From an uncultured Bacteroidales bacterium (GTDB lineage: Bacteria > Bacteroidota > Bacteroidia > Bacteroidales > Bacteroidaceae), in assembly GCA_902787575.1 (NCBI GenBank), contig CADAGX010000002.1:1-64000 (forward strand): 64,000 nucleotides of DNA. The letters run 5' to 3'. The notes under the pieces were generated by a model, which saw nothing but the letters and a program-made list of their open reading frames with translations, was not told where the DNA came from and did no database searches. This document shows, piece after piece, positions 1 to 64,000 of this stretch. Made by a program: the position numbers and the translations under genes. Position 1 is the first letter of the stretch. Each line of letters opens with the position of its first letter.

Positions 1-130
1 CGTAGAGGATGACATTTCTTTTGTGCATTATGTGGAGCGCAATGGCAATGAATCACGTCTGTTTGATATGCCTATTGAAGTCTTTAAAGAAGAACGCGAT
101 AAATTCTTAGCCAATGATAACGCCAATTGA
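1..130 (+). CDS. C-terminal end of a probable JetC-like SMC ATPase (partial)
   Basis: An open frame enters from the left edge (codons in phase from base 2) and stops at 128-130, giving the last 42 residues, which end KFLANDNAN. No domain can be read from so short a tail. The call rests on context: the stop overlaps the start of the next gene, a clear JetD, by 17 bases, and in Wadjet loci the SMC-like ATPase gene jetC directly precedes jetD. An unrelated AAA ATPase partner is possible. The base composition is AT-rich like the next gene and unlike the rest of the window. Confidence 0.5.
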   Translation, partial: VEDDISFVHYVERNGNESRLFDMPIEVFKEERDKFLANDNAN

Positions 131-1238
131 AATAAAGAAGAAAGCAGCGAATAAATACAAGGCTTATTTGCAGTCTATTGTTGAAGGAGAATCTTTCAAC
201 CCAATTGTCATTGTTGGTGATAAGAAACCAAACGAGGATACCGTCAAATTTGAGGAAGAGTTGAGGGAATTAATTAGTTGCTCCAAAGAGAAGAAAGGAT
301 ATGGATATACAATCGAATACCAAACTGTAAAAACGAAAAGACATGGGATACAGGATATTCCTACATATATCAGTTTTCAGACAGAATATGACTATCTTAA
401 ATATATAAATGAAGAAAAGGATACTGCAAAATTCAAGAAAGACATAAGCAGTATTCTCTCTTCCTTTCCTGAACTGAAAGATTGGATTTACAAATACCCC
501 ATTAAAGTCATAGAGAATGATTGGGAGAGTTTGCTCAAGGTATGCAAATATTTCAAGGCAATCCCCCAACCACATCTTTATATTCGTGAGTTGCCAATAC
601 AAGTTCATACCAAGTTCATTGAAAACAACAAAGGTATTATTCGGGAGTTGCTAGAAATAATTATAGCAGAACACATTAATGTAGATGAAAAGCAATTTGA
701 AAGCCGTTTCAATCTTAAATGCGACGAAACATTAGTGCGCTTTCGGATATTAGACAAGGCCATTAGCCAGCAACTTTTTGGGGGTATTGATGATATAAGC
801 ATTCCAATAAGTGAGTTTCAATACCTGTCTCTTCCCATCCAGACCGCATATGTGGTGGAAAACAAGATTAATATGCTGACTTTTCCCGTCAAAAGAAACA
901 GTATTGTTATATGGGGACACGGATTCGGTGTTGATATAATGAAGAATGTTGAATGGCTCAAGACGAAAAAAATCTATTATTGGGGAGATTTAGATGCTTA
1001 TGGTTTTCAAATCCTTTCTGAGATTAGGACACATTTTGAGCAGGTGGAGAGTTTCATGATGGATAGGCATACATTCGATTTGTTTTATGAAGGTGATAAA
1101 GGTGCAGAAACAAACGTAGAAAAAGATTTGCATTTAACAGAAGAAGAAAAGATGATGTTCAAGTTTCTAAAAGCCAATTATCTACGTTTAGAACAAGAAA
1201 AGATTCCTTTTGAATATGTTTTAAAAAATATTCCTTGA
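114..1238 (+). CDS. jetD: Wadjet protein JetD-like (DUF3322/DUF2220, Toprim-like nuclease subunit)
   Basis: This 374-residue protein matches the JetD layout: an N-terminal DUF3322-like helical region (about 1-190) followed by a DUF2220 Toprim-fold domain. Visible signatures are VVENKIN with Glu249, a WGHGFGV loop, YWGDLDAYGFQILSEIR with Asp292 and Asp294 as the Toprim acidic pair, and the SFMMDRHTF motif near the end. In known Wadjet systems the JetABC SMC complex extrudes plasmid DNA and JetD cuts it, so this gene should be the nuclease of a plasmid-exclusion system. It overlaps the preceding frame by 17 bases, suggesting coupled translation. JetA and JetB would lie outside the window. The gene is markedly AT-rich compared with the chromosome to its right, consistent with horizontal acquisition. 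The family call is firm; activity is inferred. Confidence 0.85.
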   Translation: MITPIEIKKKAANKYKAYLQSIVEGESFNPIVIVGDKKPNEDTVKFEEELRELISCSKEKKGYGYTIEYQTVKTKRHGIQDIPTYISFQTEYDYLKYINEEKDTAKFKKDISSILSSFPELKDWIYKYPIKVIENDWESLLKVCKYFKAIPQPHLYIRELPIQVHTKFIENNKGIIRELLEIIIAEHINVDEKQFESRFNLKCDETLVRFRILDKAISQQLFGGIDDISIPISEFQYLSLPIQTAYVVENKINMLTFPVKRNSIVIWGHGFGVDIMKNVEWLKTKKIYYWGDLDAYGFQILSEIRTHFEQVESFMMDRHTFDLFYEGDKGAETNVEKDLHLTEEEKMMFKFLKANYLRLEQEKIPFEYVLKNIP

Positions 1239-1247
1239 CCTTTACTA

Positions 1248-1640
1248 ATGATCATAACCGAAGTCGTTGCTGCTGTTATTCGCAAAGGTGATAAGATATT
1301 TGCCACACAGCGTGGATATGGTGAATGGAAAGACTGGTGGGAGTTTCCTGGTGGAAAGATGGAGGCCGGAGAAACGCCGGAGGAAGCGCTGAAACGAGAA
1401 ATTCGCGAAGAACTCTCGACGGAGATCAGTGTGGATGAGTTTCTCTGCACCGTGGAATATGACTATCCGAAATTTCATCTAACGATGCATTGCTACCTCT
1501 GCTCGTTGCTGTCTGAAGCTCTACACTTAAATGAGCATGAAGCTGCTAAATGGTTATCAAAAGACGAACTGGATAGTGTGAAGTGGCTTCCAGCAGATTT
1601 AGAGGTAATTAGTCAACTAAGAAGGATAGTAAAAATGTGA
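1248..1640 (+). CDS. Nudix hydrolase, MutT-like (8-oxo-dGTP diphosphatase family)
   Basis: This is a 130-residue single-domain protein. The Nudix box runs from GGKMEAGE to REIREEL, giving the Gx5Ex7REUxEE metal-binding pattern; the usual following glycine is replaced by serine. An N-terminal VVAAVIRKGDKIFATQR strand and WWEFPGG before the box match MutT/CTP-pyrophosphohydrolase-type enzymes that clean oxidised nucleotides from the pool. It starts 9 bases after the jetD stop and may be co-transcribed with the defence genes, but its composition is closer to the chromosome. The exact substrate cannot be told from sequence. Confidence 0.85.
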   Translation: MIITEVVAAVIRKGDKIFATQRGYGEWKDWWEFPGGKMEAGETPEEALKREIREELSTEISVDEFLCTVEYDYPKFHLTMHCYLCSLLSEALHLNEHEAAKWLSKDELDSVKWLPADLEVISQLRRIVKM

Positions 1641-1688
1641 GATTTATTAGTGCCTACCCTCCACACAATAACCTATACAGATCTGGGG

Positions 1689-2080
1689 TGACAGCTCCCC
1701 ACACAAATTTTTCCTCGAAAAAACCTACACACCTACACTTTTGCAGGGTAACAGATTGGTTCTCTGTGCGGTATAGGTGTGTAGGTTTTGGTGTAGGCAA
1801 GCCATTTTAGTGTAGGTTTTCCTACACATCGGGGCGTTTTTTGAGTCCGGAAGGTGGTTAGTTGGTGCTTCGTGCGACGTGTGGCAAGGTGAAATGCTAC
1901 GCGTCGCGCTTGTGTTTATGACGTGTGAAATGTTAAAAACTATGGGTATTGGGGCAAAACCTACACCTTTTTGGCGAACCTACACCGAAACCTACACACC
2001 CATAACTCGCAGTGTGCCAAACGGATATTGGTCCGAGGTGTAGGTTTGTAGGTTTTTTCGGAGAAAAATTATTTGGGGAG
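1689..2080 (+). repeat. MITE-like dispersed repeat, copy A (CCTACAC-rich, terminal inverted repeats)
   Basis: This is a non-coding element of about 390 bases. Its left end contains TTTTTCCTCGAAAAAACCTA and its right end TAGGTTTTTTCGGAGAAAAA, so the ends are inverted repeats of each other over about 30-40 bases. The interior is full of CCTACAC/GTGTAGG units. Reverse-complementing 33291-33660 reproduces the same order of blocks with high identity, for example the ACCCATAACTCGCAG block followed by ACGGATATTGG. No open frame in it looks coding. A degenerate 22-bp palindrome array (1874-1929) lies inside. The rest of the 1641-2306 gap holds only the promoter of the next gene. Confidence 0.8.
1874..1929. 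repeat. Degenerate 22-bp-periodic palindrome array (3 cores)
   Basis: Three 12-bp cores start at 1874 (GCGACGTGTGGC), 1896 (GCTACGCGTCGC) and 1918 (ATGACGTGTGAA), exactly 22 bases apart. They match the core family seen in the strong arrays at 12172, 39307, 51259 and 60584. The third core is eroded. Confidence 0.6.
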
Positions 2081-2234
2081 AAGCGCTCCTGGCTTTTTTC
2101 GCGCCACAGTCATCGCCCTTCCTCGACCACGCCTCTGGCGTCATCAAGCATACAACTCTGCCAAGGGAAGAAAAGTGGAAAGAATGTAAGGAAAGAAAAA
2201 TATGATATGATTTTTGCAAGAAATTGGAGAAATA

Positions 2235-2266
2235 TTTGCGCGTTTAGAATATTATTTTTATTTTTG
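2235..2266 (+). promoter_or_regulatory. Bacteroidales-type promoter for the oxidoreductase operon
   Basis: TTTG at 2235-2238 (-33) and TATTTTTG at 2259-2266 (-7, consensus TAnnTTTG) are separated by 20 bases. The expected start is about 30-35 bases before the ATG at 2307. Confidence 0.65.
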
Positions 2267-2306
2267 TGCCGAAGAATCTGAATTTTAACACCAAAATTGT
2301 TTATTT

Positions 2307-3728
2307 ATGGCTTCGAGAAGAGATTTTCTGAAGGGCGTGGGCTTGGCAACAGCTGGCCTGACGATTAGCCCGAGTGATGTGTTTGCCATGACTTCGAAAG
2401 AGACGAAGGAGGCAAAGACGGAAAAGGTGAAGATTGCCTACATCGGCATCGGTAACCGCGGTGAACAGAATATTCGCGAGTTTGCAAAGACGAACATGGT
2501 GGACGTGGTGGCTCTGTGCGACGTGGACCTGCAGGGCAAGCAGTGCCAGAAGGTGCTGGAGATGTATCCCAACGCCAAGCGCTTTACGGACTTCCGCAAG
2601 CTGTTCGAGGAGTACGGAGACCACTTCGAGGCTGTGGCCGCCAGCGTGCCCGACCATATCCACTTCTTCGTGGCTATGATGGCTCTGAAGTATAAGAAGC
2701 ACATCTATCTGGAGAAGCCGATGATTCGCACCTTCCAGGAGGCTGAGCTGCTGATAGAGATGGCAAAGCGCAACCCGCAGCTGGCCACTCAGGTGGGCAA
2801 CCAGGGTCACTCGGACGCCAACTACTTCCAGTTCAAGGCTTGGAAAGAGGCTGGCATCATCAAGGACGTGACGGCTGTGACGGCTCACATGAACAACGAC
2901 CGCCGCTGGCACAAGTACGACCCCAACATGATAAAGATGCCGGAGGGCGATCCCATCCCGGCTGGAATGGACTGGGATACATGGCACGGCGGCGTGCGCT
3001 ACCACAACTTCAGCAACCTCTTCCATCAGGGCGACTGGCGTAGCTGGTACGACTTCGGTATGGGTGCACTGGGCGACTGGGGTGCTCACATCCTGGACAC
3101 GGTACACGAGTTCCTGGATCTGGGCCTGCCGTACGAGATTAACATGCTCTACGCGAAGTATCACAACGAGTTCTTCTTTCCCTACAGCAGCACCATCCTG
3201 TTCCGCTTCGGCGCACGCGGCAACATGCCTCCCTGCGACATTACGTGGTACGACGGTGTGGACAACCTGCCGCCACTGCCCGCCGGCTACGGCAAGAGCG
3301 AACTGGCTGCCGGCATTCCTACCACGAACCAGGGCGTCTATAAGGAGGAGAAACTGAACCCGGGCAAGATTATCTACTCGCGCGACCTTATCTTCAAGGG
3401 CGGCAGCCACGGCAGCACGCTGAAGATTATTCCCGAGGAGAAGGCCAAGGAGATGGAAAGCAAGCTGCCCGTGGTGCCGAAGAGCCCGAGCAACCACTAC
3501 CGCAACTTCCTGCGCGCTTGCCAAGGCACGGAGAAGACACGTTCGCCGTTCGAAATCAACGGCGTGCTGAGCCAGGTGTTCTGCCTCGGCGTCATCGCAC
3601 AGCGCCTGAACACGCAGCTGTTCTTCGACCCGCGCACGAAGCAATTTACCAACAACGCGTTCGCCAATGCCATGCTCTCGGGCATGCCTCCGCGTCGCGG
3701 CTGGGAAGACTTCTACAAACTGGATTAA
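2307..3728 (+). CDS. Tat-exported Gfo/Idh/MocA family oxidoreductase
   Basis: This 473-residue protein starts with a twin-arginine signal (SRRDFLKG followed by a hydrophobic stretch to about residue 27), so it is probably exported folded with its cofactor. The Rossmann region has [12 protein letters not shown] near residue 45 and the family EKPM motif near 135, then the Gfo/Idh/MocA C-terminal alpha/beta domain with conserved histidines and aromatics ([25 protein letters not shown]). Family members of this type oxidise sugars, and exported Bacteroidetes members oxidise glycosides at C3. The gene immediately downstream is a DUF1080 protein, the partner expected for a 3-keto-glycoside route. 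The substrate is not known. It is first in a probable operon from the promoter at 2235. Confidence 0.85.
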
Positions 3729-3766
3729 AAAGACGATATCATACATTTAAACAAAGAAAAGACGAA

Positions 3767-4528
3767 ATGAAAAAGATTGTTTTCATAGCCCTGGCAGCGC
3801 TGATGGCCCTGCCTATGGCTGCAGCAAAGAAGAAGACGGTGGTGGCTGCTCCCGAGCCTCCCTCGACAGACAACACGCTCTCCGAGACGGAGCAACGCGA
3901 AGGCTGGAAACTGCTCTGGGACGGCAAGACGACCGAAGGCTGGCGCGGTGCTAAGCTGGAGACTTTCCCGCAGAAGGGATGGCGCATAGAGAATGGCATC
4001 CTGAAGGTGGAGAAGGCCAACGGTGCCGAGAGCGGCAACGGTGGTGACATCGTGACGACTCGCCCCTACCACAACTTCATCCTGAAGGTGGACTTCAAGA
4101 TTACCGAAGGTGCCAACAGCGGCATCAAGTACTTCGTAGACCCCGACATGAACAAGGGCGAGGGCAGTGCCATCGGCTGCGAGTTCCAGATTCTGGACGA
4201 CCTGCGCCACCCGGATGCCAAGCTGGGCGTGAAGGGCAACCGCAAGCTGGGTTCGCTCTACGACCTCATACCGGCTCCCGAGCAGAAGCCTTTCGACATC
4301 ACAGCATGGAACACGGCTTGCATCATCGTAAAGGACAACCACGTGGAGCACTGGCTCAACGGCGTGAAGATGGTGGAGTACGAGCGCAACACGCAGGAGT
4401 GGAACGCACTGGTGGCATACAGCAAGTATAAGGTATGGCCCAACTTCGGCAACCGCGACGGACGCATCCTGCTGCAAGACCACGGCGACGAAGTGTGGTT
4501 CAAGAACGTGAAGATTAAAGAACTCTAA
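3767..4528 (+). CDS. Secreted DUF1080 (3-keto-disaccharide hydrolase-like) protein
   Basis: The ATG at 3767 gives 253 residues with a signal peptide ([20 protein letters not shown]). An open frame runs further upstream but would lack this signal and overlap the oxidoreductase, so 3767 was chosen. The mature part has the DUF1080 concanavalin-like fold signatures: [60 protein letters not shown] and the C-terminal [25 protein letters not shown]1080 enzymes cleave or eliminate 3-keto-glycosides made by an oxidoreductase. Its position 38 bases behind a Gfo/Idh/MocA gene supports that role, but hydrolase and lyase cannot be distinguished here. Confidence 0.85.
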
Positions 4529-4621
4529 CAGAAACTTATCTCCAGACTCGTCCCCTTCCGACTTTGGCCTCGCAAGAGAGCTAAGGACAGAAGGGGACTT
4601 CTGACTTTAGAAAAGCAACCG

Positions 4622-6931
4622 ATGAACAGAAAACTTTTTCTCCTCGTGCTGGCCACGCTCTGCTGCACAGGCGCCATGGCCATCGACGACCCCGTGCAGT
4701 ACGTAAACCCGCTGGTGGGCACGCACTCCACACACGCACTTTCCACCGGCAACACCTATCCTGCTGCGGCCATGCCCTGGGGTATGAACTTCTGGACACC
4801 GCAGACGGGCAAGATGGGCGACGGATGGGCTTACACCTACGACGCCGAGAAGATTCGCGGCTTCAAGCAGACACACCAGCCAAGTCCGTGGATGAACGAC
4901 TACGGGCAGTTCTGCATCATGCCCATCACGGGCGAGCCCGTCTTCGACCAAGACAAACGCGCCAGCTGGTTCTCGCACAAGGCAGAGAAATCTACACCTT
5001 ATTATTATAGGGTATATCTGGCCGACTACGATGTGATGACCGAGATGGTGCCCACGTGCCGTGCCGCACTGTTTCGCTTCACGTTCCGCGGCGACGCTGC
5101 CAAGTATCTGGTGGTGGACGCCTTCGACCGTGGCTCGTACGTGAAGATTGTCCCCGAGAAGAACCAGATAGTAGGCTACACGACGCGCAACAGCGGCGGC
5201 GTGACAAAGAACTTCCGCAACTACTTCGTCATCGAGTTCGACCGCCCCTTCACCTACACCGCCACAGTGGACGCAGGACTCCTGCAGCCCGGCATCCATG
5301 AGATTACGAGCAAGCACGCCGGAGGCATCGTGGGCTTCGGCACCAAGGGGAATGCCGAAGTGATGGTGCGCGTGGCCAGCTCGTTCATCAGTGCCGAGCA
5401 GGCCGAGCAGAACCTGAAGGAACTGGGCAACCAGTCGATGGAACAGCTCTGCGAGGCAGGCCGAGCAGAATGGAACCGCGTGCTGGGACGCTTCGATGTG
5501 GAGGACAACAGCTCGGAGGAGCGGCTGCGCACGTTCTACTCGTGCCTCTACAGGTCGGTGCTCTTCCCACGCACGCTGCACGAAGTGGACGCCGAGGGAC
5601 GTATTGTGCACTACAGCCCCTACAACGGGCAAGTGCTGCCGGGCCGTCTGTTTGGCGACACGGGCTTCTGGGACACCTTCCGCGCCCTCTTCCCACTGGT
5701 GAATCTGGCTTACCCCGAGATGAGCCAGCAGATGCAGGAGGGATGGGCTAACGCATACAAGGAGAGCGGCTTCCTGCCCGAGTGGAGTTCGCCCGGACAC
5801 CGCCAGTGCATGATTGGAAACAACTCTGCCTCGGTGGTGGCCGACGCCTACCTGAAAGGCATCCGCGGCTACGACATCGAGACGCTGTGGGAAGCCGTGG
5901 TGCATGGTGCCAACGCCAAGCATCCGGGCAGCGCCAGCGGCAGAGAGTGCTGGCAGGAGTACAACCAACTGGGCTACGTGCCATACGACAAGATTCGCGA
6001 GAGCGCTGCACGCACGCTGGAGTATGCCTTCGACGACTGGAGCATCTACAAGCTGGGGCAGGCACTGGGCAAGCCCGAAAAGGAAATCAGGGTCTTCGCC
6101 GAGCGCGCCATGAACTACAAGAACCTCTTCGACCCGACGTACAACCTGATGCGCGGCAAGCTCGAGAACGGCGAGTGGGCGCCCGACTTCAACCCATTCA
6201 AGTGGGGCGACGCCTTCACCGAAGGCAACAGCTGGCACTACACGTGGAGTGTCTTCCACGACCCGCAAGGCCTCATCGGTCTGATGGGCGGCAAGGAGAA
6301 CTTCAACCAAATGCTCGACCAGGTGTTCGAGCTCCCACCTATCTTCGACGAGAGCTACTACCGCGGCGTGATACATGAGATTCGCGAGATGCAGATTATG
6401 AACATGGGACAGTACGCTCACGGCAACCAGCCCATACAGCACATGATTTACCTCTACAACTACAGTGGGCAGCCGTGGAAGACGCAGTATTGGCTGCGCG
6501 AGACCATGAACCGCATGTACAACGCGCAAGCCGACGGCTACTGCGGCGATGAGGACAACGGACAGACCAGCGCGTGGTACATCTTCACGGCACTGGGCTT
6601 CTATCCCGTCTGCCCGGGCAGCAACCAGTATGTGCTGGGCGCTCCGTACTTCAAGAAGCTGACGCTGCACCTGCCCGGCGGCAAGGACGTGGTGGTGAGC
6701 GCTCCGCAGAACAACGACGTAAACCGCTACGTCGGCCAACTCAGCATCAACGGCACACCATACGACAAGAATTTCATTCAGCACACCGACCTGCTGCAGG
6801 GTGTGAAGATGGACTATACGATGGCCGCTCAGCCCAACGAGCAGCGAGGCACATCGGCCGAAGCCGCACCCTACTCCTTCAGCAGCGAGTTCACACCCGC
6901 CAAAAGCAAGGCTAAGAAGAAAAGAAAATGA
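4622..6931 (+). CDS. GH92 family exo-alpha-mannosidase (copy 1), secreted
   Basis: This 769-residue protein has a signal peptide ending near MAID. The GH92 N-terminal signature QYVNPLVGT...GNTYPAAAMPWGMNFWTPQTG is present. In the catalytic domain, FTEGNSWHYTW carries the probable general acid Glu534, and GDEDNGQTSAWYIF (Asp643, Asp645) is the Ca-dependent base region; most GH92 enzymes have M where this one has T (GQTSAW). GH92 enzymes are Ca-dependent inverting alpha-mannosidases. Its stop overlaps the start of a GH76 endo-mannanase gene by four bases, so the pair probably degrades alpha-mannan or mannose-rich N-glycans together. Mannosidic linkage preference cannot be read. Confidence 0.9.
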   Translation: MNRKLFLLVLATLCCTGAMAIDDPVQYVNPLVGTHSTHALSTGNTYPAAAMPWGMNFWTPQTGKMGDGWAYTYDAEKIRGFKQTHQPSPWMNDYGQFCIMPITGEPVFDQDKRASWFSHKAEKSTPYYYRVYLADYDVMTEMVPTCRAALFRFTFRGDAAKYLVVDAFDRGSYVKIVPEKNQIVGYTTRNSGGVTKNFRNYFVIEFDRPFTYTATVDAGLLQPGIHEITSKHAGGIVGFGTKGNAEVMVRVASSFISAEQAEQNLKELGNQSMEQLCEAGRAEWNRVLGRFDVEDNSSEERLRTFYSCLYRSVLFPRTLHEVDAEGRIVHYSPYNGQVLPGRLFGDTGFWDTFRALFPLVNLAYPEMSQQMQEGWANAYKESGFLPEWSSPGHRQCMIGNNSASVVADAYLKGIRGYDIETLWEAVVHGANAKHPGSASGRECWQEYNQLGYVPYDKIRESAARTLEYAFDDWSIYKLGQALGKPEKEIRVFAERAMNYKNLFDPTYNLMRGKLENGEWAPDFNPFKWGDAFTEGNSWHYTWSVFHDPQGLIGLMGGKENFNQMLDQVFELPPIFDESYYRGVIHEIREMQIMNMGQYAHGNQPIQHMIYLYNYSGQPWKTQYWLRETMNRMYNAQADGYCGDEDNGQTSAWYIFTALGFYPVCPGSNQYVLGAPYFKKLTLHLPGGKDVVVSAPQNNDVNRYVGQLSINGTPYDKNFIQHTDLLQGVKMDYTMAAQPNEQRGTSAEAAPYSFSSEFTPAKSKAKKKRK

Positions 6932-8316
6932 GACGCACACTGCTGACACTGGCACTTCTGGCATCGGTCCTCACAGCCTTCGCACAGACGTACACCAACG
7001 AGGACGAGTGGCAAGCGTACGAGGACTTCAACAACGTGTTTCTCGACACGCAGAAAAACATCTATCGCGACCACTCGGAACGCCAGAATGCCGTAGACCG
7101 CTGGAACGGCGCTGCAGCCATCTGGTGTCAGGCCATCTTCTTCGACATGGCACTGAATGCCTACCGACGCGCCGACAAAGAGGGTGACACGGCACGCAAG
7201 GCGAAGTACAGGCTCCTCTTCCAGCGCATCTATGCCGGAGAGAAGGCGCAGTACGTGGACTTCGACTTCGACAACTGCAACACCAACACCGGATGGTTTG
7301 TCTACGACGACATCATGTGGTGGACGTGCGCCCTGGCCCGTGCCTACGAGACATTCCGCACATCGGCCTACCTCACCTATGCCGAGAAGAGTTTCTGCCG
7401 CGTTTGGTACGGCTCGGACAAGGTGGGCGACGACGGCTCCTATGCCGACCCGGCACGCGGACTCGGCGGCGGCATGTTCTGGGAGTGGCAGCCCATCGAC
7501 AAGCCCAAAGCTCACCAGAACGGCGACTTCCGCTCGGCGTGTATCAACTTCCCCACTGTCATTGCCGCCTGCACGCTCTACAACAATGTGCCCGACGGGC
7601 GCAGTACTCCCACGGCAGCACGACCTGCAAGGCAGACGCGTGAGTGGTATCTCGAGAAGGCAAAAGAGATTTACAACTGGGCCACCAGCACGCTGGTGCA
7701 GAACGGACGCGTGGCCGACGGAATACATGGTGGCGGCCCCGAGTTCACCGACCATCTCTACAACCAAGCGACCTTCATCGGTGCCAGTTGTATGCTCTAC
7801 CAGATAACGGGCGAGACGAAGTACAAGACGCAAGCCATTGCCGGTGCCGACTATGTGTTCCGCAACATGACTTCGAGCCTCTACCTGCCGCTGGAGCGCG
7901 GCGTGGAGCAGGGCATCTACGGTGCTATCTTCGCACAGTACCTGCCCATGCTGATTTACGACATGGGCCAGACGCGCTACCTCACCTACGTGAAGCGAAA
8001 CATACAGCGGGCATGGGATACGCGCGACACGGTACGCGGCATACACGACGGTGACTTTCAGAGCCGCACGGTGGTGGCTTCCGACGCAAAGGTGGAGAGC
8101 TACAACGCCAGTGCACTGCCGGCGCTGATGCTGATGTTTCCCGTGGAAGAAGGACCCGATGCTGTGGAGGAGGTGAATGCTGCGGGTGGCGAGGCACCTG
8201 CCTCCGACGTGTATATGCTCGACGGAAGGCGATTGTACTCCGGGCGAGCGGCTGCTTCGCCCTCGCTGCGCCGAGGCGTGTATTTATACGGAAAAAAGAA
8301 GATGCTGGTGCGCTGA
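6928..8316 (+). CDS. GH76 family endo-alpha-1,6-mannanase, secreted
   Basis: This 462-residue protein begins at an ATGA overlap with the GH92 gene and has a signal peptide ending at FAQ. The paired aspartates of GH76 are visible in VYDDIMWWTCALARAYE (Asp127, Asp128), with the barrel repeats NTGWF, GGGMFWEW, DGIHGGGPEFTDHLYNQATFIGA and GIYGAIFAQYLP. GH76 enzymes cleave alpha-1,6-linked mannan backbones, which fits the adjacent GH92. The last 40 residues form a separate tail (VYMLDGRRLY...RRGVYLYGKKKMLVR) like those ending the proteins at 12578 and 16482, probably a C-terminal sorting or processing signal. The 3' end of the gene doubles as half of a terminator hairpin. Confidence 0.88.
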   Translation: MRRTLLTLALLASVLTAFAQTYTNEDEWQAYEDFNNVFLDTQKNIYRDHSERQNAVDRWNGAAAIWCQAIFFDMALNAYRRADKEGDTARKAKYRLLFQRIYAGEKAQYVDFDFDNCNTNTGWFVYDDIMWWTCALARAYETFRTSAYLTYAEKSFCRVWYGSDKVGDDGSYADPARGLGGGMFWEWQPIDKPKAHQNGDFRSACINFPTVIAACTLYNNVPDGRSTPTAARPARQTREWYLEKAKEIYNWATSTLVQNGRVADGIHGGGPEFTDHLYNQATFIGASCMLYQITGETKYKTQAIAGADYVFRNMTSSLYLPLERGVEQGIYGAIFAQYLPMLIYDMGQTRYLTYVKRNIQRAWDTRDTVRGIHDGDFQSRTVVASDAKVESYNASALPALMLMFPVEEGPDAVEEVNAAGGEAPASDVYMLDGRRLYSGRAAASPSLRRGVYLYGKKKMLVR

Positions 8317-8334
8317 GCACTGGCATCTTCTTTT
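8294..8334. terminator. Bidirectional terminator between convergent GH genes
   Basis: AAAAGAAGATGC (8294-8305) pairs perfectly with GCATCTTCTTTT (8323-8334), and the inner bases can extend the stem. A/T runs on both sides allow termination in both directions. The left arm lies inside the last codons of the GH76 gene. Confidence 0.85.
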
Positions 8335-8356
8335 ATGCGAGAGAGCGGCTGCGGCT

Positions 8357-9751
8357 TTACTGCCGTGTCTCTATCATCACAAAGCTGTTGGGTTCGAGCG
8401 TCAGCGTGACGGTGCCGTCCTGCACGGGCAGAAGTGTCTCGGAGTAGAGTTTCACGGCATCGACCACATGTGCCACGGCCTGCCCGTCGCGTGCACCTTC
8501 GATGTGAACCTTCACGGCCTTCGTGCGGTTGAGATTGTCGTTGTCATTGTAGCGTGCCAACATGGTACGCACCGTGCCGTCGCTGCCTGCGGCTGCCGCA
8601 GCGAAGATGTCGGCCTCCTCCTGCGTCTCCACCTTCACCTGCCGCCCCAAGTCGGCCAGACGGCTCCACGCGTAAAAGCTATAGTACGACGGCAGCGGCC
8701 GGAAGGTGTAGAAGTCGAACAACCCGTTGTAAGGCGTCTCGGGCCGGGCATCGTAGTACATCAGTATGTCCACTGGCGTGTCTTGGCAGGCCAGCATGGT
8801 GGCAGCAGTGAACGCCGCACCCTTCACTCCGTGGATTACCTGCAGGCTGTACGGATAGTCGTCCGTCCAGCCGCGTATATAGTTCCATTCATTGAGTATC
8901 GTCTCGGCCTTTGTGTAACCGTGCACGTCGGCCAGCTTGCGCATCCGCACGGCCTTCTCGGCTATCTTGCGCGGCTGGGTGCTGTAGATGTGCCACGAGA
9001 AGAAGTCTATCGGCACGTTGTTCTTCTCCATGTGTGCGAGGAAGCGGTCGGCCCATTCCTCGTTTCCGGCCAGCGCCGGTCCGCCTATCCGCAGACCGGG
9101 GAAGCAATTCTTCAGGTGCTTGGCAGCCGTGGCATAGAGGTCGAAGAACTGTTCTTCGGTGCCGCCCCACGTGCGCGGACTGGTGTTCCACGTCTTGGAG
9201 TCGAGGTCGGCCTCATTCCAGATCTCCCAGTATCGGATGTCCCACTTGTGGCCGTCGGCCCAGCCCTCGTTGTAGTGGCGAATGATGTGCTCGCATATCT
9301 GCGCCCACTTGCGGAAGTCCTTCGGCGGCATGATGCCGTACTTCTTTACGTGGTGCTCTATCTTCTGCCCGAGGCGGAAAAAGACTTCGGTACCCATCTC
9401 GCGGATGCGCTGCAGGTACCAGTCGGTGATGGCAAAGTCGTAGGCCGTGGGGTCGTCAGCGCGGCGGCTGAAGTCGGGGAAGATGGAAGTGATGTCCACC
9501 GTGTGTTCCGAGCCGTAGCACTCGCTGAACGACGAATCGTGGGTGCGGGCAAACGGAATGCGAGCGGCGCGCCAGTCGTCGAAGTTGTCGCGCGTCTGCG
9601 TCTTCCCCAGTCCGTAAGGGCCGGCAGGGCCGTTGTTCACACCGTTCATGGGTTTGATGGTTCCCAGTTCCTGTGCGGGATGTACAAACACGTCGGCGCG
9701 TGAGAGGCCTGCCACCAGCAGCGCCAGAAGGATGGAAATGTGTCGTCTCAT
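8357..9751 (-). CDS. GH39-like clan GH-A glycoside hydrolase, secreted
   Basis: This 464-residue protein has a signal peptide (MRRHISILLALLVAGLSRA). Clan GH-A features are clear: YWEIWNEAD holds the acid/base Glu180, and ETILNEWNY holds the nucleophile Glu288. The N-terminal GVNNGP, ARTHDSSF and DITSIFPDFSRR patterns are those of GH39-type beta-xylosidase/iduronidase relatives, followed by a C-terminal beta-sandwich domain. GH39 is the best family guess; related GH-A families cannot be excluded and the substrate is unknown. It follows the second GH92 by 26 bases on the same strand and probably shares its transcript. Confidence 0.72.
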   Translation of the reverse strand: MRRHISILLALLVAGLSRADVFVHPAQELGTIKPMNGVNNGPAGPYGLGKTQTRDNFDDWRAARIPFARTHDSSFSECYGSEHTVDITSIFPDFSRRADDPTAYDFAITDWYLQRIREMGTEVFFRLGQKIEHHVKKYGIMPPKDFRKWAQICEHIIRHYNEGWADGHKWDIRYWEIWNEADLDSKTWNTSPRTWGGTEEQFFDLYATAAKHLKNCFPGLRIGGPALAGNEEWADRFLAHMEKNNVPIDFFSWHIYSTQPRKIAEKAVRMRKLADVHGYTKAETILNEWNYIRGWTDDYPYSLQVIHGVKGAAFTAATMLACQDTPVDILMYYDARPETPYNGLFDFYTFRPLPSYYSFYAWSRLADLGRQVKVETQEEADIFAAAAAGSDGTVRTMLARYNDNDNLNRTKAVKVHIEGARDGQAVAHVVDAVKLYSETLLPVQDGTVTLTLEPNSFVMIETRQ

Positions 9752-9777
9752 CGTAGTGTCGTTTTTCGTGTGTTTAG

Positions 9778-11994
9778 CTATTTCATCACAAACTCCAGCT
9801 TGCCGCCTGCCACTATCTGGCTGTGCTGCAGCCGCCAGTCCTTGACGGGTATGCCATTCAGCCGCACGCTCTTCACATGGATGCGTTCGGGCGTCTTGTT
9901 CTTTGCCTCGATGGTAAACGTCTTGCCGCCTGCCAGATGCAGTGTGGCGCTCGTGAAGAGCGGTGTGCCGATGACATATTCGGCTGCACCGGCATTGAAT
10001 GGATAGAATCCCAGCGAGGAGAAGATATACCAGGCCGACATCTGACCGCAGTCATCGTTGCCCGCATAGCCACAAGGTTTCTCGCTGTAGAACGTTGAGC
10101 GCACCTGCTCCACAAGCTCCTGCGTGCGCTCGGGCCGGCCGGCAAAGTTGTAGAGATATACCGTGTGGTGGCTCGGCTCGTTGCCGTGAGCATACTGACC
10201 GATGAAGCCGCTGGCGTTGCCGTTCACCTCGCCGCTGGTGGCGGTGAGCGAGAAGTTCTCGTCCAGCTTCTGGAGGAATCCCTTGCGGCCGCCCAGCAGT
10301 TCGATAAGTCCGTCGGGGTTCTGCGGTACGAACCACATGTACTGCCAAGCGTTGCCCTCGATGAAGCACGGCTGCTCGTAGCTGAGCGGGTCGAAAGGCT
10401 CCACCCAGTTGCCGTGGCTGTCGCGCGGACGGAAGAAGCCCGTCTCGCGGTCGAAGAGATTGCGATAGAACTCGCTGCGGCGCCCGAAGCGCTCGGCATC
10501 GGCCGTGCGTCCCAGCTTGCGCGCCACGGCTGCCACGCACCAGTCGTCGAAGGCCTGCTCCAAGGTGATGCTCACGCTGGTATTCTGCTGGTCCTGCGGC
10601 ATGTAGCCGTACTGCTCCCACAGTTCGAACGGCGAGTTGCGGTGGCTGCGCGTGCTGCTCTCCACCATAGCCCGATAGGCCTCTTCCACATCGATGCCCG
10701 GCAGCTCGGCCAGTATGGCATCCGACAGCACGGGGATGGCGTGGTTGCCTATCATGCAGTAGTTGTCCTGGCCCCAGAGGTCCCAGATGGGCAGGTAGCC
10801 GTACGACTGGTGATGCCGCACCATGTCGCGCACAAACTGTGCTGCCACGTTGGGCGCGATGAGCGTATAGAGCGGATGAGCCGCACGGAACGTGTCCCAG
10901 AGGCTGAACGTGCTGTGATACGTCTCACCCACAGGCATCTGCTTTATCTCGAAGTTGGTGGTCATGTAGCGGCCGTCGGTGTCGCTCATCGTATTGGGTT
11001 GCATCAGCACGTGGTAAAGGCCCGTGTAGAAGATTGTCTTCTGTGCATCCGTAGCTTCGATGTCGATGCGCGAGAGTTCGCGCTGCCATACATCGTGTGC
11101 CGTGCTGCGGTAGTGGTCGAAGTCCCACCCGGCGGCCTCGGCCTTCATGTTCAGCTGTGCGCCCAGATTATCGACGGGCGAGATGGCCACCTTCACGGTC
11201 AGCGGCTCGGCATCGGCTGCAAAGCTGAGTGCGGCTCGCAGCTGACGGCCGTTCAGCACATCGCTCTTGCCCACACCGCGGTTGCCGTCCATGAAGAAAT
11301 GGCCGACGATGGGCCGCGAGAACTCGGCACGGAAATAGACCTTGCGCAGCTTGGCCCAACCCGTAATGACGCGGAAACCTTCCACCGTCCGCTCGTCCAC
11401 CAGCCGTAGCTGGCTCTGGATGATGTCGTAGGCGCGACGGCCGGTGTAGTACGCCGGTCCGCGGAACGTGCTGCGGTCGAGGTCGAGCACCACGGTCTGA
11501 GGCTTGCCGGCTGGGAATGTGTAGCGATGAATGCCGGTACGCACGGTGGCCGTCAGTTCCACCTTGACGCCGCTCTCGCGCAACTGCACCCAGTAGTAGC
11601 CCGGCTCGGCACCCTCCGCGTCGTGACTGAAGCGCTGCCCGAAGTTTCCTGCCGCCAGCAGCTTGGGCGTCACCTCCCACGAGACGGGCATCAGGCTCAC
11701 ATCTATGAGGTCGGTGCATCCCGTGCCACTCAGGTGTGTGTGAGTGAAGCCGTAGATGGAGTCGCAGTTGTAGTCGTAGCCGCAGCACGGGTCCCACGTC
11801 ACGTAATTTTCCGTCTCGGGACTCAGCTGCACCATTCCCTGAGGCAGCGTGGCGCCCGGAAACGTGCTGCCGCTCAGGGCGCCCGTCTCGTCGGTCTGCG
11901 TGCCGATGAAAGGATTCACATACTTCGTGTAGTCGGCAGCGCGTGCCACCAACAGGACGCCGCACATGGCCATGCAAAAAAGTGTTCTTTTCAT
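9778..11994 (-). CDS. GH92 family alpha-mannosidase (copy 2), secreted
   Basis: The frame is open from 12090, but the ATG at 11994 was chosen because it begins a normal signal peptide (MKRTLFCMAMCGVLLVARAA) and lies about 30 bases after a good promoter. This gives 738 residues. GH92 signatures are KYVNPFIGT, GSTFPGATLPQGMVQLSPET, GFTHTHLSGTGC, IEGNAWQYMW (probable acid Glu546) and GNDDCGQMSAWYIFSSLGFYPF. Unlike copy 1 it keeps the canonical GQMSAW. The two GH92 enzymes are diverged and probably act on different linkages. The downstream partner is the GH39-like gene. Confidence 0.9.
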   Translation of the reverse strand: MKRTLFCMAMCGVLLVARAADYTKYVNPFIGTQTDETGALSGSTFPGATLPQGMVQLSPETENYVTWDPCCGYDYNCDSIYGFTHTHLSGTGCTDLIDVSLMPVSWEVTPKLLAAGNFGQRFSHDAEGAEPGYYWVQLRESGVKVELTATVRTGIHRYTFPAGKPQTVVLDLDRSTFRGPAYYTGRRAYDIIQSQLRLVDERTVEGFRVITGWAKLRKVYFRAEFSRPIVGHFFMDGNRGVGKSDVLNGRQLRAALSFAADAEPLTVKVAISPVDNLGAQLNMKAEAAGWDFDHYRSTAHDVWQRELSRIDIEATDAQKTIFYTGLYHVLMQPNTMSDTDGRYMTTNFEIKQMPVGETYHSTFSLWDTFRAAHPLYTLIAPNVAAQFVRDMVRHHQSYGYLPIWDLWGQDNYCMIGNHAIPVLSDAILAELPGIDVEEAYRAMVESSTRSHRNSPFELWEQYGYMPQDQQNTSVSITLEQAFDDWCVAAVARKLGRTADAERFGRRSEFYRNLFDRETGFFRPRDSHGNWVEPFDPLSYEQPCFIEGNAWQYMWFVPQNPDGLIELLGGRKGFLQKLDENFSLTATSGEVNGNASGFIGQYAHGNEPSHHTVYLYNFAGRPERTQELVEQVRSTFYSEKPCGYAGNDDCGQMSAWYIFSSLGFYPFNAGAAEYVIGTPLFTSATLHLAGGKTFTIEAKNKTPERIHVKSVRLNGIPVKDWRLQHSQIVAGGKLEFVMK

Positions 11995-12027
11995 ATTCCG
12001 ATTCGTTGTTGTTTCTGTTTCCGTTTG

Positions 12028-12058
12028 CAAATATACGACAGAAACGTCCCTTGCCCAA
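12028..12058 (-). promoter_or_regulatory. Promoter for the GH92/GH39-like minus-strand operon
   Basis: Read on the minus strand, TATATTTG (12035-12028) is a perfect TAnnTTTG -7 box and TTGGG begins at 12058 as a -33 box, with 20 bases between them. The expected leader to the ATG at 11994 is about 25 bases. Confidence 0.65.
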
Positions 12059-12171
12059 CTTTTTCCACCAATATTTTTTCGCCGCCACACTGCACTTTTT
12101 GCTCATCAGCCGTTCGCCGTTCCACATCCAAAACACGCCTCCTCACACCGCCACGCTTGCCTCTGAAAAAT

Positions 12172-12249
12172 GCCACGCGTCGCATCGCTTCACGCCACAC
12201 GTCGCAAAGCGTCACGCCACGCGTCGCGTGAACGAAAACTACACGTCGC
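12172..12249. repeat. 22-bp-periodic palindrome array (4 cores)
   Basis: Cores start at 12172 (GCCACGCGTCGC), 12194 (GCCACACGTCGC), 12216 (GCCACGCGTCGC) and 12238 (ACTACACGTCGC), exactly 22 bases apart. The spacer ending in GAAA before the last core is shared with the array at 51259. The array lies in the 583-base gap between divergent genes (11995-12577). The remainder of that gap is AT-rich, with two promoters and no credible gene. Confidence 0.85.
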
Positions 12250-12515
12250 ATTTTTCGACGTCACACATCGTCTTTCCCGAAACCACCCAAACTCCGCTCC
12301 AGATGCGCATTTCGCCACACCGAAAACCACTTTTAGCAACATCCAATTCTAAACCCTTCTTCCAGCACCTTCGCACACCACTATTTTATGTCCCACTTCC
12401 ACTTTTTTGCACGCAAAACTGCACAATTTCGCATAAAAAGCATAGGAAAAGTGCAAAAAACAGCATATTCTTAGCAATTTTTTTACTAATTTTTTTCTCT
12501 TCTACATTATTTTTA

Positions 12516-12523
12516 TATCTTTG
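12516..12523 (+). promoter_or_regulatory. -7 promoter box for the beta-helix protein gene
   Basis: TATCTTTG matches TAnnTTTG exactly, 54 bases before the ATG at 12578. The upstream region is T-rich without a clear TTTG at -33. Confidence 0.55.
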
Positions 12524-12577
12524 CCCCGAATAAAGCTTTATTAATTCATTATAAATCATTTTTTAAACAACAAAAAC

Positions 12578-15500
12578 ATGAAATTTAAACATTACTTCCT
12601 TTCTGTTGCCTTGATGGCAATGGGCGGAGCAGGCACCGCCATGGCTTGGGACGAGCCGACGCAAGTGGACGGTGTTTACCAAATCGGCACCGCATCTGAG
12701 CTGGAGTGGTTCGCTGAGTACGTGAACTCGGCAAGCAGTGGTAACACGGCAATGCTCAATGCAAAGGCTGTGCTGACAGCCGACATCGACATGACTGACG
12801 TTAGCCACACCCCCATTGGCCCAAGCACCACTTACAAGTATGATGGTGAGTTCGACGGACAGCATCATGTCATCAGCAACATGATTATCGACCTGCCCGA
12901 AAAGGAGAACGTAGGTTTGTTTGGTATTGTACGCGGTAATGCGGTGATTAAGAACATCATCATCGACAGTTCATGCTCCATCAAGGGTAAGAACCGCGTG
13001 GCTGGAATTATCGGCAGCACTCAGACTGTGGCCGACAAGAAGATGGCTGTGTTAAACTGCGTCAACATGGCTTCCATTCATGCTTACTCTGGCGTTGCTG
13101 CCGGCATCATTGGTGCAGGACAGAGCCAGTATCCGTTCTTTAAGATGCACAACTGCGTGAACACCGGTGCCATCACCACCGATGCCGAAAAAAACTATAC
13201 TGTTGCCTTCAACGGATGGAACAACTCGGCCGGTGGCAATGCTCAGGTCTGGAGTTGCTACAATGCAGGAACCCTGAGCAAAATTGACGGCGTCAACAAC
13301 CTCTTCCGTGGCTCGAACCGTAGCACCCTCAACTCCTATGATGTGGTTAACAAAGATGCAACGTATCAGTCAAGATCTAATGTCCCTGCCGACATCATAA
13401 GCAATGGATTCCAGACAGCTGATCCTCTGCACAGCGGCGAGCTTTGCTACTACTTGAATCACGGTATGGAGATGATGGGACGTAGCGAGGTAACTGAGGG
13501 TGAGGAGTACACGCAAGACCTTAGCGACCCCAACTCTATTCCTATGCCCAATGCAGCAGGACCAAAGGTTTATCAGGTGGCCAACTACAGCTGCAACGGC
13601 AAGCCGAAAGGCACGATTGTTTACAGCAATGTGAACAGCAGCACAGTAGATGAGCACGTGAAGGGTGCCAACTTCGTTTGCGTGAACTGCAACAACTATG
13701 CGTTCGACGGCATCGAGGATTACAAGACTCCCGACGGCGAAGGCTACTACCATCTCTCCACAGTGGAAGACGTAGAATGGTTCGCTGCAATGGTAAACCT
13801 GAAATTCCACGGCGCGATGAACGCAAAGCTCGACAATGACATCGACTTCGGCGGCGTAAAGGCACACCAGCCCATCGGCTGCAGCGCTCACAAGTACGGC
13901 GGCCACTTCGACGGTCAGGGCCATCGCATCATCGGCATGAAACTGACGAGCGACCTTGTACTCAGCAATCCCGACTACGACGGCGTGGGCTTCTTCGGCT
14001 CGCTGCGTGCCGGCATCGAAGATGAAGGCTGGGTAGTGTCGAGCACCGAAGCTACGGTGGAGAACCTCATCATCGACAAGAGCTGCGACATCAACGTTCC
14101 CTATCACTGGGTGGGCGGTATCGCAGGTCATATCAACGCTGGTGACGGAACTGTAAATATCCTGAACTGCGGCAACGAAGCCAACATCACGGCTGCAGGC
14201 GACGCCAATGCCGGTATCATCGGTATCTCTGAGCAGACTGCTTACACGCTGAACATCATCGGCTGCTGGAACACAGGTAACATCACCGGCACCGGCAAGA
14301 ACTGCGCCGGTATCTTTGGCGGTAACTCGGGCAGCAAGACTACTGTGACGATTCGCGGCTGCTGGAACACGGGTAACGTGACAGCCACCAACGAGAATGC
14401 AGCCATCACCGGCTGGATTGGCAGCAACGCAGGCAACGAAATCAGCGGCTGCTGGAACAAGGGCACCGTGACGGGTCTGGACGGCACAAAGAGTCTCTAC
14501 CGCGGAACGGCCACCAACTATGGCCTGGCTGACGTACAAACTGGAGTACAGGAAGGTACTGCAACGCTGCTTACCGATGACATGTTTGCAAGCGGCGAAC
14601 TCTGCTACAGACTGAACGGCGACCAGAGCACAATCCGCTGGACGCAGAAGTTGGACGGCTCGCAGGATACTCCTGCCTTCGACGCAGGTGGCGACCAAGT
14701 ATACGTACACGGTCAGATTTATTGCAGCGGCGTTTCTGCCCCTGGTACCATCTACAACAACGAAGGACCCGACGGCGTCATCAACCTGCCTCACAACATC
14801 AACGACGAGATTGGTATGTGCGACGTTTGTCATACCCAGTTCCAAGAGCCTGCACTTGTTGACGGATACTATGAAATCAAGAATGCCGGTAACCTCGAAT
14901 GGTTCAGCCATAAGGTTGACGAAGGTGGCGATGCTAACCTTCAGATTAACGGTAAGCTGATGAACGACATTGACATGCTTGGCATCGAGAACCTCCACAA
15001 GCCTATCGGCGTGAGCACCGCCAAGAAGTACAACGGCACTTTCGACGGTCAAGGCTTCCGCATCAAGAACATGATTATCGAGCGTCCCACTGAGAGCAAC
15101 ATCGGTTTCTTCGGTTTCCTGCGTGGTAACGCTGCCAACACGACTGTCAAGAACCTCATCATCGACAAGAGCTGTACCATACACGCTTATAACCGCGTGG
15201 GGGGCATCACAGGTAGCTGCCAGAATAGTGGAACTCTCATCACTCTGGAAAACATTATCAACGAAGCAACCGTCATTGCTGAGCATCAGGATGCTGCCGG
15301 CATCATTGGCGGTCAGGAAGGCAACGGCCCGAAGTGGTACATCCACAATGTGATAAACCTCGGTACAGTTACTGCCAAGAACGCAGCTCCCTATGCTGGC
15401 GCACTTTGCTGCTATCTCGGCGGCAACAACGAAAGCGTTATTGAGAACTTCGTTAATCTTGGTACCATCAATGGTCACAACGGCGGTAACATCGGTCGTA

Positions 15501-16237
15501 TTGCTGGTACAAATACTAACATCATAGACCTCTCCGACACAGACTTCGCAAGTAGCCTTGAGACCAACTATGGACACGAAACAGGCTTGCAGAAAGAAGA
15601 TATCGCAAGCGGAAAACTGGCTTGGTACATCAACCAGAACGACACGAAAGATACTGATCAGTTCTTCCAGAATATCGGCACCGACGAGTATCCCTCGCCG
15701 CTGAACGAAGGCTACGTGAACAAGATTACTGCCGCAGGCTACGCCACGCAGTACATTGCTGACAAGGACGTAGAGATTCCTGCCGCCGTGAAGGCTTACG
15801 CTGGTAAGGTGAGCGGCAGCTACCTCAATCTTACCGAGGTGGCCGACAAGATTCCTGCTGCTACAGCTGTTGTGCTGGAGGGTGCAGAAGGCTTCTACAG
15901 CTTCATGCCCACCACAGGTGCTGCCGCAGTTGCCGAGAACGACCTGAAGGGTACCGCCACGGCTCTCACTGCTGACGGCTCGCAGTACGTACTGGCCAAG
16001 AAGGACGACGTGGTCGGCTTCTATCAGGCTACCGAAGGCACCATCGCTGCCGGCAAGGCTTATCTGACAGGCATCAGCGCAGGTGTGAAGGCTGTTACCT
16101 TCGGCACTGCCGATGGCATTGCTTCTCCGCTCAGTGAGACGGAAGAGGGTGCTGCTATTTATGACCTCTCTGGCCGCCGCGTAGAGAAAGCCACGAAGGG
16201 ACTGTACATTATCAATGGCAAGAAAACTCTGAAATAA
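12578..16237 (+). CDS. Large secreted GLUG-like beta-helix repeat protein with C-terminal tail
   Basis: This 1219-residue protein has a signal peptide (ends near AMA). It contains three tandem domains at about residues 25-330, 385-705 and 760-1060. Each starts with Y-x-I/L-x-x-x-x-x-[LV]-E-WFA-x-x-VN, then a LxxDIDM strand, a PIG...FDGQGHxI core and repeated AGIIG/GGI.G..NC.N strands typical of GLUG right-handed beta-helices. A C-x-x-C element precedes domains 2 and 3 (Cys368/371 and Cys748/751), perhaps a metal knuckle. A linker and a tail (IYDLSGRRVEKATKGLYIINGKKTLK region) close the protein. It may be a surface adhesin or glycan-binding protein; no catalytic site is seen. DNA-level identity between domains (14072 and 15154) shows internal duplication. 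Confidence 0.75.
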   Translation: MKFKHYFLSVALMAMGGAGTAMAWDEPTQVDGVYQIGTASELEWFAEYVNSASSGNTAMLNAKAVLTADIDMTDVSHTPIGPSTTYKYDGEFDGQHHVISNMIIDLPEKENVGLFGIVRGNAVIKNIIIDSSCSIKGKNRVAGIIGSTQTVADKKMAVLNCVNMASIHAYSGVAAGIIGAGQSQYPFFKMHNCVNTGAITTDAEKNYTVAFNGWNNSAGGNAQVWSCYNAGTLSKIDGVNNLFRGSNRSTLNSYDVVNKDATYQSRSNVPADIISNGFQTADPLHSGELCYYLNHGMEMMGRSEVTEGEEYTQDLSDPNSIPMPNAAGPKVYQVANYSCNGKPKGTIVYSNVNSSTVDEHVKGANFVCVNCNNYAFDGIEDYKTPDGEGYYHLSTVEDVEWFAAMVNLKFHGAMNAKLDNDIDFGGVKAHQPIGCSAHKYGGHFDGQGHRIIGMKLTSDLVLSNPDYDGVGFFGSLRAGIEDEGWVVSSTEATVENLIIDKSCDINVPYHWVGGIAGHINAGDGTVNILNCGNEANITAAGDANAGIIGISEQTAYTLNIIGCWNTGNITGTGKNCAGIFGGNSGSKTTVTIRGCWNTGNVTATNENAAITGWIGSNAGNEISGCWNKGTVTGLDGTKSLYRGTATNYGLADVQTGVQEGTATLLTDDMFASGELCYRLNGDQSTIRWTQKLDGSQDTPAFDAGGDQVYVHGQIYCSGVSAPGTIYNNEGPDGVINLPHNINDEIGMCDVCHTQFQEPALVDGYYEIKNAGNLEWFSHKVDEGGDANLQINGKLMNDIDMLGIENLHKPIGVSTAKKYNGTFDGQGFRIKNMIIERPTESNIGFFGFLRGNAANTTVKNLIIDKSCTIHAYNRVGGITGSCQNSGTLITLENIINEATVIAEHQDAAGIIGGQEGNGPKWYIHNVINLGTVTAKNAAPYAGALCCYLGGNNESVIENFVNLGTINGHNGGNIGRIAGTNTNIIDLSDTDFASSLETNYGHETGLQKEDIASGKLAWYINQNDTKDTDQFFQNIGTDEYPSPLNEGYVNKITAAGYATQYIADKDVEIPAAVKAYAGKVSGSYLNLTEVADKIPAATAVVLEGAEGFYSFMPTTGAAAVAENDLKGTATALTADGSQYVLAKKDDVVGFYQATEGTIAAGKAYLTGISAGVKAVTFGTADGIASPLSETEEGAAIYDLSGRRVEKATKGLYIINGKKTLK

Positions 16238-16238
16238 T

Positions 16239-16406
16239 ATGAAGAAGGTGTATTTGTCGCCTGCTATGGAAGTAGCTTTCGTGCAGGCAACTGAGATGCT
16301 GGCAGCCAGCCTGCCTATCGGCAAGGGAACAGTCAGTGGCGGCGACGCGCTGACAAAGGAAAACAACTGGGATATCTTCGGCGAAGACGAGGATACAGAA
16401 GAATAA
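16239..16406 (+). CDS. 55-residue small conserved-type peptide, function unknown
   Basis: An ATG lies one base after the stop of the large beta-helix gene and reads for 55 residues: it begins MKKVYLSPAMEVAFVQ, continues TEMLAASLPIGKG, and ends in an acidic WDIFGEDEDTEE. The pattern MKK-x-Y-x-x-P...V...ML-A-A-S...W is familiar from many small Bacteroidales proteins of unknown role. It has no transmembrane segment or signal peptide. The tight junction suggests translational coupling, and a strong terminator follows at once, so it is the last gene of that transcript. It may be a secreted or processed peptide, but that is speculation. Confidence 0.65.
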   Translation: MKKVYLSPAMEVAFVQATEMLAASLPIGKGTVSGGDALTKENNWDIFGEDEDTEE

Positions 16407-16416
16407 ACCAACTCGG

Positions 16417-16451
16417 AGGGGACAAGTGCGAAGGGTGCTTGTCCCCTTTTC
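16417..16451 (+). terminator. Rho-independent terminator after the small peptide gene
   Basis: AGGGGACAAG (16417-16426) pairs with CTTGTCCCCT (16438-16447) around an 11-base loop and is followed by TTTTC. It separates the first beta-helix unit from the next gene, whose ATG at 16482 lies only 31 bases on; no -7 box of the TAnnTTTG type is seen in between. Confidence 0.85.
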
Positions 16452-16481
16452 TATGCGCGCACGCGTATAATATTAAAAGGT

Positions 16482-19253
16482 ATGCAGAAAACAGGATGTC
16501 GCCTCTGGGCGATGGCATTGGTGTGTCTGGCTGCGACGAGTGCCGCCGCACACAACTACGGAGAGAACGGTATTTGCACGGATGCGGGATGCACTGCTCC
16601 CTATCAGCCTGCCACGCTTTCGAAAGGTTATTATCAGTTGGCGAACGCAGGAAACGTGGAGTGGTTCGCTGCGCAAGTGAACAAGGGCGGCGACAATATG
16701 TTTCTCAACGCAGTGCTGACGGCTGACATTGACATGTCGGGTGTCAAACACACGCCCATCGGTAATACCGAAGGCACGAAGTTCAACGGCATGTTCGACG
16801 GCCAAGGCCATCGTATCCTGAATATGATTATCGGTACGTCGGACCCGTACCAGGGTTTCTTCGGGCTGCTACGCGGCGGCGGGACGACAATCAGCAACCT
16901 TATCATTGACAAAAGTTGCCGACTGGCTGGCGGAGTTCGCACAGGCGGCATTGCCGGCGGTGCACAGACCGTGGTAGACGCCAACCGACCCATCAGGATT
17001 ATCAATTGCGGCAACGAAGCTGCCATAAGTGTGCCGACCAACGGCGGCGGAGGCATTATGGGCGCGAGCCTCAGCCCGCATCCGCCCATCCAGATGATTA
17101 ACTGCTACAACGCAGGCAGCGTGACAGGCACCACAGAGTGCGCGGCACTGGTGGGTTGGATGGGCGACAACGCAGGTTGCAGCATACAAAACTGCTTCAA
17201 TATGGGCATTGTGAAGGGTATGGACAACAGCCACCGCAATCTCTTCCGCCACGCCAACTTGATTGCCACGCAGAACATTTTCGATGTGAGCCAAACGACG
17301 GTCAAGACGCAAGGTATGCGCCAATGGGCCACAGACGATCCGTTGCGCAGCGGCGAGCTCTGCTGGATGCTGAACGGCGACCAGAGTGACATCCAATGGC
17401 GGCAAACACTGGGCTCAGACGAGCGACCGACGCTTTCGGAAAACAGCAAGCGAGTATATGCCTCTGGCACGCTACAATGCGACGGCACAGTGTCTGACGG
17501 CGACGCGCTGACGTTCTCGAATCGGGCGGAACAGGTGACCAGGCTGCCGCACGTATTCGAACACGGCTACTGCCAGGTGTGCGGAGCGAAAGACGAAACA
17601 TACGATCACAAACCGCGCAAAGTGTTCCTAATGGGCGGTCAGTCGAACGCCGACGGGCGCGCCGAGACTACCACCATGCCGCAGTACATACAAGACTACG
17701 CAACGAACGGCGGCAGCAAGTTCTGCTATTGGAGTTACTGCCACGGCTCCGACTGGTCGTGGAACACGTTCGGCGGCAAGTTGGTGCCCTATCAGCCGTA
17801 CACCGAAAGCAACACGACGGCTCGCTGTGGCTTCGACGGCGTGGTGTATCACTTCATCGAGGAAGCACTGCGCGAGCGATTCTACGTAATCAAGGAGAGT
17901 CTGGGCGGCACGGCCATCGACACGCGCTGTTCCACGAACGCCAACCTCTGGTGGTGCGCCGACCCCGAATGGCTACGCACCGCGTCGCCTCGCAGCGGAC
18001 ACTCGCTGGCCAAAGAACTGGCCGAGAACATCAGCCTCTGTATCGACAACACGCTGGCAGGCCTGAAAGAAGGCTACGAAATACAGTGCATGATGTGGCA
18101 TCAGGGCGAGGCAGACCGCACACGCGGCTGCGACTACGCCAAAAACCTGCGACAGCTGGTGGATTTTGTACGTGCATTTCTGGTAGAAAAGACAGGCGAG
18201 AAAAAATATGCCACACTGCCTTTTATCGCTGGCACAGTACACCGCCGCAGTACGCAATACAACATTGCCGTGGAAGGCGCGCTGTACCAGTTGGAGGACG
18301 AGGACCCGAATTTCCACGTCGTGGACTTTTCGGACTGCACACTGGGCTCGGACAACTTGCATTTCAACGCTGAGGGAAACGTCACGTGTGCTTCGCGCAT
18401 GTTCAACAAACTGGTGCATTTGGGCCTCTTGGAGGCCGACACCATCGCCGTGACAATGCCGGAGCCCGACACACTGCGACTCACGAAGACCCTCATCACG
18501 AACTACGACTTCGAGTTCTACACTGCGGCTGACGGCATACTTCTGAACGACGGCACAGAGCGCCGCACCGAAGATGCGCCCTACGGCTGGCAGCACACAT
18601 GGAAGGGATACCCCGAAACGCCCTTCCCCTCCTCTGCCTCGCCCACCAGTTTCGGGCTGAAAGGTGGCACGCTGGGCATCAGCCGCAAGAGTTGTGCCTT
18701 CTACTCGAGTCGCGGCCCGATGCCCGAGGACTTCGAACTCTCGCAGACCATCCCCGCCGGCACACTCCAGCCCGGCCGTTACCGTGTCTCGTGTCTCATG
18801 GGCCAGAACCTGCTGAGGGCCGGAGTTACGCGCATGTTCGCCAACAATACTGTGCAATACTATGGCCCCGAAGCACGCTACGATGCCGAGAAACTGCGTG
18901 CGCTTTTCCCCGATGAAACCGTCACTTTTGCCGGTTGGCGCGCCACGAACGTGGACGAACTGAAGGAGATGTCCGTCACGCTGACGCTTGCCGAAGGAGA
19001 AGACCTGCGCTTCGGTATCCGCTCGTCGAACTTGAACATGCGAGGAGCGACGACAGCCATCAATGAAACGGGCTACTTCACCACCGATTACTGGCGCATC
19101 GTACGTCTCGACGACACCACAGGCATCGATGAAACGGCGGCAAAGAGCCGAAAAACTGCGACTACAGACCTTTACGACTTGGCTGGACGGAAACTGAAAA
19201 GCACGCCCGGAAGGGGTATCTACGTAGTGAACGGACAGAAGGTGGTACGCTGA
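16482..19253 (+). CDS. Secreted beta-helix / SGNH (sialate O-acetylesterase-like, CE6-type) esterase fusion
   Basis: This 923-residue protein has a signal peptide (ends near SAAA). Residues about 25-340 form one GLUG-like beta-helix domain like those of the gene at 12578, preceded by a CTDAGC element. Residues about 380-650 form a SASA/DUF303-type SGNH esterase: GGQSN with nucleophile Ser388, WHQGEADRTRG with His540, and SDNLHF with Asp624 and His627 as the catalytic pair. A C-Q-V-C element (about 363-366) sits at the joint. Residues about 670-880 look like a beta-sandwich carbohydrate-binding domain, then the LYDLAGRK...GRGIYVVNGQK tail. It probably removes acetyl groups from glycans while anchored by the beta-helix. 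Acetylxylan versus sialate specificity is not resolved. Confidence 0.78.
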   Translation: MQKTGCRLWAMALVCLAATSAAAHNYGENGICTDAGCTAPYQPATLSKGYYQLANAGNVEWFAAQVNKGGDNMFLNAVLTADIDMSGVKHTPIGNTEGTKFNGMFDGQGHRILNMIIGTSDPYQGFFGLLRGGGTTISNLIIDKSCRLAGGVRTGGIAGGAQTVVDANRPIRIINCGNEAAISVPTNGGGGIMGASLSPHPPIQMINCYNAGSVTGTTECAALVGWMGDNAGCSIQNCFNMGIVKGMDNSHRNLFRHANLIATQNIFDVSQTTVKTQGMRQWATDDPLRSGELCWMLNGDQSDIQWRQTLGSDERPTLSENSKRVYASGTLQCDGTVSDGDALTFSNRAEQVTRLPHVFEHGYCQVCGAKDETYDHKPRKVFLMGGQSNADGRAETTTMPQYIQDYATNGGSKFCYWSYCHGSDWSWNTFGGKLVPYQPYTESNTTARCGFDGVVYHFIEEALRERFYVIKESLGGTAIDTRCSTNANLWWCADPEWLRTASPRSGHSLAKELAENISLCIDNTLAGLKEGYEIQCMMWHQGEADRTRGCDYAKNLRQLVDFVRAFLVEKTGEKKYATLPFIAGTVHRRSTQYNIAVEGALYQLEDEDPNFHVVDFSDCTLGSDNLHFNAEGNVTCASRMFNKLVHLGLLEADTIAVTMPEPDTLRLTKTLITNYDFEFYTAADGILLNDGTERRTEDAPYGWQHTWKGYPETPFPSSASPTSFGLKGGTLGISRKSCAFYSSRGPMPEDFELSQTIPAGTLQPGRYRVSCLMGQNLLRAGVTRMFANNTVQYYGPEARYDAEKLRALFPDETVTFAGWRATNVDELKEMSVTLTLAEGEDLRFGIRSSNLNMRGATTAINETGYFTTDYWRIVRLDDTTGIDETAAKSRKTATTDLYDLAGRKLKSTPGRGIYVVNGQKVVR

Positions 19254-19266
19254 GCGGACGAACGGC

Positions 19267-20739
19267 TCACTTGCGTTCCTTCCAATAGCTGGGCATGAAA
19301 AGGAAGAGAACGGTGTATATTTCCAGACGACCGACAAGCATGTAGAAACTCATCATCCACTTGCCAATGGCCGGCACATGCGCGAAAGTGCTGGCCGGAC
19401 CCGTTGTTCCTGTGGCCGGACCCACGTTGCTGAGCATACTGATGCTGCTGCCAAGTCCCGTATCGGCGTCACTTCCCATCAGCGTAAAGGCCACCATGCC
19501 GACTACCACCATCAGGAAATAAATAAAGATGAAGGCCAATGCACGCCGCACGCGGTCGTTTGGCACCACTTCGCCGCTCACTTTCACGGCCACGACAGCC
19601 CGCGGATGGAGTTGCAACACGAATTCGTTGAAAACACTCTTAGCACAAATAAGGATACGTATTATCTTTATTCCACCTGCCGTGCTACCTGCGCACGCTC
19701 CGATGGCCATTATCACCACAGTCGGCATCCAATAGGGAGCTCCCCATGCCACGTAGTCAAACTTCTCGGCCGAGAAACCAGTACTGGTGATGGTTGTGGA
19801 TACATGGAAGAACGCCGAGCGAATGCGCTCCTCTACGCCAAAAGGCAAGGCGGCCATGCTCTGTGCATCATGCGGTGCAATGTAGAAAAGCAGAAAGAAG
19901 AAGCACACCATGAAGGCTACGATGGCCAGAAACGTGTGCAACTCCTCGTTGCGATACAAAACCTGCGGCCGACGGATGCTCGTATAATAGTAGAGACTGA
20001 AGTTCACGCTACTCAACAGCATGAAAACAGGGCACACATATTCGAGATACGTGGAATGAAAATAACCTATGCTCTGAGTGTGTGTGCTGAAACCGCCCGT
20101 GGCAATGGTGGTCATCGAGTGGCAAACAGAATCGAAGAAGTCCATCGGTCCGCACCAGTAGCATAGTTGGCAACCCAGCGTCAGCAGCAAGTAAATGAGC
20201 AACAGGCGGCGTGCCGTACTGCCAATCTTGGGCGTCAGTTTACTTACGCCCACACCCGTCACCTCGGCCGAGAAAACGGTGGTATTCTTCATCTCGTACA
20301 CCGGAATCAGCGCAAACGAGAATACCACGATTCCCAAACCGCCCATCCACTGCGTCAGGCTGCGCCAGAAGAGCAGGGCGTGGGTGGAGTTTTCTATGTC
20401 GTTCATACAGGTGGCGCCTGTGGTGGTGAAGCCGCTCATTGTCTCGAAGAAAGCGCTGGCCACGTCGAGATGTTTGATGAAGATGTAAGGCAACATGCCC
20501 GCAGCCGAGAAAACAATCCACGAAAGCGCCACCACCAGAAAACTGTCGGCCCGGCTCATGTGGTTGTCCTTGCTCGCCTCGCCTCGCCACTTGCAGATGC
20601 CTCCCACTCCAAAGCAGAGCAGAGCAGTGAGAAGGAAGACAAGCCAGTCGCCCTCGCCATAGAAAAGCGACACTGCCAGCGTCAGCAGCAGAAAGACGCC
20701 TTCCATCAGGAGCAATATGCCAAAGATACTTTTCTTCAT
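19267..20739 (-). CDS. trkH: TrkH/KtrB-type potassium uptake membrane protein
   Basis: This 490-residue polytopic membrane protein has the four-fold pore repeat of the TrkH family. The selectivity-filter segments are recognisable as SGFTTTGAT, TTIATGGFS, TTITSTGFS and LSNVGPATG, with ACAGSTAGGIKIIR near the third pore. TrkH forms the K+ channel that works with the NAD/ATP-binding TrkA ring. No trkA is adjacent, so the partner would be encoded elsewhere. It lies 42 bases downstream of nadB on the same strand and could be co-transcribed, although no functional link is apparent. Confidence 0.92.
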   Translation of the reverse strand: MKKSIFGILLLMEGVFLLLTLAVSLFYGEGDWLVFLLTALLCFGVGGICKWRGEASKDNHMSRADSFLVVALSWIVFSAAGMLPYIFIKHLDVASAFFETMSGFTTTGATCMNDIENSTHALLFWRSLTQWMGGLGIVVFSFALIPVYEMKNTTVFSAEVTGVGVSKLTPKIGSTARRLLLIYLLLTLGCQLCYWCGPMDFFDSVCHSMTTIATGGFSTHTQSIGYFHSTYLEYVCPVFMLLSSVNFSLYYYTSIRRPQVLYRNEELHTFLAIVAFMVCFFFLLFYIAPHDAQSMAALPFGVEERIRSAFFHVSTTITSTGFSAEKFDYVAWGAPYWMPTVVIMAIGACAGSTAGGIKIIRILICAKSVFNEFVLQLHPRAVVAVKVSGEVVPNDRVRRALAFIFIYFLMVVVGMVAFTLMGSDADTGLGSSISMLSNVGPATGTTGPASTFAHVPAIGKWMMSFYMLVGRLEIYTVLFLFMPSYWKERK

Positions 20740-20781
20740 CTTTTCAAGGGCAACAACTCTTTACTTCATATTCTACGTGCC

Positions 20782-22374
20782 TCACGCGTCTGGCTGCATT
20801 GCGTGCTTGGGGTAGTCGATTGTATAGTGCAGACCACGGCTCTCTTTGCGCTCGATGGCTTGGCGCGTAATGAGGTAGCCTACGTTTATCATGTTGCGCA
20901 GTTCGCAGATATCCTTGGTAGGTTTCACGCGTTTGAACAGATGTTCCGTTTCCTCGTATAGAAGGTCGAGTCGCTCCCAGGCGCGGTGCAGACGCAGGTC
21001 GCTGCGAACGATGCCCACATACGTGCTCATTATCTGATTTACCTCCTTCACGTCCTGTGCAATCAGCACTTTCTCTTCGTTCGACATGGTGCCTTCGTCG
21101 TTCCACTCTGGCACACGGTCGTTGAAGTCGTACTGATCGATGACTTCCAAGCTATGGCGTGCTGCTGCGTCGGCATAAACCACAGCTTCGATAAGCGAGT
21201 TGCTGGCCAGACGATTGCCTCCGTGCAGTCCGGTGCAGCTGCATTCGCCCACTGCATAGAGTCGGCGGATGCTGCTCTGGCCGTCCAAATCCACTTTTAT
21301 GCCTCCGCACATGTAGTGTGCACTCGGAGCAACGGGAATATACTGCTTCGTAATGTCGATGCCGATGCTCAGACACTTGGCGTAGATGTTTGGGAAGTGG
21401 TGTTTCGTCTCTTCGGGGTCTTTGTGCGTCACGTCGAGACAGACGTGATCCAGTCCGTGAATTTTCATCTCGCGGTCAATGGCCCGGGCAACGATGTCTC
21501 GTGGAGCCAGCGAGAGGCGCTCGTCGTATTTCTGCATAAACTCTTCGCCATTGGGCAGGCGCAAGATGCCGCCATAGCCACGCATGGCTTCCGTAATCAG
21601 ATAGGCCGGATGCGTCTCTTGCGGATTAAAAAGCACCGTTGGATGGAACTGTACGAATTCCATGTCCTTGACGCGCCCTTTGGCACGATACACCATGGCA
21701 ATGCCGTCGCCCGTGGCAATGTTCGGGTTGGAGGTGGTAGCGTAGATGGCACCTGTGCCACCGGTTGCCATCAGTGTGATGCGGCTCAGATAGGTGTCCA
21801 CCTTGCCGGTATCGGGGTTCAGAATGTACGCGCCGTAGCATTCTATGTCCGGTGTGCGGCGTGTGACGCGAATGCCCAAGTGGTGCTGCGTGATGATTTC
21901 CACGGCAAAATGGTTTTCCAGAATCTCGATGTTTGGGTTGCTGCGCACAGCTTCCATCAGTCCGCGCTGTATTTCTGCTCCGGTGTCGTCAGCATGGTGC
22001 AAGATACGGAATTCGGAGTGTCCGCCCTCGCGGTGAAGGTCGAACTCGCCGTCCTCCTTTTTGTCGAAGTGAACGCCCCAGCGCAGCAGGTCGCGAATGC
22101 CGGCAGGAGCGTTACGCACCACCTGTTCCACGGCTGCCGGGTCGCTTATGTAGTCGCCTGCTATCATGGTGTCTTCGATATGCTTCTCGAAGTTGTCCAC
22201 CAACAAGTTTGTAACCGAGGCAATGCCGCCCTGCGCTTTTGCCGTGTTGGCTTCTTCCAGCGTAGTCTTGCAGACCAAAACCACCTTGCCTTTTCCGGCA
22301 TCAGCCACCTTCAGCGCATAACTCATGCCCGCAACTCCACCTCCGATTATCAAGAAATCTGCTTTCCGTATCAT
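20782..22374 (-). CDS. nadB: L-aspartate oxidase (NAD biosynthesis)
   Basis: The ATG at 22374 begins MIRKADFLIIGGGVAGMSYAL, a standard FAD-binding start. An in-frame ATG 36 bases upstream overlaps the promoter area and adds only a charged extension, so it was not used. The 530 residues include NTAKAQGGIASV, REGGHSEFRILHHAD, the GTGAIYATTSNPNIATGDG region, PSAHYMCGGIKVD and GECSCTGLHGGNRLASNSL, all typical of NadB. The enzyme oxidises L-aspartate to iminoaspartate, the first step of quinolinate synthesis, and can use fumarate as acceptor in anaerobes. nadA and nadC are not in the window. Expression is probably from the -7 box at 22408-22415. Confidence 0.95.
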   Translation of the reverse strand: MIRKADFLIIGGGVAGMSYALKVADAGKGKVVLVCKTTLEEANTAKAQGGIASVTNLLVDNFEKHIEDTMIAGDYISDPAAVEQVVRNAPAGIRDLLRWGVHFDKKEDGEFDLHREGGHSEFRILHHADDTGAEIQRGLMEAVRSNPNIEILENHFAVEIITQHHLGIRVTRRTPDIECYGAYILNPDTGKVDTYLSRITLMATGGTGAIYATTSNPNIATGDGIAMVYRAKGRVKDMEFVQFHPTVLFNPQETHPAYLITEAMRGYGGILRLPNGEEFMQKYDERLSLAPRDIVARAIDREMKIHGLDHVCLDVTHKDPEETKHHFPNIYAKCLSIGIDITKQYIPVAPSAHYMCGGIKVDLDGQSSIRRLYAVGECSCTGLHGGNRLASNSLIEAVVYADAAARHSLEVIDQYDFNDRVPEWNDEGTMSNEEKVLIAQDVKEVNQIMSTYVGIVRSDLRLHRAWERLDLLYEETEHLFKRVKPTKDICELRNMINVGYLITRQAIERKESRGLHYTIDYPKHAMQPDA

Positions 22375-22407
22375 TGTTTTTTTATTTCTTTTGCCTAAAT
22401 TATGGGA

Positions 22408-22415
22408 CAAAAGTA
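22408..22415 (-). promoter_or_regulatory. -7 promoter box for nadB
   Basis: On the minus strand the sequence reads TACTTTTG (TAnnTTTG), 34 bases upstream of the nadB ATG. No clear -33 box was found. Confidence 0.5.
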
Positions 22416-22458
22416 CGGAAAAAGTTGGAACCTTGTATCGTGTTATTGTTTTTTTCTT

Positions 22459-22466
22459 TACCTTTG
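22459..22466 (+). promoter_or_regulatory. -7 promoter box for the PBP4-like gene
   Basis: TACCTTTG matches TAnnTTTG and lies 25 bases before the ATG at 22491. This supports that start over the in-frame ATG at 22374, which would precede the promoter. Confidence 0.6.
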
Positions 22467-22490
22467 TCGTTACAAAAGGGCATTTTCTGT

Positions 22491-23828
22491 ATGCGCAGCA
22501 CGGAGAAACGATATTTTTGGAGCATCTTGTTGCTCACTCTGGTTCTCGGCTCATGTTTTTCGCCGAGAGGAACTTCCACTGTTCAGCCGAGAGCGACAGG
22601 AAGCGTGCCGTCGGAAGTGCTCTCGCTCACGCAGGTTTCATCTGCGCCGGCTGTCGCAACTGAAATACAACCTGCGGCAACGTCAAAACCGCAGGCCGAG
22701 CAGAAAGCCGAGGCTACGTGGGAAGAACGTGCCGTGGCTGCGCTGAACGCTGCCTGCCAGCAGGATTTGCTGCAGACAAGCCAGTTGGGTCTCTATGTTT
22801 ATGACCTCACGGCCGGAACGCCGTTCTACGCAGTGAATGCCACACACCGCATGCGTCCGGCCTCGTGCCAGAAACTCGTCACAGCCATCACGGCCCTGCA
22901 ATTCCTGGGTGGCGACTACCTGTTCCACACTTCACTCTGCGTGACAGGTGCGGTGAGCGGTGGCACACTCAACGGAGATGTCTATGTGGTGGGCGGCATG
23001 GATCCCATGCTTTGCCGCGAAGACCTGCAGAAAATGGTTGCCGCACTGAAGCAGGCGGGCGTCGTTCGCGTGGCAGGGCACGTCTATGCCGACCTTAGCA
23101 TGAAAGACGACCAGCCCTACGGCTGGGGCTGGAGCTGGGATGACGACTACGGACCGCTCTCTGCACTGATGGTCGGCTGCAAAGACCAGTTTGCCAGCGA
23201 CTGGGCCACGTGTCTCAGTCGGGCAGGCATCCGTCTGTCCCATGCAGGCATGAAGCCGAAAACCTGTCCGGCCACGGGCGTCCGTCAGTTGCTCACCATC
23301 ACGCACACCATAGACGAAGTGCTGAATCCCATGCTCAAGAAGAGCGAGAACATCTTTGCCGAATGTCTCTTCTATCAGATTGCAGCCTGTGGAGGACAGA
23401 AGCAGGCCAGCTGCAAGATGGCCGAAGAGAAGGCAAAAACATTCATTCAGTCGCTCGGACTGCCTGCCGAACTCTGTCAGGTGGCCGACGGGAGCGGCCT
23501 TTCGCCGTACAACTACACTACACCCGAAATCCTGGTCTCGCTGCTCAACTACGTGCAGCAGCAGCCTGCCATCCGCGCTCACCTGCTGCCCGCCCTGCCC
23601 GTATCCGGCACAGACGGCACGCTCGAGAAACGCATGACCGACACTCCGGCTCAGGGCCGCGTACTGGCAAAGACAGGAACGCTGACAGGCATTTCCTCGC
23701 TGGCTGGCTACCTGACAGCAGGAAACGGACACGTGATGAGCTTCTGCATCATCAATCAAGGCGTTGCGAAGGCCTCGTTCGGACGCAGTTTCCAAGACCA
23801 GATTTGCAACATCCTGTGTGCACCATAG
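22491..23828 (+). CDS. dacB: PBP4/DacB-type D-alanyl-D-alanine carboxypeptidase/endopeptidase lipoprotein
   Basis: Starting at 22491 gives 445 residues with a lipoprotein signal (ILLLTLVLGSC, lipobox LGSC). The upstream ATG at 22374 would precede the promoter and hide the signal. All three penicillin-binding motifs of the S13 family are present: SCQK with nucleophile Ser125 and Lys128, SEN (Ser285, Asn287), and KTG at Lys394. The large insertion between motifs typical of PBP4 is there (about 155-280). S13 enzymes trim or cleave peptidoglycan cross-links in the periplasm. A proline/threonine/alanine-rich linker (about 25-70) separates the lipid anchor from the catalytic part. Confidence 0.9.
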   Translation: MRSTEKRYFWSILLLTLVLGSCFSPRGTSTVQPRATGSVPSEVLSLTQVSSAPAVATEIQPAATSKPQAEQKAEATWEERAVAALNAACQQDLLQTSQLGLYVYDLTAGTPFYAVNATHRMRPASCQKLVTAITALQFLGGDYLFHTSLCVTGAVSGGTLNGDVYVVGGMDPMLCREDLQKMVAALKQAGVVRVAGHVYADLSMKDDQPYGWGWSWDDDYGPLSALMVGCKDQFASDWATCLSRAGIRLSHAGMKPKTCPATGVRQLLTITHTIDEVLNPMLKKSENIFAECLFYQIAACGGQKQASCKMAEEKAKTFIQSLGLPAELCQVADGSGLSPYNYTTPEILVSLLNYVQQQPAIRAHLLPALPVSGTDGTLEKRMTDTPAQGRVLAKTGTLTGISSLAGYLTAGNGHVMSFCIINQGVAKASFGRSFQDQICNILCAP

Positions 23829-23879
23829 AGAGAACAGAGACAAAACGAGAATAATAACCCCTTTAAAACGAAAAGAACT

Positions 23880-24479
23880 ATGAAGAAGATTTTTGCAATG
23901 GCGCTGCTGGCCGTGTCGCTGACAGCCACCGCACAAACAGACAAGTCGTGCATGGAATGGCAAAACCAGTTCCAGAGCGAAGTTACCACGCTCACAGCTG
24001 AGCTGAAGAACCTCGAACTCCAGGCTAAGACCGACAAGAGTAGCGAGATGAAAGCCAAGGTTACCAAGAAGAAGGCCGACCTGAAGGCTGCCAAGACGAA
24101 CCTGAAGGTGGCTCAAGAGGCAGTAAAAAGCGAGAAGAGTGCCGAGAAGGACCTTCTGAAGGCCACTAAGCAGGCCACCAAACTGCAGCAGAAGAAAGAC
24201 AAGGCAGAGAACGCAGTCATCAAGGCTCAGCAGAAAGCTGCCAATGCCGACAAGAAGGTTACTGCCGCCGAGCAGAAACTGGAGCAGGCCCGCCAGAATG
24301 CGGACAAGGCTTACAGCGCTGTGGAGAAGGCAAAGGCCACCGTTGGTGAGCTCGACAATGACGGCAACATCACTGAGACCGCCATCAAGAAAGCTCAAGA
24401 CCAAAAGGCCGGAGCCAAGAACATGATTCTGAGCAAGATTGTAGTACGCTCCGACGGCTCCAGCGGCACAGAAGACTAA
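23880..24479 (+). CDS. Periplasmic coiled-coil protein, function unknown
   Basis: This 199-residue protein has a signal peptide (MKKIFAMALLAVSLTATAQ). From about residue 30 to 150 it is a long Lys/Ala/Glu-rich heptad coiled coil (for example KAKVTKKKADLKAAKTNLKV and KVTAAEQKLEQARQNADKAY), ending in a short charged tail. No catalytic motif is visible. It lies 51 bases after the PBP4 gene and is followed by a strong terminator, so it is probably co-transcribed and might act at the cell envelope. The family was not recognised; a generic Skp/OmpH-like or TolA-like envelope coiled coil is the nearest description. Confidence 0.75.
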   Translation: MKKIFAMALLAVSLTATAQTDKSCMEWQNQFQSEVTTLTAELKNLELQAKTDKSSEMKAKVTKKKADLKAAKTNLKVAQEAVKSEKSAEKDLLKATKQATKLQQKKDKAENAVIKAQQKAANADKKVTAAEQKLEQARQNADKAYSAVEKAKATVGELDNDGNITETAIKKAQDQKAGAKNMILSKIVVRSDGSSGTED

Positions 24480-24501
24480 CGTCAAAGAAAGACCCGACAG
24501 C

Positions 24502-24556
24502 GAAGAGCGGAGGGTGCGGACATCCCGATTCTCCGCTCCTCCGCTCTTCTTTTTTA
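24502..24556 (+). terminator. Rho-independent terminator after the coiled-coil gene
   Basis: GAAGAGCGGAGG (24502-24513) pairs with CCTCCGCTCTTC (24538-24549), followed by a run of seven T. The loop itself can form a smaller GC-rich helix. Confidence 0.9.
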
Positions 24557-24590
24557 TCTTCCACACACGACAACCTAAAAACTGCCTGTC

Positions 24591-26426
24591 ATGCCAAATT
24601 TTTCTGCCTGCACCACACGGAAAACCACGGCCGTTTTCCTGTTCATCTTGCTGTTCTTTTCCGCTTACGACCTGTCGGCCTTCAGCACACAGCCTCCACA
24701 AGTACAGAGCGACACGTGGGCTGCCACCGACGCCCTCGGCCGGAAGGTGGGGCAATACCCCGGGCTGGGGCCCGACAAGCAAGTGATTCTCTTCTATTGG
24801 ACGTGGAACGAACGCCACGACGGACCCCAGTGCCGCGTCCGAAACGTGTCCGAAATCATACGCTGCCACCCCGAAGCCATGCTCTCTGCCAATCACCCCG
24901 AATGGAAAGGCAGTCCAGGCTACTTCTGGTGGGAGGAACCGCTCTTCGGCTACTATAAATCCACAGACAAGTGGGTGCTGCGCCGTCACGCCGAGCTGCT
25001 GGCCGACGCCCAGGTGGACGCCGTCTTCTTCGACTGCACGAATGGCAGTTACACGTGGGACGCCTCCACCGATTCCCTGCTCGAGGTGTGGGACCAAGCA
25101 CAGCGCGACGGCGTCTGCGTGCCACGCATCGGATTCCTGCTCCCCTTCGCTCCAACCGAAGACTCGCGCACCTCGCTCCGGCACCTCTACGACCGACTCT
25201 ATAGCCGTGGGCTGTACCAGAATCTCTGGTACTACTGGCAGGGCAAGCCGCTCATCATGGCCTACCCCGACAACCTAACACAAAGTCCCACCGACCGCGC
25301 CATCCGCCAGTTCTTCACCTTCCGGCCAGGGCAGCCCGACTACGTCAACGGGCCGCACCCCAGCCGTTCCGACCAATGGGGCTGGCTCGAGAACTATCCT
25401 CAGCACGGCTACGTGCCGCTCCCAGGCGGTGGCTTCGAACTCGTCACAGTGGGCGTGGCACAGAATGCAGCGCCTGCCACGCATGGCCACTGCAGTGCCT
25501 TCAACCTGCCCGGGGCCCACTCGCGCAGCTACAGCCAGCGCCACGGCTTCGACCCGCGCCCCGAAGGCTACCTCTACGGATGGAATTTCGCCGAGCAGTG
25601 GGAACGCGCCTACGAGCTCAACCCGCAGGCCGTCTTCGTGACCGGATGGAACGAATGGATTGCCGGACAGTTTTTCCCGCACAACAGCACATGGACCGGC
25701 CAGCCTTTCTCGTTCGTAGACGAGTTCGACTGGGACCACAGCCGCGACCTCGAACCCGTAAAAGCATGGGGCGAACGCGGCGATGTGTACTATCTGCAAT
25801 TCGTAGACCGCGTGCGCCGCTTCAAGGGCACCGCGCCGCAGCCTCGTCCCTCCGCGCCAAAAACTATCCAGCTCGGTGACTGGGCGGCGTGGGAAGACGT
25901 CGAGCCCGTCTATGCATCTTATCGCGGCAACACCCGACACCGCTACTCCCTAGGCTGCTGCCAGACGCAGTATGCTAACTTCAGCGGCCGCAACGACATC
26001 GTCTCGGCACGCGTGGCACGCGACGCAGAGTATCTCTATTTTTATGTCACCACCGACCAGCCGCTCACGCCAAAGACCGACCGCAACTGGATGATGCTCT
26101 TCATCGACGCGGACCGCGACAAGGGCACTGGCTGGCAGGGATACGACTACGTGGTCAACCTCCAGCCGCCGCGCGGAAAGAAGGTCTTTGTCTCACACAG
26201 CTACCAAAATAAGTGGATTTGGCAGGAACAGGGCGAAGGTCTGATGAACGTGAAAGGAAACCAGCTGATGCTGCGCCTGCCGCGCAAGGTACTGGGAACC
26301 GAAGGACGGCTCGACTTCGAGTTCAAGTGGAGCGACAACATGCAAGACGAGGGAAACCCCATGGACTTCTACGTAAACGGAGACACAGCCCCGGGCGGAC
26401 GCTTCAACTACGTGTTCAGCGAATAA
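24591..26426 (+). CDS. Secreted glycoside-hydrolase-like protein with C-terminal CBM9-like domain
   Basis: This 611-residue protein has an N-terminal hydrophobic signal (about 13-30). Residues about 55-420 resemble a TIM-barrel hydrolase of the GH71/GH99 type: ILFYWTWNERHDGP, EWKGSPGYFWWEEPLFGYY, DAVFFDCTNGSYTWDAS and FVTGWNEWIAGQF, the last a strand-end Trp-Asn-Glu-Trp that could hold a catalytic Glu. Residues about 440-610 look like a family-9-type carbohydrate-binding (DOMON-like) domain: YLYFYVTTDQPL, NWMMLFIDADRDKGTGW and LDFEFKWSDN. It stands alone between terminators, with no SusCD. Family membership and substrate are uncertain. Confidence 0.6.
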   Translation: MPNFSACTTRKTTAVFLFILLFFSAYDLSAFSTQPPQVQSDTWAATDALGRKVGQYPGLGPDKQVILFYWTWNERHDGPQCRVRNVSEIIRCHPEAMLSANHPEWKGSPGYFWWEEPLFGYYKSTDKWVLRRHAELLADAQVDAVFFDCTNGSYTWDASTDSLLEVWDQAQRDGVCVPRIGFLLPFAPTEDSRTSLRHLYDRLYSRGLYQNLWYYWQGKPLIMAYPDNLTQSPTDRAIRQFFTFRPGQPDYVNGPHPSRSDQWGWLENYPQHGYVPLPGGGFELVTVGVAQNAAPATHGHCSAFNLPGAHSRSYSQRHGFDPRPEGYLYGWNFAEQWERAYELNPQAVFVTGWNEWIAGQFFPHNSTWTGQPFSFVDEFDWDHSRDLEPVKAWGERGDVYYLQFVDRVRRFKGTAPQPRPSAPKTIQLGDWAAWEDVEPVYASYRGNTRHRYSLGCCQTQYANFSGRNDIVSARVARDAEYLYFYVTTDQPLTPKTDRNWMMLFIDADRDKGTGWQGYDYVVNLQPPRGKKVFVSHSYQNKWIWQEQGEGLMNVKGNQLMLRLPRKVLGTEGRLDFEFKWSDNMQDEGNPMDFYVNGDTAPGGRFNYVFSE

Positions 26427-26507
26427 ACTAACGGCCAAGGGCAGGATGTCGCACCGATGCCAAACACCATTCTGCCCTGCAAAGCAGGCATTTTCTGTGG
26501 CGAAAGT

Positions 26508-26538
26508 TTTGAAGGCTCGTTTTTTTATGTTACTTTTG
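26508..26538 (+). promoter_or_regulatory. Promoter of the succinate dehydrogenase/fumarate reductase operon
   Basis: TTTG at 26508-26511 and TACTTTTG at 26531-26538 form a consensus -33/-7 pair with 19 bases between them. The leader to the sdhC ATG at 26614 is about 70 AT-rich bases. The 187-base gap 26427-26613 holds nothing else apart from a weak inverted repeat. Confidence 0.75.
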
Positions 26539-26613
26539 CAGCGTTAAAAATACCTAAATATAGTGATTCAATTAAAAATCATTAAATCAAATAACTAAAA
26601 TTTCATTCTTATT

Positions 26614-27315
26614 ATGTGGTTAACAAACTCTTCAATTGGTAGGAAGGTGGTGATGTCCGTGACGGGACTGGCACTTATCCTATTCCTGACGTTCCACGGC
26701 TGCATGAACGTGGTGGCGCTCTTCTCGGGCGAGGCTTACAACACCATCTGCGAGCTGCTGGGTGCCAACTGGTATGCCGTGGCGGCCACGCTGGGACTGG
26801 CTGCACTGGCCATGCTGCACATCGTGTACGCCTTCATCCTGACGATTCAGAACCAGCGAGCTCGCGGCACGGCACGCTATGCAGTGACCGACAAACCGGA
26901 AAAGGTGGAGTGGGCCAGCCAGAACATGTTCGTGCTGGGCATCATCATCTTGCTCGGTCTGGTGCTGCACCTCTACAACTTCTGGTACAACATGATGTTT
27001 GCCGAACTCATGGGTTGGGAAACGCTGACTCACTCGCCGGCCGACGGATTTGCTTGGATACAGGAGACTTTCTCTAATCCTGTTTTCGTGGTACTCTACG
27101 TAATTTGGATTGTAGCCATTTGGTTCCACCTGACTCACGGCTTCTGGTCTGCCATGCAGACGTTGGGATGGAGCGGTAAGACGTGGCTCGACCGCTGGCG
27201 CTGCATTGGCTTTATCTACGTGACGCTGCTGATGCTGATGTTCCTGGCAGTGATACTGGCATTCGCCTTCGGCTGCGCTCCCTCGTTGGGGGCCTCTTGT
27301 TGTGGTGAATTGTAA
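26614..27315 (+). CDS. sdhC: Succinate dehydrogenase/fumarate reductase cytochrome b subunit
   Basis: This 233-residue protein has five predicted membrane helices and conserved histidines (FHGCMN in helix I, MLHIVYAF in [10 protein letters not shown] in [13 protein letters not shown] in IV), the pattern of the single-polypeptide di-heme cytochrome b of type B complexes. It passes electrons between menaquinone and the FrdA/SdhA flavoprotein in the inner membrane. It is the first gene of a C-A-B operon (gap to sdhA 32 bases, to sdhB 5 bases), the order typical of Bacteroidetes. In fermentative members the complex mainly reduces fumarate to succinate. Confidence 0.93.
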
Positions 27316-27347
27316 ATGATAAAAAGGATAAACGACACAATACTGTT

Positions 27348-29327
27348 ATGGCTAAAACGATAAATTCTCGAATCCCCGAGGGACCAGTGGCCCAGAAGTG
27401 GGAAAACTACAAGGCTCACCAGCGTCTGGTGAACCCGAAGAACAAACTGAAATTGGATGTCATCGTCGTAGGTACGGGCTTGGCTGGTGCCAGTGCTGCA
27501 GCCTCGCTGGGTGAGATGGGCTTCAATGTGCTGAACTTCTGCATTCAGGATTCGCCCCGCCGCGCTCACTCCATTGCCGCACAGGGTGGCATCAACGCAG
27601 CAAAAAACTATCAGAACGACGGAGACTCCGTATATCGCCTTTTCTACGACACGGTGAAGGGCGGCGACTATCGCGCCCGCGAGGCTAACGTATACCGTCT
27701 GGCCGAGGTGTCGAACAATATCATAGACCAGTGCGTGGCACAGGGCGTACCCTTTGCACGCGAATATGGTGGCATGCTGGCCAACCGCTCGTTCGGCGGC
27801 GCACAGGTGAGCCGCACATTCTATGCCAAGGGGCAGACGGGACAGCAGCTGCTGCTCGGCGCCTATTCGTCGCTCTCCTGTCAGGTAAACGCTGGCAAGG
27901 TGAAACTCTTCACACGCTACGAGATGGAAGACGTGGTGATTGTGGACGGCCGGGCACGCGGCATCATAGCCAAGAACCTGGTAACGGGCAAACTGGAGCG
28001 CTTCACTGCCAACGCAGTGGTCATAGCCACTGGCGGATATGGCAACACGTACTTCCTCAGCACGAATGCCATGGGTTGCAACTGCACCGCAGCCGTGCAG
28101 TGCTACCGCAAGGGCGCCTACATGGCCAACCCCTCTTACGTGCAGATTCACCCCACCTGCATCCCTGTGCATGGCGACAAGCAATCGAAGCTGACACTGA
28201 TGTCCGAATCGCTGCGCAACGATGGCCGAATCTGGGTACCCAAGAAACTGGAGGATGCCAAGGCACTGCAGGCCGGCACAAAGCAGGGATGGGAAATTCC
28301 GGAGGAAGACCGCGACTACTATCTGGAGCGCCGCTACCCGGCCTTCGGCAATCTAGTGCCGCGTGACGTGGCAAGCCGCGCAGCCAAGGAGCGTTGCGAC
28401 AAAGGCTTCGGTGTAAACAACACCGGACTGGCCGTGTTCCTCGACTTCTCTGAGAGCATCAACCGTCTGGGACTCGACGCCATGAAACAGCGCTACGGCA
28501 ACCTCTTTGACATGTACGAAGAAATCACAGACGTCTATCCCGGCGACTTGGCAAACGAAATCAACGGCGTGAAGTACTACAAGCCCATGATGATCTACCC
28601 CGCCATCCACTACACAATGGGCGGCATCTGGGTGGACTACGAACTGCAGACCTCCATACCGGGACTCTTTGCAATCGGCGAATGCAACTTCTCCGACCAC
28701 GGAGCCAACCGCCTCGGCGCCTCGGCGCTGATGCAGGGACTGGCAGACGGATACTTCGTGCTGCCCTATACCATACAGAACTATCTGGCTGACCAGAGCA
28801 TCTGGCCCAAGGTGAGCACCGAACTGCCCGAATTTGACGAGGCAGAAAAAGGCGTGCAGGCCGAAATCGACCGCCTGATGAACATCAAGGGAAACCGTTC
28901 GGTGGACAGCATCCACAAGGAACTGGGACACATCATGTGGGAATACGTGGGCATGGGACGCACGGCTGAAGGCCTGAAGACCGGCATACAGAAGATGAAA
29001 GAACTGCAGAAGGAGTTCGACACCAACCTCTTTGTGCCCGGCACGAAGGAAGGCCTGAACGTAGAACTCGACAAGGCCATCCACCTGCGCGACTTCTTTA
29101 CGATGGGCGAACTGGTGGCACACGATGCTCTCTCGCGCAACGAGTCCTGCGGCGGTCACTTCCGCGAAGAATATCAGACCGAAGAAGGAGAAGCCAAGCG
29201 CGACGACGAGAACTTCTTCTACGTCGGCTGCTGGGAGTATCAGGGCAAGGATGCAGACCCTGAACTCATCAAGGAACCGCTGGAGTATGAGGCTATTAAA
29301 GTTCAGACACGTAACTATAAGAACTAA
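27348..29327 (+). CDS. sdhA: Succinate dehydrogenase/fumarate reductase flavoprotein subunit
   Basis: This 659-residue protein has the FAD-binding start [21 protein letters not shown], the flavinylation region [15 protein letters not shown] (His that covalently binds FAD), [10 protein letters not shown] with active-site residues, [36 protein letters not shown] and [21 protein letters not shown]. These match the B-type FrdA/SdhA of epsilonproteobacteria and Bacteroidetes. It interconverts fumarate and succinate on the cytoplasmic side. Flanked by the membrane and iron-sulfur subunits; no anomalies. Confidence 0.96.
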
Positions 29328-29332
29328 CGACT

Positions 29333-30091
29333 ATGGCTAAGAATATTTCTGTAACAATAAAGTTCTGGAAACAGAACGGACCGAAGGAAAAAGGACACTT
29401 CGATACACACGAACTGAAGAACATTCCCGATGATACTTCGTTCCTCGAGGCACTCGACATCATGAACGAGGAACTCATTGGCGAAGGTAAGGAACCATTC
29501 GTGTTCGACCACGATTGCCGCGAGGGCATCTGCGGCATGTGCTCACTCTACATCAACGGAACGCCTCACGGAAAGACAGAACGTGGAGCCACCACCTGTC
29601 AGCTCTACATGCGCCGCTTCAAGGATGGCGACGTCATTACCGTAGAACCGTGGCGCTCGGCCGGCTTCCCGGTCATCAAGGACTGTATGGTAGACCGCGC
29701 TGCCTTCGACAAGATTATGCAGGCCGGTGGCTACACTACCATCCGCACCGGACAGGCACAGGATGCCAACGCCATCCTCATCCCGAAGGAAGATGCAGAC
29801 GAAGCAATGGACTGCGCCAGCTGCATCGGTTGCGGTGCCTGCGTAGCTGCCTGCAAGAACGGCTCCGCCATGCTGTTCGTCAGCTCCAAGGTGAGCCAGC
29901 TCGCACTGCTCCCGCAGGGCAAGGTAGAGGCTGCCCGCCGTGCCAAAGCCATGGTGGCTAAGATGGACGAACTGGGATTCGGCAACTGCACCAACACACG
30001 TGCCTGCGAAGCCGTTTGCCCCAAGTGTGAGACCATCTCCAACATTGCACGCCTCAACCGCGAGTTCATCTGCGCCAAACTGGCAGACTAA
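29333..30091 (+). CDS. sdhB: Succinate dehydrogenase/fumarate reductase iron-sulfur subunit
   Basis: This 252-residue protein carries all three cluster motifs: [15 protein letters not shown] with a distal Cys (ATTC) for 2Fe-2[17 protein letters not shown] for 4Fe-4S, and [14 protein letters not shown] for 3Fe-4S. It wires the flavoprotein to the heme subunit. It begins 5 bases after sdhA and ends the operon, followed by a strong terminator. Confidence 0.96.
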
Positions 30092-30104
30092 AGTCAAGAC
30101 CGAG

Positions 30105-30147
30105 AGGAGACCGCGGAGCCAAACACTTTGCGGTCTCCTTTCTTTTT
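30105..30147 (+). terminator. Rho-independent terminator of the sdhCAB operon
   Basis: AGGAGACCGC (30105-30114) pairs with GCGGTCTCCT (30130-30139), followed by TTCTTTTT. Confidence 0.9.
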
Positions 30148-30190
30148 ATGCACACAAAACAGAATGACCCATCACTGCAACCTTTTATCC

Positions 30191-32326
30191 ATGAAAATGA
30201 AAAAGAATCTTATGACCCTCGGCCTTTCGGCAGCCATGCTGTCCACCACGCTGCTACACCTCAGCAGCTGTAAAGAGTCGCCACGCGAAAATCCACTCCT
30301 GCAAGAAAGCACGCTCCCATTCGGTGCTCCCGACTTCAACAAGATACAAGCCGCAGACTTCCTGCCCGCCTTTGAAGTTGCCATTCAGCAGAAACGCGAC
30401 GAAATTGCTCAGATAACAGAGAATCCCGATCCTGCCACCTTCGAAAATACTATACTGGCACTCGAAGAAAGCGGACACACACTAAACCGCGTCTCGCGCA
30501 TTTTCAATGCACTGACCGATGCCGACAAGACGCCCGAAATAGGCGAGACGGAAAAGCAGGTGACGCCAATGCTTACAGACCTCGAAAACGAGATTTCGTT
30601 CAACAAGACACTCTTCGAGCGCATCCGACAGGTTTACGAACAAGAGTTCGACACCCTTCAGGGCGAAGACAAGAAACTCCTGGAAGAGACTTACAAAAGT
30701 TTTGTCCGCAAGGGAGCCCTGCTGCCCGACGACAAGATGGCTCGCATGAAGGAGATAAACCTGCGCATCTCCGACCTGCAAATCCAATGGGGCGACATGC
30801 TGCCCAAGGCCACCAATGATGCAGTGGTTTGGGTCGAGAAGAAAGAAGATCTGGCCGGCCTGAGCGAGGCCGACATTGCACAATGCCAGAAAGACGCAGA
30901 GAGCCGCGGAGAAAAGGCACCCTATGCCATTGTCATTGTCAATACCACGCAGCAGGCACTCCTCTCCAGCCTCGACAACCGCGAGCTGCGCCGGAAGATT
31001 TTCGAAGCCTCAGTGCATCGTGCCGACGGCACTGGCAAATACAACACCTTCCCAATCGTGGTGGAAATAGCTAAGCTGCGTGCCGAACAAGCCGAGATAA
31101 TGGGCTATCCCAACTTTGCCTCTTACTCGCTCGAAAAGACGATGGCAAAGACGCCCGAAAACGTCTATGCCTTCCTCCGCAACCTAATAGCACAATACAC
31201 GCCGAAAGCGCAAGCCGAGACAAAAGCCATTGAGGACTACGCCCGCAAGACGCAAGGAGCAGACTTCCAGCTGCAACCCTACGACCGCTTCTACTACTCC
31301 GCAAAGATGAAGAAGGAGCTACTGGCCATTTCAGATGACGAAGTGAAGCCCTACTTCAATGTGGACAGCGTGCTCATCAATGGCGTCTTCTATGCCGCCA
31401 ATCGCGTTTACGGACTGACGTTCAAGCAGCGTACCGACATCCCCACCTATCATCCCGACATGAAGGTGTTCGAAGTCATTGACAAGGACGGCACCACCAA
31501 GGCGCTCTTCTATTGCGACTATTTCCGCCGCCCCACCAAGCGAGGCGGTGCGTGGATGGACAGCTTTGCCAAACAGAGCCACCAGCGCCAGCAACTGCCC
31601 ATCATTTTCAACGTGTGCAACAACGCCAAGGCACCCGAGGGACAGCCTTCGCTGCTCACTTGGGACGAGGTATCCACCATGTTCCACGAGTTTGGCCACG
31701 CTCTGCACGGAATGCTCTCCGACTGCCAATACAACCGTTTGAGCGGTACCAGCGTAGCTCGCGACTTCGTGGAGATGCCTTCGCAGTTCAACGAGTCGTT
31801 TGCCACCATTCCCGAAGTGTTTGATCACTTTGCCCGTCACTGCGAGACAGGTCAGCCCATGCCAGCCGAGCTGAAGGAGCGTATGCTACAGAGCATCAAC
31901 TTCCAGACAGCATATTCACTTGGCGAGAACCTTGCCGCCACCTGTGCCGATATGGCTTGGCATATGCTTTCGTCCGACCAGATTCCTACTGCTGAACAGG
32001 CCGATAACTTCGAGACGGAAGCCCTGCGGCAAGTTGGGCTGCTCGATGCACAGATACCACCACGCTATCACACCAGCTATTTCAACCACGTCTGGGGTGG
32101 CGGCTACGCCGCAGGCTATTACAGCTATCTGTGGACCGAGGTGTTGGCCGTGAACATAGCTGACGTATTTGCCCAGCGAGGAGCACTGCAACCCGAGACG
32201 GGTCAGGATTTCCGCGACAAGATACTGAGCCGTGGCAATACGGGCGACCTCATGCAGATGTTCACCGACTTCACTGGCATGCAACAACCCGATGCTTCGG
32301 GCTTGCTCCGTGCTCGTGGACTGTAG
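30191..32326 (+). CDS. dcp: M3 family zinc peptidase (Dcp-like peptidyl-dipeptidase), lipoprotein
   Basis: The frame is open from 30128, but 30191 gives a lipoprotein signal ending LLHLSSC (lipobox LSSC), so that start is preferred; 30197 is an equally close alternative. The mature protein is about 690 residues. The M3 zinc motif FHEFGHALHG supplies His499, Glu500 and His503, with a downstream glutamate in FVEMPSQFNE. The C-terminal GGGYAAGYYSYLWTEVLA is a typical Dcp substrate-binding segment. Dcp removes dipeptides from C-termini of peptides, here probably at the periplasmic face of a membrane. It stands alone, between the sdh terminator and GH16. Confidence 0.92.
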   Translation: MKMKKNLMTLGLSAAMLSTTLLHLSSCKESPRENPLLQESTLPFGAPDFNKIQAADFLPAFEVAIQQKRDEIAQITENPDPATFENTILALEESGHTLNRVSRIFNALTDADKTPEIGETEKQVTPMLTDLENEISFNKTLFERIRQVYEQEFDTLQGEDKKLLEETYKSFVRKGALLPDDKMARMKEINLRISDLQIQWGDMLPKATNDAVVWVEKKEDLAGLSEADIAQCQKDAESRGEKAPYAIVIVNTTQQALLSSLDNRELRRKIFEASVHRADGTGKYNTFPIVVEIAKLRAEQAEIMGYPNFASYSLEKTMAKTPENVYAFLRNLIAQYTPKAQAETKAIEDYARKTQGADFQLQPYDRFYYSAKMKKELLAISDDEVKPYFNVDSVLINGVFYAANRVYGLTFKQRTDIPTYHPDMKVFEVIDKDGTTKALFYCDYFRRPTKRGGAWMDSFAKQSHQRQQLPIIFNVCNNAKAPEGQPSLLTWDEVSTMFHEFGHALHGMLSDCQYNRLSGTSVARDFVEMPSQFNESFATIPEVFDHFARHCETGQPMPAELKERMLQSINFQTAYSLGENLAATCADMAWHMLSSDQIPTAEQADNFETEALRQVGLLDAQIPPRYHTSYFNHVWGGGYAAGYYSYLWTEVLAVNIADVFAQRGALQPETGQDFRDKILSRGNTGDLMQMFTDFTGMQQPDASGLLRARGL

Positions 32327-32336
32327 AAAACACAAT

Positions 32337-32372
32337 GGCCACGCTCGAAAACTCAAATCATCGGGCGTGGCC
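32337..32372 (+). terminator. Possible terminator or hairpin after dcp
   Basis: GGCCACGC (32337-32344) pairs with GCGTGGCC (32365-32372) around a 20-base loop. The downstream run is mixed T/A (TTATATATAATAA), so termination strength is uncertain. The GH16 ATG is 17 bases further on. Confidence 0.5.
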
Positions 32373-32388
32373 TTATATATAATAAGGT

Positions 32389-33231
32389 ATGCGTAAAGTA
32401 TTTATTTTGTGTCTCGTCCTTCCTGCCACTCTTTTCGCACAGCAGAACAAGTGGCGGCTTGTGTGGAATGATGAATTCGACCGCGACGGGCGTCCCGACA
32501 CCACAAAGTGGAGCTACGAACACGGATTTGAGCGCAATCACGAGGCACAGTGGTACCAGTCTGACAATGCGTGGCAAGAGGACGGCCGCCTCATCATTGA
32601 AGGCCGTAAGGAACACAAGCCCAATCCCACTTACAAGGCCGATGGCCGCTATTGGGGACAGCAGCGACCGAACATCGAGTACACTTCGGCCAGCCTGAAC
32701 ACACGAGGCAAGTTCGAATTCCTGTACGGGCGACTCGAAGTCTGTGCCCGCATTCCCACCTCGCGCGGTGCGTGGCCAGCCATCTGGACGTTGGGACGCG
32801 GCATGGAATGGCCTTCGTGCGGTGAAATTGACGTGATGGAGTACTACCGCATCAAAGGCGTGCCGCACATTCTGGCCAACGTAGCTTGGGGTAGCAACAA
32901 GCGATACCAAGGCACGTGGGAGACACAACGCGTGCCCTTCTCCTATTTCACAGACGGTAACCCCGAATGGAGCCAGCGCTTCCACGTCTGGCGAATGGAC
33001 TGGGACGAGCAGACCATCCGTCTCTTTCTCGACGATGAACTGCTCAACGAAGTCAAACTCAGTAAAACGGTAAACGGTGAGCTGGGTCACCACATCAATC
33101 CTTTCCATCGCCCGCAGTTCATCCTGCTGAATCTTGCCATGGGCGGAAAGGCTGGTGGCGAGATTGACGACACAGCCCTTCCTATCCGTTACGAAATCGA
33201 CTACGTCCGTGTCTACGAACGCGTGCCATAG
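32389..33231 (+). CDS. GH16 family endo-beta-glucanase (laminarinase-like), secreted
   Basis: This 280-residue protein has a signal peptide (MRKVFILCLVLPATLFAQ). The GH16 catalytic motif ExDxxE is visible in CGEIDVMEYY: Glu146 nucleophile, Asp148, Glu151 acid/base. Supporting motifs are LVWNDEFDRDG, YTSASLNTRGKFEFLYGRLEVCARIP, GAWPAIWTLG and FILLNLAMGG. The order fits the GH16 subfamily of bacterial beta-1,3- or mixed-linkage glucanases. No binding domain is attached. It is the last plus-strand gene before a non-coding stretch (33232-33841) filled by the repeat at 33291 and a set of hairpins. Confidence 0.92.
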   Translation: MRKVFILCLVLPATLFAQQNKWRLVWNDEFDRDGRPDTTKWSYEHGFERNHEAQWYQSDNAWQEDGRLIIEGRKEHKPNPTYKADGRYWGQQRPNIEYTSASLNTRGKFEFLYGRLEVCARIPTSRGAWPAIWTLGRGMEWPSCGEIDVMEYYRIKGVPHILANVAWGSNKRYQGTWETQRVPFSYFTDGNPEWSQRFHVWRMDWDEQTIRLFLDDELLNEVKLSKTVNGELGHHINPFHRPQFILLNLAMGGKAGGEIDDTALPIRYEIDYVRVYERVP

Positions 33232-33290
33232 AGTTTTAGGTTGTAGGAGATAAGGTGGCGTTGCTCTTACGTTTTAAGGTGAACCACCTT

Positions 33291-33660
33291 CCTCCATAAA
33301 TTTTTTCTGTGAAAAAACCTACATACCTACACTTCGAACCAATATCCGTTTGACACGCTGCGAGTTATGGGTGTGTAGGTTTCGGTGTAGGTTCGTGAAA
33401 AGCGTGTAGGTTTAACGGCAAAACACGCCACATTTAACATTTCACACGCCAAAAAAGTCGTGCAACACGTAACACCAAACTCACCACCTGACAAAGCAAA
33501 TTTAGGAAGAAATGCAGCCAAAACGCTCCCGAACCTACACCTTTTCGGCTTGCCTACACCAAAACATACACCCCATACCGCACAGATAACCAAGTTATTA
33601 CCCTGCAAAAGTGTAGGCATGTAGGTTTTTTCGAGGAAAAATTTGTGTGAGGTGCTGTCA
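33291..33660 (-). repeat. MITE-like dispersed repeat, copy B (inverted relative to copy A)
   Basis: The reverse complement of this stretch aligns block by block with 1689-2080. It starts TGACAGC...CACACAAATTTTTCC, passes through CTACACTTTTGCAGGGTAA, TGTGCGGTAT and the shared ACCCATAACTCGCAG block, and ends GTAGGTTTTTTC. Its ends are inverted repeats. It is slightly shorter than copy A and contains no gene. Eroded versions of the 12-bp cores are visible at 33441 and 33462. Confidence 0.8.
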
Positions 33661-33691
33661 ACCAAAATCAGTACAAGACATACGCAGTTTT

Positions 33692-33817
33692 ATCGGCAAG
33701 ATTTCGTGCCGATTGTCGTTGCAAAGGAAATATTTCTTGCCGATACCGGCAAGAAACAAGCCGTACAAAATGTATTCTTTGCGTAGAAGGACGGTCTCGC
33801 TGCAACCGACACGAGAC
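33692..33817. other. Cluster of three hairpins downstream of lgt
   Basis: Three inverted repeats lie close together: ATCGGCA/TGCCGAT (33692-33713, 8-base loop), TTTCTTGCCG/CGGCAAGAAA (33733-33756, 4-base loop) and GTCTCG/CGAGAC (33794-33817). CTTGCCGAT recurs again near 33821. This is beyond the 3' end of lgt on the minus strand. A terminator role is possible, although no long T-run follows; the pieces may also be remnants of another repeat. Confidence 0.5.
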
Positions 33818-33841
33818 ATGCTTGCCGATGTTCTCGCGACC

Positions 33842-34675
33842 TTATTTCTTCTCCTCGACGTTTTCTTTTTTTAGGGCCTGCCAAATGCACCAGAGGCCGA
33901 GGATGACGAAAGGCACGCTCAGCAGTTGTCCCATGTTGAAGAACATGCCGTTCTCGAAGTCCACCTGATTCTCCTTGGTGTACTCGATGAAGATGCGTGC
34001 CGTGAAGATAAGCGTCAGGCAGAGTCCGAAGAAGAACCCAGTGCCGACGAGTTGCGGACGCCGCCGATAGATAAACCAGCCGATGAAGAAGAACACCGCG
34101 TAGCAGAGGGCTTCGTAGAGTTGGCCCGGATGGCGCGGCAGCATGTCCACGCGTTCGAAGATGAAAGCCCAAGGCACCGAAGTAGCCTTGCCGATAATCT
34201 CAGAATTCATCAGATTGCCCAGTCGGATGGCACAGGCACAGATGGGAGTGACAATGGCTATGTTGTCGAGTACAAACCGCAAGCTGAGTTTCGTCTTTCG
34301 CACGAAGAGCCACAAAGCAAGCATCAGACCCAATGTACCGCCGTGGCTGGCCAGCCCTTCGTAACCCGTATAGTGCCATCCGCCCTGCAAATCTTGTTTC
34401 ATGGGCAGAAGCATCTCCAACGGGTGCTGCAGATAATACGACGGCTCATAGAACAGGCAGTGGCCGAGGCGTGCACCGATGAGGATGCCAAGGAAACAAT
34501 AGATGAAGAGCGGCTCGAACTTTTCGTCCGGCACGCGCTGCTCTTTATACAGCCGCTGCTCCAGCAACGTTACACTGATTATGCCTATGGCCCAGCAAAG
34601 TGAGTACCAACGCACGCCGAACGAACCGATATGGAAGGCAAAAATGTCGGGATTCCAGTGGATGTATGATAACAT
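33842..34675 (-). CDS. lgt: Prolipoprotein diacylglyceryl transferase
   Basis: This 277-residue membrane protein has the Lgt signature RLGNLMNSEIIGKAT, the HGGTLGLMLALWLF segment containing the essential His, and RHPGQLYEALCY. It transfers diacylglycerol from phosphatidylglycerol to the lipobox cysteine of prolipoproteins, several of which are encoded in this window. The C-terminus is Lys/Glu-rich (KKENVEEKK). It lies 13 bases downstream of an AT-rich hypothetical gene, and ychF lies upstream on the same strand. Confidence 0.95.
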   Translation of the reverse strand: MLSYIHWNPDIFAFHIGSFGVRWYSLCWAIGIISVTLLEQRLYKEQRVPDEKFEPLFIYCFLGILIGARLGHCLFYEPSYYLQHPLEMLLPMKQDLQGGWHYTGYEGLASHGGTLGLMLALWLFVRKTKLSLRFVLDNIAIVTPICACAIRLGNLMNSEIIGKATSVPWAFIFERVDMLPRHPGQLYEALCYAVFFFIGWFIYRRRPQLVGTGFFFGLCLTLIFTARIFIEYTKENQVDFENGMFFNMGQLLSVPFVILGLWCIWQALKKENVEEKK

Positions 34676-34688
34676 TTTCAGGAGCGCA

Positions 34689-35054
34689 TTAAAAATTAAT
34701 ATTTGTCCATACAGGATTTCCTGCGGGTGTCATAAAACTTTCATCCTCGCTTTCATATGGATCAAGCCCTTTTTCTTTAAATTCATTAAGAATCTCTTTC
34801 CATGAATTGAGGTTATCTTTATATTTTTCATATAGATAATTCTTGAGCATATCGTAATTTGTAAAGCCATATGCTTCTAAAACATTTTTCAGTTCTACAG
34901 CGGCATATCCATGCAGCCCCTTGCCATCATGATAATAAATATCGTAATTAACGATTAGTTCCTCTACATTCTCGTAATTATTCTCACAGTAAATATTTAC
35001 TGTTTTCTTACCATTGGCAAATAGCTTCTCGAAAATAATACAACTATCTTTCAT
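34689..35054 (-). CDS. AT-rich hypothetical protein, 121 residues
   Basis: No family was recognised. The protein is acidic, rich in Asn, Tyr and Glu (NIYCENNYENVEELIVNYD), soluble, with no signal peptide or membrane segment. Its DNA is much more AT-rich than lgt and ychF on either side, which points to recent acquisition. Size and composition resemble orphan immunity proteins of toxin systems, but no toxin gene is next to it, so that is only a guess. It sits between ychF and lgt on the same strand. Confidence 0.6.
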   Translation of the reverse strand: MKDSCIIFEKLFANGKKTVNIYCENNYENVEELIVNYDIYYHDGKGLHGYAAVELKNVLEAYGFTNYDMLKNYLYEKYKDNLNSWKEILNEFKEKGLDPYESEDESFMTPAGNPVWTNINF

Positions 35055-35106
35055 AATGTGGCTCTGTCACTAATTCCTTAATCTCTATTCCCTAATCTTG
35101 ACTCTG

Positions 35107-36210
35107 TCAAACATTAAATCTGAAATGCATGATGTCGCCGTCCTGCACTTCGTAGTCCTTACCTTCGACGCCCATCTTTCCGGCTTCGCGTACTGCAGCT
35201 TCGGAGCCGTAATGTATGTAGTCGTCGTACTTTATTACCTCGGCGCGAATGAATCCTTTCTCGAAGTCTGTGTGGATAACTCCTGCACATTGAGGAGCCT
35301 TCCAGCCGCGACGGAACGTCCACGCTTTCACCTCCATCTCGCCGGCAGTGATGAATGTCTGAAGGTTCAACAGGTGATAGATGGCCTTGATGAGGCGGTT
35401 GCAGCCGCTCTCGGTGAGACCCATGTCTTCGAGGAACATTTGCTTCTCTTCGTACGTCTCCAGTTCGGCAATGTCAGCCTCTGTCTGTGCGCTGATGATA
35501 AGCATTTCGGCCTGCTCACCCTTGATGGCCTCGGCCACGGCTTGCGTAAATTTATTGCCCGAGGCAGCCGACGTGTCGTCTACGTTGCAAACATAGAGCA
35601 CGGGCTTTGTGGTGAGCAGGAAGAGGCTCTTGGCTGCAGCCAACTCGTCTTCCGTCTCGAAAGTTACGGTTCGCGCGCTCATTCCCTGCTGCAGTACCTC
35701 CTGATAGCGCAGCAGCACGTCGAGTTCCACCTTTGCCATCTTGTCGCCGCCCACACGCGCTTGCTTTTCCACCTTCTTGATGCGGTTTTCCACCGTCTCC
35801 AAGTCCTTGATTTGCAACTCGGCATCGATGATTTCCTTGTCGCGCACAGGGTCCACCGAACCGTCCACATGCACAATGTTCGGGTCTTCGAAGCAGCGCA
35901 GCACGTGGATGATGGCGTCGCACTCACGGATGTTAGCCAAGAACTGGTTGCCGAGTCCCTCGCCTTTGCTGGCACCCTTCACCAGACCTGCTATGTCCAC
36001 AATGTCGCAGACTGCGGGCACGATGCGTCCGGGGTGTACCAGTTCGGCCAACTTGGTGAGCCGCTCGTCCGGCACAGACACTTGTCCCAGTTGGGCGTCG
36101 ATGGTACAGAACGGAAAGTTGGCAGCCTGCGCCTTGGCGCTGGAGAGACAATTAAAAAGGGTAGACTTACCCACGTTGGGGAGTCCCACTATTCCTGCTT
36201 TGAGAGCCAT
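35107..36210 (-). CDS. ychF: Ribosome-associated GTPase/ATPase YchF (OLA1 family)
   Basis: This 367-residue protein has the P-loop GLPNVGKSTLFN, the DIVDIAGLVKGASKGEGLGN G3 region and a C-terminal TGS domain (WTFRRGWKAPQCAGVIHTDFEKGF ... GDIMHFRFNV). The central coiled coil around 125-185 is also typical. YchF hydrolyses ATP and binds ribosomes. The C-terminal residues and length are normal. It is probably transcribed from a promoter whose boxes reach into the 3' end of the upstream capA-like gene. Confidence 0.96.
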   Translation of the reverse strand: MALKAGIVGLPNVGKSTLFNCLSSAKAQAANFPFCTIDAQLGQVSVPDERLTKLAELVHPGRIVPAVCDIVDIAGLVKGASKGEGLGNQFLANIRECDAIIHVLRCFEDPNIVHVDGSVDPVRDKEIIDAELQIKDLETVENRIKKVEKQARVGGDKMAKVELDVLLRYQEVLQQGMSARTVTFETEDELAAAKSLFLLTTKPVLYVCNVDDTSAASGNKFTQAVAEAIKGEQAEMLIISAQTEADIAELETYEEKQMFLEDMGLTESGCNRLIKAIYHLLNLQTFITAGEMEVKAWTFRRGWKAPQCAGVIHTDFEKGFIRAEVIKYDDYIHYGSEAAVREAGKMGVEGKDYEVQDGDIMHFRFNV

Positions 36211-36240
36211 ATCTTGATACGATTATTAGCGTTTGACGTG

Positions 36241-36272
36241 CAAAGGTAAGAAAAAATGTTGAGAAACCTCAA
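36241..36272 (-). promoter_or_regulatory. Promoter of ychF
   Basis: On the minus strand TACCTTTG (36248-36241) is a perfect -7 box, and TTG at 36272-36270, inside the end of the capA-like gene, is a -33 candidate with 21 bases between them. Confidence 0.55.
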
Positions 36273-37465
36273 GGATTGGCACGTAAAGTTGCAGCGCCAC
36301 GTCCGAGGCTGTCGGGCTGGCAGTCGGTGGCCGCAGTGCCAAAAATGTGTTCGCAGATGCGTCCTCTGTTGCGCTGTTGCAGGAGTTGACGCATGGAGCT
36401 GCGTATGGCATCGCGCCGCTGGCGTTCGACGTCCGTGAGCAAGCTGTCGGGCTCGTCGACGGGCAGGATGCGATACTGGTGGCGGTGTCCGTTGTCGTGC
36501 GGGCGGCTGACCCAGTAGAGCATGTAGTTGCAATCGGAAAGCGTCGTGAGGGAGTCGCGCTTGCTGAGCTCCATACGTACCATGTAGCCGCCATACGTGT
36601 TGGGATTCGACTGGTTGCTGATGACGTTGCCCAGCGACCAAGCCACAAGGTGACAGCTGTCGTCGCTCAGCTCCAAGGGTTGCGCCACGTGCGGATGGCC
36701 GCCGATTATGTGGTCCACGCCGTGCTCCGTCAGCCACTGAGCCATCTGTCGCTGCTCTTCGCTGGGCAACGTCTGATATTCCACGCCCCAGTGCGGAAGG
36801 GCTATGATGGCATCGGGCCTCATCTGGCGGGCTGCTTCCAAGTCGCGAGCTATCTCGGTGGTGTCCATCATGTTCACCATGTTGGGTTTCTGCACGGGAA
36901 TGCCGTTGGTGCCGTACGTGAAGTTGAGCAACACCACGCGCAATCCGTTCCGCTCGAGCAGGAAGGGATAGTTCTGACGGCGTTCGATGCTGTCGCGGTA
37001 CGTGCCCAGATGCGGGATGCGGAGCGAGTCCATCATCTGTATCGTGCGCTCCAGTCCTTGTTGTCGCGTATCGACGCAGTGGTTGTTGGCCGTGAGCAGC
37101 ACGTCGAAGCCTGCACGCTGGATATCTCGCAGGTAATCGTCGGGTGCACTGAAGCGCGGATATCCGCTGTATGGCGGCCCGGCCAACGTCACCTCGAGGT
37201 TGGCAATCGCCACATCGGCCCACTCTATCTCGGGTCTCACGCGCGAGAAGCACTCCTCGTAGCTGTACGTCCCGTCGGGCCTTCGGGCGGCAGTGATCTG
37301 CGGCATGTGCTGCATGAGGTCGCCGGCAAAGAGCAGGCGCAGGCGATGCACCTCGGGCAGCGAGTCCTGAGCCGCAGTGTCGGCAGGTGGCTGCTGAGCG
37401 CAACAGCACAGGTTGGCCGCAAGTATCAGCTTACACAGTAGCCAAAGATGTATCCCTCGCTTCAT
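36269..37465 (-). CDS. CapA-family (PGA_cap) metallophosphatase-like protein, exported
   Basis: The ATG at 37465 begins MKRGIHLWLLCKLILAANL, a signal sequence followed by three cysteines (CCC); the long upstream extension of the frame overlaps polA and was rejected. The 398-residue product has the calcineurin-like motifs of the CapA family: LFAGDLMQH, ANLEVTLAG, LTANNHCVD, LPHWGVEYQ, GGHPHVAQPLE and WSLGNVISNQ. Family members are linked to poly-gamma-glutamate or capsule handling, but most Bacteroidetes copies are uncharacterised. It lies 44 bases downstream of polA on the same strand. Confidence 0.85.
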   Translation of the reverse strand: MKRGIHLWLLCKLILAANLCCCAQQPPADTAAQDSLPEVHRLRLLFAGDLMQHMPQITAARRPDGTYSYEECFSRVRPEIEWADVAIANLEVTLAGPPYSGYPRFSAPDDYLRDIQRAGFDVLLTANNHCVDTRQQGLERTIQMMDSLRIPHLGTYRDSIERRQNYPFLLERNGLRVVLLNFTYGTNGIPVQKPNMVNMMDTTEIARDLEAARQMRPDAIIALPHWGVEYQTLPSEEQRQMAQWLTEHGVDHIIGGHPHVAQPLELSDDSCHLVAWSLGNVISNQSNPNTYGGYMVRMELSKRDSLTTLSDCNYMLYWVSRPHDNGHRHQYRILPVDEPDSLLTDVERQRRDAIRSSMRQLLQQRNRGRICEHIFGTAATDCQPDSLGRGAATLRANP

Positions 37466-37509
37466 ACGCTTCGTTCTTTGTTTCCTTTCATTCCCTGTCT
37501 GCTGTGGCA

Positions 37510-40332
37510 TCAATGCGCCTCGAGCCAGTTGCTGCCCCATCCGCAGTCGGCAATCAGCGGCACACGCAGCGAGCAGGCCGATTGCATCTCCTCGAGCACC
37601 AGAGCCTCGAGGCGCGATTTCTCCTCGGGAAGCACGCTGAAGTTGAGTTCGTCGTGTACCTGCAGTATCATCCTCGAGCGGAGCCCTTCTTCCCGCAGGC
37701 GACGATAGACGCGAATCATGGCAATCTTTATGATGTCGGCCGCGCTGCCCTGGATGGGAGCGTTGATGGCGTTGCGTTCGGCATATCCGCGCACCACTGC
37801 GTTGTGGCTGTTGATGTCTGGCAAGTAGCATCGGCGGCCAAAGATGGTCTCGGTGTATCCCTTGTCGCGTGCCATGGCGATGCTGCGGTCCATGTATTCC
37901 TTCACGGCGGGGTACGTCTGGAAATATCCGTCGATAAGCTGCTTCGCTTCCTGCCGCGAGACGCCCATTCGCTCGGCCAGACCAAAGGCGCTGATGCCGT
38001 AAATAATGCCAAAGTTGGCCGTCTTGGCCCGGCGGCGCTCCTCGGTGGTGACGTCGGCCAGCGCCTTCTTGAAAATCTTGGCGGCCGTGGCGGCGTGTAT
38101 GTCGTGTCCCTGCCGGAAGGCGTCTATGAGGTTTTCGTCCTCGCTCAGGTGAGCCATGATGCGCAACTCTATCTGGCTGTAGTCGGCACTGAAGAAAATC
38201 TCGCCTTCGTCGGGTATGAATGCCTTGCGCACCTCCTTGCCCTGTGCGTCTCGCACGGGGATGTTCTGCAGGTTGGGGTTGCTGCTCGAGAGACGGCCCG
38301 TGGCAGCAATGGTCTGATTGAACGAAGTGTGGATGTGACCTGTCTGCGGATTGATGAGCTGCGGCAGTGCGTCGATGTACGTGCCCAGCAATTTCTTCAG
38401 CCCGCGATGCTCCAGGATTTTCTCCACGATGGGATGGCGCTGACGAAGGCTCTCGAGTATTTCCTCGCTGGTGACATATTGTCCCGTCTTGGTCTTCTTG
38501 GCCTTTTCTACGATATGCAAGTGGTCGAACAGCACTTCGCCCACCTGTTTCGGCGAGGCGATGTTGAAGTTAAGTCCGGCCAGCTGGTGGATTTCGTCCT
38601 CGAGGCTTTGCATCTGTGCCGTGTAGAGCCGCGAGGTCTCGCGCAGGCCGTCGGTGTCGATGCGCACACCATTGCGCTCCATGTAGGCCAGCACCGGCAT
38701 CAGCGGCATTTCGATTTCGTGGAAGAGACGCTCCTGACCCTCGGCTGCCAGCTGTGGCTCGAAGAGTTTGTAGAGGCGCAGGGTGACGTCGGCATCCTCG
38801 CAAGCATAGTCGCAGACGGCCGCCGGCTCCAGTTCCGACATGTTCTTCTGCGTCTTGCCGCGGCCTATCAGTTCGTCAATGTGTATCGTCTGGTAATGCA
38901 GGTAAGCCTCGGCCAGGTAGTCCATGCCGTGGCGCATCTCGGGGTGCAGCAGGTAGTGCGCTATCATGGTGTCGAACATCGGACCGCTCAGGTGGATGCC
39001 GTAGTTTTGCAACACCTGCAAGTCGTACTTCAGGTTCTGTCCCACCTTCAGCGTGTCGCTGCGTTCGTACACACCGCGGAACTCCTCGACGACGGCCTGT
39101 GTGCGACACGGCACGTACCACGCCTCGCCTTCGCACACAGCAAAGCTCAGTCCCACCAGCTCGGCCTGCAGCGGGTCGGTGCCGGTGGTTTCGGTGTCGA
39201 GGCACACCACATCAGACTCCTCCAGCCGTCGCAACAGGGCGGCACGCGCCTCGGGCGTGTCGGCCAAAGTGTACTGATGAGGAACGTCGCGCAAGGTCTT
39301 CAAACCGCCACGCGTCGCATCGTCAATTGCGACGTGTGGCATCGCGTCACGCGACGTGTAGTTTTCGTCGTTGCCACGCGTCGCATTTTCGGTCGTCTCG
39401 GCAAAGCCGCTGAAAAGGTCGCCCTGCACGGCTTGCGCCGGCGCTTTGACGGGTGCCGACGGACGAGCTATTTCCTTCCGCCGCATCAGCGTCCGGAACT
39501 CCAACTCCTCAAACAGCGCAGCCAGCGCCTCTTCGTTGGGCTGCTGCCGCAGCAGGGAATCCATGTCCAAAGCGATGGGAACGTCGGTTTTGATGGTTGC
39601 CAGCCATTTGCTGAGGCGTATCTGCTCGGCGTTCTCCTCGACCTTTTGCTTCAGCGCACCCTTCAGTTTCTCGGTCTGGCCCAACAGATTCTCCACACTG
39701 CCGAACTCCTGTATCAGTTTGGCCGCCGTCTTCTCGCCCACCCCCGGGCAACCGGGAATATTATCCACGGCGTCGCCCATCAGGCCAAGCATGTCGATGA
39801 CTTGCAGCGGGTGCTGCAGACCCCATTTCTGCGTCACTTGCTCGGGGCCCATCACTTCGGCCTCGTTCTTTCCCACGGGAGGACGGAAAATCCGCACGCG
39901 GCTGGTCACCAACTGGCCGTAGTCCTTGTCGGGCGTCATCATGTACGTCTCTATGCCACGCTCGTCGGCTTGGTGAGCAAGCGTGCCGATGACGTCGTCG
40001 GCCTCGAAGCCCGCCACTTCGAGCACTGGTATGTTGTAGGCCTCCAGCACCTTTTTAATATACGGCACGGCAAAGCGGATACCCTCGGGCGTCTCCTCGC
40101 GCTGTGCCTTGTATGCCGGGAACGCTTCGTGCCGGAACGTCCCGCCTGCCGGGTCGAAAGCCACGCCAATATGCGTGGGAGACTGATTCTGCAGCACGTC
40201 CTCGAGCGTGTTTACAAAGCCCAACACGGCAGATGTGTTCTGTCCCTTGGAGTTAAACCGTGGGTTCTTTATGAAGGCGTAATAGGCCCTATATATCAGG
40301 GCATAGGCATCCAATAGAAATAACTTCTGCAT
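37510..40332 (-). CDS. polA: DNA polymerase I
   Basis: This 940-residue protein has all three domains: an N-terminal 5'-nuclease (LLDAYALIYRAYYAF ... GCPGVGEKTAAKLIQEF), a 3'-5' exonuclease that keeps its acidic motif (CLDTETTGTD), and the polymerase domain with motif A (FFSADYSQIELRIMAHLSED), motif B (RRAKTANFGIIYGISAFG) and motif C (LQVHDELNFS). Residues about 314-345, in the linker between the 5'-nuclease and exonuclease domains, are encoded by a 22-bp-periodic repeat array and read ENATRGNDENYTSRDAMPHV and onward. The insert stays in frame and does not touch a catalytic region. The start MQKLFLLDAYALIYRAYY is canonical. Confidence 0.97.
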   Translation of the reverse strand: MQKLFLLDAYALIYRAYYAFIKNPRFNSKGQNTSAVLGFVNTLEDVLQNQSPTHIGVAFDPAGGTFRHEAFPAYKAQREETPEGIRFAVPYIKKVLEAYNIPVLEVAGFEADDVIGTLAHQADERGIETYMMTPDKDYGQLVTSRVRIFRPPVGKNEAEVMGPEQVTQKWGLQHPLQVIDMLGLMGDAVDNIPGCPGVGEKTAAKLIQEFGSVENLLGQTEKLKGALKQKVEENAEQIRLSKWLATIKTDVPIALDMDSLLRQQPNEEALAALFEELEFRTLMRRKEIARPSAPVKAPAQAVQGDLFSGFAETTENATRGNDENYTSRDAMPHVAIDDATRGGLKTLRDVPHQYTLADTPEARAALLRRLEESDVVCLDTETTGTDPLQAELVGLSFAVCEGEAWYVPCRTQAVVEEFRGVYERSDTLKVGQNLKYDLQVLQNYGIHLSGPMFDTMIAHYLLHPEMRHGMDYLAEAYLHYQTIHIDELIGRGKTQKNMSELEPAAVCDYACEDADVTLRLYKLFEPQLAAEGQERLFHEIEMPLMPVLAYMERNGVRIDTDGLRETSRLYTAQMQSLEDEIHQLAGLNFNIASPKQVGEVLFDHLHIVEKAKKTKTGQYVTSEEILESLRQRHPIVEKILEHRGLKKLLGTYIDALPQLINPQTGHIHTSFNQTIAATGRLSSSNPNLQNIPVRDAQGKEVRKAFIPDEGEIFFSADYSQIELRIMAHLSEDENLIDAFRQGHDIHAATAAKIFKKALADVTTEERRRAKTANFGIIYGISAFGLAERMGVSRQEAKQLIDGYFQTYPAVKEYMDRSIAMARDKGYTETIFGRRCYLPDINSHNAVVRGYAERNAINAPIQGSAADIIKIAMIRVYRRLREEGLRSRMILQVHDELNFSVLPEEKSRLEALVLEEMQSACSLRVPLIADCGWGSNWLEAH
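39307..39384. repeat. 22-bp-periodic palindrome array inside polA (4 cores)
   Basis: Cores start at 39307 (GCCACGCGTCGC), 39329 (GCGACGTGTGGC), 39351 (GCGACGTGTAGT) and 39373 (GCCACGCGTCGC), exactly 22 bases apart. On the polA coding strand the segment GAAAACTACACGTCGCGTGA is identical to part of the intergenic array at 51259. It is translated as part of the interdomain linker. Confidence 0.85.
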
Positions 40333-40392
40333 AATTTCTTCGTTTTGCCCGTAAAATTAAGAAAAAAAACTGAAACGTTCGTCTTTTTTCCG

Positions 40393-40486
40393 TAACTTTG
40401 ACGTTCGTCGAACTTACGCAGCACTCGGAACTGCAAGAGAAAAGCATATTTTCTCTTTGCACTTCGCTCGTTTTTCCGTAACTTTG
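40393..40486 (+). promoter_or_regulatory. Tandem promoter boxes with intervening hairpin, upstream of polyprenyl synthetase
   Basis: TTTTTCCGTAACTTTG occurs twice, giving perfect -7 boxes TAACTTTG at 40393-40400 and 40479-40486. Between them is a perfect 9-bp stem AAGAGAAAA/TTTTCTCTT (40435-40457). The second box leaves a leader of only about 15 bases before the start codon. The gap 40333-40506 to polA contains nothing else. Confidence 0.55.
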
Positions 40487-40506
40487 CACCCTGAAAGACG
40501 TTGAAC

Positions 40507-41481
40507 GTGGACAGACTACAGCAAATACAATCGCCCATTGCCGCAGAACTGGAGCAATACACCGCCCTGTTCAGCGAAACCATGCACACAGAAAATCCGC
40601 TCCTGCAGAAAGCGCTCTCGCACCTGCTGCAGAAAACCGGAAAACTCATGCGCCCGACGCTGACACTACTCTCGGCACGACTGACAGGACAGACGAACGA
40701 GCAGGTCTTCCACGTGGCGCTCGCACTGGAGCTGCTTCACACGGCCACGCTCATACACGACGATGTGGTGGACGAGAGCGACATGCGGCGCGGACAGGCT
40801 TCGATAAATTCGCTGCTGGGCAACAAAGTGGCCGTCCTGACAGGCGACTTCGTGCTCAGTTGCGCCTTGCAGCACGCCGCCCTCACACACAACACGCAGG
40901 TGGTAAGCGTGGTTTCCGAACTGGGACAGACGCTGGCCGACGGCGAGCTCTTTCAGCTACACAATACCACATCCGAAAAAATAGATGAGGCCTCGTACTA
41001 CGAAGTGATACGAAAGAAGACAGCCTCGCTCTTTGCAGCCTGTGCCCAACTGGGCGCCCTTATGTCTGGCGCCACGGCAGACGACGTAGAACGGATGCGT
41101 CAGTTCGGACAACTGGCTGGCATGTGCTTCCAGCTGCGCGACGACATGTTGGACCTCTCGTCGTCGGACGAGCTGGGAAAACCCACGGGCAACGACCTCA
41201 GGGAAGGCAAACTCACATTGCCCGTCATTCACGCACTGAAACAGACCGGCGACAGCCAGATGCTGGAACTCGCACTGAAGACACGCCGCGGCGAGGCTTC
41301 GGCCAAGGAGCAGGACACACTGGCCCGCTTTGCTATCGAACATGGCGGCGTGGAGTACGCCCAGTGGTCGATGAACGAACTGCGCATGATGGCCAACGGC
41401 CTCATCTTCGATACGGAAGAACCAGACGTCGCTACTGCACTGCGTAGCTACATCGATTTCATCGTAGACCGCAACCGCTGA
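40507..41481 (+). CDS. ispB: Polyprenyl (all-trans, E-type) diphosphate synthase
   Basis: The protein is about 324 residues. There is no ATG near the start; GTG at 40507 gives MDRLQQIQSPIAAELEQ, which fits family N-termini better than the TTG two codons earlier. The first aspartate-rich motif is LIHDDVVDESDMRRG and the second is LRDDMLDL, with GK...GNDLREGKLTLPVIHAL after it; KLMRPTLTLLSARL is the usual N-terminal binding segment. It makes the long isoprenoid chain used for menaquinone, the electron carrier of the sdhCAB complex encoded here. Exact chain length (octa- or similar) is not readable, so the symbol is by family. Confidence 0.88.
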   Translation: MDRLQQIQSPIAAELEQYTALFSETMHTENPLLQKALSHLLQKTGKLMRPTLTLLSARLTGQTNEQVFHVALALELLHTATLIHDDVVDESDMRRGQASINSLLGNKVAVLTGDFVLSCALQHAALTHNTQVVSVVSELGQTLADGELFQLHNTTSEKIDEASYYEVIRKKTASLFAACAQLGALMSGATADDVERMRQFGQLAGMCFQLRDDMLDLSSSDELGKPTGNDLREGKLTLPVIHALKQTGDSQMLELALKTRRGEASAKEQDTLARFAIEHGGVEYAQWSMNELRMMANGLIFDTEEPDVATALRSYIDFIVDRNR

Positions 41482-41548
41482 TTTTCCCACGGCCGACAAC
41501 CACAGATACGACACGCAGTTTCGCTCGAAACTACAGCAAGAAAATAAA

Positions 41549-41586
41549 AAAGTGCAGGTCGGAAATCAGATTCCGTCCTGCACTTT
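41549..41586. terminator. Bidirectional terminator between polyprenyl synthetase and rubrerythrin
   Basis: AAAGTGCAGG-T-CGGAA (41549-41564) pairs with TTCCG-T-CCTGCACTTT (41571-41586) around a six-base loop. The A-rich left and T-rich right flanks suit both strands. Confidence 0.9.
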
Positions 41587-41625
41587 CTATCCTGTCGCCT
41601 GCCGGCGTGGGATTTTTAGTCAGCC

Positions 41626-42165
41626 TTAATAATTCTCAGCCTTCAGCTGGAAGTAAGCTTGCGGATGGTTGCAAACGGGGCAAACGTCGGGTGCCTGCTT
41701 GCCCATGTGAATGTGACCGCAATTGCGGCACTGCCAGATGCAATCGCCGTCGCGCGAAAAGACCAGCTTGCCTGCCACGTTGGCCAGCAACTGGCGGTAT
41801 CTCTCCTCGTGAGCCTTCTCAATGACAGCAACGCCCTCGAACAATTCGGCTATCTCGTCGAATCCCTCTTCGCGCGCCTCGCGGGCCATGGTGGGGTACA
41901 TGTCGGTCCACTCGTCGTTCTCGCCGTTTGCTGCGTCAAGCAGGTTCTCTTCCGTCGTTCCAATGCCGTGAAAAAGTTTGAACCACATCTTAGCGTGTTC
42001 TTTCTCCTGTGCCGCTGTCTCCTCGAAGAGGGCAGCAATCTGCTCGAAGCCGTCCTTTTTTGCTTTCGAAGCGTAGTAGGTGTACTTGTTGCGTGCCTGC
42101 GATTCGCCGGCAAATGCAGCCATCAGGTTGGCTTCTGTCTTTGTTCCTTTCAGTGACTTGCTCAT
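41626..42165 (-). CDS. rbr: Rubrerythrin
   Basis: This 179-residue protein has an N-terminal ferritin-like four-helix domain with the di-iron ligands in [44 protein letters not shown] and [13 protein letters not shown], and a C-terminal rubredoxin domain with two Cys pairs ([12 protein letters not shown] and [11 protein letters not shown]). It reduces hydrogen peroxide in anaerobes. It lies 29 bases downstream of the S46 peptidase gene on the same strand, and a two-way terminator follows. Confidence 0.97.
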
Positions 42166-42194
42166 AGTTACTTCTTTTAGTGAATAAAATGTTA

Positions 42195-44354
42195 TTACCT
42201 TTGGTTTAAAATTTCCCGGATGAGTCGGTCTGACTTGCCCCAGTGCTCGATAAGGAAAAGCACGAAGCGAATGTCCACTCCGATGCAGCGTTGCAGACTG
42301 TTATCAAAGCTGATATCACCCGACATGGCCTCCCAATTTCCGTCAAACGCCAGTCCGATTAATTCGCCTCGGCCGTTGAACATGGGGCTGCCACTGTTGC
42401 CACCGGTGATATCGTTGTTCGAAATGAAGCAAAGGTGCATTTGGCCCGTACGTTTGTCGGCGTAGCGACCCCACTGACCGCGCTTCATAAGTTCTACTAT
42501 GTCAGCCTCCAACCGATAGTCCTCCACTTCGTTTTGCCGCTCCGCCTTCGCCAAAAGACTGGGTGCGGCCGTATAGAAATCGAAATGCGTGCCGCCGGCC
42601 GTGTAATCCTGAATGAAGCCGTACGAAAGGCGCATGGAGAAATTGGCATCGCTGTAGTGTGGCATCTCCTGATCCATCTCGAGCAAAGCCTGAGTCAGCA
42701 GGCGTTCGCCCTGCCCTATCACGTTGTTTTGCTCGCGCATGGAGCCGCCAATCTGCATTGACATGTCTGGAATCCCCTGTTCGTACAGCAGGGCCGGGTC
42801 GCTGTCGCGTAAGGTACTGTCGGCAAGAAGCGCGTCGAGACAGGATATGTCCTTACATATTGTGCGCTTAAACAGGTCGGCCGCGTAAGCCCTGCAGTCG
42901 CCGCCAAAAAGGCTGTCGATGGTTTGGTAGCATGCAGGCTGGTATTTCGCAGAAGTCACCTGCTCGCGATAATTTTGCAACAGGACGGCCATCGTCTCCT
43001 CATCTACACGCGGCTCATAATCTTTGAAGAACTTTTCGAGCGACTGCCTTGTAGCGGCAATCTGCGACGAGTCGGCATCCTGCGGCAGACGGTTCAGTTT
43101 CTGCGCCACACGCGCTACCTCTATGCCTCGCACGAATGTCTCGTTGAAGAATCCGCTGGCATGAACCGCTTCGCGACGCTCGGCATATGCCTTTTCGAGC
43201 TGCGGGAAAACATTTTCGAAGCGTCGTTTCAGGTCTTCGCGCCCTTCGTACCACGATTTTATCTGCTGCTCGGTCTGCTGCTTCTGGCCGATGACGCCGA
43301 GATTGGCTATCGCCTTGTTCATTCCGATGGAGTTCTTCCAGTAATTGCTGCTGCCGGCCCACTTGCTGGCATACTTCAAAGCGATGTTTCTGTCGGCTTG
43401 CATCCAACGTTTCCACACGTCCTGTTTCTTACCGCGAACTTGGATAACTGAAATATTGCGGTCCTCCACTCGCTCTCTGATGCCCCACGAACTGAGGTAT
43501 CGGCTGGTGCTTCCGGGATAACCGACCGTCATACAGAAGTCGCCGGCCTCGTAACCGTCCAGGCTCACCTTGGCGTATCTTTTTGGACGCAAGGGCACAT
43601 TTTCCTTGCTATAGGGCGCCGGTTCTCCGTCGCGGCTTGCATAAATGCGAAACACGCTGAAGTCGCACGTCTGCCGCGGCCACATCCAGTTGTCGGTATC
43701 GCCGCCAAACTTGCCGAGCGACTCCGTGGCGGTGAAAACCAAGCGCACATCCTCGTAAACTTTATAGAAGGAAATATAATATGCATTGCCGCCATAGTAA
43801 CTTTTGAGCTGACAATCCAAGTCGGGGTGCGCCAGTTGGTATTCTTTCTCCACTGCGTTGCAGATGCTGTCGAGCTTATCGCGGTCAATTTCACGCGCCG
43901 GAACTGTTGGGTTGGCACGATAAATGCTGTCCAGCGCCATCATGACGCGCGACGAACATTCCTCGGTTCGCAGCAAGAAACGCACGAAAAGTCCCGGCAC
44001 GGGCCGTTCTTCCTCGTAGGACTGCGCTACGAATCCATTTTTCAGAATGTCGTCTTCTGGTGTCGAGAGGCTTTGTATGGCACCATATCCGCAGTGGTGA
44101 TTGGTGAAAACAAGGCCGTTGGGACTCACTACGACGCCCGAACAGAAATCTCCGAAGTCCACCACTGCATCTTTCAGGCTTTCGCCGTTGGGATTGTACA
44201 GGTCGAGTGGTGAAAGTTTGCAGCCCAGACTCTGCATTGCCTCGGCCGTCTTGGGGTCAATCTTGTTGAGCATCCACATGCCTTCATCGGCCGCGGCTTT
44301 CGTAGCAAAGGCCAAAACGAAGGCCAGCCACAGGTACTTTACTTTGCAATTCAT
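42195..44354 (-). CDS. S46 family dipeptidyl-peptidase (DPP7/DPP11 type), exported
   Basis: This 719-residue protein has a signal peptide (ends near KAAA). The serine-protease residues are visible: the His in [12 protein letters not shown] (His86/87) and Ser654 in [23 protein letters not shown], with the [21 protein letters not shown] region providing the Asp. S46 enzymes are periplasmic or outer-membrane exopeptidases that release dipeptides and feed amino-acid catabolism in Bacteroidales. Whether it prefers hydrophobic (DPP7) or acidic (DPP11) P1 residues depends on one substrate-pocket residue I cannot place with certainty. Rubrerythrin follows closely. Confidence 0.92.
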
Positions 44355-44370
44355 GTCGTATCGTGTTTTC

Positions 44371-46344
44371 TTACTTTCCTTTCTTGGGTTTCCGCCTTGC
44401 CCATCCCTCCTCGCTGAAGTCGGGAATCTCGCCCTTCAAGCCGTCGGCTGCAGGTTTCTCGGTTTGTTCGGGATGGAGGAACTTCATCCAATCTTCCTTG
44501 GCAAACTTCTTTCCTCGCGGTGCCACATATCCGCGCTCTTCGCGCGAAGGCTTGTTTTTCTTTTTCTCCTTGGCAGGCGTTTCCAGCCATGGCGACGCAC
44601 TCTTGCCTTTGGGCTTACGCCGCGACGAATCGGTGTTTGGCGCTGGTTTTCCTGCGGCCGACGTCTCTTCCATCAGTATGCTGCGTCCTTTCACCGTAAC
44701 GCCGTGTCGCATGGCCTTCACCACGCGCGCTGCGTCCTTCTCGGCCACTTCCACAAAAGAGAAGTTGCGCATCAGGTCGATGCGGCCAATTTCCACCTTG
44801 TCGCCTTTCACATGACTGTTGATAAGTCCTATTATTTCGCGGGCAAACATGCCGTCTATCTTTCCGGCGTTGAGGAACAGACGTACGTAGCCTTCCTCTG
44901 CCGTGTGATCGCCCTTACGCTTGCGGCTGCCGCGCGTCTTACCGCTCGCCTCGCCCGCATCTTTTTTTGCCGTACGCACGTCTTCTATCTCCGGTGCGTT
45001 GGCGTAGTAGCGCAGGAAGCGTCCGAACTCGCGACTCAGCACGCGGCGGATAAGGTCGTCCTTGTCGAGCCATTCCCATCGCTTCTGCACTTCAGACATG
45101 AAAGGCGCTATTTCCTCTTCTTCCACCTCCACGCGTTCGATTTCGTCAATGACGTGGTAGAGCTGCTTGGCGCAGATGTCCTTCGGGTCGGGCAAGGTTC
45201 CCTGCACAAACTCCTTGCGTATGACTTTTTCCACGAGTCGGATTTTGCCTTTCTCGCGCACGTGTATGATGCAGATGCTGGTGCCTTTCTTGCCTGCACG
45301 CCCCGTTCTGCCGCTGCGATGCGTGTAGTTCTCCACATCGTCGGGCATACCATAATTTATTACGTGCGAGAGGTCGTCCACATCCAGTCCGCGTGCTGCC
45401 ACGTCAGTCGCCACGAGCAGTTGCGTGCGGTGCTGGCGGAATTTCTGCATGGTGAGGTCGCGCTGTTGTTGGCTCAAATCGCCGTGCAGCGCATCGGCAT
45501 TGTATCCGTCCCGAATGAGGTTGTCGGCCACTTCTTGCGTCTCAACTTTCGTCCGACAGAAGATAATGGCGTAGATACGAGGATAGAAATCCACCACGCG
45601 CTTCAGCGCCAGATATTTGTCCTTGGCGTGGACCATATAGTACACGTGGTTTACGTTCTCCGCGCCCTCGTTTCTGCTGCCCACTTGTATCTGGCGGGCA
45701 TCTGCGTGCAGATAATTCTGCGCTATGTGCTCTATTTCGCGGCTCATCGTGGCGCTGAAAAGCAACGTCCGACGTGTGGTGGGCACGCTGCTGAGTATCG
45801 CATCGATGTCTTCCTGGAATCCCATCGACAGCATCTCGTCTGCTTCGTCCAGCACCACGTATCGGATGGTGGCCAGGTTCGCCACGTTTCGTTTCATCAG
45901 GTCGAGGAGTCGTCCGGGCGTAGCCACGATGATATCCACTCCATGCTTCAGCGCACGAATCTGTGGTTCTATATTGGCGCCGCCATACACGGCCAGAATG
46001 CGCACCGTGGGCAGATACTTGGCAAAGCCCTCCAGGTCGTCGGCAATCTGCAGGCAGAGTTCACGCGTGGGCGCCATGATGAGTGCACGCGGCACGGGTG
46101 GCTGCTGCGCGGCATCGTCTTGCAGCAGTTGCAGCACGGGCAGTCCGTAGGCCGCCGTCTTGCCGGTGCCCGTCTGCGCAAGGGCAATCAAGTCGCGCGG
46201 CACGGCGGATTCGTCGTCCGACACTTGCTTTTCCAATAAGAACGGAATAACTTCCTCCTGCACGGGCATGGGATTCTCGTATCCCTGCTCGCCAATGGCC
46301 TGCAACAAAGCGTCGCAAAGCCCCAAATCAAGAAAACTTTTCAT
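44371..46344 (-). CDS. deaD: DEAD-box ATP-dependent RNA helicase (DeaD/CsdA-like)
   Basis: The ATG at 46344 (MKSFLDLGLCDALLQAIGEQGY) is the natural Q-motif start; the longer frame begins upstream of the promoter. The 657 residues contain ALAQTGTGKTAAYGLP (motif I), PTRELCLQIA (Ia), VATPGRLLDLM, VLDEADEMLSMGF (II, DEAD), SATM (III), ATDVAARGLDVDDL and HRSGRTGRAGKKG (VI). Residues about 480-560 look like a DbpA/CsdA-type RNA-binding fold (RLFLNAGKIDGMFAREIIGL), followed by a basic Lys/Arg/Pro-rich tail. It remodels rRNA or mRNA structure. The promoter box lies so near the ATG that the mRNA may have almost no leader. Confidence 0.93.
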   Translation of the reverse strand: MKSFLDLGLCDALLQAIGEQGYENPMPVQEEVIPFLLEKQVSDDESAVPRDLIALAQTGTGKTAAYGLPVLQLLQDDAAQQPPVPRALIMAPTRELCLQIADDLEGFAKYLPTVRILAVYGGANIEPQIRALKHGVDIIVATPGRLLDLMKRNVANLATIRYVVLDEADEMLSMGFQEDIDAILSSVPTTRRTLLFSATMSREIEHIAQNYLHADARQIQVGSRNEGAENVNHVYYMVHAKDKYLALKRVVDFYPRIYAIIFCRTKVETQEVADNLIRDGYNADALHGDLSQQQRDLTMQKFRQHRTQLLVATDVAARGLDVDDLSHVINYGMPDDVENYTHRSGRTGRAGKKGTSICIIHVREKGKIRLVEKVIRKEFVQGTLPDPKDICAKQLYHVIDEIERVEVEEEEIAPFMSEVQKRWEWLDKDDLIRRVLSREFGRFLRYYANAPEIEDVRTAKKDAGEASGKTRGSRKRKGDHTAEEGYVRLFLNAGKIDGMFAREIIGLINSHVKGDKVEIGRIDLMRNFSFVEVAEKDAARVVKAMRHGVTVKGRSILMEETSAAGKPAPNTDSSRRKPKGKSASPWLETPAKEKKKNKPSREERGYVAPRGKKFAKEDWMKFLHPEQTEKPAADGLKGEIPDFSEEGWARRKPKKGK

Positions 46345-46352
46345 ATCGGCAG

Positions 46353-46360
46353 CAAAGGTA
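46353..46360 (-). promoter_or_regulatory. -7 promoter box of the DEAD-box helicase
   Basis: On the minus strand TACCTTTG (TAnnTTTG) ends at 46353, eight bases before the A of the ATG at 46344. If used, transcription would start within a few bases of the start codon. Confidence 0.5.
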
Positions 46361-46404
46361 CGAAAAAAGTTGTAGGTAGGAGGGAAAACTTTAAAGCTTT
46401 TTCT

Positions 46405-46412
46405 TAAATTTG
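46405..46412 (+). promoter_or_regulatory. -7 promoter box of the patatin gene
   Basis: TAAATTTG matches TAnnTTTG and lies 36 bases upstream of the ATG at 46449. Confidence 0.55.
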
Positions 46413-46448
46413 CACACTGTATCACAAAGATAACTTAAGGACGCAGAA

Positions 46449-47294
46449 ATGAAAACTGGGCTGGTATTGGAAGGCGGCGGCATGCGGGGACTCTTCACAT
46501 CGGGTTTCCTGGATGTGCTGATGGGCGCCGGAATCCATTTCGACGGCATGATAGGCGTGTCGGCCGGCGCTACGTTTGGCTGCAACTTCAAGTCGCATCA
46601 GGCAGGTCGTGCACTTCGTTACAACCTGCGCTTCATCGGAGATTCGCGCTACATGGGGTGGCGCACGCTCCTGCGAACTGGCGATTTGGTGGCTGCCGAG
46701 TTCAGTTACCACACCATGCCCACGCAGTTGGACGTTTTCGACGCGCAGACTTTCGAGGCGGAGCCCATGGAATTTCATGTTGTCTGCACCGATGTAGACA
46801 CGGGCGAGCCGGTGTATAAACAACTTTCGCACGTCGATTACGACTGTATGGAGTGGATTCGCGCGTCGGCCTCCATGCCGATTGTGTCGCGCCCCGTGGA
46901 GTTGGAGGGGAAACGACTGCTCGACGGCGGCATTGCCGACTCCATTCCGCTGCGCCACTTCCAGCAGTTGGGATACACGCGAAACATGGTAGTGCTCACA
47001 CAGCCGAAAGGTTTCCTGAAGAAACGCACACGGCTAATGCCGATACTGCGTGTCATGTGCAGAAAACAGCCTGCCATTGTCAGTGCCATGGCACGTCGGC
47101 ACGAGATGTACAACGCGCAGTTGGCTTACCTGCAAGAGCAGGAACAGCTGGGCAACATACTGCTGATTCATCCCGCCGACACGTTGCCCATCGGGCGCAC
47201 CGAGCAGAATGCCAAGAAGATGCACCTTGTCTACGACATGGGGCGCGCCGAGGCTGAGCGCCGGCTGCAAGAGATCAGAAATTTCCTCGCGTAG
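46449..47294 (+). CDS. Patatin-like phospholipase family protein
   Basis: This 281-residue cytoplasmic-looking protein has the patatin catalytic dyad: the oxyanion motif EGGGMRG near residue 9, nucleophile Ser38 in GVSAG, and Asp159 in DGG. The family (RssA/YjjU-like) includes lipid acyl hydrolases. No signal peptide or membrane segment is present. It is convergent with malY, with only 19 bases between the stops; its last codons and the gap lie in a degenerate palindrome array, so part of its 3' end may derive from that repeat. Substrate unknown. Confidence 0.9.
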   Translation: MKTGLVLEGGGMRGLFTSGFLDVLMGAGIHFDGMIGVSAGATFGCNFKSHQAGRALRYNLRFIGDSRYMGWRTLLRTGDLVAAEFSYHTMPTQLDVFDAQTFEAEPMEFHVVCTDVDTGEPVYKQLSHVDYDCMEWIRASASMPIVSRPVELEGKRLLDGGIADSIPLRHFQQLGYTRNMVVLTQPKGFLKKRTRLMPILRVMCRKQPAIVSAMARRHEMYNAQLAYLQEQEQLGNILLIHPADTLPIGRTEQNAKKMHLVYDMGRAEAERRLQEIRNFLA

Positions 47295-47381
47295 TTTTCC
47301 CGGTTGCCACACGTCATTTTAAGATTCCCACGTGTCGTATCGCAGATTCCACGCGTTGCATTGCCGTCTGCAACACGCTGC
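47284..47381. repeat. Degenerate palindrome array across the patatin/malY convergent ends
   Basis: Five core-like segments start at 47284, 47306 (GCCACACGTCAT), 47327 (CCCACGTGTCGT), 47348 (TCCACGCGTTGC) and 47370 (GCAACACGCTGC), spaced 22, 21, 21 and 22 bases. Individual matches are weak; the spacing is what suggests membership. The array covers both stop codons. Confidence 0.45.
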
Positions 47382-48507
47382 GCGGCACGCCCACATTGAG
47401 GCGCATAAAACCCTCGCCGCCGGGACCGAACATCTCGCCGTCGTTGAGCGCCAGCCGAGCGTGATTGACGAAGAGATCCACCAGTGCCGCGTGCGAAAGT
47501 TGCAGCCCACGGCAGTCGAGCCACACGAGGAAAGATGCCTGCGGACGCAGCGGACGCACAAGGGCTGGCAGACGCTGGGCGCAGAACGCTTCGACAAATT
47601 CCACATTCTGCTGGATGTAGTGCACCATCTGCCTGCGCCACTCCTCGCCCTCGCGGTACGCAGCCAGCGTGCCGACGATGGGAAGCGTGGGCGGATAGTC
47701 GAACTCGTTGGCCGCCAGCCAACCGAAAAAATTCTGCCGCAGTTCGTCTTTCGGCACCACGCAGTACGAACTCACCAATCCGGCCATGTTAAACGTCTTG
47801 CTGGGCGCCTGGAACGTGATGCTCTGCCGCGCAGCCTCATCAGAAACGGATGCGAAAGGCGTGTGGCGACAGCCGAAAAGCGCCATGTCGCAGTGTATCT
47901 CGTCGCTTACCACCACCATGTTCCGCTCGGCGCAGAAGTGGGCCAAGCGGCGCAGCGTGTCAGCGTCCCAGCAGATGCCTGCTGGATTGTGCGGATTCGA
48001 GAGGATAAAAAGTTTGCAGCGCTCGTCCCACACACGTTCCAGCTGGTCGAAATCCATTTCGTACGTGCCGTCCTCGCAGCGCCGCAGCGGATTCCACACC
48101 ACCTGACGCCTGTTGCCCTCGGGTACGAGCCGGAAGGGATGATACACGGGCGGCTGAACGATGACCTTGTCGCCTGCGGAAGTGAACACGTTCACGGCCA
48201 TGCCGATTCCTTTCACGATGCCGGGGACGTAGCGCATCCAGTCGGTTTCTACTTTCCAACCGTGATGTTCCTGAATCCAGCGCGCCACAGTGGGCCAAAA
48301 CTCGTCCGGGACGACCGAGTATCCCAGTATGGGATGACTGAGCCGACAGCGCAGCGCCTCAAGCACAAAGGGCGGCGTGGCAAAATCCATGTCTGCCACC
48401 CACATGCCCAGCAGGTCGCTGCGGCCAAACTGCTCGCGCATCTGCTCTAGCTTCACGGCGTTGGTGCCGCTGCGGTCTATCACCTGGTCGAAATCGTAGT
48501 GCTCCAT
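47314..48507 (-). CDS. patB: MalY/PatB-family PLP-dependent C-S lyase / aminotransferase
   Basis: This 397-residue class I/II aminotransferase-fold protein has Lys237 in QAPSKTFNMAGL as the PLP lysine, SNPHNPAGICWDADTLRRL, VVSDEIHCDMALFG, and the N-terminal LGMWVADMDFATPPFV typical of the MalY/PatB group. Members act as cystathionine beta-lyases, releasing homocysteine, ammonia and pyruvate. It lies 9 bases downstream of purE and probably shares the rpoN-PAP2-purE transcript. The last residues are encoded within a degenerate repeat array. Confidence 0.9.
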   Translation of the reverse strand: MEHYDFDQVIDRSGTNAVKLEQMREQFGRSDLLGMWVADMDFATPPFVLEALRCRLSHPILGYSVVPDEFWPTVARWIQEHHGWKVETDWMRYVPGIVKGIGMAVNVFTSAGDKVIVQPPVYHPFRLVPEGNRRQVVWNPLRRCEDGTYEMDFDQLERVWDERCKLFILSNPHNPAGICWDADTLRRLAHFCAERNMVVVSDEIHCDMALFGCRHTPFASVSDEAARQSITFQAPSKTFNMAGLVSSYCVVPKDELRQNFFGWLAANEFDYPPTLPIVGTLAAYREGEEWRRQMVHYIQQNVEFVEAFCAQRLPALVRPLRPQASFLVWLDCRGLQLSHAALVDLFVNHARLALNDGEMFGPGGEGFMRLNVGVPRSVLQTAMQRVESAIRHVGILK

Positions 48508-48516
48508 CGCCGCTAC

Positions 48517-49020
48517 TTAGTTCACCTTGAAGCGGAACTTCACTTCGGCCAACTCGGCATTGGCCTTCACAATCTTCTGTTTGAGGCCTTCCTTGTAGGC
48601 TTTCAGGCGTGCGGAGAGCGCTTCGTCGCTCAGTGCCAGCATTTCAGCGGCCAGTATGGCTGCATTCAGCGCGCCGTTCACTCCCACCGTGGCCACAGGA
48701 ATTCCGGGCGGCATCTGAATGATGCTCAGCATGGCGTCCAGTCCGTCCAGCATGCCCTTTATCGGCACGCCAATGACGGGCAGCGTGGTGCTGGCCGCAA
48801 TGACGCCCGGCAGTGCGGCGGCCATGCCAGCTCCGGCTATGACGACTCGCACGCCGCGTTCCTCCGCGTGGCGGGCAAATTCTTCCACTTCAGCAGGTGT
48901 GCGGTGGGCGCTCAGCGCGTTCATTTCGAAGGGAATCTCCATCTCGTCGAGGAATGCCGCAGCCTTCTCCATAACGGGATAATCGCTGGTGCTGCCCATG
49001 ATAATACTTACCAACAACAT
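48517..49020 (-). CDS. purE: N5-carboxyaminoimidazole ribonucleotide mutase
   Basis: This 167-residue protein has the class I PurE signature [21 protein letters not shown], the [14 protein letters not shown] motif with its catalytic His, and the VIGVPI / [23 protein letters not shown] region. It converts N5-CAIR to CAIR in purine synthesis. It has a 63-base gap to the PAP2-like gene upstream and 9 bases to malY downstream. Confidence 0.96.
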
Positions 49021-49083
49021 GATATTAACGTTTTTATGATGTAGTTTTTTCGCTTTCTTCCTGTCGATTCCTGCCCGACCACC

Positions 49084-49695
49084 TTACATAAATATGACGC
49101 CGCAGTAGCCACAGACGATACCGACGGCCGTGCCGCCCAAAACCTGCCAGAGGCTGTGTTGGCGCAGCAGCATGCGACTCGTCATCACTAAGCCCGAAAC
49201 CAGGATTGCCAAGCAGAGCCACCACACGGCGTTGAACGAGAAAATTATAGAATAAGCCGCCAGAGCACCGATGATGCCGCCCGAACCGGCCGAATGCATA
49301 CTTACTTTCCAGCGAAGGTTCAGCAGCAAACAGCTACACTGCACCAACATAGACACCACGATGATGGCCGTGAAGAAGTGCGGCAAGTGTAGCGTTGTCA
49401 TCAACTGCATGAGACAGAGGTAGCAGCACAGGTGGATGGCGTAGGGTATCACGCGCTTTCGCTGGTGGCGCAGCTCGTGCCGTCTGAAACCACGGGCGCG
49501 ACGATAGAGATACGTGCCCAGCACGGGCAGTGTGACGGTGAAGATGTAAACCAGCGCCAGCACCCAGAGTTTGAATTGCCACGGCAGCATATTCAGATAG
49601 GTGAGTGTCAGCAGGAAAATGCAACCCACCGTGGGATAAAACGTCGGGCGGAACAGCGCCGACAGAATGCGGGCAAGGACGATAAGACTCTTCAT
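49084..49695 (-). CDS. PAP2-like integral membrane protein
   Basis: The ATG at 49695 overlaps the rpoN stop by four bases (ATGA), giving 203 residues with about six membrane helices. The upstream extension of the frame lies in rpoN and was rejected. The segments SMHSAGSGGIIGALAAYS and SRMLLRQHSLWQVLGGTAVG resemble the second and third motifs of PAP2 lipid phosphatases, although the usual D of SRxxxxxHxxxDVxxG is Gln here, so activity is uncertain. Coupling to rpoN is probably only transcriptional organisation. Confidence 0.75.
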   Translation of the reverse strand: MKSLIVLARILSALFRPTFYPTVGCIFLLTLTYLNMLPWQFKLWVLALVYIFTVTLPVLGTYLYRRARGFRRHELRHQRKRVIPYAIHLCCYLCLMQLMTTLHLPHFFTAIIVVSMLVQCSCLLLNLRWKVSMHSAGSGGIIGALAAYSIIFSFNAVWWLCLAILVSGLVMTSRMLLRQHSLWQVLGGTAVGIVCGYCGVIFM

Positions 49696-51143
49696 TTCCT
49701 CAGTCGTGCTACGGGGAAACCCATTTGTTCGCGGTACTTGGCCACCGTGCGGCGTGCTATCTGATATCCTTTCTCGTTGAGCATCTGCGTCAGGCGCTCG
49801 TCGGAGAGTGGCTGCCGCTTGTCTTCGTGCTCGATTTGTTCGCGCAGCACGGCCATGACACGGCGGGCAGACACTTCGTCGCCGTCTGTTTGCTGTGCGC
49901 GGCCCGAGAAGAACCATTTCAGCGGGAAGGTGCCGTAGGGCGTCTGCACGTACTTGCTGTTGCAGACGCGGCTCACCACGCTGATGCTGACGCCCGACAC
50001 CTTGGATACGTCCTCCAGTTTCATTGGCCGCAGCTGTGCTTCGTCGCCTTCCTGAAAGAAGTTTTTCTGCAGGCGGATGATGCCTTGCATGGTGCGAATC
50101 ATGCTTTCGCGCCGCATGGCCAACGCGTTGATGAACATCTGCCCTCGTTCGACGTAGCTCCGCGTGAAGCGCAGGTCTTCCTGCGCGGCACGGCTGAGCG
50201 ACGACAGTTTCTTGCCTTCGTACTGACGCAGCTTTTCTGTGGCATCGGGGCTTATCACCAGCGTCGGCACGTTGCCTTGGTTGAGCGACATGCTGATGTT
50301 TCCGTAACCGTCGGCTTCGACAATGAAATCGGGCGTTATCTGATGGCTGCGGCTGAGCCGCTCGCCCAGCGCCATGCCGGGTCGCGGGTTGAGTTTCACC
50401 ACTTCGCGCTGCAGGCGCTCCACCTGTCCGTCCGAAAGTTTCATGCGGCGCTGTATGCGGTCCCAGCGCTTATGGATAAAGTTGTCGAACTCCGTCTCCA
50501 GAAGTTGCTGTAGCAGTTTCCGCATCGGGTTTCGCTCGTCGCGCCGCACCTGTATGAGCAGGCATTCCTGCAGCGAGCGAGCTCCCACTCCGGCGGGGTC
50601 GAACTGCCAAAGCACGTGCAGCAGACGCTCCACCTCGGCCGGGCTGGTATTTACGGCCTGATAGATTTCCAGTTCGTCGGCCACTTGCGCAAGGTTCTTC
50701 TTGAGCAAGCCGTCGTCGTCGAGCGAGCCGATGAGGTATTCGAGCACTTGTTTCTCGTGGTCGCTGAGGTCGAATTCTGCCATCTGCGCCTTGAGCTGGT
50801 CGTAGAACGAGAGGGTGTCGCCGTATTCCACCGTCTCGGCCGTGGGTGTGCCGTTCTGCGTGCGCAGCAGGTAGTCGGGCACGTCCTCCTCCGAGCGGTA
50901 GTCTGCCATCATGTCTTGCATGTTTTCCTCGGTGCTACCCTCGGCAGGCAGAACTGCGTCGGCCGACGGGTCTTTTTCGAGCCATGGATTCTCGAGACAC
51001 TCGTTTTCCACGCGCTGCTGCAACGCTTCGAGCGACATTTCCGTCAGGCGCACAGCGATGACTTGCTGCGCCGAGAGCGCCTGCACCTGCACTTGCTGTT
51101 GCTGCTGCAACGCCTCCTGTGTCTGGATATTACGCTGGCTCAT
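49692..51143 (-). CDS. rpoN: RNA polymerase sigma-54 factor
   Basis: The start MSQRNIQTQEALQQQQQ at 51143 is preferred to an ATG seven codons upstream because the Gln-rich activator region I begins there. The 483-residue protein has region I, the core-binding region (WQFDPAGVGARSLQECLLIQ), the -12 binding helix-turn-helix and the RpoN box ARRTVAKYRE near the C-terminus (for the -24 element). It directs transcription that needs an AAA activator; none is encoded in the window. It is first in an rpoN-PAP2-purE-malY string. Confidence 0.96.
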   Translation of the reverse strand: MSQRNIQTQEALQQQQQVQVQALSAQQVIAVRLTEMSLEALQQRVENECLENPWLEKDPSADAVLPAEGSTEENMQDMMADYRSEEDVPDYLLRTQNGTPTAETVEYGDTLSFYDQLKAQMAEFDLSDHEKQVLEYLIGSLDDDGLLKKNLAQVADELEIYQAVNTSPAEVERLLHVLWQFDPAGVGARSLQECLLIQVRRDERNPMRKLLQQLLETEFDNFIHKRWDRIQRRMKLSDGQVERLQREVVKLNPRPGMALGERLSRSHQITPDFIVEADGYGNISMSLNQGNVPTLVISPDATEKLRQYEGKKLSSLSRAAQEDLRFTRSYVERGQMFINALAMRRESMIRTMQGIIRLQKNFFQEGDEAQLRPMKLEDVSKVSGVSISVVSRVCNSKYVQTPYGTFPLKWFFSGRAQQTDGDEVSARRVMAVLREQIEHEDKRQPLSDERLTQMLNEKGYQIARRTVAKYREQMGFPVARLRK

Positions 51144-51258
51144 CTTACTCGTTTGCTTTCGCACTGCAAATTTAAGAAGAATTCCGCATACGCGGAACGT
51201 TTCGCATACATTTTATCTCTGAGCCGCTCGACAGCCGCCACACGCGGGCCTCTGAAAT

Positions 51259-51357
51259 GCGACGTGTGGCGTGAAAAAAACTACGTGTGGCGTGAGCTCA
51301 TGCGACGCGTCGCGTGAACGAAAACTACACGTCGCGTGAAGCGATGCCACACGTGGC
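51259..51357. repeat. 22-bp-periodic palindrome array (5 cores)
   Basis: Cores start at 51259 (GCGACGTGTGGC), 51280 (ACTACGTGTGGC), 51302 (GCGACGCGTCGC, a perfect palindrome), 51324 (ACTACACGTCGC) and 51346 (GCCACACGTGGC), with spacings 21, 22, 22, 22. It lies in the 344-base gap (51144-51487) between the divergent rpoN and metallo-beta-lactamase-fold genes, upstream of the latter's promoter. Confidence 0.85.
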
Positions 51358-51424
51358 TTATTTCGAACGGACTTCACGGAATGCAGAAGATACTGCGTCT
51401 CGGTAAAAAAAGAAACGCATTTCT

Positions 51425-51455
51425 TTTGTTCTGCGCCCGACATTCCGTAACTTTG
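51425..51455 (+). promoter_or_regulatory. Promoter of the MBL-GH78-GH97 operon
   Basis: TTTG at 51425-51428 and TAACTTTG at 51448-51455 with a 19-base spacer; the ATG is at 51488. Confidence 0.75.
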
Positions 51456-51487
51456 CACACAGAGAACACTAAAACAACACTTGTGCC

Positions 51488-52405
51488 ATGAGCAAAGAGA
51501 AAGGCATTTCGCGCAGACACTTCCTGCAATCGTCGGCCCTACTGACAGCCGGCACCATGATTCCGACACATACTTTGGCCCGCGAGACGGGCAAGGGGAA
51601 GTCGGGCTTCACGATGTGGCAAATTCCCTCGCACCGAAACACCATCGGCAACTCGTATGTCTTCCGCACACGAGGCGGCAAAGTGGTGGTGATGGACGGC
51701 GGTTTTCCGGAAGAGGAATTCACCTTGCGCGGTTTCCTCGGCGCATTGGGCAACGAAGTGGACGCGTGGTTCATCTCGCACCCACACGACGACCACATGG
51801 GCGCCCTGTGCCAAATCCTAAAGGATGTGCAGGACCTGCGCATCCGGCACATCTATCACTCGCGTCTCACAGACGAAGTGACGGACGCCGAGCCTCATGA
51901 GGCAAAGAAGACACGCGCGTTCTACAAATTGCTCGACGAGGGAACCATCCCCGTGACGGATATTCAGCAGGCCGGCCACACCTACGACTTCGACGGAATG
52001 CAGCTGAAAATCCTCAGCACGGCCACGGGACTGACAAATAACGCCTACAACAATAATTCCATGATAATGCGCGTCTGGGACCGCCGCAAGGCCATAGTTT
52101 TCCTCGGAGACGCCGGAGTGGAATGCGGAGACCTCATGCTCCGAAGTCCCTACCGCGACGACCTGAACTGCGACTACCTGCAAATGGCGCACCACGGCCA
52201 GCAGGGCTGCTCCGAAGCGTTCTATCGCTCGTTCCGATTCCGCGCATGCCTGTGGCCCACCCCCATGTGGGTATGGAACAACGACACGGGGAATGGCTAC
52301 AACACGGGCCATCTGAAAACCATCGAGACGCGACTCTGGATGGACCGCCTTGGCATCAAGGAACATCACGTGAGCGTACGCGACGGACTCTTCAGACTCG
52401 ACTAA
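51488..52405 (+). CDS. Tat-exported metallo-beta-lactamase-fold hydrolase
   Basis: This 305-residue protein has a twin-arginine signal (SRRHFLQSSALLTAGTM). The metal-binding motif HPHDDHMG (HxHxDH) is at about residues 98-105, then a GDAGVECGD strand and LQMAHHGQQG with the late histidines, which together resemble ComEC-type MBL domains. The substrate is unknown. It leads an operon with GH78 (31-base gap) and GH97 (42-base gap), which suggests a role in processing the same glycan or a released product, but MBL enzymes are not typical glycan degraders. Confidence 0.82.
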   Translation: MSKEKGISRRHFLQSSALLTAGTMIPTHTLARETGKGKSGFTMWQIPSHRNTIGNSYVFRTRGGKVVVMDGGFPEEEFTLRGFLGALGNEVDAWFISHPHDDHMGALCQILKDVQDLRIRHIYHSRLTDEVTDAEPHEAKKTRAFYKLLDEGTIPVTDIQQAGHTYDFDGMQLKILSTATGLTNNAYNNNSMIMRVWDRRKAIVFLGDAGVECGDLMLRSPYRDDLNCDYLQMAHHGQQGCSEAFYRSFRFRACLWPTPMWVWNNDTGNGYNTGHLKTIETRLWMDRLGIKEHHVSVRDGLFRLD

Positions 52406-52436
52406 ACTGCAACCAACAAAACAAATCCACACAGCT

Positions 52437-54254
52437 ATGAACAAATTTCTCTCGCTCATTGCCCTCCTTTGCCTGCTGGTCGCATGCAAAGGACAGGCGC
52501 CCAACACCGAAAAGTCACTCATGCTGCCGCCCGTATTCGGCACAGACACCGCTGGAATAAGGCAAGACAATATGACGCGCGCCTATATCACACCGCGGCG
52601 CGTGCTGTGGACACAGGGACAAGTGGACGACGCAAACCTGCTGCTGCAGCCCAACACCGGACAATCGGACATCTTCGGACAGGGAATGTGCCGCATGAAA
52701 ACCTCCGGCGACGAGCAGGCAAGCATCATACTCGACTTCGGACGCGAGTTGCACGGAGGCCTGAAGTTGGTCATAAGCGCGTGCCAGCCCACAAAGACGC
52801 CGACGTTGCGCATCCGCTTCGGCGAGTCGGTAAGCGAAACGTGCAGCGAACTCAACACCGCCAAGTCCGTTGCTGAGACTGGCAGCCGTGCCGACGCAAA
52901 TCTCAAAGCCAACACCGCCACAAACGACCACGCAGTACGCGACATGGTGCTCACCGTGCCGTTCTACGGACAAATAGAAATCGGCAGTACGGGCTTCCGT
53001 TTCGTCAGAATCGACCTGTTGGACGACATGCTGATAAACCTCAAAGAAGCTACGGCCATCTTCCGTTTCAGAAATATCCCGTATCTCGGCAGCTTCAACT
53101 GCTCCGACCAGCGACTCAACGACATTTGGATGACGGGCGCCTACACGGTGCACCTGAACATGCAAGAGTACATCTGGGACGGCGTGAAGCGCGACCGCCT
53201 GATTTGGTTGGGCGACATGCATCCCGAGACGTCCACCATCAGCACCGTCTTCGGCAACGAAGAAAGTTTCTACGCGAGCTTGGACCTGGCGTGTCAGCAG
53301 TGGCCGCTCCCTTCGTGGCTCAACGGCATGAGCGCCTACTCCATGTGGTATCTTATCATACAGTACGACTGGTATCGCCACTTCGCAGATTTGGAATTTC
53401 TGCAGAAACATAAAGATTACATCACAGGTCTCATCGACCTCATCGACACGAAGGTGGACGCCGACGGCACGGAGCATCTGGCCGCCAGCCGCTTCCTCGA
53501 CTGGCCGTCGAGCCCCAACAAGGAAGGTGTGGAGTCTGGCTACCGCGCTTTACTCAGCTGGGCGCTGCAGGACGGCGCACAACTTTGCACCTTGCTGGGC
53601 GACGAAGCACGTGCACAGAAGTGTCGCGACATCGATGCTCGCCTGCGACAGAAGGTCCTGCCTCCCAACAACCTAAAGCAAGCGGCGGCTCTCATGGCCA
53701 TTGCCGGCCTGATGAAACCCGAGGTGGCGGCCAACGAATTCATACTGGTGGACGGTGCCAAGAATTTTTCCACGTTCTACGGCTATTATATGCTCGAGGC
53801 GCTGGCTATGGCCGGCGAGTACGAAAAAGCAATGTCAATCATCAAAGAATATTGGGGAGGCATGCTTGATCTGGGCGCCACGTCCTTCTGGGAAGATTTC
53901 AACCTCGAGTGGACAAAAAATGCAGGTCGCATAGACGAATTCGTGCCCGAGGGCAAAGATGACATACACGGCGACTTCGGTGCCTACTGCTATCCCGGCT
54001 TCCGCCACAGCTTCTGCCACGGCTGGGCCAGCGGCCCCACGGCGTGGCTCATGGAGCACGTGCTCGGCGTCGAGATACTGGAGCCGGGATGCAAGGTAGT
54101 ACGCATCACGCCACACTTGGGCGAACTCGAATGGGCCGAGGGAACCTACCCTACTCCGTTCGGCCAAATAGAAATACGCCACGAGCGGCAGGCCGACGGC
54201 CGTGTGACCTCGCGCATCAAGGCGCCAAAGGGCGTAAAGGTGGTGAAAAACTGA
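52437..54254 (+). CDS. GH78 family alpha-L-rhamnosidase-like lipoprotein
   Basis: This 605-residue protein has a lipoprotein signal (LIALLCLLVAC). The N-terminal beta-sandwich contains IILDFGRELHGGLKLVI, and the (alpha/alpha)6 barrel begins near GSFNCSDQRLNDIWMTGAYTV. The family motif region WDGVKRDRLIWLGDMHPE carries the acidic catalytic residues seen in GH78 enzymes, with TSFWEDFN later. The C-terminal beta domain ends VRITPHLGELEWAEGTYPTPFG. It probably removes rhamnose at the cell surface or periplasm. Related families share this fold, so the substrate is not certain. Confidence 0.82.
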   Translation: MNKFLSLIALLCLLVACKGQAPNTEKSLMLPPVFGTDTAGIRQDNMTRAYITPRRVLWTQGQVDDANLLLQPNTGQSDIFGQGMCRMKTSGDEQASIILDFGRELHGGLKLVISACQPTKTPTLRIRFGESVSETCSELNTAKSVAETGSRADANLKANTATNDHAVRDMVLTVPFYGQIEIGSTGFRFVRIDLLDDMLINLKEATAIFRFRNIPYLGSFNCSDQRLNDIWMTGAYTVHLNMQEYIWDGVKRDRLIWLGDMHPETSTISTVFGNEESFYASLDLACQQWPLPSWLNGMSAYSMWYLIIQYDWYRHFADLEFLQKHKDYITGLIDLIDTKVDADGTEHLAASRFLDWPSSPNKEGVESGYRALLSWALQDGAQLCTLLGDEARAQKCRDIDARLRQKVLPPNNLKQAAALMAIAGLMKPEVAANEFILVDGAKNFSTFYGYYMLEALAMAGEYEKAMSIIKEYWGGMLDLGATSFWEDFNLEWTKNAGRIDEFVPEGKDDIHGDFGAYCYPGFRHSFCHGWASGPTAWLMEHVLGVEILEPGCKVVRITPHLGELEWAEGTYPTPFGQIEIRHERQADGRVTSRIKAPKGVKVVKN

Positions 54255-54296
54255 GCGATAAAACCTATAATACATAATTTCTAAACTAACAAAACT

Positions 54297-56288
54297 ATGA
54301 TGAGACGAATCATTTTTGCGGTGCTGTGCATGCTGTCAGCCGGCGTGCTCCCCGCACAGAAGACATTCACCCTTGCCTCGCCAGACGGCAAAGTCACCTC
54401 CACCATTTCGGTGGGCGACAACCTAACTTACGACATCCGCGTGGACGGCCGACAGGTGCTGGCTCCATCGGCCATCAGCATGAAACTGACGGACGGCACA
54501 GAGTGGGGTGTGCGGCCGCGCATCGCAGGCAAGAAACAGACAAGTATCAACGAAGAGATTGCCTCGCCGCTCACACGCCAGGCAACGATGAAAAACGAGT
54601 GCAACGTGCTGACGCTCTCGTTCAAAGGCCAGTATGCAGTGGAATTCCGCGCGTACGACAACGGCGTGGCCTACAGATTCTTGACGCAGCAGAAGAAGCC
54701 GTTCTGTGTGGAGCGCGAAGGCGTGGAATACTGCCTGCCGCAGGACTACAGTTGCACGGTGCCCTACGTGAAACGCTTCAACGAAAGCGACCCGCAGGCG
54801 CAGTTCTTTAATTCCTTCGAGAACTATTACACGACGGCTAAGTCGTCGGAACTCGATTCGCGCCGCTACTGTTTCCTGCCCCTCGTGGTGCAGGCCGAAA
54901 ACGGTGTGAAGCTATGTATCACCGAAACGCATCTCGAGAATTATCCCGGCCTGTATCTCGCAGGCAGCACAAAGAAGTTCAGCGGCGTCCATGCGCCCCA
55001 CCCCAAGGACGTGGAGCAGGGCGGACACAACATGTTGCAGATGCTCGTGAAGAGCCGCGAAAACTTCATCGCAAAGGTCGAAGCTCCGCGCACCTTCCCT
55101 TGGCGCATTGCCATGATAAGCCGTCAGGACAAAGACCTCGCCATGAACAATCTCAGCTACCTGCTGGCGGCACCGTGCCGCGTGCCGGATGTGTCGTGGG
55201 TGAAGCCCGGAAAAGTGGCATGGGACTGGTGGAACGACTGGAACATCTATGGCGTGGACTTCACCGCAGGCATCAACGACGAGACTTACAAGTACTACAT
55301 CGATTTTGCCTCGCAGAAAGGCATAGAATACGTGATACTCGACGAGGGCTGGGCCGTCAACAAGAAAGCCGACCTCTTCCAAATCATTCCTAAGATACAT
55401 CTCAAGGAACTTGTCGACTACGCCAAGCAGAAAAACGTGGGCATCATCCTCTGGGCCGGCTACTGGGCCTTCGAGCGCGACATGGAGCACGTCTGCAGCC
55501 ACTACAGCCAGATGGGCGTGAAAGGCTTCAAAGTCGACTTTATGGACCGCGACGACCAGATTATGACAGATTTCTATTATCGCACCGCAGCCATGGCCGC
55601 CAAGTATCACCTGATGATTGACTTCCACGGAGCGTTCAAACCCGCCGGCCTCAACCGAACGTATCCAAACGTAGTGAACTTTGAGGGCGTCAACGGTCTG
55701 GAGCAGCTGAAATGGAGTTCGGCAGACGTAGATCAGGTGGCCTACGACACAGAGATTCCCTTCATCCGTCAGACGGCTGGCCCGCTCGACTACACGCAGG
55801 GCGCCATGGTAAACGCAGCCAAAGGGTCGTATTATCCAAACTACTCGGAACCGATGAGCCAGGGCACGCGCTGCCACCAACTCGGCCTCTACATGATTCT
55901 GGAGTCGCCGCTGTCGATGCTCTGCGACTCGCCCAGCAACTACCTTACGTTGGGCGGCCCCTGCACCGACTTCATTGCGCAAGTGCCAACCGTATGGGAC
56001 GAAACCATCGTGCTGCAGGGCGAAATGGGTAAGTTCATCGTCACCGCACGCCGCAAGGGCACGACATGGTACGTGGGCGGCATTACGAACTGGGATGCAC
56101 GCGACGTGGAAATCGCCACATCGTTCCTCGCCGGCGGAAAGTATAAGGTGGAATCCTTCGTAGATGGCGTCAATGCCAAATACAAGGGCTCCGACTACAA
56201 ATACACCACGGCCAGCTTCTCGGCCGGCGAAACCATGAAAATCCACATGGCTCCTGGCGGCGGCTTCGCCATCAAGCTAAGCAAATAA
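54297..56288 (+). CDS. GH97 family retaining alpha-galactosidase-type enzyme, secreted
   Basis: This 663-residue protein has a signal peptide (ends near PAQ); ATG codons at 54297 and 54300 are equivalent. GH97 signatures: SPDGKVTSTISVGDNLTYDI, the barrel WDWWNDWNIYGVDFTAGIN, EYVILDEGWAV and GFKVDFMDRDDQ. The Asp in KVDFMD sits where retaining GH97 alpha-galactosidases have their nucleophile, whereas inverting SusB-type glucosidases lack it, so retaining alpha-galactosidase is the best guess. It ends the MBL-GH78-GH97 operon, with a strong terminator 28 bases downstream. Confidence 0.88.
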   Translation: MMRRIIFAVLCMLSAGVLPAQKTFTLASPDGKVTSTISVGDNLTYDIRVDGRQVLAPSAISMKLTDGTEWGVRPRIAGKKQTSINEEIASPLTRQATMKNECNVLTLSFKGQYAVEFRAYDNGVAYRFLTQQKKPFCVEREGVEYCLPQDYSCTVPYVKRFNESDPQAQFFNSFENYYTTAKSSELDSRRYCFLPLVVQAENGVKLCITETHLENYPGLYLAGSTKKFSGVHAPHPKDVEQGGHNMLQMLVKSRENFIAKVEAPRTFPWRIAMISRQDKDLAMNNLSYLLAAPCRVPDVSWVKPGKVAWDWWNDWNIYGVDFTAGINDETYKYYIDFASQKGIEYVILDEGWAVNKKADLFQIIPKIHLKELVDYAKQKNVGIILWAGYWAFERDMEHVCSHYSQMGVKGFKVDFMDRDDQIMTDFYYRTAAMAAKYHLMIDFHGAFKPAGLNRTYPNVVNFEGVNGLEQLKWSSADVDQVAYDTEIPFIRQTAGPLDYTQGAMVNAAKGSYYPNYSEPMSQGTRCHQLGLYMILESPLSMLCDSPSNYLTLGGPCTDFIAQVPTVWDETIVLQGEMGKFIVTARRKGTTWYVGGITNWDARDVEIATSFLAGGKYKVESFVDGVNAKYKGSDYKYTTASFSAGETMKIHMAPGGGFAIKLSK

Positions 56289-56315
56289 AGCACTTCACGC
56301 AAATGCTACAGAAAC

Positions 56316-56356
56316 AAGAGCAGAGGCACCCGATGAGCGCCTCTGCTCTTTTATTT
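56316..56356 (+). terminator. Rho-independent terminator after GH97
   Basis: AAGAGCAGAGGC (56316-56327) pairs perfectly with GCCTCTGCTCTT (56339-56350), followed by TTATTT. Confidence 0.9.
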
Positions 56357-56377
56357 CTCACAGCCGGAAAAATAATT

Positions 56378-56432
56378 GCAACCCGCTGTTTTCTGCAAAA
56401 CTACGTGCGGCAAATCATTTACTGCGTGACGT
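56378..56432. repeat. Degenerate palindrome array at the 3' end of the GH10 gene
   Basis: Core-like segments start at 56378 (GCAACCCGCTGT), 56400 (ACTACGTGCGGC) and 56421 (ACTGCGTGACGT), spaced 22 and 21 bases. The array overlaps the GH10 stop codon. The matches are weak and may be partly chance. Confidence 0.4.
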
Positions 56433-57474
56433 CCTTCTTCTGCAAGATGACATCGTAGGCTCGCTTCGGCTGATAATTCACGTCGAAAGGCAACGGATAA
56501 TTCTTTGCGCCGAGCCACGAATCGCGGTCCGAGAGGTTCCAGAAGGTGACATTGTCGATAACATCGCTGTGACGCCTCAGCACCGTAAAGATGCGGCCGT
56601 ACTGCGCTGCCAAACGTTCGTCGAGCGAGTCGCTGGCTGTCGTTCCATCCTTACTGAACTGCAGGTCGCCGCCCTGCTGGCTGCTGGCGCGGACATCAAG
56701 TTCCGTAATGTGAATGTGATGCACCAGCTGTCGATAGAGACGTATGGCACGGTCGAGTTCCTCGGGCTGCGGCCGACGCAGGTTGTAATGCCCCTGCATT
56801 CCGATGCCGTCTATGGGCACTCCGTCAGCCTTCAGCCGCAAAACCATCTCGTAGATGCGCCGACTCCTCACGGGGTCGCACTCGTTGTAGTCGTTGTAGA
56901 AAAGCAGCGCCGTGGAATCTGCCTCGTGCGCAAAGCGAAAAGCGTTGGCAATAAACTCCTCGCCGGCAATACGATACATGGGCGTCTGTCTATAAGGGTT
57001 GTCGGCACGCCTGTCGTCTGTGATAGCTTCGTTCACCACGTCCCAACAGTACACCACGTCCTTGTAGCGGCTCACTACGGCATGAATGTGATTGCGCATT
57101 CGCCTGAAGAATTCTTCCTTCGGCAGTGGATTTCCTTCCTCGTCCTCATACATCCAGCGGCCTATCTGGTTGTGCCACATCAAACAATGGCCACGCATTT
57201 TAATGCCGTGCTGACGACAGAAGTTGGCAACGCGGTCGGCGCCACGCCAGTCGAATCGTCCTTCCTCGCGCTCAGTCGATGCCGGCTTCATGGCGTTCTC
57301 CGCCGTGACGCTGTTGTAGTTCCTGCAGATAAGTGCGGCCTGCGCCGAATCTGTGACGTTACGCAGGTTTACAGACACGCCCACCGTGAACAGTCCCTCG
57401 TAGGCATCCTTGAGTCCCTGCGCCGAGAGCTGGAGTGCCGGCAGCAGCAGGAAGAAAAACACCTTCTTTCTCAT
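56419..57474 (-). CDS. GH10 family endo-beta-1,4-xylanase, secreted
   Basis: The ATG at 57474 gives 351 residues with a signal peptide (MRKKVFFFLLLPALQLSAQ); the upstream extension of the frame overlaps the OmpA-like gene. GH10 signatures: NSVTAENAMKPAS, RGHCLMWHNQ, WDVVNEAI with acid/base Glu149, and HITELDV with nucleophile Glu258, then VTFWNLSDRDSWL. It cleaves xylan internally. No binding module is attached. It lies 14 bases downstream of the OmpA-like gene on the same strand, so it may be co-transcribed. Confidence 0.93.
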   Translation of the reverse strand: MRKKVFFFLLLPALQLSAQGLKDAYEGLFTVGVSVNLRNVTDSAQAALICRNYNSVTAENAMKPASTEREEGRFDWRGADRVANFCRQHGIKMRGHCLMWHNQIGRWMYEDEEGNPLPKEEFFRRMRNHIHAVVSRYKDVVYCWDVVNEAITDDRRADNPYRQTPMYRIAGEEFIANAFRFAHEADSTALLFYNDYNECDPVRSRRIYEMVLRLKADGVPIDGIGMQGHYNLRRPQPEELDRAIRLYRQLVHHIHITELDVRASSQQGGDLQFSKDGTTASDSLDERLAAQYGRIFTVLRRHSDVIDNVTFWNLSDRDSWLGAKNYPLPFDVNYQPKRAYDVILQKKDVTQ

Positions 57475-57488
57475 TCCTACCAAGGGGG

Positions 57489-58313
57489 TCAGTTGTTCTG
57501 CAACATCTCGAAGAGCTTGTCGAGCCGCGGAGCCATGATAATCTCCGTGCGACGATTCTTGGCGCGACCTTCGGCCGTCTCGTTCGTTGCCACGGGCTTG
57601 AACTCGCCACGTCCGCACGGCTGAATCTGCATAGGCGCCACGCCGTATGTCTCAGTCAGTATGCGCACAACGCTGGTTGCGCGGATGACACTCAAGTCCC
57701 AGTTGTCTTGGTAAACGGCCGTCTTAATGGGCACGTTATCTGTGTGGCCCTCGATGTAAACGTCTATTTCCGTCTGCTTATTCAAGACTTGCGCCAGTTT
57801 GCCCAACGCATTCCGACCCTGAGCGTTCACAACTGCCTTTCCAGACTCGAAAAGCAATTTGTCGCTCATGGCCACGTACACCTTGCCGCCCTCCTCGCGC
57901 ACCGTAAGTTCGTCGCTGCTGAAGCCGAGCAACGCGTCCTTGACGTTGGCCAGCAGTTTTTTCACTTTCTCGTTCTGTGCATTTATCATCTCCTGCAACT
58001 GAGCGATTGTCTTCTCTCGGTCGGCCAGTTCTCGCTGCTTCGACAGGAGCGACGTGTTGAGTTTCTGATTTTCGCTTTGGTTGCTGGCCAGCAACGCCTG
58101 GTAGTTTCTTAGGCTGCTGCCCAAGAGCGACGTATCGTTCTTCAACGTGGCGCACAGCCCACGGCTGCCATCCAAAAGGTCGGCCAAGCTGTCGCGACTG
58201 TAAATCGCCGCCCAACGGCTGGCTTCTGTGGCTTCGTATTTTTTGCGGCTTACCATACACGAGGAAAGCACGACGCACGTCAGAAAGAGTGCGCAAAGAT
58301 TCATTTTTCTCAT
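57489..58313 (-). CDS. OmpA-family peptidoglycan-binding lipoprotein
   Basis: This 274-residue protein has a lipoprotein signal (LFLTCVVLSSC, lipobox LSSC). Residues about 45-130 form a coiled coil, and the C-terminal about 130 residues are an OmpA/MotB domain with YIEGHTDNVPI, the helix NWDLSVIRATSVVRIL and GRGEFKPVATNETAEGRAKNRRTEI. It anchors the outer membrane to peptidoglycan. The start could also be the ATG nine bases downstream. The 149 bases to deoC (58314-58462) contain no gene or clear motif. Confidence 0.9.
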   Translation of the reverse strand: MRKMNLCALFLTCVVLSSCMVSRKKYEATEASRWAAIYSRDSLADLLDGSRGLCATLKNDTSLLGSSLRNYQALLASNQSENQKLNTSLLSKQRELADREKTIAQLQEMINAQNEKVKKLLANVKDALLGFSSDELTVREEGGKVYVAMSDKLLFESGKAVVNAQGRNALGKLAQVLNKQTEIDVYIEGHTDNVPIKTAVYQDNWDLSVIRATSVVRILTETYGVAPMQIQPCGRGEFKPVATNETAEGRAKNRRTEIIMAPRLDKLFEMLQNN

Positions 58314-58462
58314 CTTTCGTCTATTTTAAATTAAATGTCGCACATAAAAATCATGCTTCAATCTTTTGTCTATCAGGCTGCTGCGCCCTACTCTACCCCT
58401 CTGAGATTTCGTTTTTCCCGCCTTTCGCCACCGACGGACCGAAATTCAGGAATCTCAAAAGC

Positions 58463-59356
58463 TCAGAAGAACTTCGTTTCTGTGCCCAGCACTTCGCTCA
58501 GCAACAGATTGGCCAAACGACTGGTGCCAAGGCGGAGCCACTGGTTTGTGAGCCATTGTTCGCCGAGTACCTCCTTTACTATGGTATAATACACCAGCGC
58601 GTCATGCACAGTATTAAGGCCGCCAGCCGGCTTGAAGCCTATCTGAATGCCGGTTTTATCGTAATATTCCTTAATGGCCTGGCACATCACATACGCAGCC
58701 TCGGGCGTGGCAGCCGGTTTTTCCTTGCCAGTGCTTGTCTTTATGTAGTCTGCACCAGCGTACATGGCCAGCAGCGACGCTTTTTTGATGTTCTCGGCTG
58801 TGCCCAGCAAGCCCGTTTCCAGGATTACCTTCATCTTCTTTTGGCCGCAAATGGCCTTCAATTCGCCGATTTCATCGCACACTGACTCGTAGTCGCCGCT
58901 CAGGAACTTGCCGACGCTCATCACAATGTCTATTTCCGTTGCACCGTCGCGCAAGGCAAGTGCCGTCTCCACGGTTTTCACCTCCATCACTGCCTGCGAC
59001 GAAGGGAAGCTGCCACTCACGCAAGCCACTTCCACGCCTTCTACTTCGAGGCTCTGGCTCACGATGCTGGCAAAACAGGGATACACGCAGATGGTGGCCA
59101 CGTGCGGAAGGTCGGGATAAGCATCCTCAAACGCATTAACGCGCTCGGTGAACTTCAGCACCGACTCCTCGCTGTCTGTGGTCTTCAGTGTGGTGAGTTC
59201 CACGCTGCCCATCAAGAAACGTTTCACGGCCAGCGTGTCGTTCTCGGGCACTTTTTTCTCGATGATTTCGGCCACTTTGGCCTTCACTTCCTCGTCACTC
59301 AACTTTGTGTTGTATAAATCGAGCGCCTGCTCGTACTTACTCTTCTCTTCCATCAT
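58463..59356 (-). CDS. deoC: Deoxyribose-phosphate aldolase
   Basis: This 297-residue class I aldolase has the Schiff-base Lys206 in DYIKTSTGK, with VATICVYPCFAS, EIDIVMSVGKFLSGD and MKVILETGLLG as conserved barrel strands and GFKPAGGLNT near the C-terminus. It splits deoxyribose 5-phosphate into acetaldehyde and glyceraldehyde 3-phosphate. The N-terminal extension of about 40 residues is usual for Bacteroidetes copies. Its start overlaps the mazG-like stop, so it ends the mnmG-apt-uvrC-dtd cluster. Confidence 0.93.
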   Translation of the reverse strand: MMEEKSKYEQALDLYNTKLSDEEVKAKVAEIIEKKVPENDTLAVKRFLMGSVELTTLKTTDSEESVLKFTERVNAFEDAYPDLPHVATICVYPCFASIVSQSLEVEGVEVACVSGSFPSSQAVMEVKTVETALALRDGATEIDIVMSVGKFLSGDYESVCDEIGELKAICGQKKMKVILETGLLGTAENIKKASLLAMYAGADYIKTSTGKEKPAATPEAAYVMCQAIKEYYDKTGIQIGFKPAGGLNTVHDALVYYTIVKEVLGEQWLTNQWLRLGTSRLANLLLSEVLGTETKFF

Positions 59357-59682
59357 ATCTGTTTTAGTTTAGGATTGTTTTTATGTCGTTCAGCATCTCG
59401 CATTGTCTTCTTCTGGAAACTGTGTTCCAAGGCCTCCGTCAGATTTACACCCGTCTGATTTGCCAGACAGATGAGCACCCACAGCACGTCTGCCATTTCT
59501 TCCGATGGATCCGACGTTTCTCCCGCCTTAAACGACTGGTCGCCATACCGCCGCGCCATGACGCGCGCCAGCTCGCCCACCTCCTCCGTCAGGCAAGCCA
59601 TGTTCGTAAGCTCGCTAAAGTAGCGTACACCGTACGTTTTTATCCAGTCGTCCACTCGTTTCTGCGCCTCGTCTATTGTCAT
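59353..59682 (-). CDS. MazG-like nucleotide pyrophosphohydrolase
   Basis: This 109-residue all-alpha NTP-PPase has the metal motif: EEVGEL (ExxE) followed about 30 residues later by SEEMADVLW (ExxD). Single-domain MazG-like enzymes remove aberrant nucleotides. It overlaps both neighbours by about four bases, pointing to coupled translation in the uvrC-dtd-deoC cluster. Confidence 0.88.
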   Translation of the reverse strand: MTIDEAQKRVDDWIKTYGVRYFSELTNMACLTEEVGELARVMARRYGDQSFKAGETSDPSEEMADVLWVLICLANQTGVNLTEALEHSFQKKTMRDAERHKNNPKLKQI

Positions 59683-59936
59683 AATACGTGGAAATATTCC
59701 AAAATCAATATCACGATAATTATTATGGGAAACATTACAAGTAAGCTTATGTTGTGCTCCCGATACTTTTTGAAGTGTATCATTTCATATACCACGCGTG
59801 CACCTATCAGCACGCACGATACACACAAGAGGACGAGCCACAACGTTCCGCCCCAGACATTGCCGCCAATCAGACTTACCACCAACAGCAGTGCTCCTAC
59901 GTATCGACAAATACTTGTCAGCTTGTCCACATTCAT
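59679..59936 (-). CDS. Small two-to-three-helix membrane protein, unknown function
   Basis: This 85-residue protein has hydrophobic stretches at about 15-30, 32-48 and 64-82 (for example FPIIIIVILILEYF). No family motif was recognised. Its stop overlaps the mazG-like start by four bases, and it is separated from dtd by 56 bases. Because such small membrane proteins are often found inserted in this gene order, it is probably real, but the role is unknown. Confidence 0.7.
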   Translation of the reverse strand: MNVDKLTSICRYVGALLLVVSLIGGNVWGGTLWLVLLCVSCVLIGARVVYEMIHFKKYREHNISLLVMFPIIIIVILILEYFHVL

Positions 59937-59992
59937 ATTTCCTGTCCGTTATAATATTCTTCTCACCTCTAATCTCTAATCCACCGCACGCA

Positions 59993-60445
59993 CTATTCCT
60001 TATTCTTCGTGTCCATACAGATGGTCACAGGGCCGTCATTCACAAGTTCCACCTGCATGTCTGCGCCAAATTCGCCCGTTTCAACGGGTTTTCCGAGCAG
60101 TTCCGACAGTCGCTTCACAAACGTTTCGTACATCGGAATGGCATGTTCGTGGCGCGCTGCACGAATCCAACTCGGCCGGTTCCCCTTTTTGTAACTGGCC
60201 ATCAGCGTAAACTGGCTTACAACGAGTGCTTCTCCGCCTACTGCCTGCACGTCCAGGTTCATTACACCTGCCTCGTCGTCAAACACACGTAATGCTGCTA
60301 TCTTTCGCGCCAACCAATCCACATCTTCCGCTGTATCAGCGTCTTCCACGCCCAGCAGAATCAGCAGCCCGCGGCCTATCGAGGCTTTCTTCGCGCCACC
60401 AATACTCACGCTGGCCTGCCCTACCCGTTGAATTACAGCACGCAT
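59993..60445 (-). CDS. dtd: D-aminoacyl-tRNA deacylase
   Basis: The ATG at 60445 ([17 protein letters not shown]) is the standard start; the frame extends 11 codons upstream without family similarity. The 150-residue protein has the catalytic SQFTL motif and the C-terminal NDGPVTI (Gly-Pro motif). It hydrolyses D-amino acids from mischarged tRNA. It lies between the repeat array downstream of uvrC and the small membrane gene. Confidence 0.95.
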
Positions 60446-60583
60446 CTCGTCCGCTTCGAAATTACTTTTCCGAAGCAAAGATACATTTTTTATTTAATAC
60501 CGCAAAATCTGTGTGTTTTTAAAGTGCGCGCCGTTTATTTTATTTAAGCCTCTTCTGCGACACCTCAAATAAGTGTTAAATAT

Positions 60584-60683
60584 GCGACGTGTAGTTTCGC
60601 TTCACGCGACACGTAGTTTTCGCTCACGCGACGTGTGGCATTTCTTCATGCGACGCGTGGCATTTTCACACGCTACACTTCGC
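60584..60683. repeat. 22-bp-periodic palindrome array reaching into the uvrC stop codon (5 cores)
   Basis: Cores start at 60584 (GCGACGTGTAGT), 60606 (GCGACACGTAGT), 60628 (GCGACGTGTGGC), 60650 (GCGACGCGTGGC) and 60672 (GCTACACTTCGC), exactly 22 bases apart. The last core contains the uvrC stop codon (60673-60675, minus strand), so the end of UvrC is encoded by it. The rest of the gap to dtd (60446-60583) holds nothing recognisable. Confidence 0.85.
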
Positions 60684-62517
60684 TGTGAAAATGCTGCCAG
60701 AGGATGCTCGCCTTCGTCGCGCCCAGCAGTTCCTCCAGCGTCGCACGATCTGCCTCTCTGACACGTTTCACGCTGTGGAACCGCTTGAGTAACAAGTCTT
60801 TTGTTTTCGCGCCAATTCCCTTTATGGCGTCCAACTCGCTGGCTATCTGGTGCTTGCTGCGCTTTTCGCGGTGAAAGGCGATGGCATATCGGTGCACTTC
60901 GTCTTGAATCTGTGTGAGCAATCTGAAGAGCGCGCTGTCCGTCTTCATTCCCACCACCTGCGGCGGGAAACCGAACAGCAGTTCGTTGGTGCGATGCCGG
61001 TCGTCCTTTGCCAATCCTGCAATGGGAATGGACAGCTGCAACTCGTCCTCCACCACCTGCCGCACCACTTCCATTTGACCGCGTCCGCCATCCGTGATAA
61101 TCAGGTCGGGCAAATCCTTTCCTTCCTCTTGCAGCCGTGTGTAGCGCCGCCTCACAACCTCCTTCATGCTGGCGTAGTCGTCCGGTCCCTGCACGGTCTT
61201 TATGATGTATCGCCTGTAGTCGGCTTTGCTGGGACGGCACTTCTTGAAGACCACACAGCCGGCCACCGCGTCGGTGCCGCTGATATTACTGTTGTCGAAG
61301 CACTCTATCTGGTAAGGCAACTTCTCCATTCCCAGCGCGTCCTGCAGTTCCTTCATCAGTCGCACACTCTTCTGCTCGGGGTTTAGCTTGTCGCTCTGCG
61401 CCTGACGGTCCTTTTTATACTGCAGCACATTTAGTTTGCTCAGTTCCAGCAGTTTCCGCTTGTCTCCCTTCTGCGGCACTGTCACGCTGACGCCCTCCAG
61501 CGGCAGTTCCACAGGAAACGGCAGAATAACTTCCTTACTCTCACTGCCATAGCGACGTCGCATCTCCACAATTCCAGCCACCAGCAGATCCTCGGCCGTT
61601 TCTTCCAGTCGTTTCGCGTATTCGAACGTAAATGCCTGATTGATGCAGCCGTTTGTCACATGCAGATAATTGATGTACGCCACGCGCTCGTTATCTTCTA
61701 TGTTAAACACATCTATATTGTGCAGCGTGGCGCTCACCACCTCGCTCTTGCTTCTGTAGTTTTCGAGCAAGACATACTTTCTTTTTATCGTCTCAGCTTC
61801 CTCGAAACGCATCTCGGCCGCCAGCGCTTGCATCTCAGCCAGCATCTTACGTTCCAGAGCAGCAGTGTTACCCTTCAAAATCTCGATGGATTCGCGGATA
61901 TACTGCATATAATCCTCGTGATTCTGACGTCCCACACACGGCGCCTTACAGTTCTTGATATGAAATTCCAAGCACTCCTTATGTTTCCCCGCCTTGATGG
62001 ATTCTTCTGTGATTACTTCGTGACAGCGGCGAAGAGGATAGAGGTTCTTTATCAGATCCAGCAGCGCGTATAGGGTGGGGACGTGGCTGTACGGACCAAA
62101 ATACGTGCCAGTTTTCTTATTTATCTTTCGTGTCTGAAAAATCCGCGGCAGATATTCGTTCGTCACGACGATGCTTGGATAGGTTTTCCCGTCCTTGAGC
62201 AGAATATTATAGCGTGGCGTCCATTGCTTTATCAGGTTGTTTTCCAGCAACAAAGCGTCCTCTTCGGTATTCACCACGATGTAACGGATGTCGCGAATCT
62301 TACTAACCAGCATCGCTGTCTTGCGGTTTTCGTGTTCCTTAGAGAAGTAGGAATAGACGCGACGTTTCAGATTCTTCGCCTTGCCCACATAGATGATCGT
62401 TCCCGTCTCGTCGAAATACTGATAGCATCCCGGCTTTTCTGGCAGATTAAGCACGATACCTCGCAGATAATCAGCCAGTTTCTGTTTTTCCTCTGAGACG
62501 GTTTTTTCTTTCATCAT
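60673..62517 (-). CDS. uvrC: UvrABC excinuclease subunit C
   Basis: This 614-residue protein has the GIY-YIG nuclease (PGCYQYFDETGTIIYVGKAK), a UVR motif (AAEMRFEEAETIKRKY), the RNase H-like second nuclease (IECFDNSNISGTDAVAGCVV, LIITDGGRGQ) and a helix-hairpin-helix at the end (LDAIKGIGAKTKDLLLKRF). It makes the two incisions in nucleotide excision repair. The last residues (HFHSEV) and the stop lie within a 22-bp-periodic array. It is 28 bases downstream of apt. Confidence 0.96.
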   Translation of the reverse strand: MMKEKTVSEEKQKLADYLRGIVLNLPEKPGCYQYFDETGTIIYVGKAKNLKRRVYSYFSKEHENRKTAMLVSKIRDIRYIVVNTEEDALLLENNLIKQWTPRYNILLKDGKTYPSIVVTNEYLPRIFQTRKINKKTGTYFGPYSHVPTLYALLDLIKNLYPLRRCHEVITEESIKAGKHKECLEFHIKNCKAPCVGRQNHEDYMQYIRESIEILKGNTAALERKMLAEMQALAAEMRFEEAETIKRKYVLLENYRSKSEVVSATLHNIDVFNIEDNERVAYINYLHVTNGCINQAFTFEYAKRLEETAEDLLVAGIVEMRRRYGSESKEVILPFPVELPLEGVSVTVPQKGDKRKLLELSKLNVLQYKKDRQAQSDKLNPEQKSVRLMKELQDALGMEKLPYQIECFDNSNISGTDAVAGCVVFKKCRPSKADYRRYIIKTVQGPDDYASMKEVVRRRYTRLQEEGKDLPDLIITDGGRGQMEVVRQVVEDELQLSIPIAGLAKDDRHRTNELLFGFPPQVVGMKTDSALFRLLTQIQDEVHRYAIAFHREKRSKHQIASELDAIKGIGAKTKDLLLKRFHSVKRVREADRATLEELLGATKASILWQHFHSEV

Positions 62518-62545
62518 GTGGAAGAACTAACTATAAACCAAGGCA

Positions 62546-63082
62546 TTATATCTTCATCAATGTAGAAATCTCTACATCTGGCGCAAAAACCGACCTGCCA
62601 TTCAAGCCTTCAATGGTCAGCTCAATCAGGAAATTTATATATACCTTGCGAGGATTAAACTGTTGCACAAGGTTGTAAGCCGCCTTCATGCTGCCGCCCG
62701 TAGCCAAGAGGTCGTCGTGCAGAAGCACAACGTCGTCATCCGTGATTGCATCCGTATGAATCTCTATTGTGTCCTTGCCGTATTCTTTCATATACGTTTC
62801 CTTTCGCGTCTCGGCAGGCAACTTTCCTGGCTTACGACACATCACAAATCCTGCTCCGAGCTTCACTGCCAATGCAGCCCCCACAACGAATCCTCGACTC
62901 TCTATGCCCACTACTTTGGTTATGCCCTTATCTTTATAAATATCGTACAGCTCATCCACCATCAGACGAAGGCACTCGGCATTCTTGAAGAGCGTACTCA
63001 CGTCCTTAAACTGAATGCCAGGGATAGGAAAGTCGGGCACGTTTCGCAGATTCTTAAGCAATGTTTCGTTGTTCATAATCAA
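62546..63082 (-). CDS. apt: Adenine phosphoribosyltransferase
   Basis: This 178-residue protein has IPGIQFKDVSTLFKN, ESRGFVVGAALAVKLGAGF and the PRPP-binding loop DDVVLLHDDLLATGGSM. It salvages adenine to AMP. It may start at the ATG at 63082 or at MNNE two codons on. A perfect parS sequence lies just upstream, between it and mnmG. Confidence 0.95.
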   Translation of the reverse strand: MIMNNETLLKNLRNVPDFPIPGIQFKDVSTLFKNAECLRLMVDELYDIYKDKGITKVVGIESRGFVVGAALAVKLGAGFVMCRKPGKLPAETRKETYMKEYGKDTIEIHTDAITDDDVVLLHDDLLATGGSMKAAYNLVQQFNPRKVYINFLIELTIEGLNGRSVFAPDVEISTLMKI

Positions 63083-63109
63083 TTGTTTATAGTTAAAGTA
63101 TTCGTGTTT

Positions 63110-63125
63110 TGTTTCACGTGAAACA
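63110..63125. promoter_or_regulatory. parS: parS centromere site (ParB binding)
   Basis: The 16-bp palindrome TGTTTCACGTGAAACA is an exact match to the bacterial parS consensus TGTTNCACGTGAAACA. It fills the last part of the apt-mnmG gap and abuts the mnmG stop codon. parS sites cluster near oriC, and mnmG (gidA) is often near the origin, so this end of the window is probably origin-proximal. parA and parB are not in the window. Confidence 0.88.
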
Positions 63126-64000
63126 TCATCTGTTCAGCAGCACAAGCAGGACATTTATATCGCTGGGCGAAACACCTGGGATGCGACTTGCCTGAGCTAA
63201 AGTTTCCGGATCGATGCGTTTCAGTTTCTGACGTGCTTCTGTGGAAAGAGAGAGTAGGGTGTCGTAGTCGAAACGTCCTCGAATGCGAATGTCCTCCAAG
63301 CGCTGCATTTTGTCAGCAATCTCTCTTTCGCGCATAATGTAGCCAGCATATTTCATGCGCACTTCTGCCGCTTCTTTTATTTCGTCCTTTCTATCAGAGA
63401 GGGTGTTCAGTAACTCTGATAGCTTAGGGATAAATGGTGATAGATTCTGCAGGTTTAACTGCGGCCGAGCGATAAGGTCGATAAGCTTGCATCCACGCTC
63501 CAGAGGGGTAGTATCTAATTTAGGTAGGGCTTCATTGATATAGGCAGCCTTCACACTATATTCCCTACAGAAGGATATAATCTCTTCGATTTTCTCTTTC
63601 TTCTTATTCCAGTGTTCGAAACGCTCTTTTGTTGCCAATCCGACTTCGAAGCTACGCTCAGTAAGTCGTGCGTCTGCATCATCTTGCCGCAGAAGTATGC
63701 GGTATTCAGCACGACTGGTAAACATGCGATACGGTTCATCCACACCTTTCGTCACCAGATCGTCAATCAGCACACCAATATACGACTCATCACGATGCAT
63801 AATAAAAGGCGATGCACCCGAGCATTTCAGTGCAGCATTCATTCCAGCCACAAGACCCTGTCCGGCTGCTTCTTCGTATCCAGTGGTTCCGTTTACTTGA
63901 CCTGCCATAAACAAACCGTCCACGAGCTTCGATTCCAACGAGTGGTTGAGCTGTGTCGGGTCGAAGAAATCGTACTCTATGGCGTAGCCGGGACGATAAA
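63126..64000 (-). CDS. mnmG: tRNA uridine-5-carboxymethylaminomethyl modification enzyme MnmG (partial, C-terminal part)
   Basis: The reading frame continues past the right edge (RPGYAIEYDFFDP at its visible start), so only about the last 291 residues are present. The motifs SLESKLVDGLFMAGQVNGTTGYEEAAGQG, DDLVTKGVDEPYRMFTSRAEYRILLRQDDAD and the C-terminal helical region ending ASRIPGVSPSDINVLLVLLNR are those of MnmG/GidA. It modifies wobble U34 with MnmE. It heads the mnmG-apt-uvrC-dtd-mazG-deoC cluster. Confidence 0.95.
   Translation of the reverse strand, partial: YRPGYAIEYDFFDPTQLNHSLESKLVDGLFMAGQVNGTTGYEEAAGQGLVAGMNAALKCSGASPFIMHRDESYIGVLIDDLVTKGVDEPYRMFTSRAEYRILLRQDDADARLTERSFEVGLATKERFEHWNKKKEKIEEIISFCREYSVKAAYINEALPKLDTTPLERGCKLIDLIARPQLNLQNLSPFIPKLSELLNTLSDRKDEIKEAAEVRMKYAGYIMREREIADKMQRLEDIRIRGRFDYDTLLSLSTEARQKLKRIDPETLAQASRIPGVSPSDINVLLVLLNR

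Follow-up and report, generated by a model that had tools for sequence, protein, structure and literature searches.

Dispersed extragenic repeats are already known, including repeats of 22 and 23 nt in Porphyromonas gingivalis (available text of PMC4596501). REP/BIME elements and RAYT palindromes, with their GTAG and CGTC super-families, are short, dispersed, and mainly extragenic; they vary between species and are sometimes arrayed or intragenic, according to the accessible sections of PMC3733652. Within Bacteroidales, BrickBuilt of P. gingivalis comprises dispersed, intergenic, imperfect 23-nt tandem repeats of limited host range. As described in the accessible sections of PMC4596501, it forms one family in one species, with 1 to 22.8 repeats between a leader and a tail that have terminal inverted repeats; the same source reports 22-nt tandem repeats in P. 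gingivalis W83. The STAR elements of staphylococci are also interspersed intergenic direct repeats that vary between species (PMC3532100). The stoperators of Cluster A mycobacteriophages are many dispersed sites for one repressor, in which both site and specificity vary between genomes, and those away from promoters block elongation (PMC6550527, in part). In CRISPR arrays, long direct repeats alternate with spacers that are similar in length but unrelated in sequence. We know of no 22-bp near-palindrome pitch among STAR elements.

Here, we describe arrays of near-palindromic units repeated at a 22-bp pitch, which resemble REP/BIME, BrickBuilt, STAR elements, and stoperators in part. A description of such arrays was not found in the open-access library searched, outside which subscription papers mostly lie. 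Nor was a parallel found for a conserved pitch with replaced sequence, within the parts of the sources that were available.

The window is a stretch of 64,000 nucleotides from an uncultured Bacteroidales bacterium, whose genome (G000) comprises 2.65 Mb in 34 contigs. It contains four clear and two weak arrays, none of them assigned to a strand. The original prediction placed arrays of four or five cores at 12172, 39307, 51259, and 60584. All four are present, but the third runs from 51237 to 51357 and has six cores. The first (12150-12271) lies in a divergent intergenic region. Its good cores start at 12172, 12194, and 12216, which match GCSACRYGTSGC exactly, and at 12238, which has two mismatches; weak units stand at 12150 and 12260, and all units are spaced at 22 bp. 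The second array (39307-39384; four cores) is located inside polA (37510-40332, reverse strand), in the linker that connects its two exonuclease domains (5'-3' and 3'-5'), and the reading frame is open through it. The array at 51237-51357, with one gap of 21 bp, separates divergent genes: a sigma-54 gene (49692-51143, reverse strand) and a metallo-beta-lactamase-fold gene (51488-52405, forward strand). The fourth (60584-60683; five cores) lies at the 3' end of uvrC (60673-62517, reverse strand). The uvrC stop codon falls inside the last core (60672-60683), and thus the array supplies the end of the gene.

The two weak arrays, absent from the original prediction, comprise a pair of intergenic cores (1874-1907), about 430 bp upstream of an oxidoreductase gene (start ~2307-2337, end 3728, forward strand), and four degenerate cores with gaps of 21, 21, and 22 bp (47306-47381). 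The latter lie between convergent genes and overlap the 3' end of an aminotransferase gene (47314-48507, reverse strand). A second dispersed repeat, with CCTACAC / GTGTAGGTT motifs, flanks the array at 1874 (window 1720-2060) and is found again beside arrays at two other loci of the same genome (L084, ~9900-10100; L085, ~14130-14450). At the left edge of the window (1-1640), a gene at 114-1238 (forward strand) encodes JetD_C and DUF3322 domains (Wadjet JetD), probably as part of a Wadjet defence operon that runs into sequence beyond the edge. An Rfam scan of the window gave no matches.

When up to two mismatches are allowed, the core matches 94 times in the window, against a mean of 51 (sd 6.6) in 100 dinucleotide shuffles, none of which reaches 94. 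Exactly 22 bp separates 16 pairs of matches and 44 bp separates 10, while every other distance from 12 to 59 bp occurs at most three times. The arrays and their 22-bp spacing therefore exceed shuffled controls. Across G000, there are 300 exact cores per strand, compared with 9 for a reversed control pattern (33-fold). With one array as a blastn query, G000 yields at least 76 matches at E<=10 and at least 51 at E<=0.001 (40 of 141 candidates scored), which are spread over at least 18 of the 34 contigs. The family is thus dispersed, as had been predicted.

Each G000 unit is a 12-bp near-palindrome followed by a 10-bp spacer. The spacers had been noted as related; they are, and they are also often reversed. 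Among 145 cores from 30 G000 array loci, positions 4-5 (AC) and 8-9 (GT) are nearly invariant, and the centre is GC, GT, or AC, never AT (0/145). Gaps in these loci are 22 bp (102 cases), 21 bp (12), or 27 bp (one). The original prediction called the period exact. In a 464-kb sample of G000, with gaps of 19 to 25 bp permitted, 58 of 64 gaps are 22 bp but the other six are 21 bp; the proposed closeness to two helical turns is borne out by the 22-bp gaps. Fifteen of the 19 arrays in this sample have four to six units.

Comparisons were made with G061 (MAG RUG13359) and with further genomes of the same genus (G005, G008, G012, G013, G024, G025, G027, and G036). Nine species were sampled in depth, at 40 to 464 kb each, so that genome-wide array totals are extrapolations; the large samples are those of G000 (464 kb), G061 (400 kb), and G025 (393 kb). 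The genus assemblies used are fragmented and mostly incomplete (61-92% complete), and genes were called with a home-made dicodon caller. G025 has 57 arrays in its sample, with exactly four units in 46 of the 55 that have three or more. In most, AAAAC forms the left boundary and GTTTT the right one. The G061 sample has seven arrays of two to four cores each. Flanks of G061 arrays show a motif, ACCTCACC, that is inverted at both ends and stands seven bases beyond the outermost cores.

For REP/BIME, BrickBuilt, and CRISPR alike, we find that the arrays lack at least one of the defining features tested. CRISPR had been discounted in the original prediction, and rightly so: the arrays are made of short near-palindromes with related, often reversed spacers, unlike the long direct repeats and unrelated spacers of CRISPR. 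A Pfam scan of 10 genes in the window, and of 10 others that adjoin G000 arrays, showed no cas genes. The BrickBuilt report, in the main text available (PMC4596501), does not use the word palindrome, whereas the arrays here are near-palindromic, usually with three to six units, short end motifs, and families that vary by species. Among 98 flanks of 250 bp in G000, 23 pairs are similar, of which six are the same locus twice and the others are duplicated loci or another repeat. Among 40 such flanks in G061, there are 12 similar pairs. End motifs lie within ~20 bp only. A long mobile element with a leader and tail of the BrickBuilt type is thus unsupported by the flank comparison. No convincing fixed-offset direct repeat, as expected of a target-site duplication, was detected in 47 G025 arrays, and the end motifs of G061 and G025 are short and inverted.

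REP/BIME elements differ in having a variable distance between dimer partners, as the accessible sections of PMC3733652 describe, compared with the fixed 22-bp pitch here. By eye, no GTAG or CGTC tag is common to the flanks and units tabulated for G000, G061, and G025; many G025 units have CGTC ahead of the core, a feature absent from the G000, G061, and GGTTAACC families. The RAYT protein (Y1 transposase, PF01797) was matched in 14 of 41 genus genomes, over the cut-off in 11, with one match in G000. G025 gave no match in an assembly that is 87% complete, so that absence is not certain. RAYT transposition as the source of the arrays is unsupported, given the lack of a PF01797 match in this array-dense genome.

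In logic, though not in descent, the stoperators are the closest of these systems. Stoperators differ in being phage-borne, asymmetric, and placed predominantly in one orientation to transcription, and the accessible sections of PMC6550527 do not mention 22-bp arrays. G025 arrays do not have this single orientation (13 versus 12).

The sequence of the cores changes between species. A blastn search with the array sequence of the window over 60 relatives gave two weak matches, both in G005, one of which (L031) is a genuine array of near-identical cores; a widespread distribution of GCSACRYGTSGC across relatives is therefore rejected. An exact 34-base pattern has no match in 84,980 species genomes or in viral contigs, collections from which its own or a near genome may be absent. 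Thus, GCSACRYGTSGC is close to species-specific, although not strictly private, while the pitch and the near-palindromic units are common to other species.

Families of other sequence occupy the relatives: GGAGCRYGCTCC and several others in G061, GCASCRYGSTGC in G025, GGTTAACC and a CTGCAG-centred unit in G024 and G012, AACRYGTT-centred units in G008, CGCCGCRYGCGGCG-type units and others in G027, and CCCCTATAGGGG and others in G005. Several families thus coexist in some of the genomes. In a reciprocal test, the 464 kb of G000 contained 17 arrays with its own core and none with that of G061, and the 400 kb of G061 contained seven with its own core and none with that of G000. A G061 array used as a query gave 33 matches in its own genome at E<=0.01 (some being both strands of one place) and a single weak match, in one genome, among 17 others. 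A separate family is present in Bacteroides sp. ET71, whose record carries no metagenome-assembly mark; it has 24 matches there and none in five other genomes.

The pitch, in contrast, stays the same. With gaps of 19 to 25 bp permitted and 22 bp not favoured, all 16 gaps in G061 and 162 of 166 in G025 are 22 bp. This holds even though 525 of 3243 letters (~16%, counted at positions with a majority base) differ from the majority in 47 four-unit G025 arrays. We also performed a sequence-independent de novo scan for self-similarity at lags of 12 to 40, with one uniform setting. Lag 22 accounted for 33/33 arrays in G025, 20/28 in G061, 13/18 in G000, 14/17 in G008, 12/14 in G024, 11/14 in G027, 10/11 in G005, 3/5 in G036, and 3/7 in G013. 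One Markov shuffle of each set contained no lag-22 array, and neither did 50 kb of E. coli. Lag 22 accounts for 12 of 34 arrays across 18 first-contig stretches from the genus, three of which belong to species with in-depth samples; eight of the 18 carry at least one. Among 75 named Bacteroidales loci, which entered the sample through PolA similarity, lag 22 occurs in 28 of 66 arrays, with at least one in 21 loci. Twenty stretches from other families of the order (268 kb) contain one lag-22 and two lag-23 arrays. This class of arrays is dense in the genus and also occurs in other Bacteroidaceae and at two Parabacteroides loci; in the samples from the rest of the order it is rare.

Near-palindromy is associated with this pitch. 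At least five of six dyad pairs are present in the consensus unit of 55% of 162 lag-22 arrays (14% for shuffled units), compared with 16% of 95 arrays of other lags (9% for shuffled units). The commonest centre among palindromic lag-22 arrays of the genus is CACG, CGTG, or CGCG (38/78, 19 of these from G025), but it is not universal, since AATT, TGCA, TTAA, CATG (two arrays), and further centres also occur. A composite array in G005 (L032:3440-3750) joins several different palindrome families head to tail at a ~22-bp pitch, and is perhaps a snapshot of family replacement. Two 22-bp arrays in G061 (L271:1041-1250 and L272:510-646) contain runs of identical units, which are presumably recent expansions.

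We propose that the arrays are DNA-level docking platforms for a putative oligomerising, sequence-specific protein that binds double-stranded DNA. Judged from sequence, this reading stands at about even chances. A dimeric protein would recognise each pseudo-palindromic unit, one half of the dimer to each half of the unit, and the 22-bp repeat, at two helical turns, would place neighbouring dimers on one face of the DNA, where they could stack into a filament of typically three to six dimers. The total binding of a dimer would have to exceed a threshold, such that one weak half is tolerated. The filament might act as a roadblock or insulator between transcription units, as a nucleoid-organising clamp, or as both, resembling phage stoperators in its logic. 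The dominant site family or families of a species would presumably correspond to the form of the protein, or the set of paralogues, that this species carries.

A selfish or neutral minisatellite, spread by template switching, gene conversion, or a transposase and without host function, is on balance an unlikely rival. Dispersed families that differ between species speak for it, as do conserved short end motifs such as the inverted ACCTCACC of G061. Further evidence comes from the sister species G024 and G012, which are mostly 90-96% identical where both were compared. Seven of 13 G024 arrays were compared with their G012 counterpart, and in all seven the array is in the same place. One array differs by exactly one 22-bp unit. 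Another has five units in both species and aligns without gaps; one identical base change is common to the five units, and each of four other changes is repeated in three or four of them. Such parallel unit changes, and the exact unit difference, favour a minisatellite.

The same comparison also argues for constraint. In five GGTTAACC arrays, with cores picked as near GGTTAACC in one species, the cores differ at 1 of 144 sites and the spacers at 20 of 182, whereas the 60-bp flanks differ at 97 of 590, some of these differences adjoining alignment gaps. Eight of the 20 spacer differences stem from one spacer that is reverse-complemented exactly between the two species, a local inversion that again fits a minisatellite. 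This inverted spacer comprises 14 bp between two palindromic cores (L333:14301 versus L354), and is evidence of hairpin or recombination activity at the cores. Taken together, these comparisons, although a small test, indicate that arrays stay put over such distances, with constrained cores, while units are inverted, gained or lost, and homogenised in register. Besides the core conservation, a selfish origin has to contend with a pitch that stays at 22 bp despite the many non-majority letters, with few common flanks and no target-site duplication seen, and with the lack of a Y1/RAYT match in G025, where arrays are denser than in the other two large samples. The mobile mini-repeat that the original prediction had considered lacks support from long common flanks or target-site duplications, even though unit gain and loss, spacer inversion, and unit turnover were found.

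Beyond sister species, common array positions were seen only at polA and uvrC. The polA linker carries four cores in G000, three cores of another family (GGAGCRYGCTCC, at 22 bp) in RUG13359 (L091), and none in G025. At the 3' end of uvrC, 2 of 30 loci have an array (G000 and G025), the stretch searched being short in a few; the G025 array lies ~100 bp beyond the gene and its cores are unlike those of G000. By lag-22 score, conserved gene pairs of G000 and G025 have an array in both genomes in one case (uvrC) and in neither in eight, and the one pair conserved between G000 and G061 has an array in neither. Of 13 intergenic regions conserved between G025 and G061, two have an array only in G025, one only in G061, none in both, and ten in neither (lag-22 score). 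These discordant regions imply that arrays are gained and lost, which tells against the docking reading, as does the coexistence of several families in some genomes. Upstream of the gene at ~2307-3728, 22-bp arrays of different families were found in 9 of 17 genomes (lag scan), in addition to the two cores in G000; an array also lies upstream of the G061 ortholog. A single conserved array locus was nevertheless rejected, because the upstream neighbour gene is not common to the species and intergenic arrays are very common.

Protein docking and a role in RNA make different predictions for how the two halves of a unit change. If the arrays were REP/BIME-like 3'-UTR elements, with hairpins that stabilise or terminate transcripts, the halves should change in a matched manner. 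We consider such a role in RNA quite improbable. Array RNA does fold better than shuffles in 7 of 7 cases (z -2.3 to -5.0), as palindrome arrays tend to, and the A-run and T-run ends of G025 arrays are also in its favour. However, single-strand folds differ from array to array, with no common structure. In the 47 G025 arrays, a set chosen by total mismatches, which favours negative values, the two halves of a core pair less well than shuffled ones do (z -2.9 to -4.7). Pairing between cores reaches z <=0.8, and self-pairing of spacers 1 and 3 gives z 1.4. The half-site correlation is r -0.49 in G025 and -0.65 in G061, where the same choice of units by total mismatches favours a negative r. In an unbiased G025 set of 33 arrays, picked by self-similarity alone with no core pattern, r is -0.36 and self-pairing has a z of -7.6 with the centre pair and -1.1 without it. 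The signal therefore resides in the unit centre, and the arms are merely without compensation. No matched changes were seen within or between cores; thus, there is no hairpin compensation.

The unit centre in the G000, G025, and G061 families is CACG, CGTG, or CGCG, and not CATG, which leaves one half of it or both intact. AT centres number 0/204 in G025 (40.6 expected if the sides are independent), 0/43 in G061 (10.3 expected), and 0/119 in the unbiased G025 set (25.4 expected). A loose G000 set of 786 'units', an invalid test as it includes chance matches, gave r +0.43 and 14 AT centres against 90.7 expected. The tetramer CATG is no rarer than expected in the three samples (G000, G025, and G061; observed/expected 1.05, 1.42, and 1.28, as listed), and its avoidance at the centre is not general, since two G027 arrays have a CATG centre. 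That a perfect A-T centre is avoided speaks for a protein able to tolerate a single weak half, and tells against base pairing. Separately, GATC is strongly depleted in the same three samples (observed/expected 0.17, 0.19, and 0.37), which suggests past or present restriction at GATC.

The position of the arrays is the remaining point in favour of a role in RNA. Arrays in tandem contexts lie closer to the 3' end of the upstream gene in 23 of 26 cases in G025 (p ~9e-5), 7 of 10 in G000, and 1 of 1 in G061. This bias could instead reflect promoter avoidance. In the tandem contexts of G025, the sense strand reads GT in 13 arrays and AC in 12; there is thus no strand bias, which argues against a role in RNA. 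A strict terminator scan of the 61 gene 3' ends that face G025 arrays placed a terminator between gene and array in 10 cases, beyond the array in three, only inside it in five, and nowhere in 43. Cooperative binding by protein, as suggested in the original prediction, fits the pairing, centre, and strand tests, although the binding itself is something we infer.

Ordinary regulon operators, that is, promoter-proximal sites of a global regulator, would also be near-palindromic and occur in multiples at helical spacing, and 5 of 19 G000 arrays do lie between divergent genes. This explanation is nonetheless highly improbable. Arrays are closer to gene 3' ends than to 5' ends (median distance 57 versus 200 bp in G025, and 76 versus 178 bp in G000), and one is inside polA. 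The 57 G025 arrays comprise 17 between convergent genes, where no promoter is expected, 26 in tandem contexts, 11 between divergent genes, one in a gene, and two at edges. In the G025 sample, 54 arrays are intergenic, compared with 143 intergenic regions that measure 80 bp or more. Among ten genes beside seven homogeneous or representative G000 arrays, no candidate for a binding protein was found by Pfam. These genes encode ordinary enzymes and structural or unknown proteins, and an array-linked master gene is unsupported.

Chance, low-complexity sequence, or assembly artefact has a probability close to nil: the genus genomes are fragmented and incomplete, but the 33-fold excess over the control pattern, the absence of arrays from shuffles, the independent family in Bacteroides sp. 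ET71, and the orthologous conservation of arrays in sister species all stand against it.

The docking-platform reading can be extended to a previously undescribed architecture, in which tens to hundreds of intergenic filaments of a fast-evolving oligomerising protein would insulate transcription or shape the nucleoid, with specificity and sites turning over together. We offer this extension tentatively, as possible but doubtful. If the arrays are protein platforms, a large share of intergenic regions would be marked by a structured site whose sequence differs by species. It would then become testable how a chromosome-wide DNA-binding specificity can shift while many sites follow. Such co-turnover, if true, would parallel in bacteria the way in which phage repressors and their stoperators vary together. 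The arrays would also provide ready bait for a new nucleoid or insulator protein, since a family of this kind is present in Bacteroides sp. ET71, which is apparently an isolate. Even if the arrays are selfish DNA, a class of repeats that keeps its pitch while swapping its sequence would be unusual.
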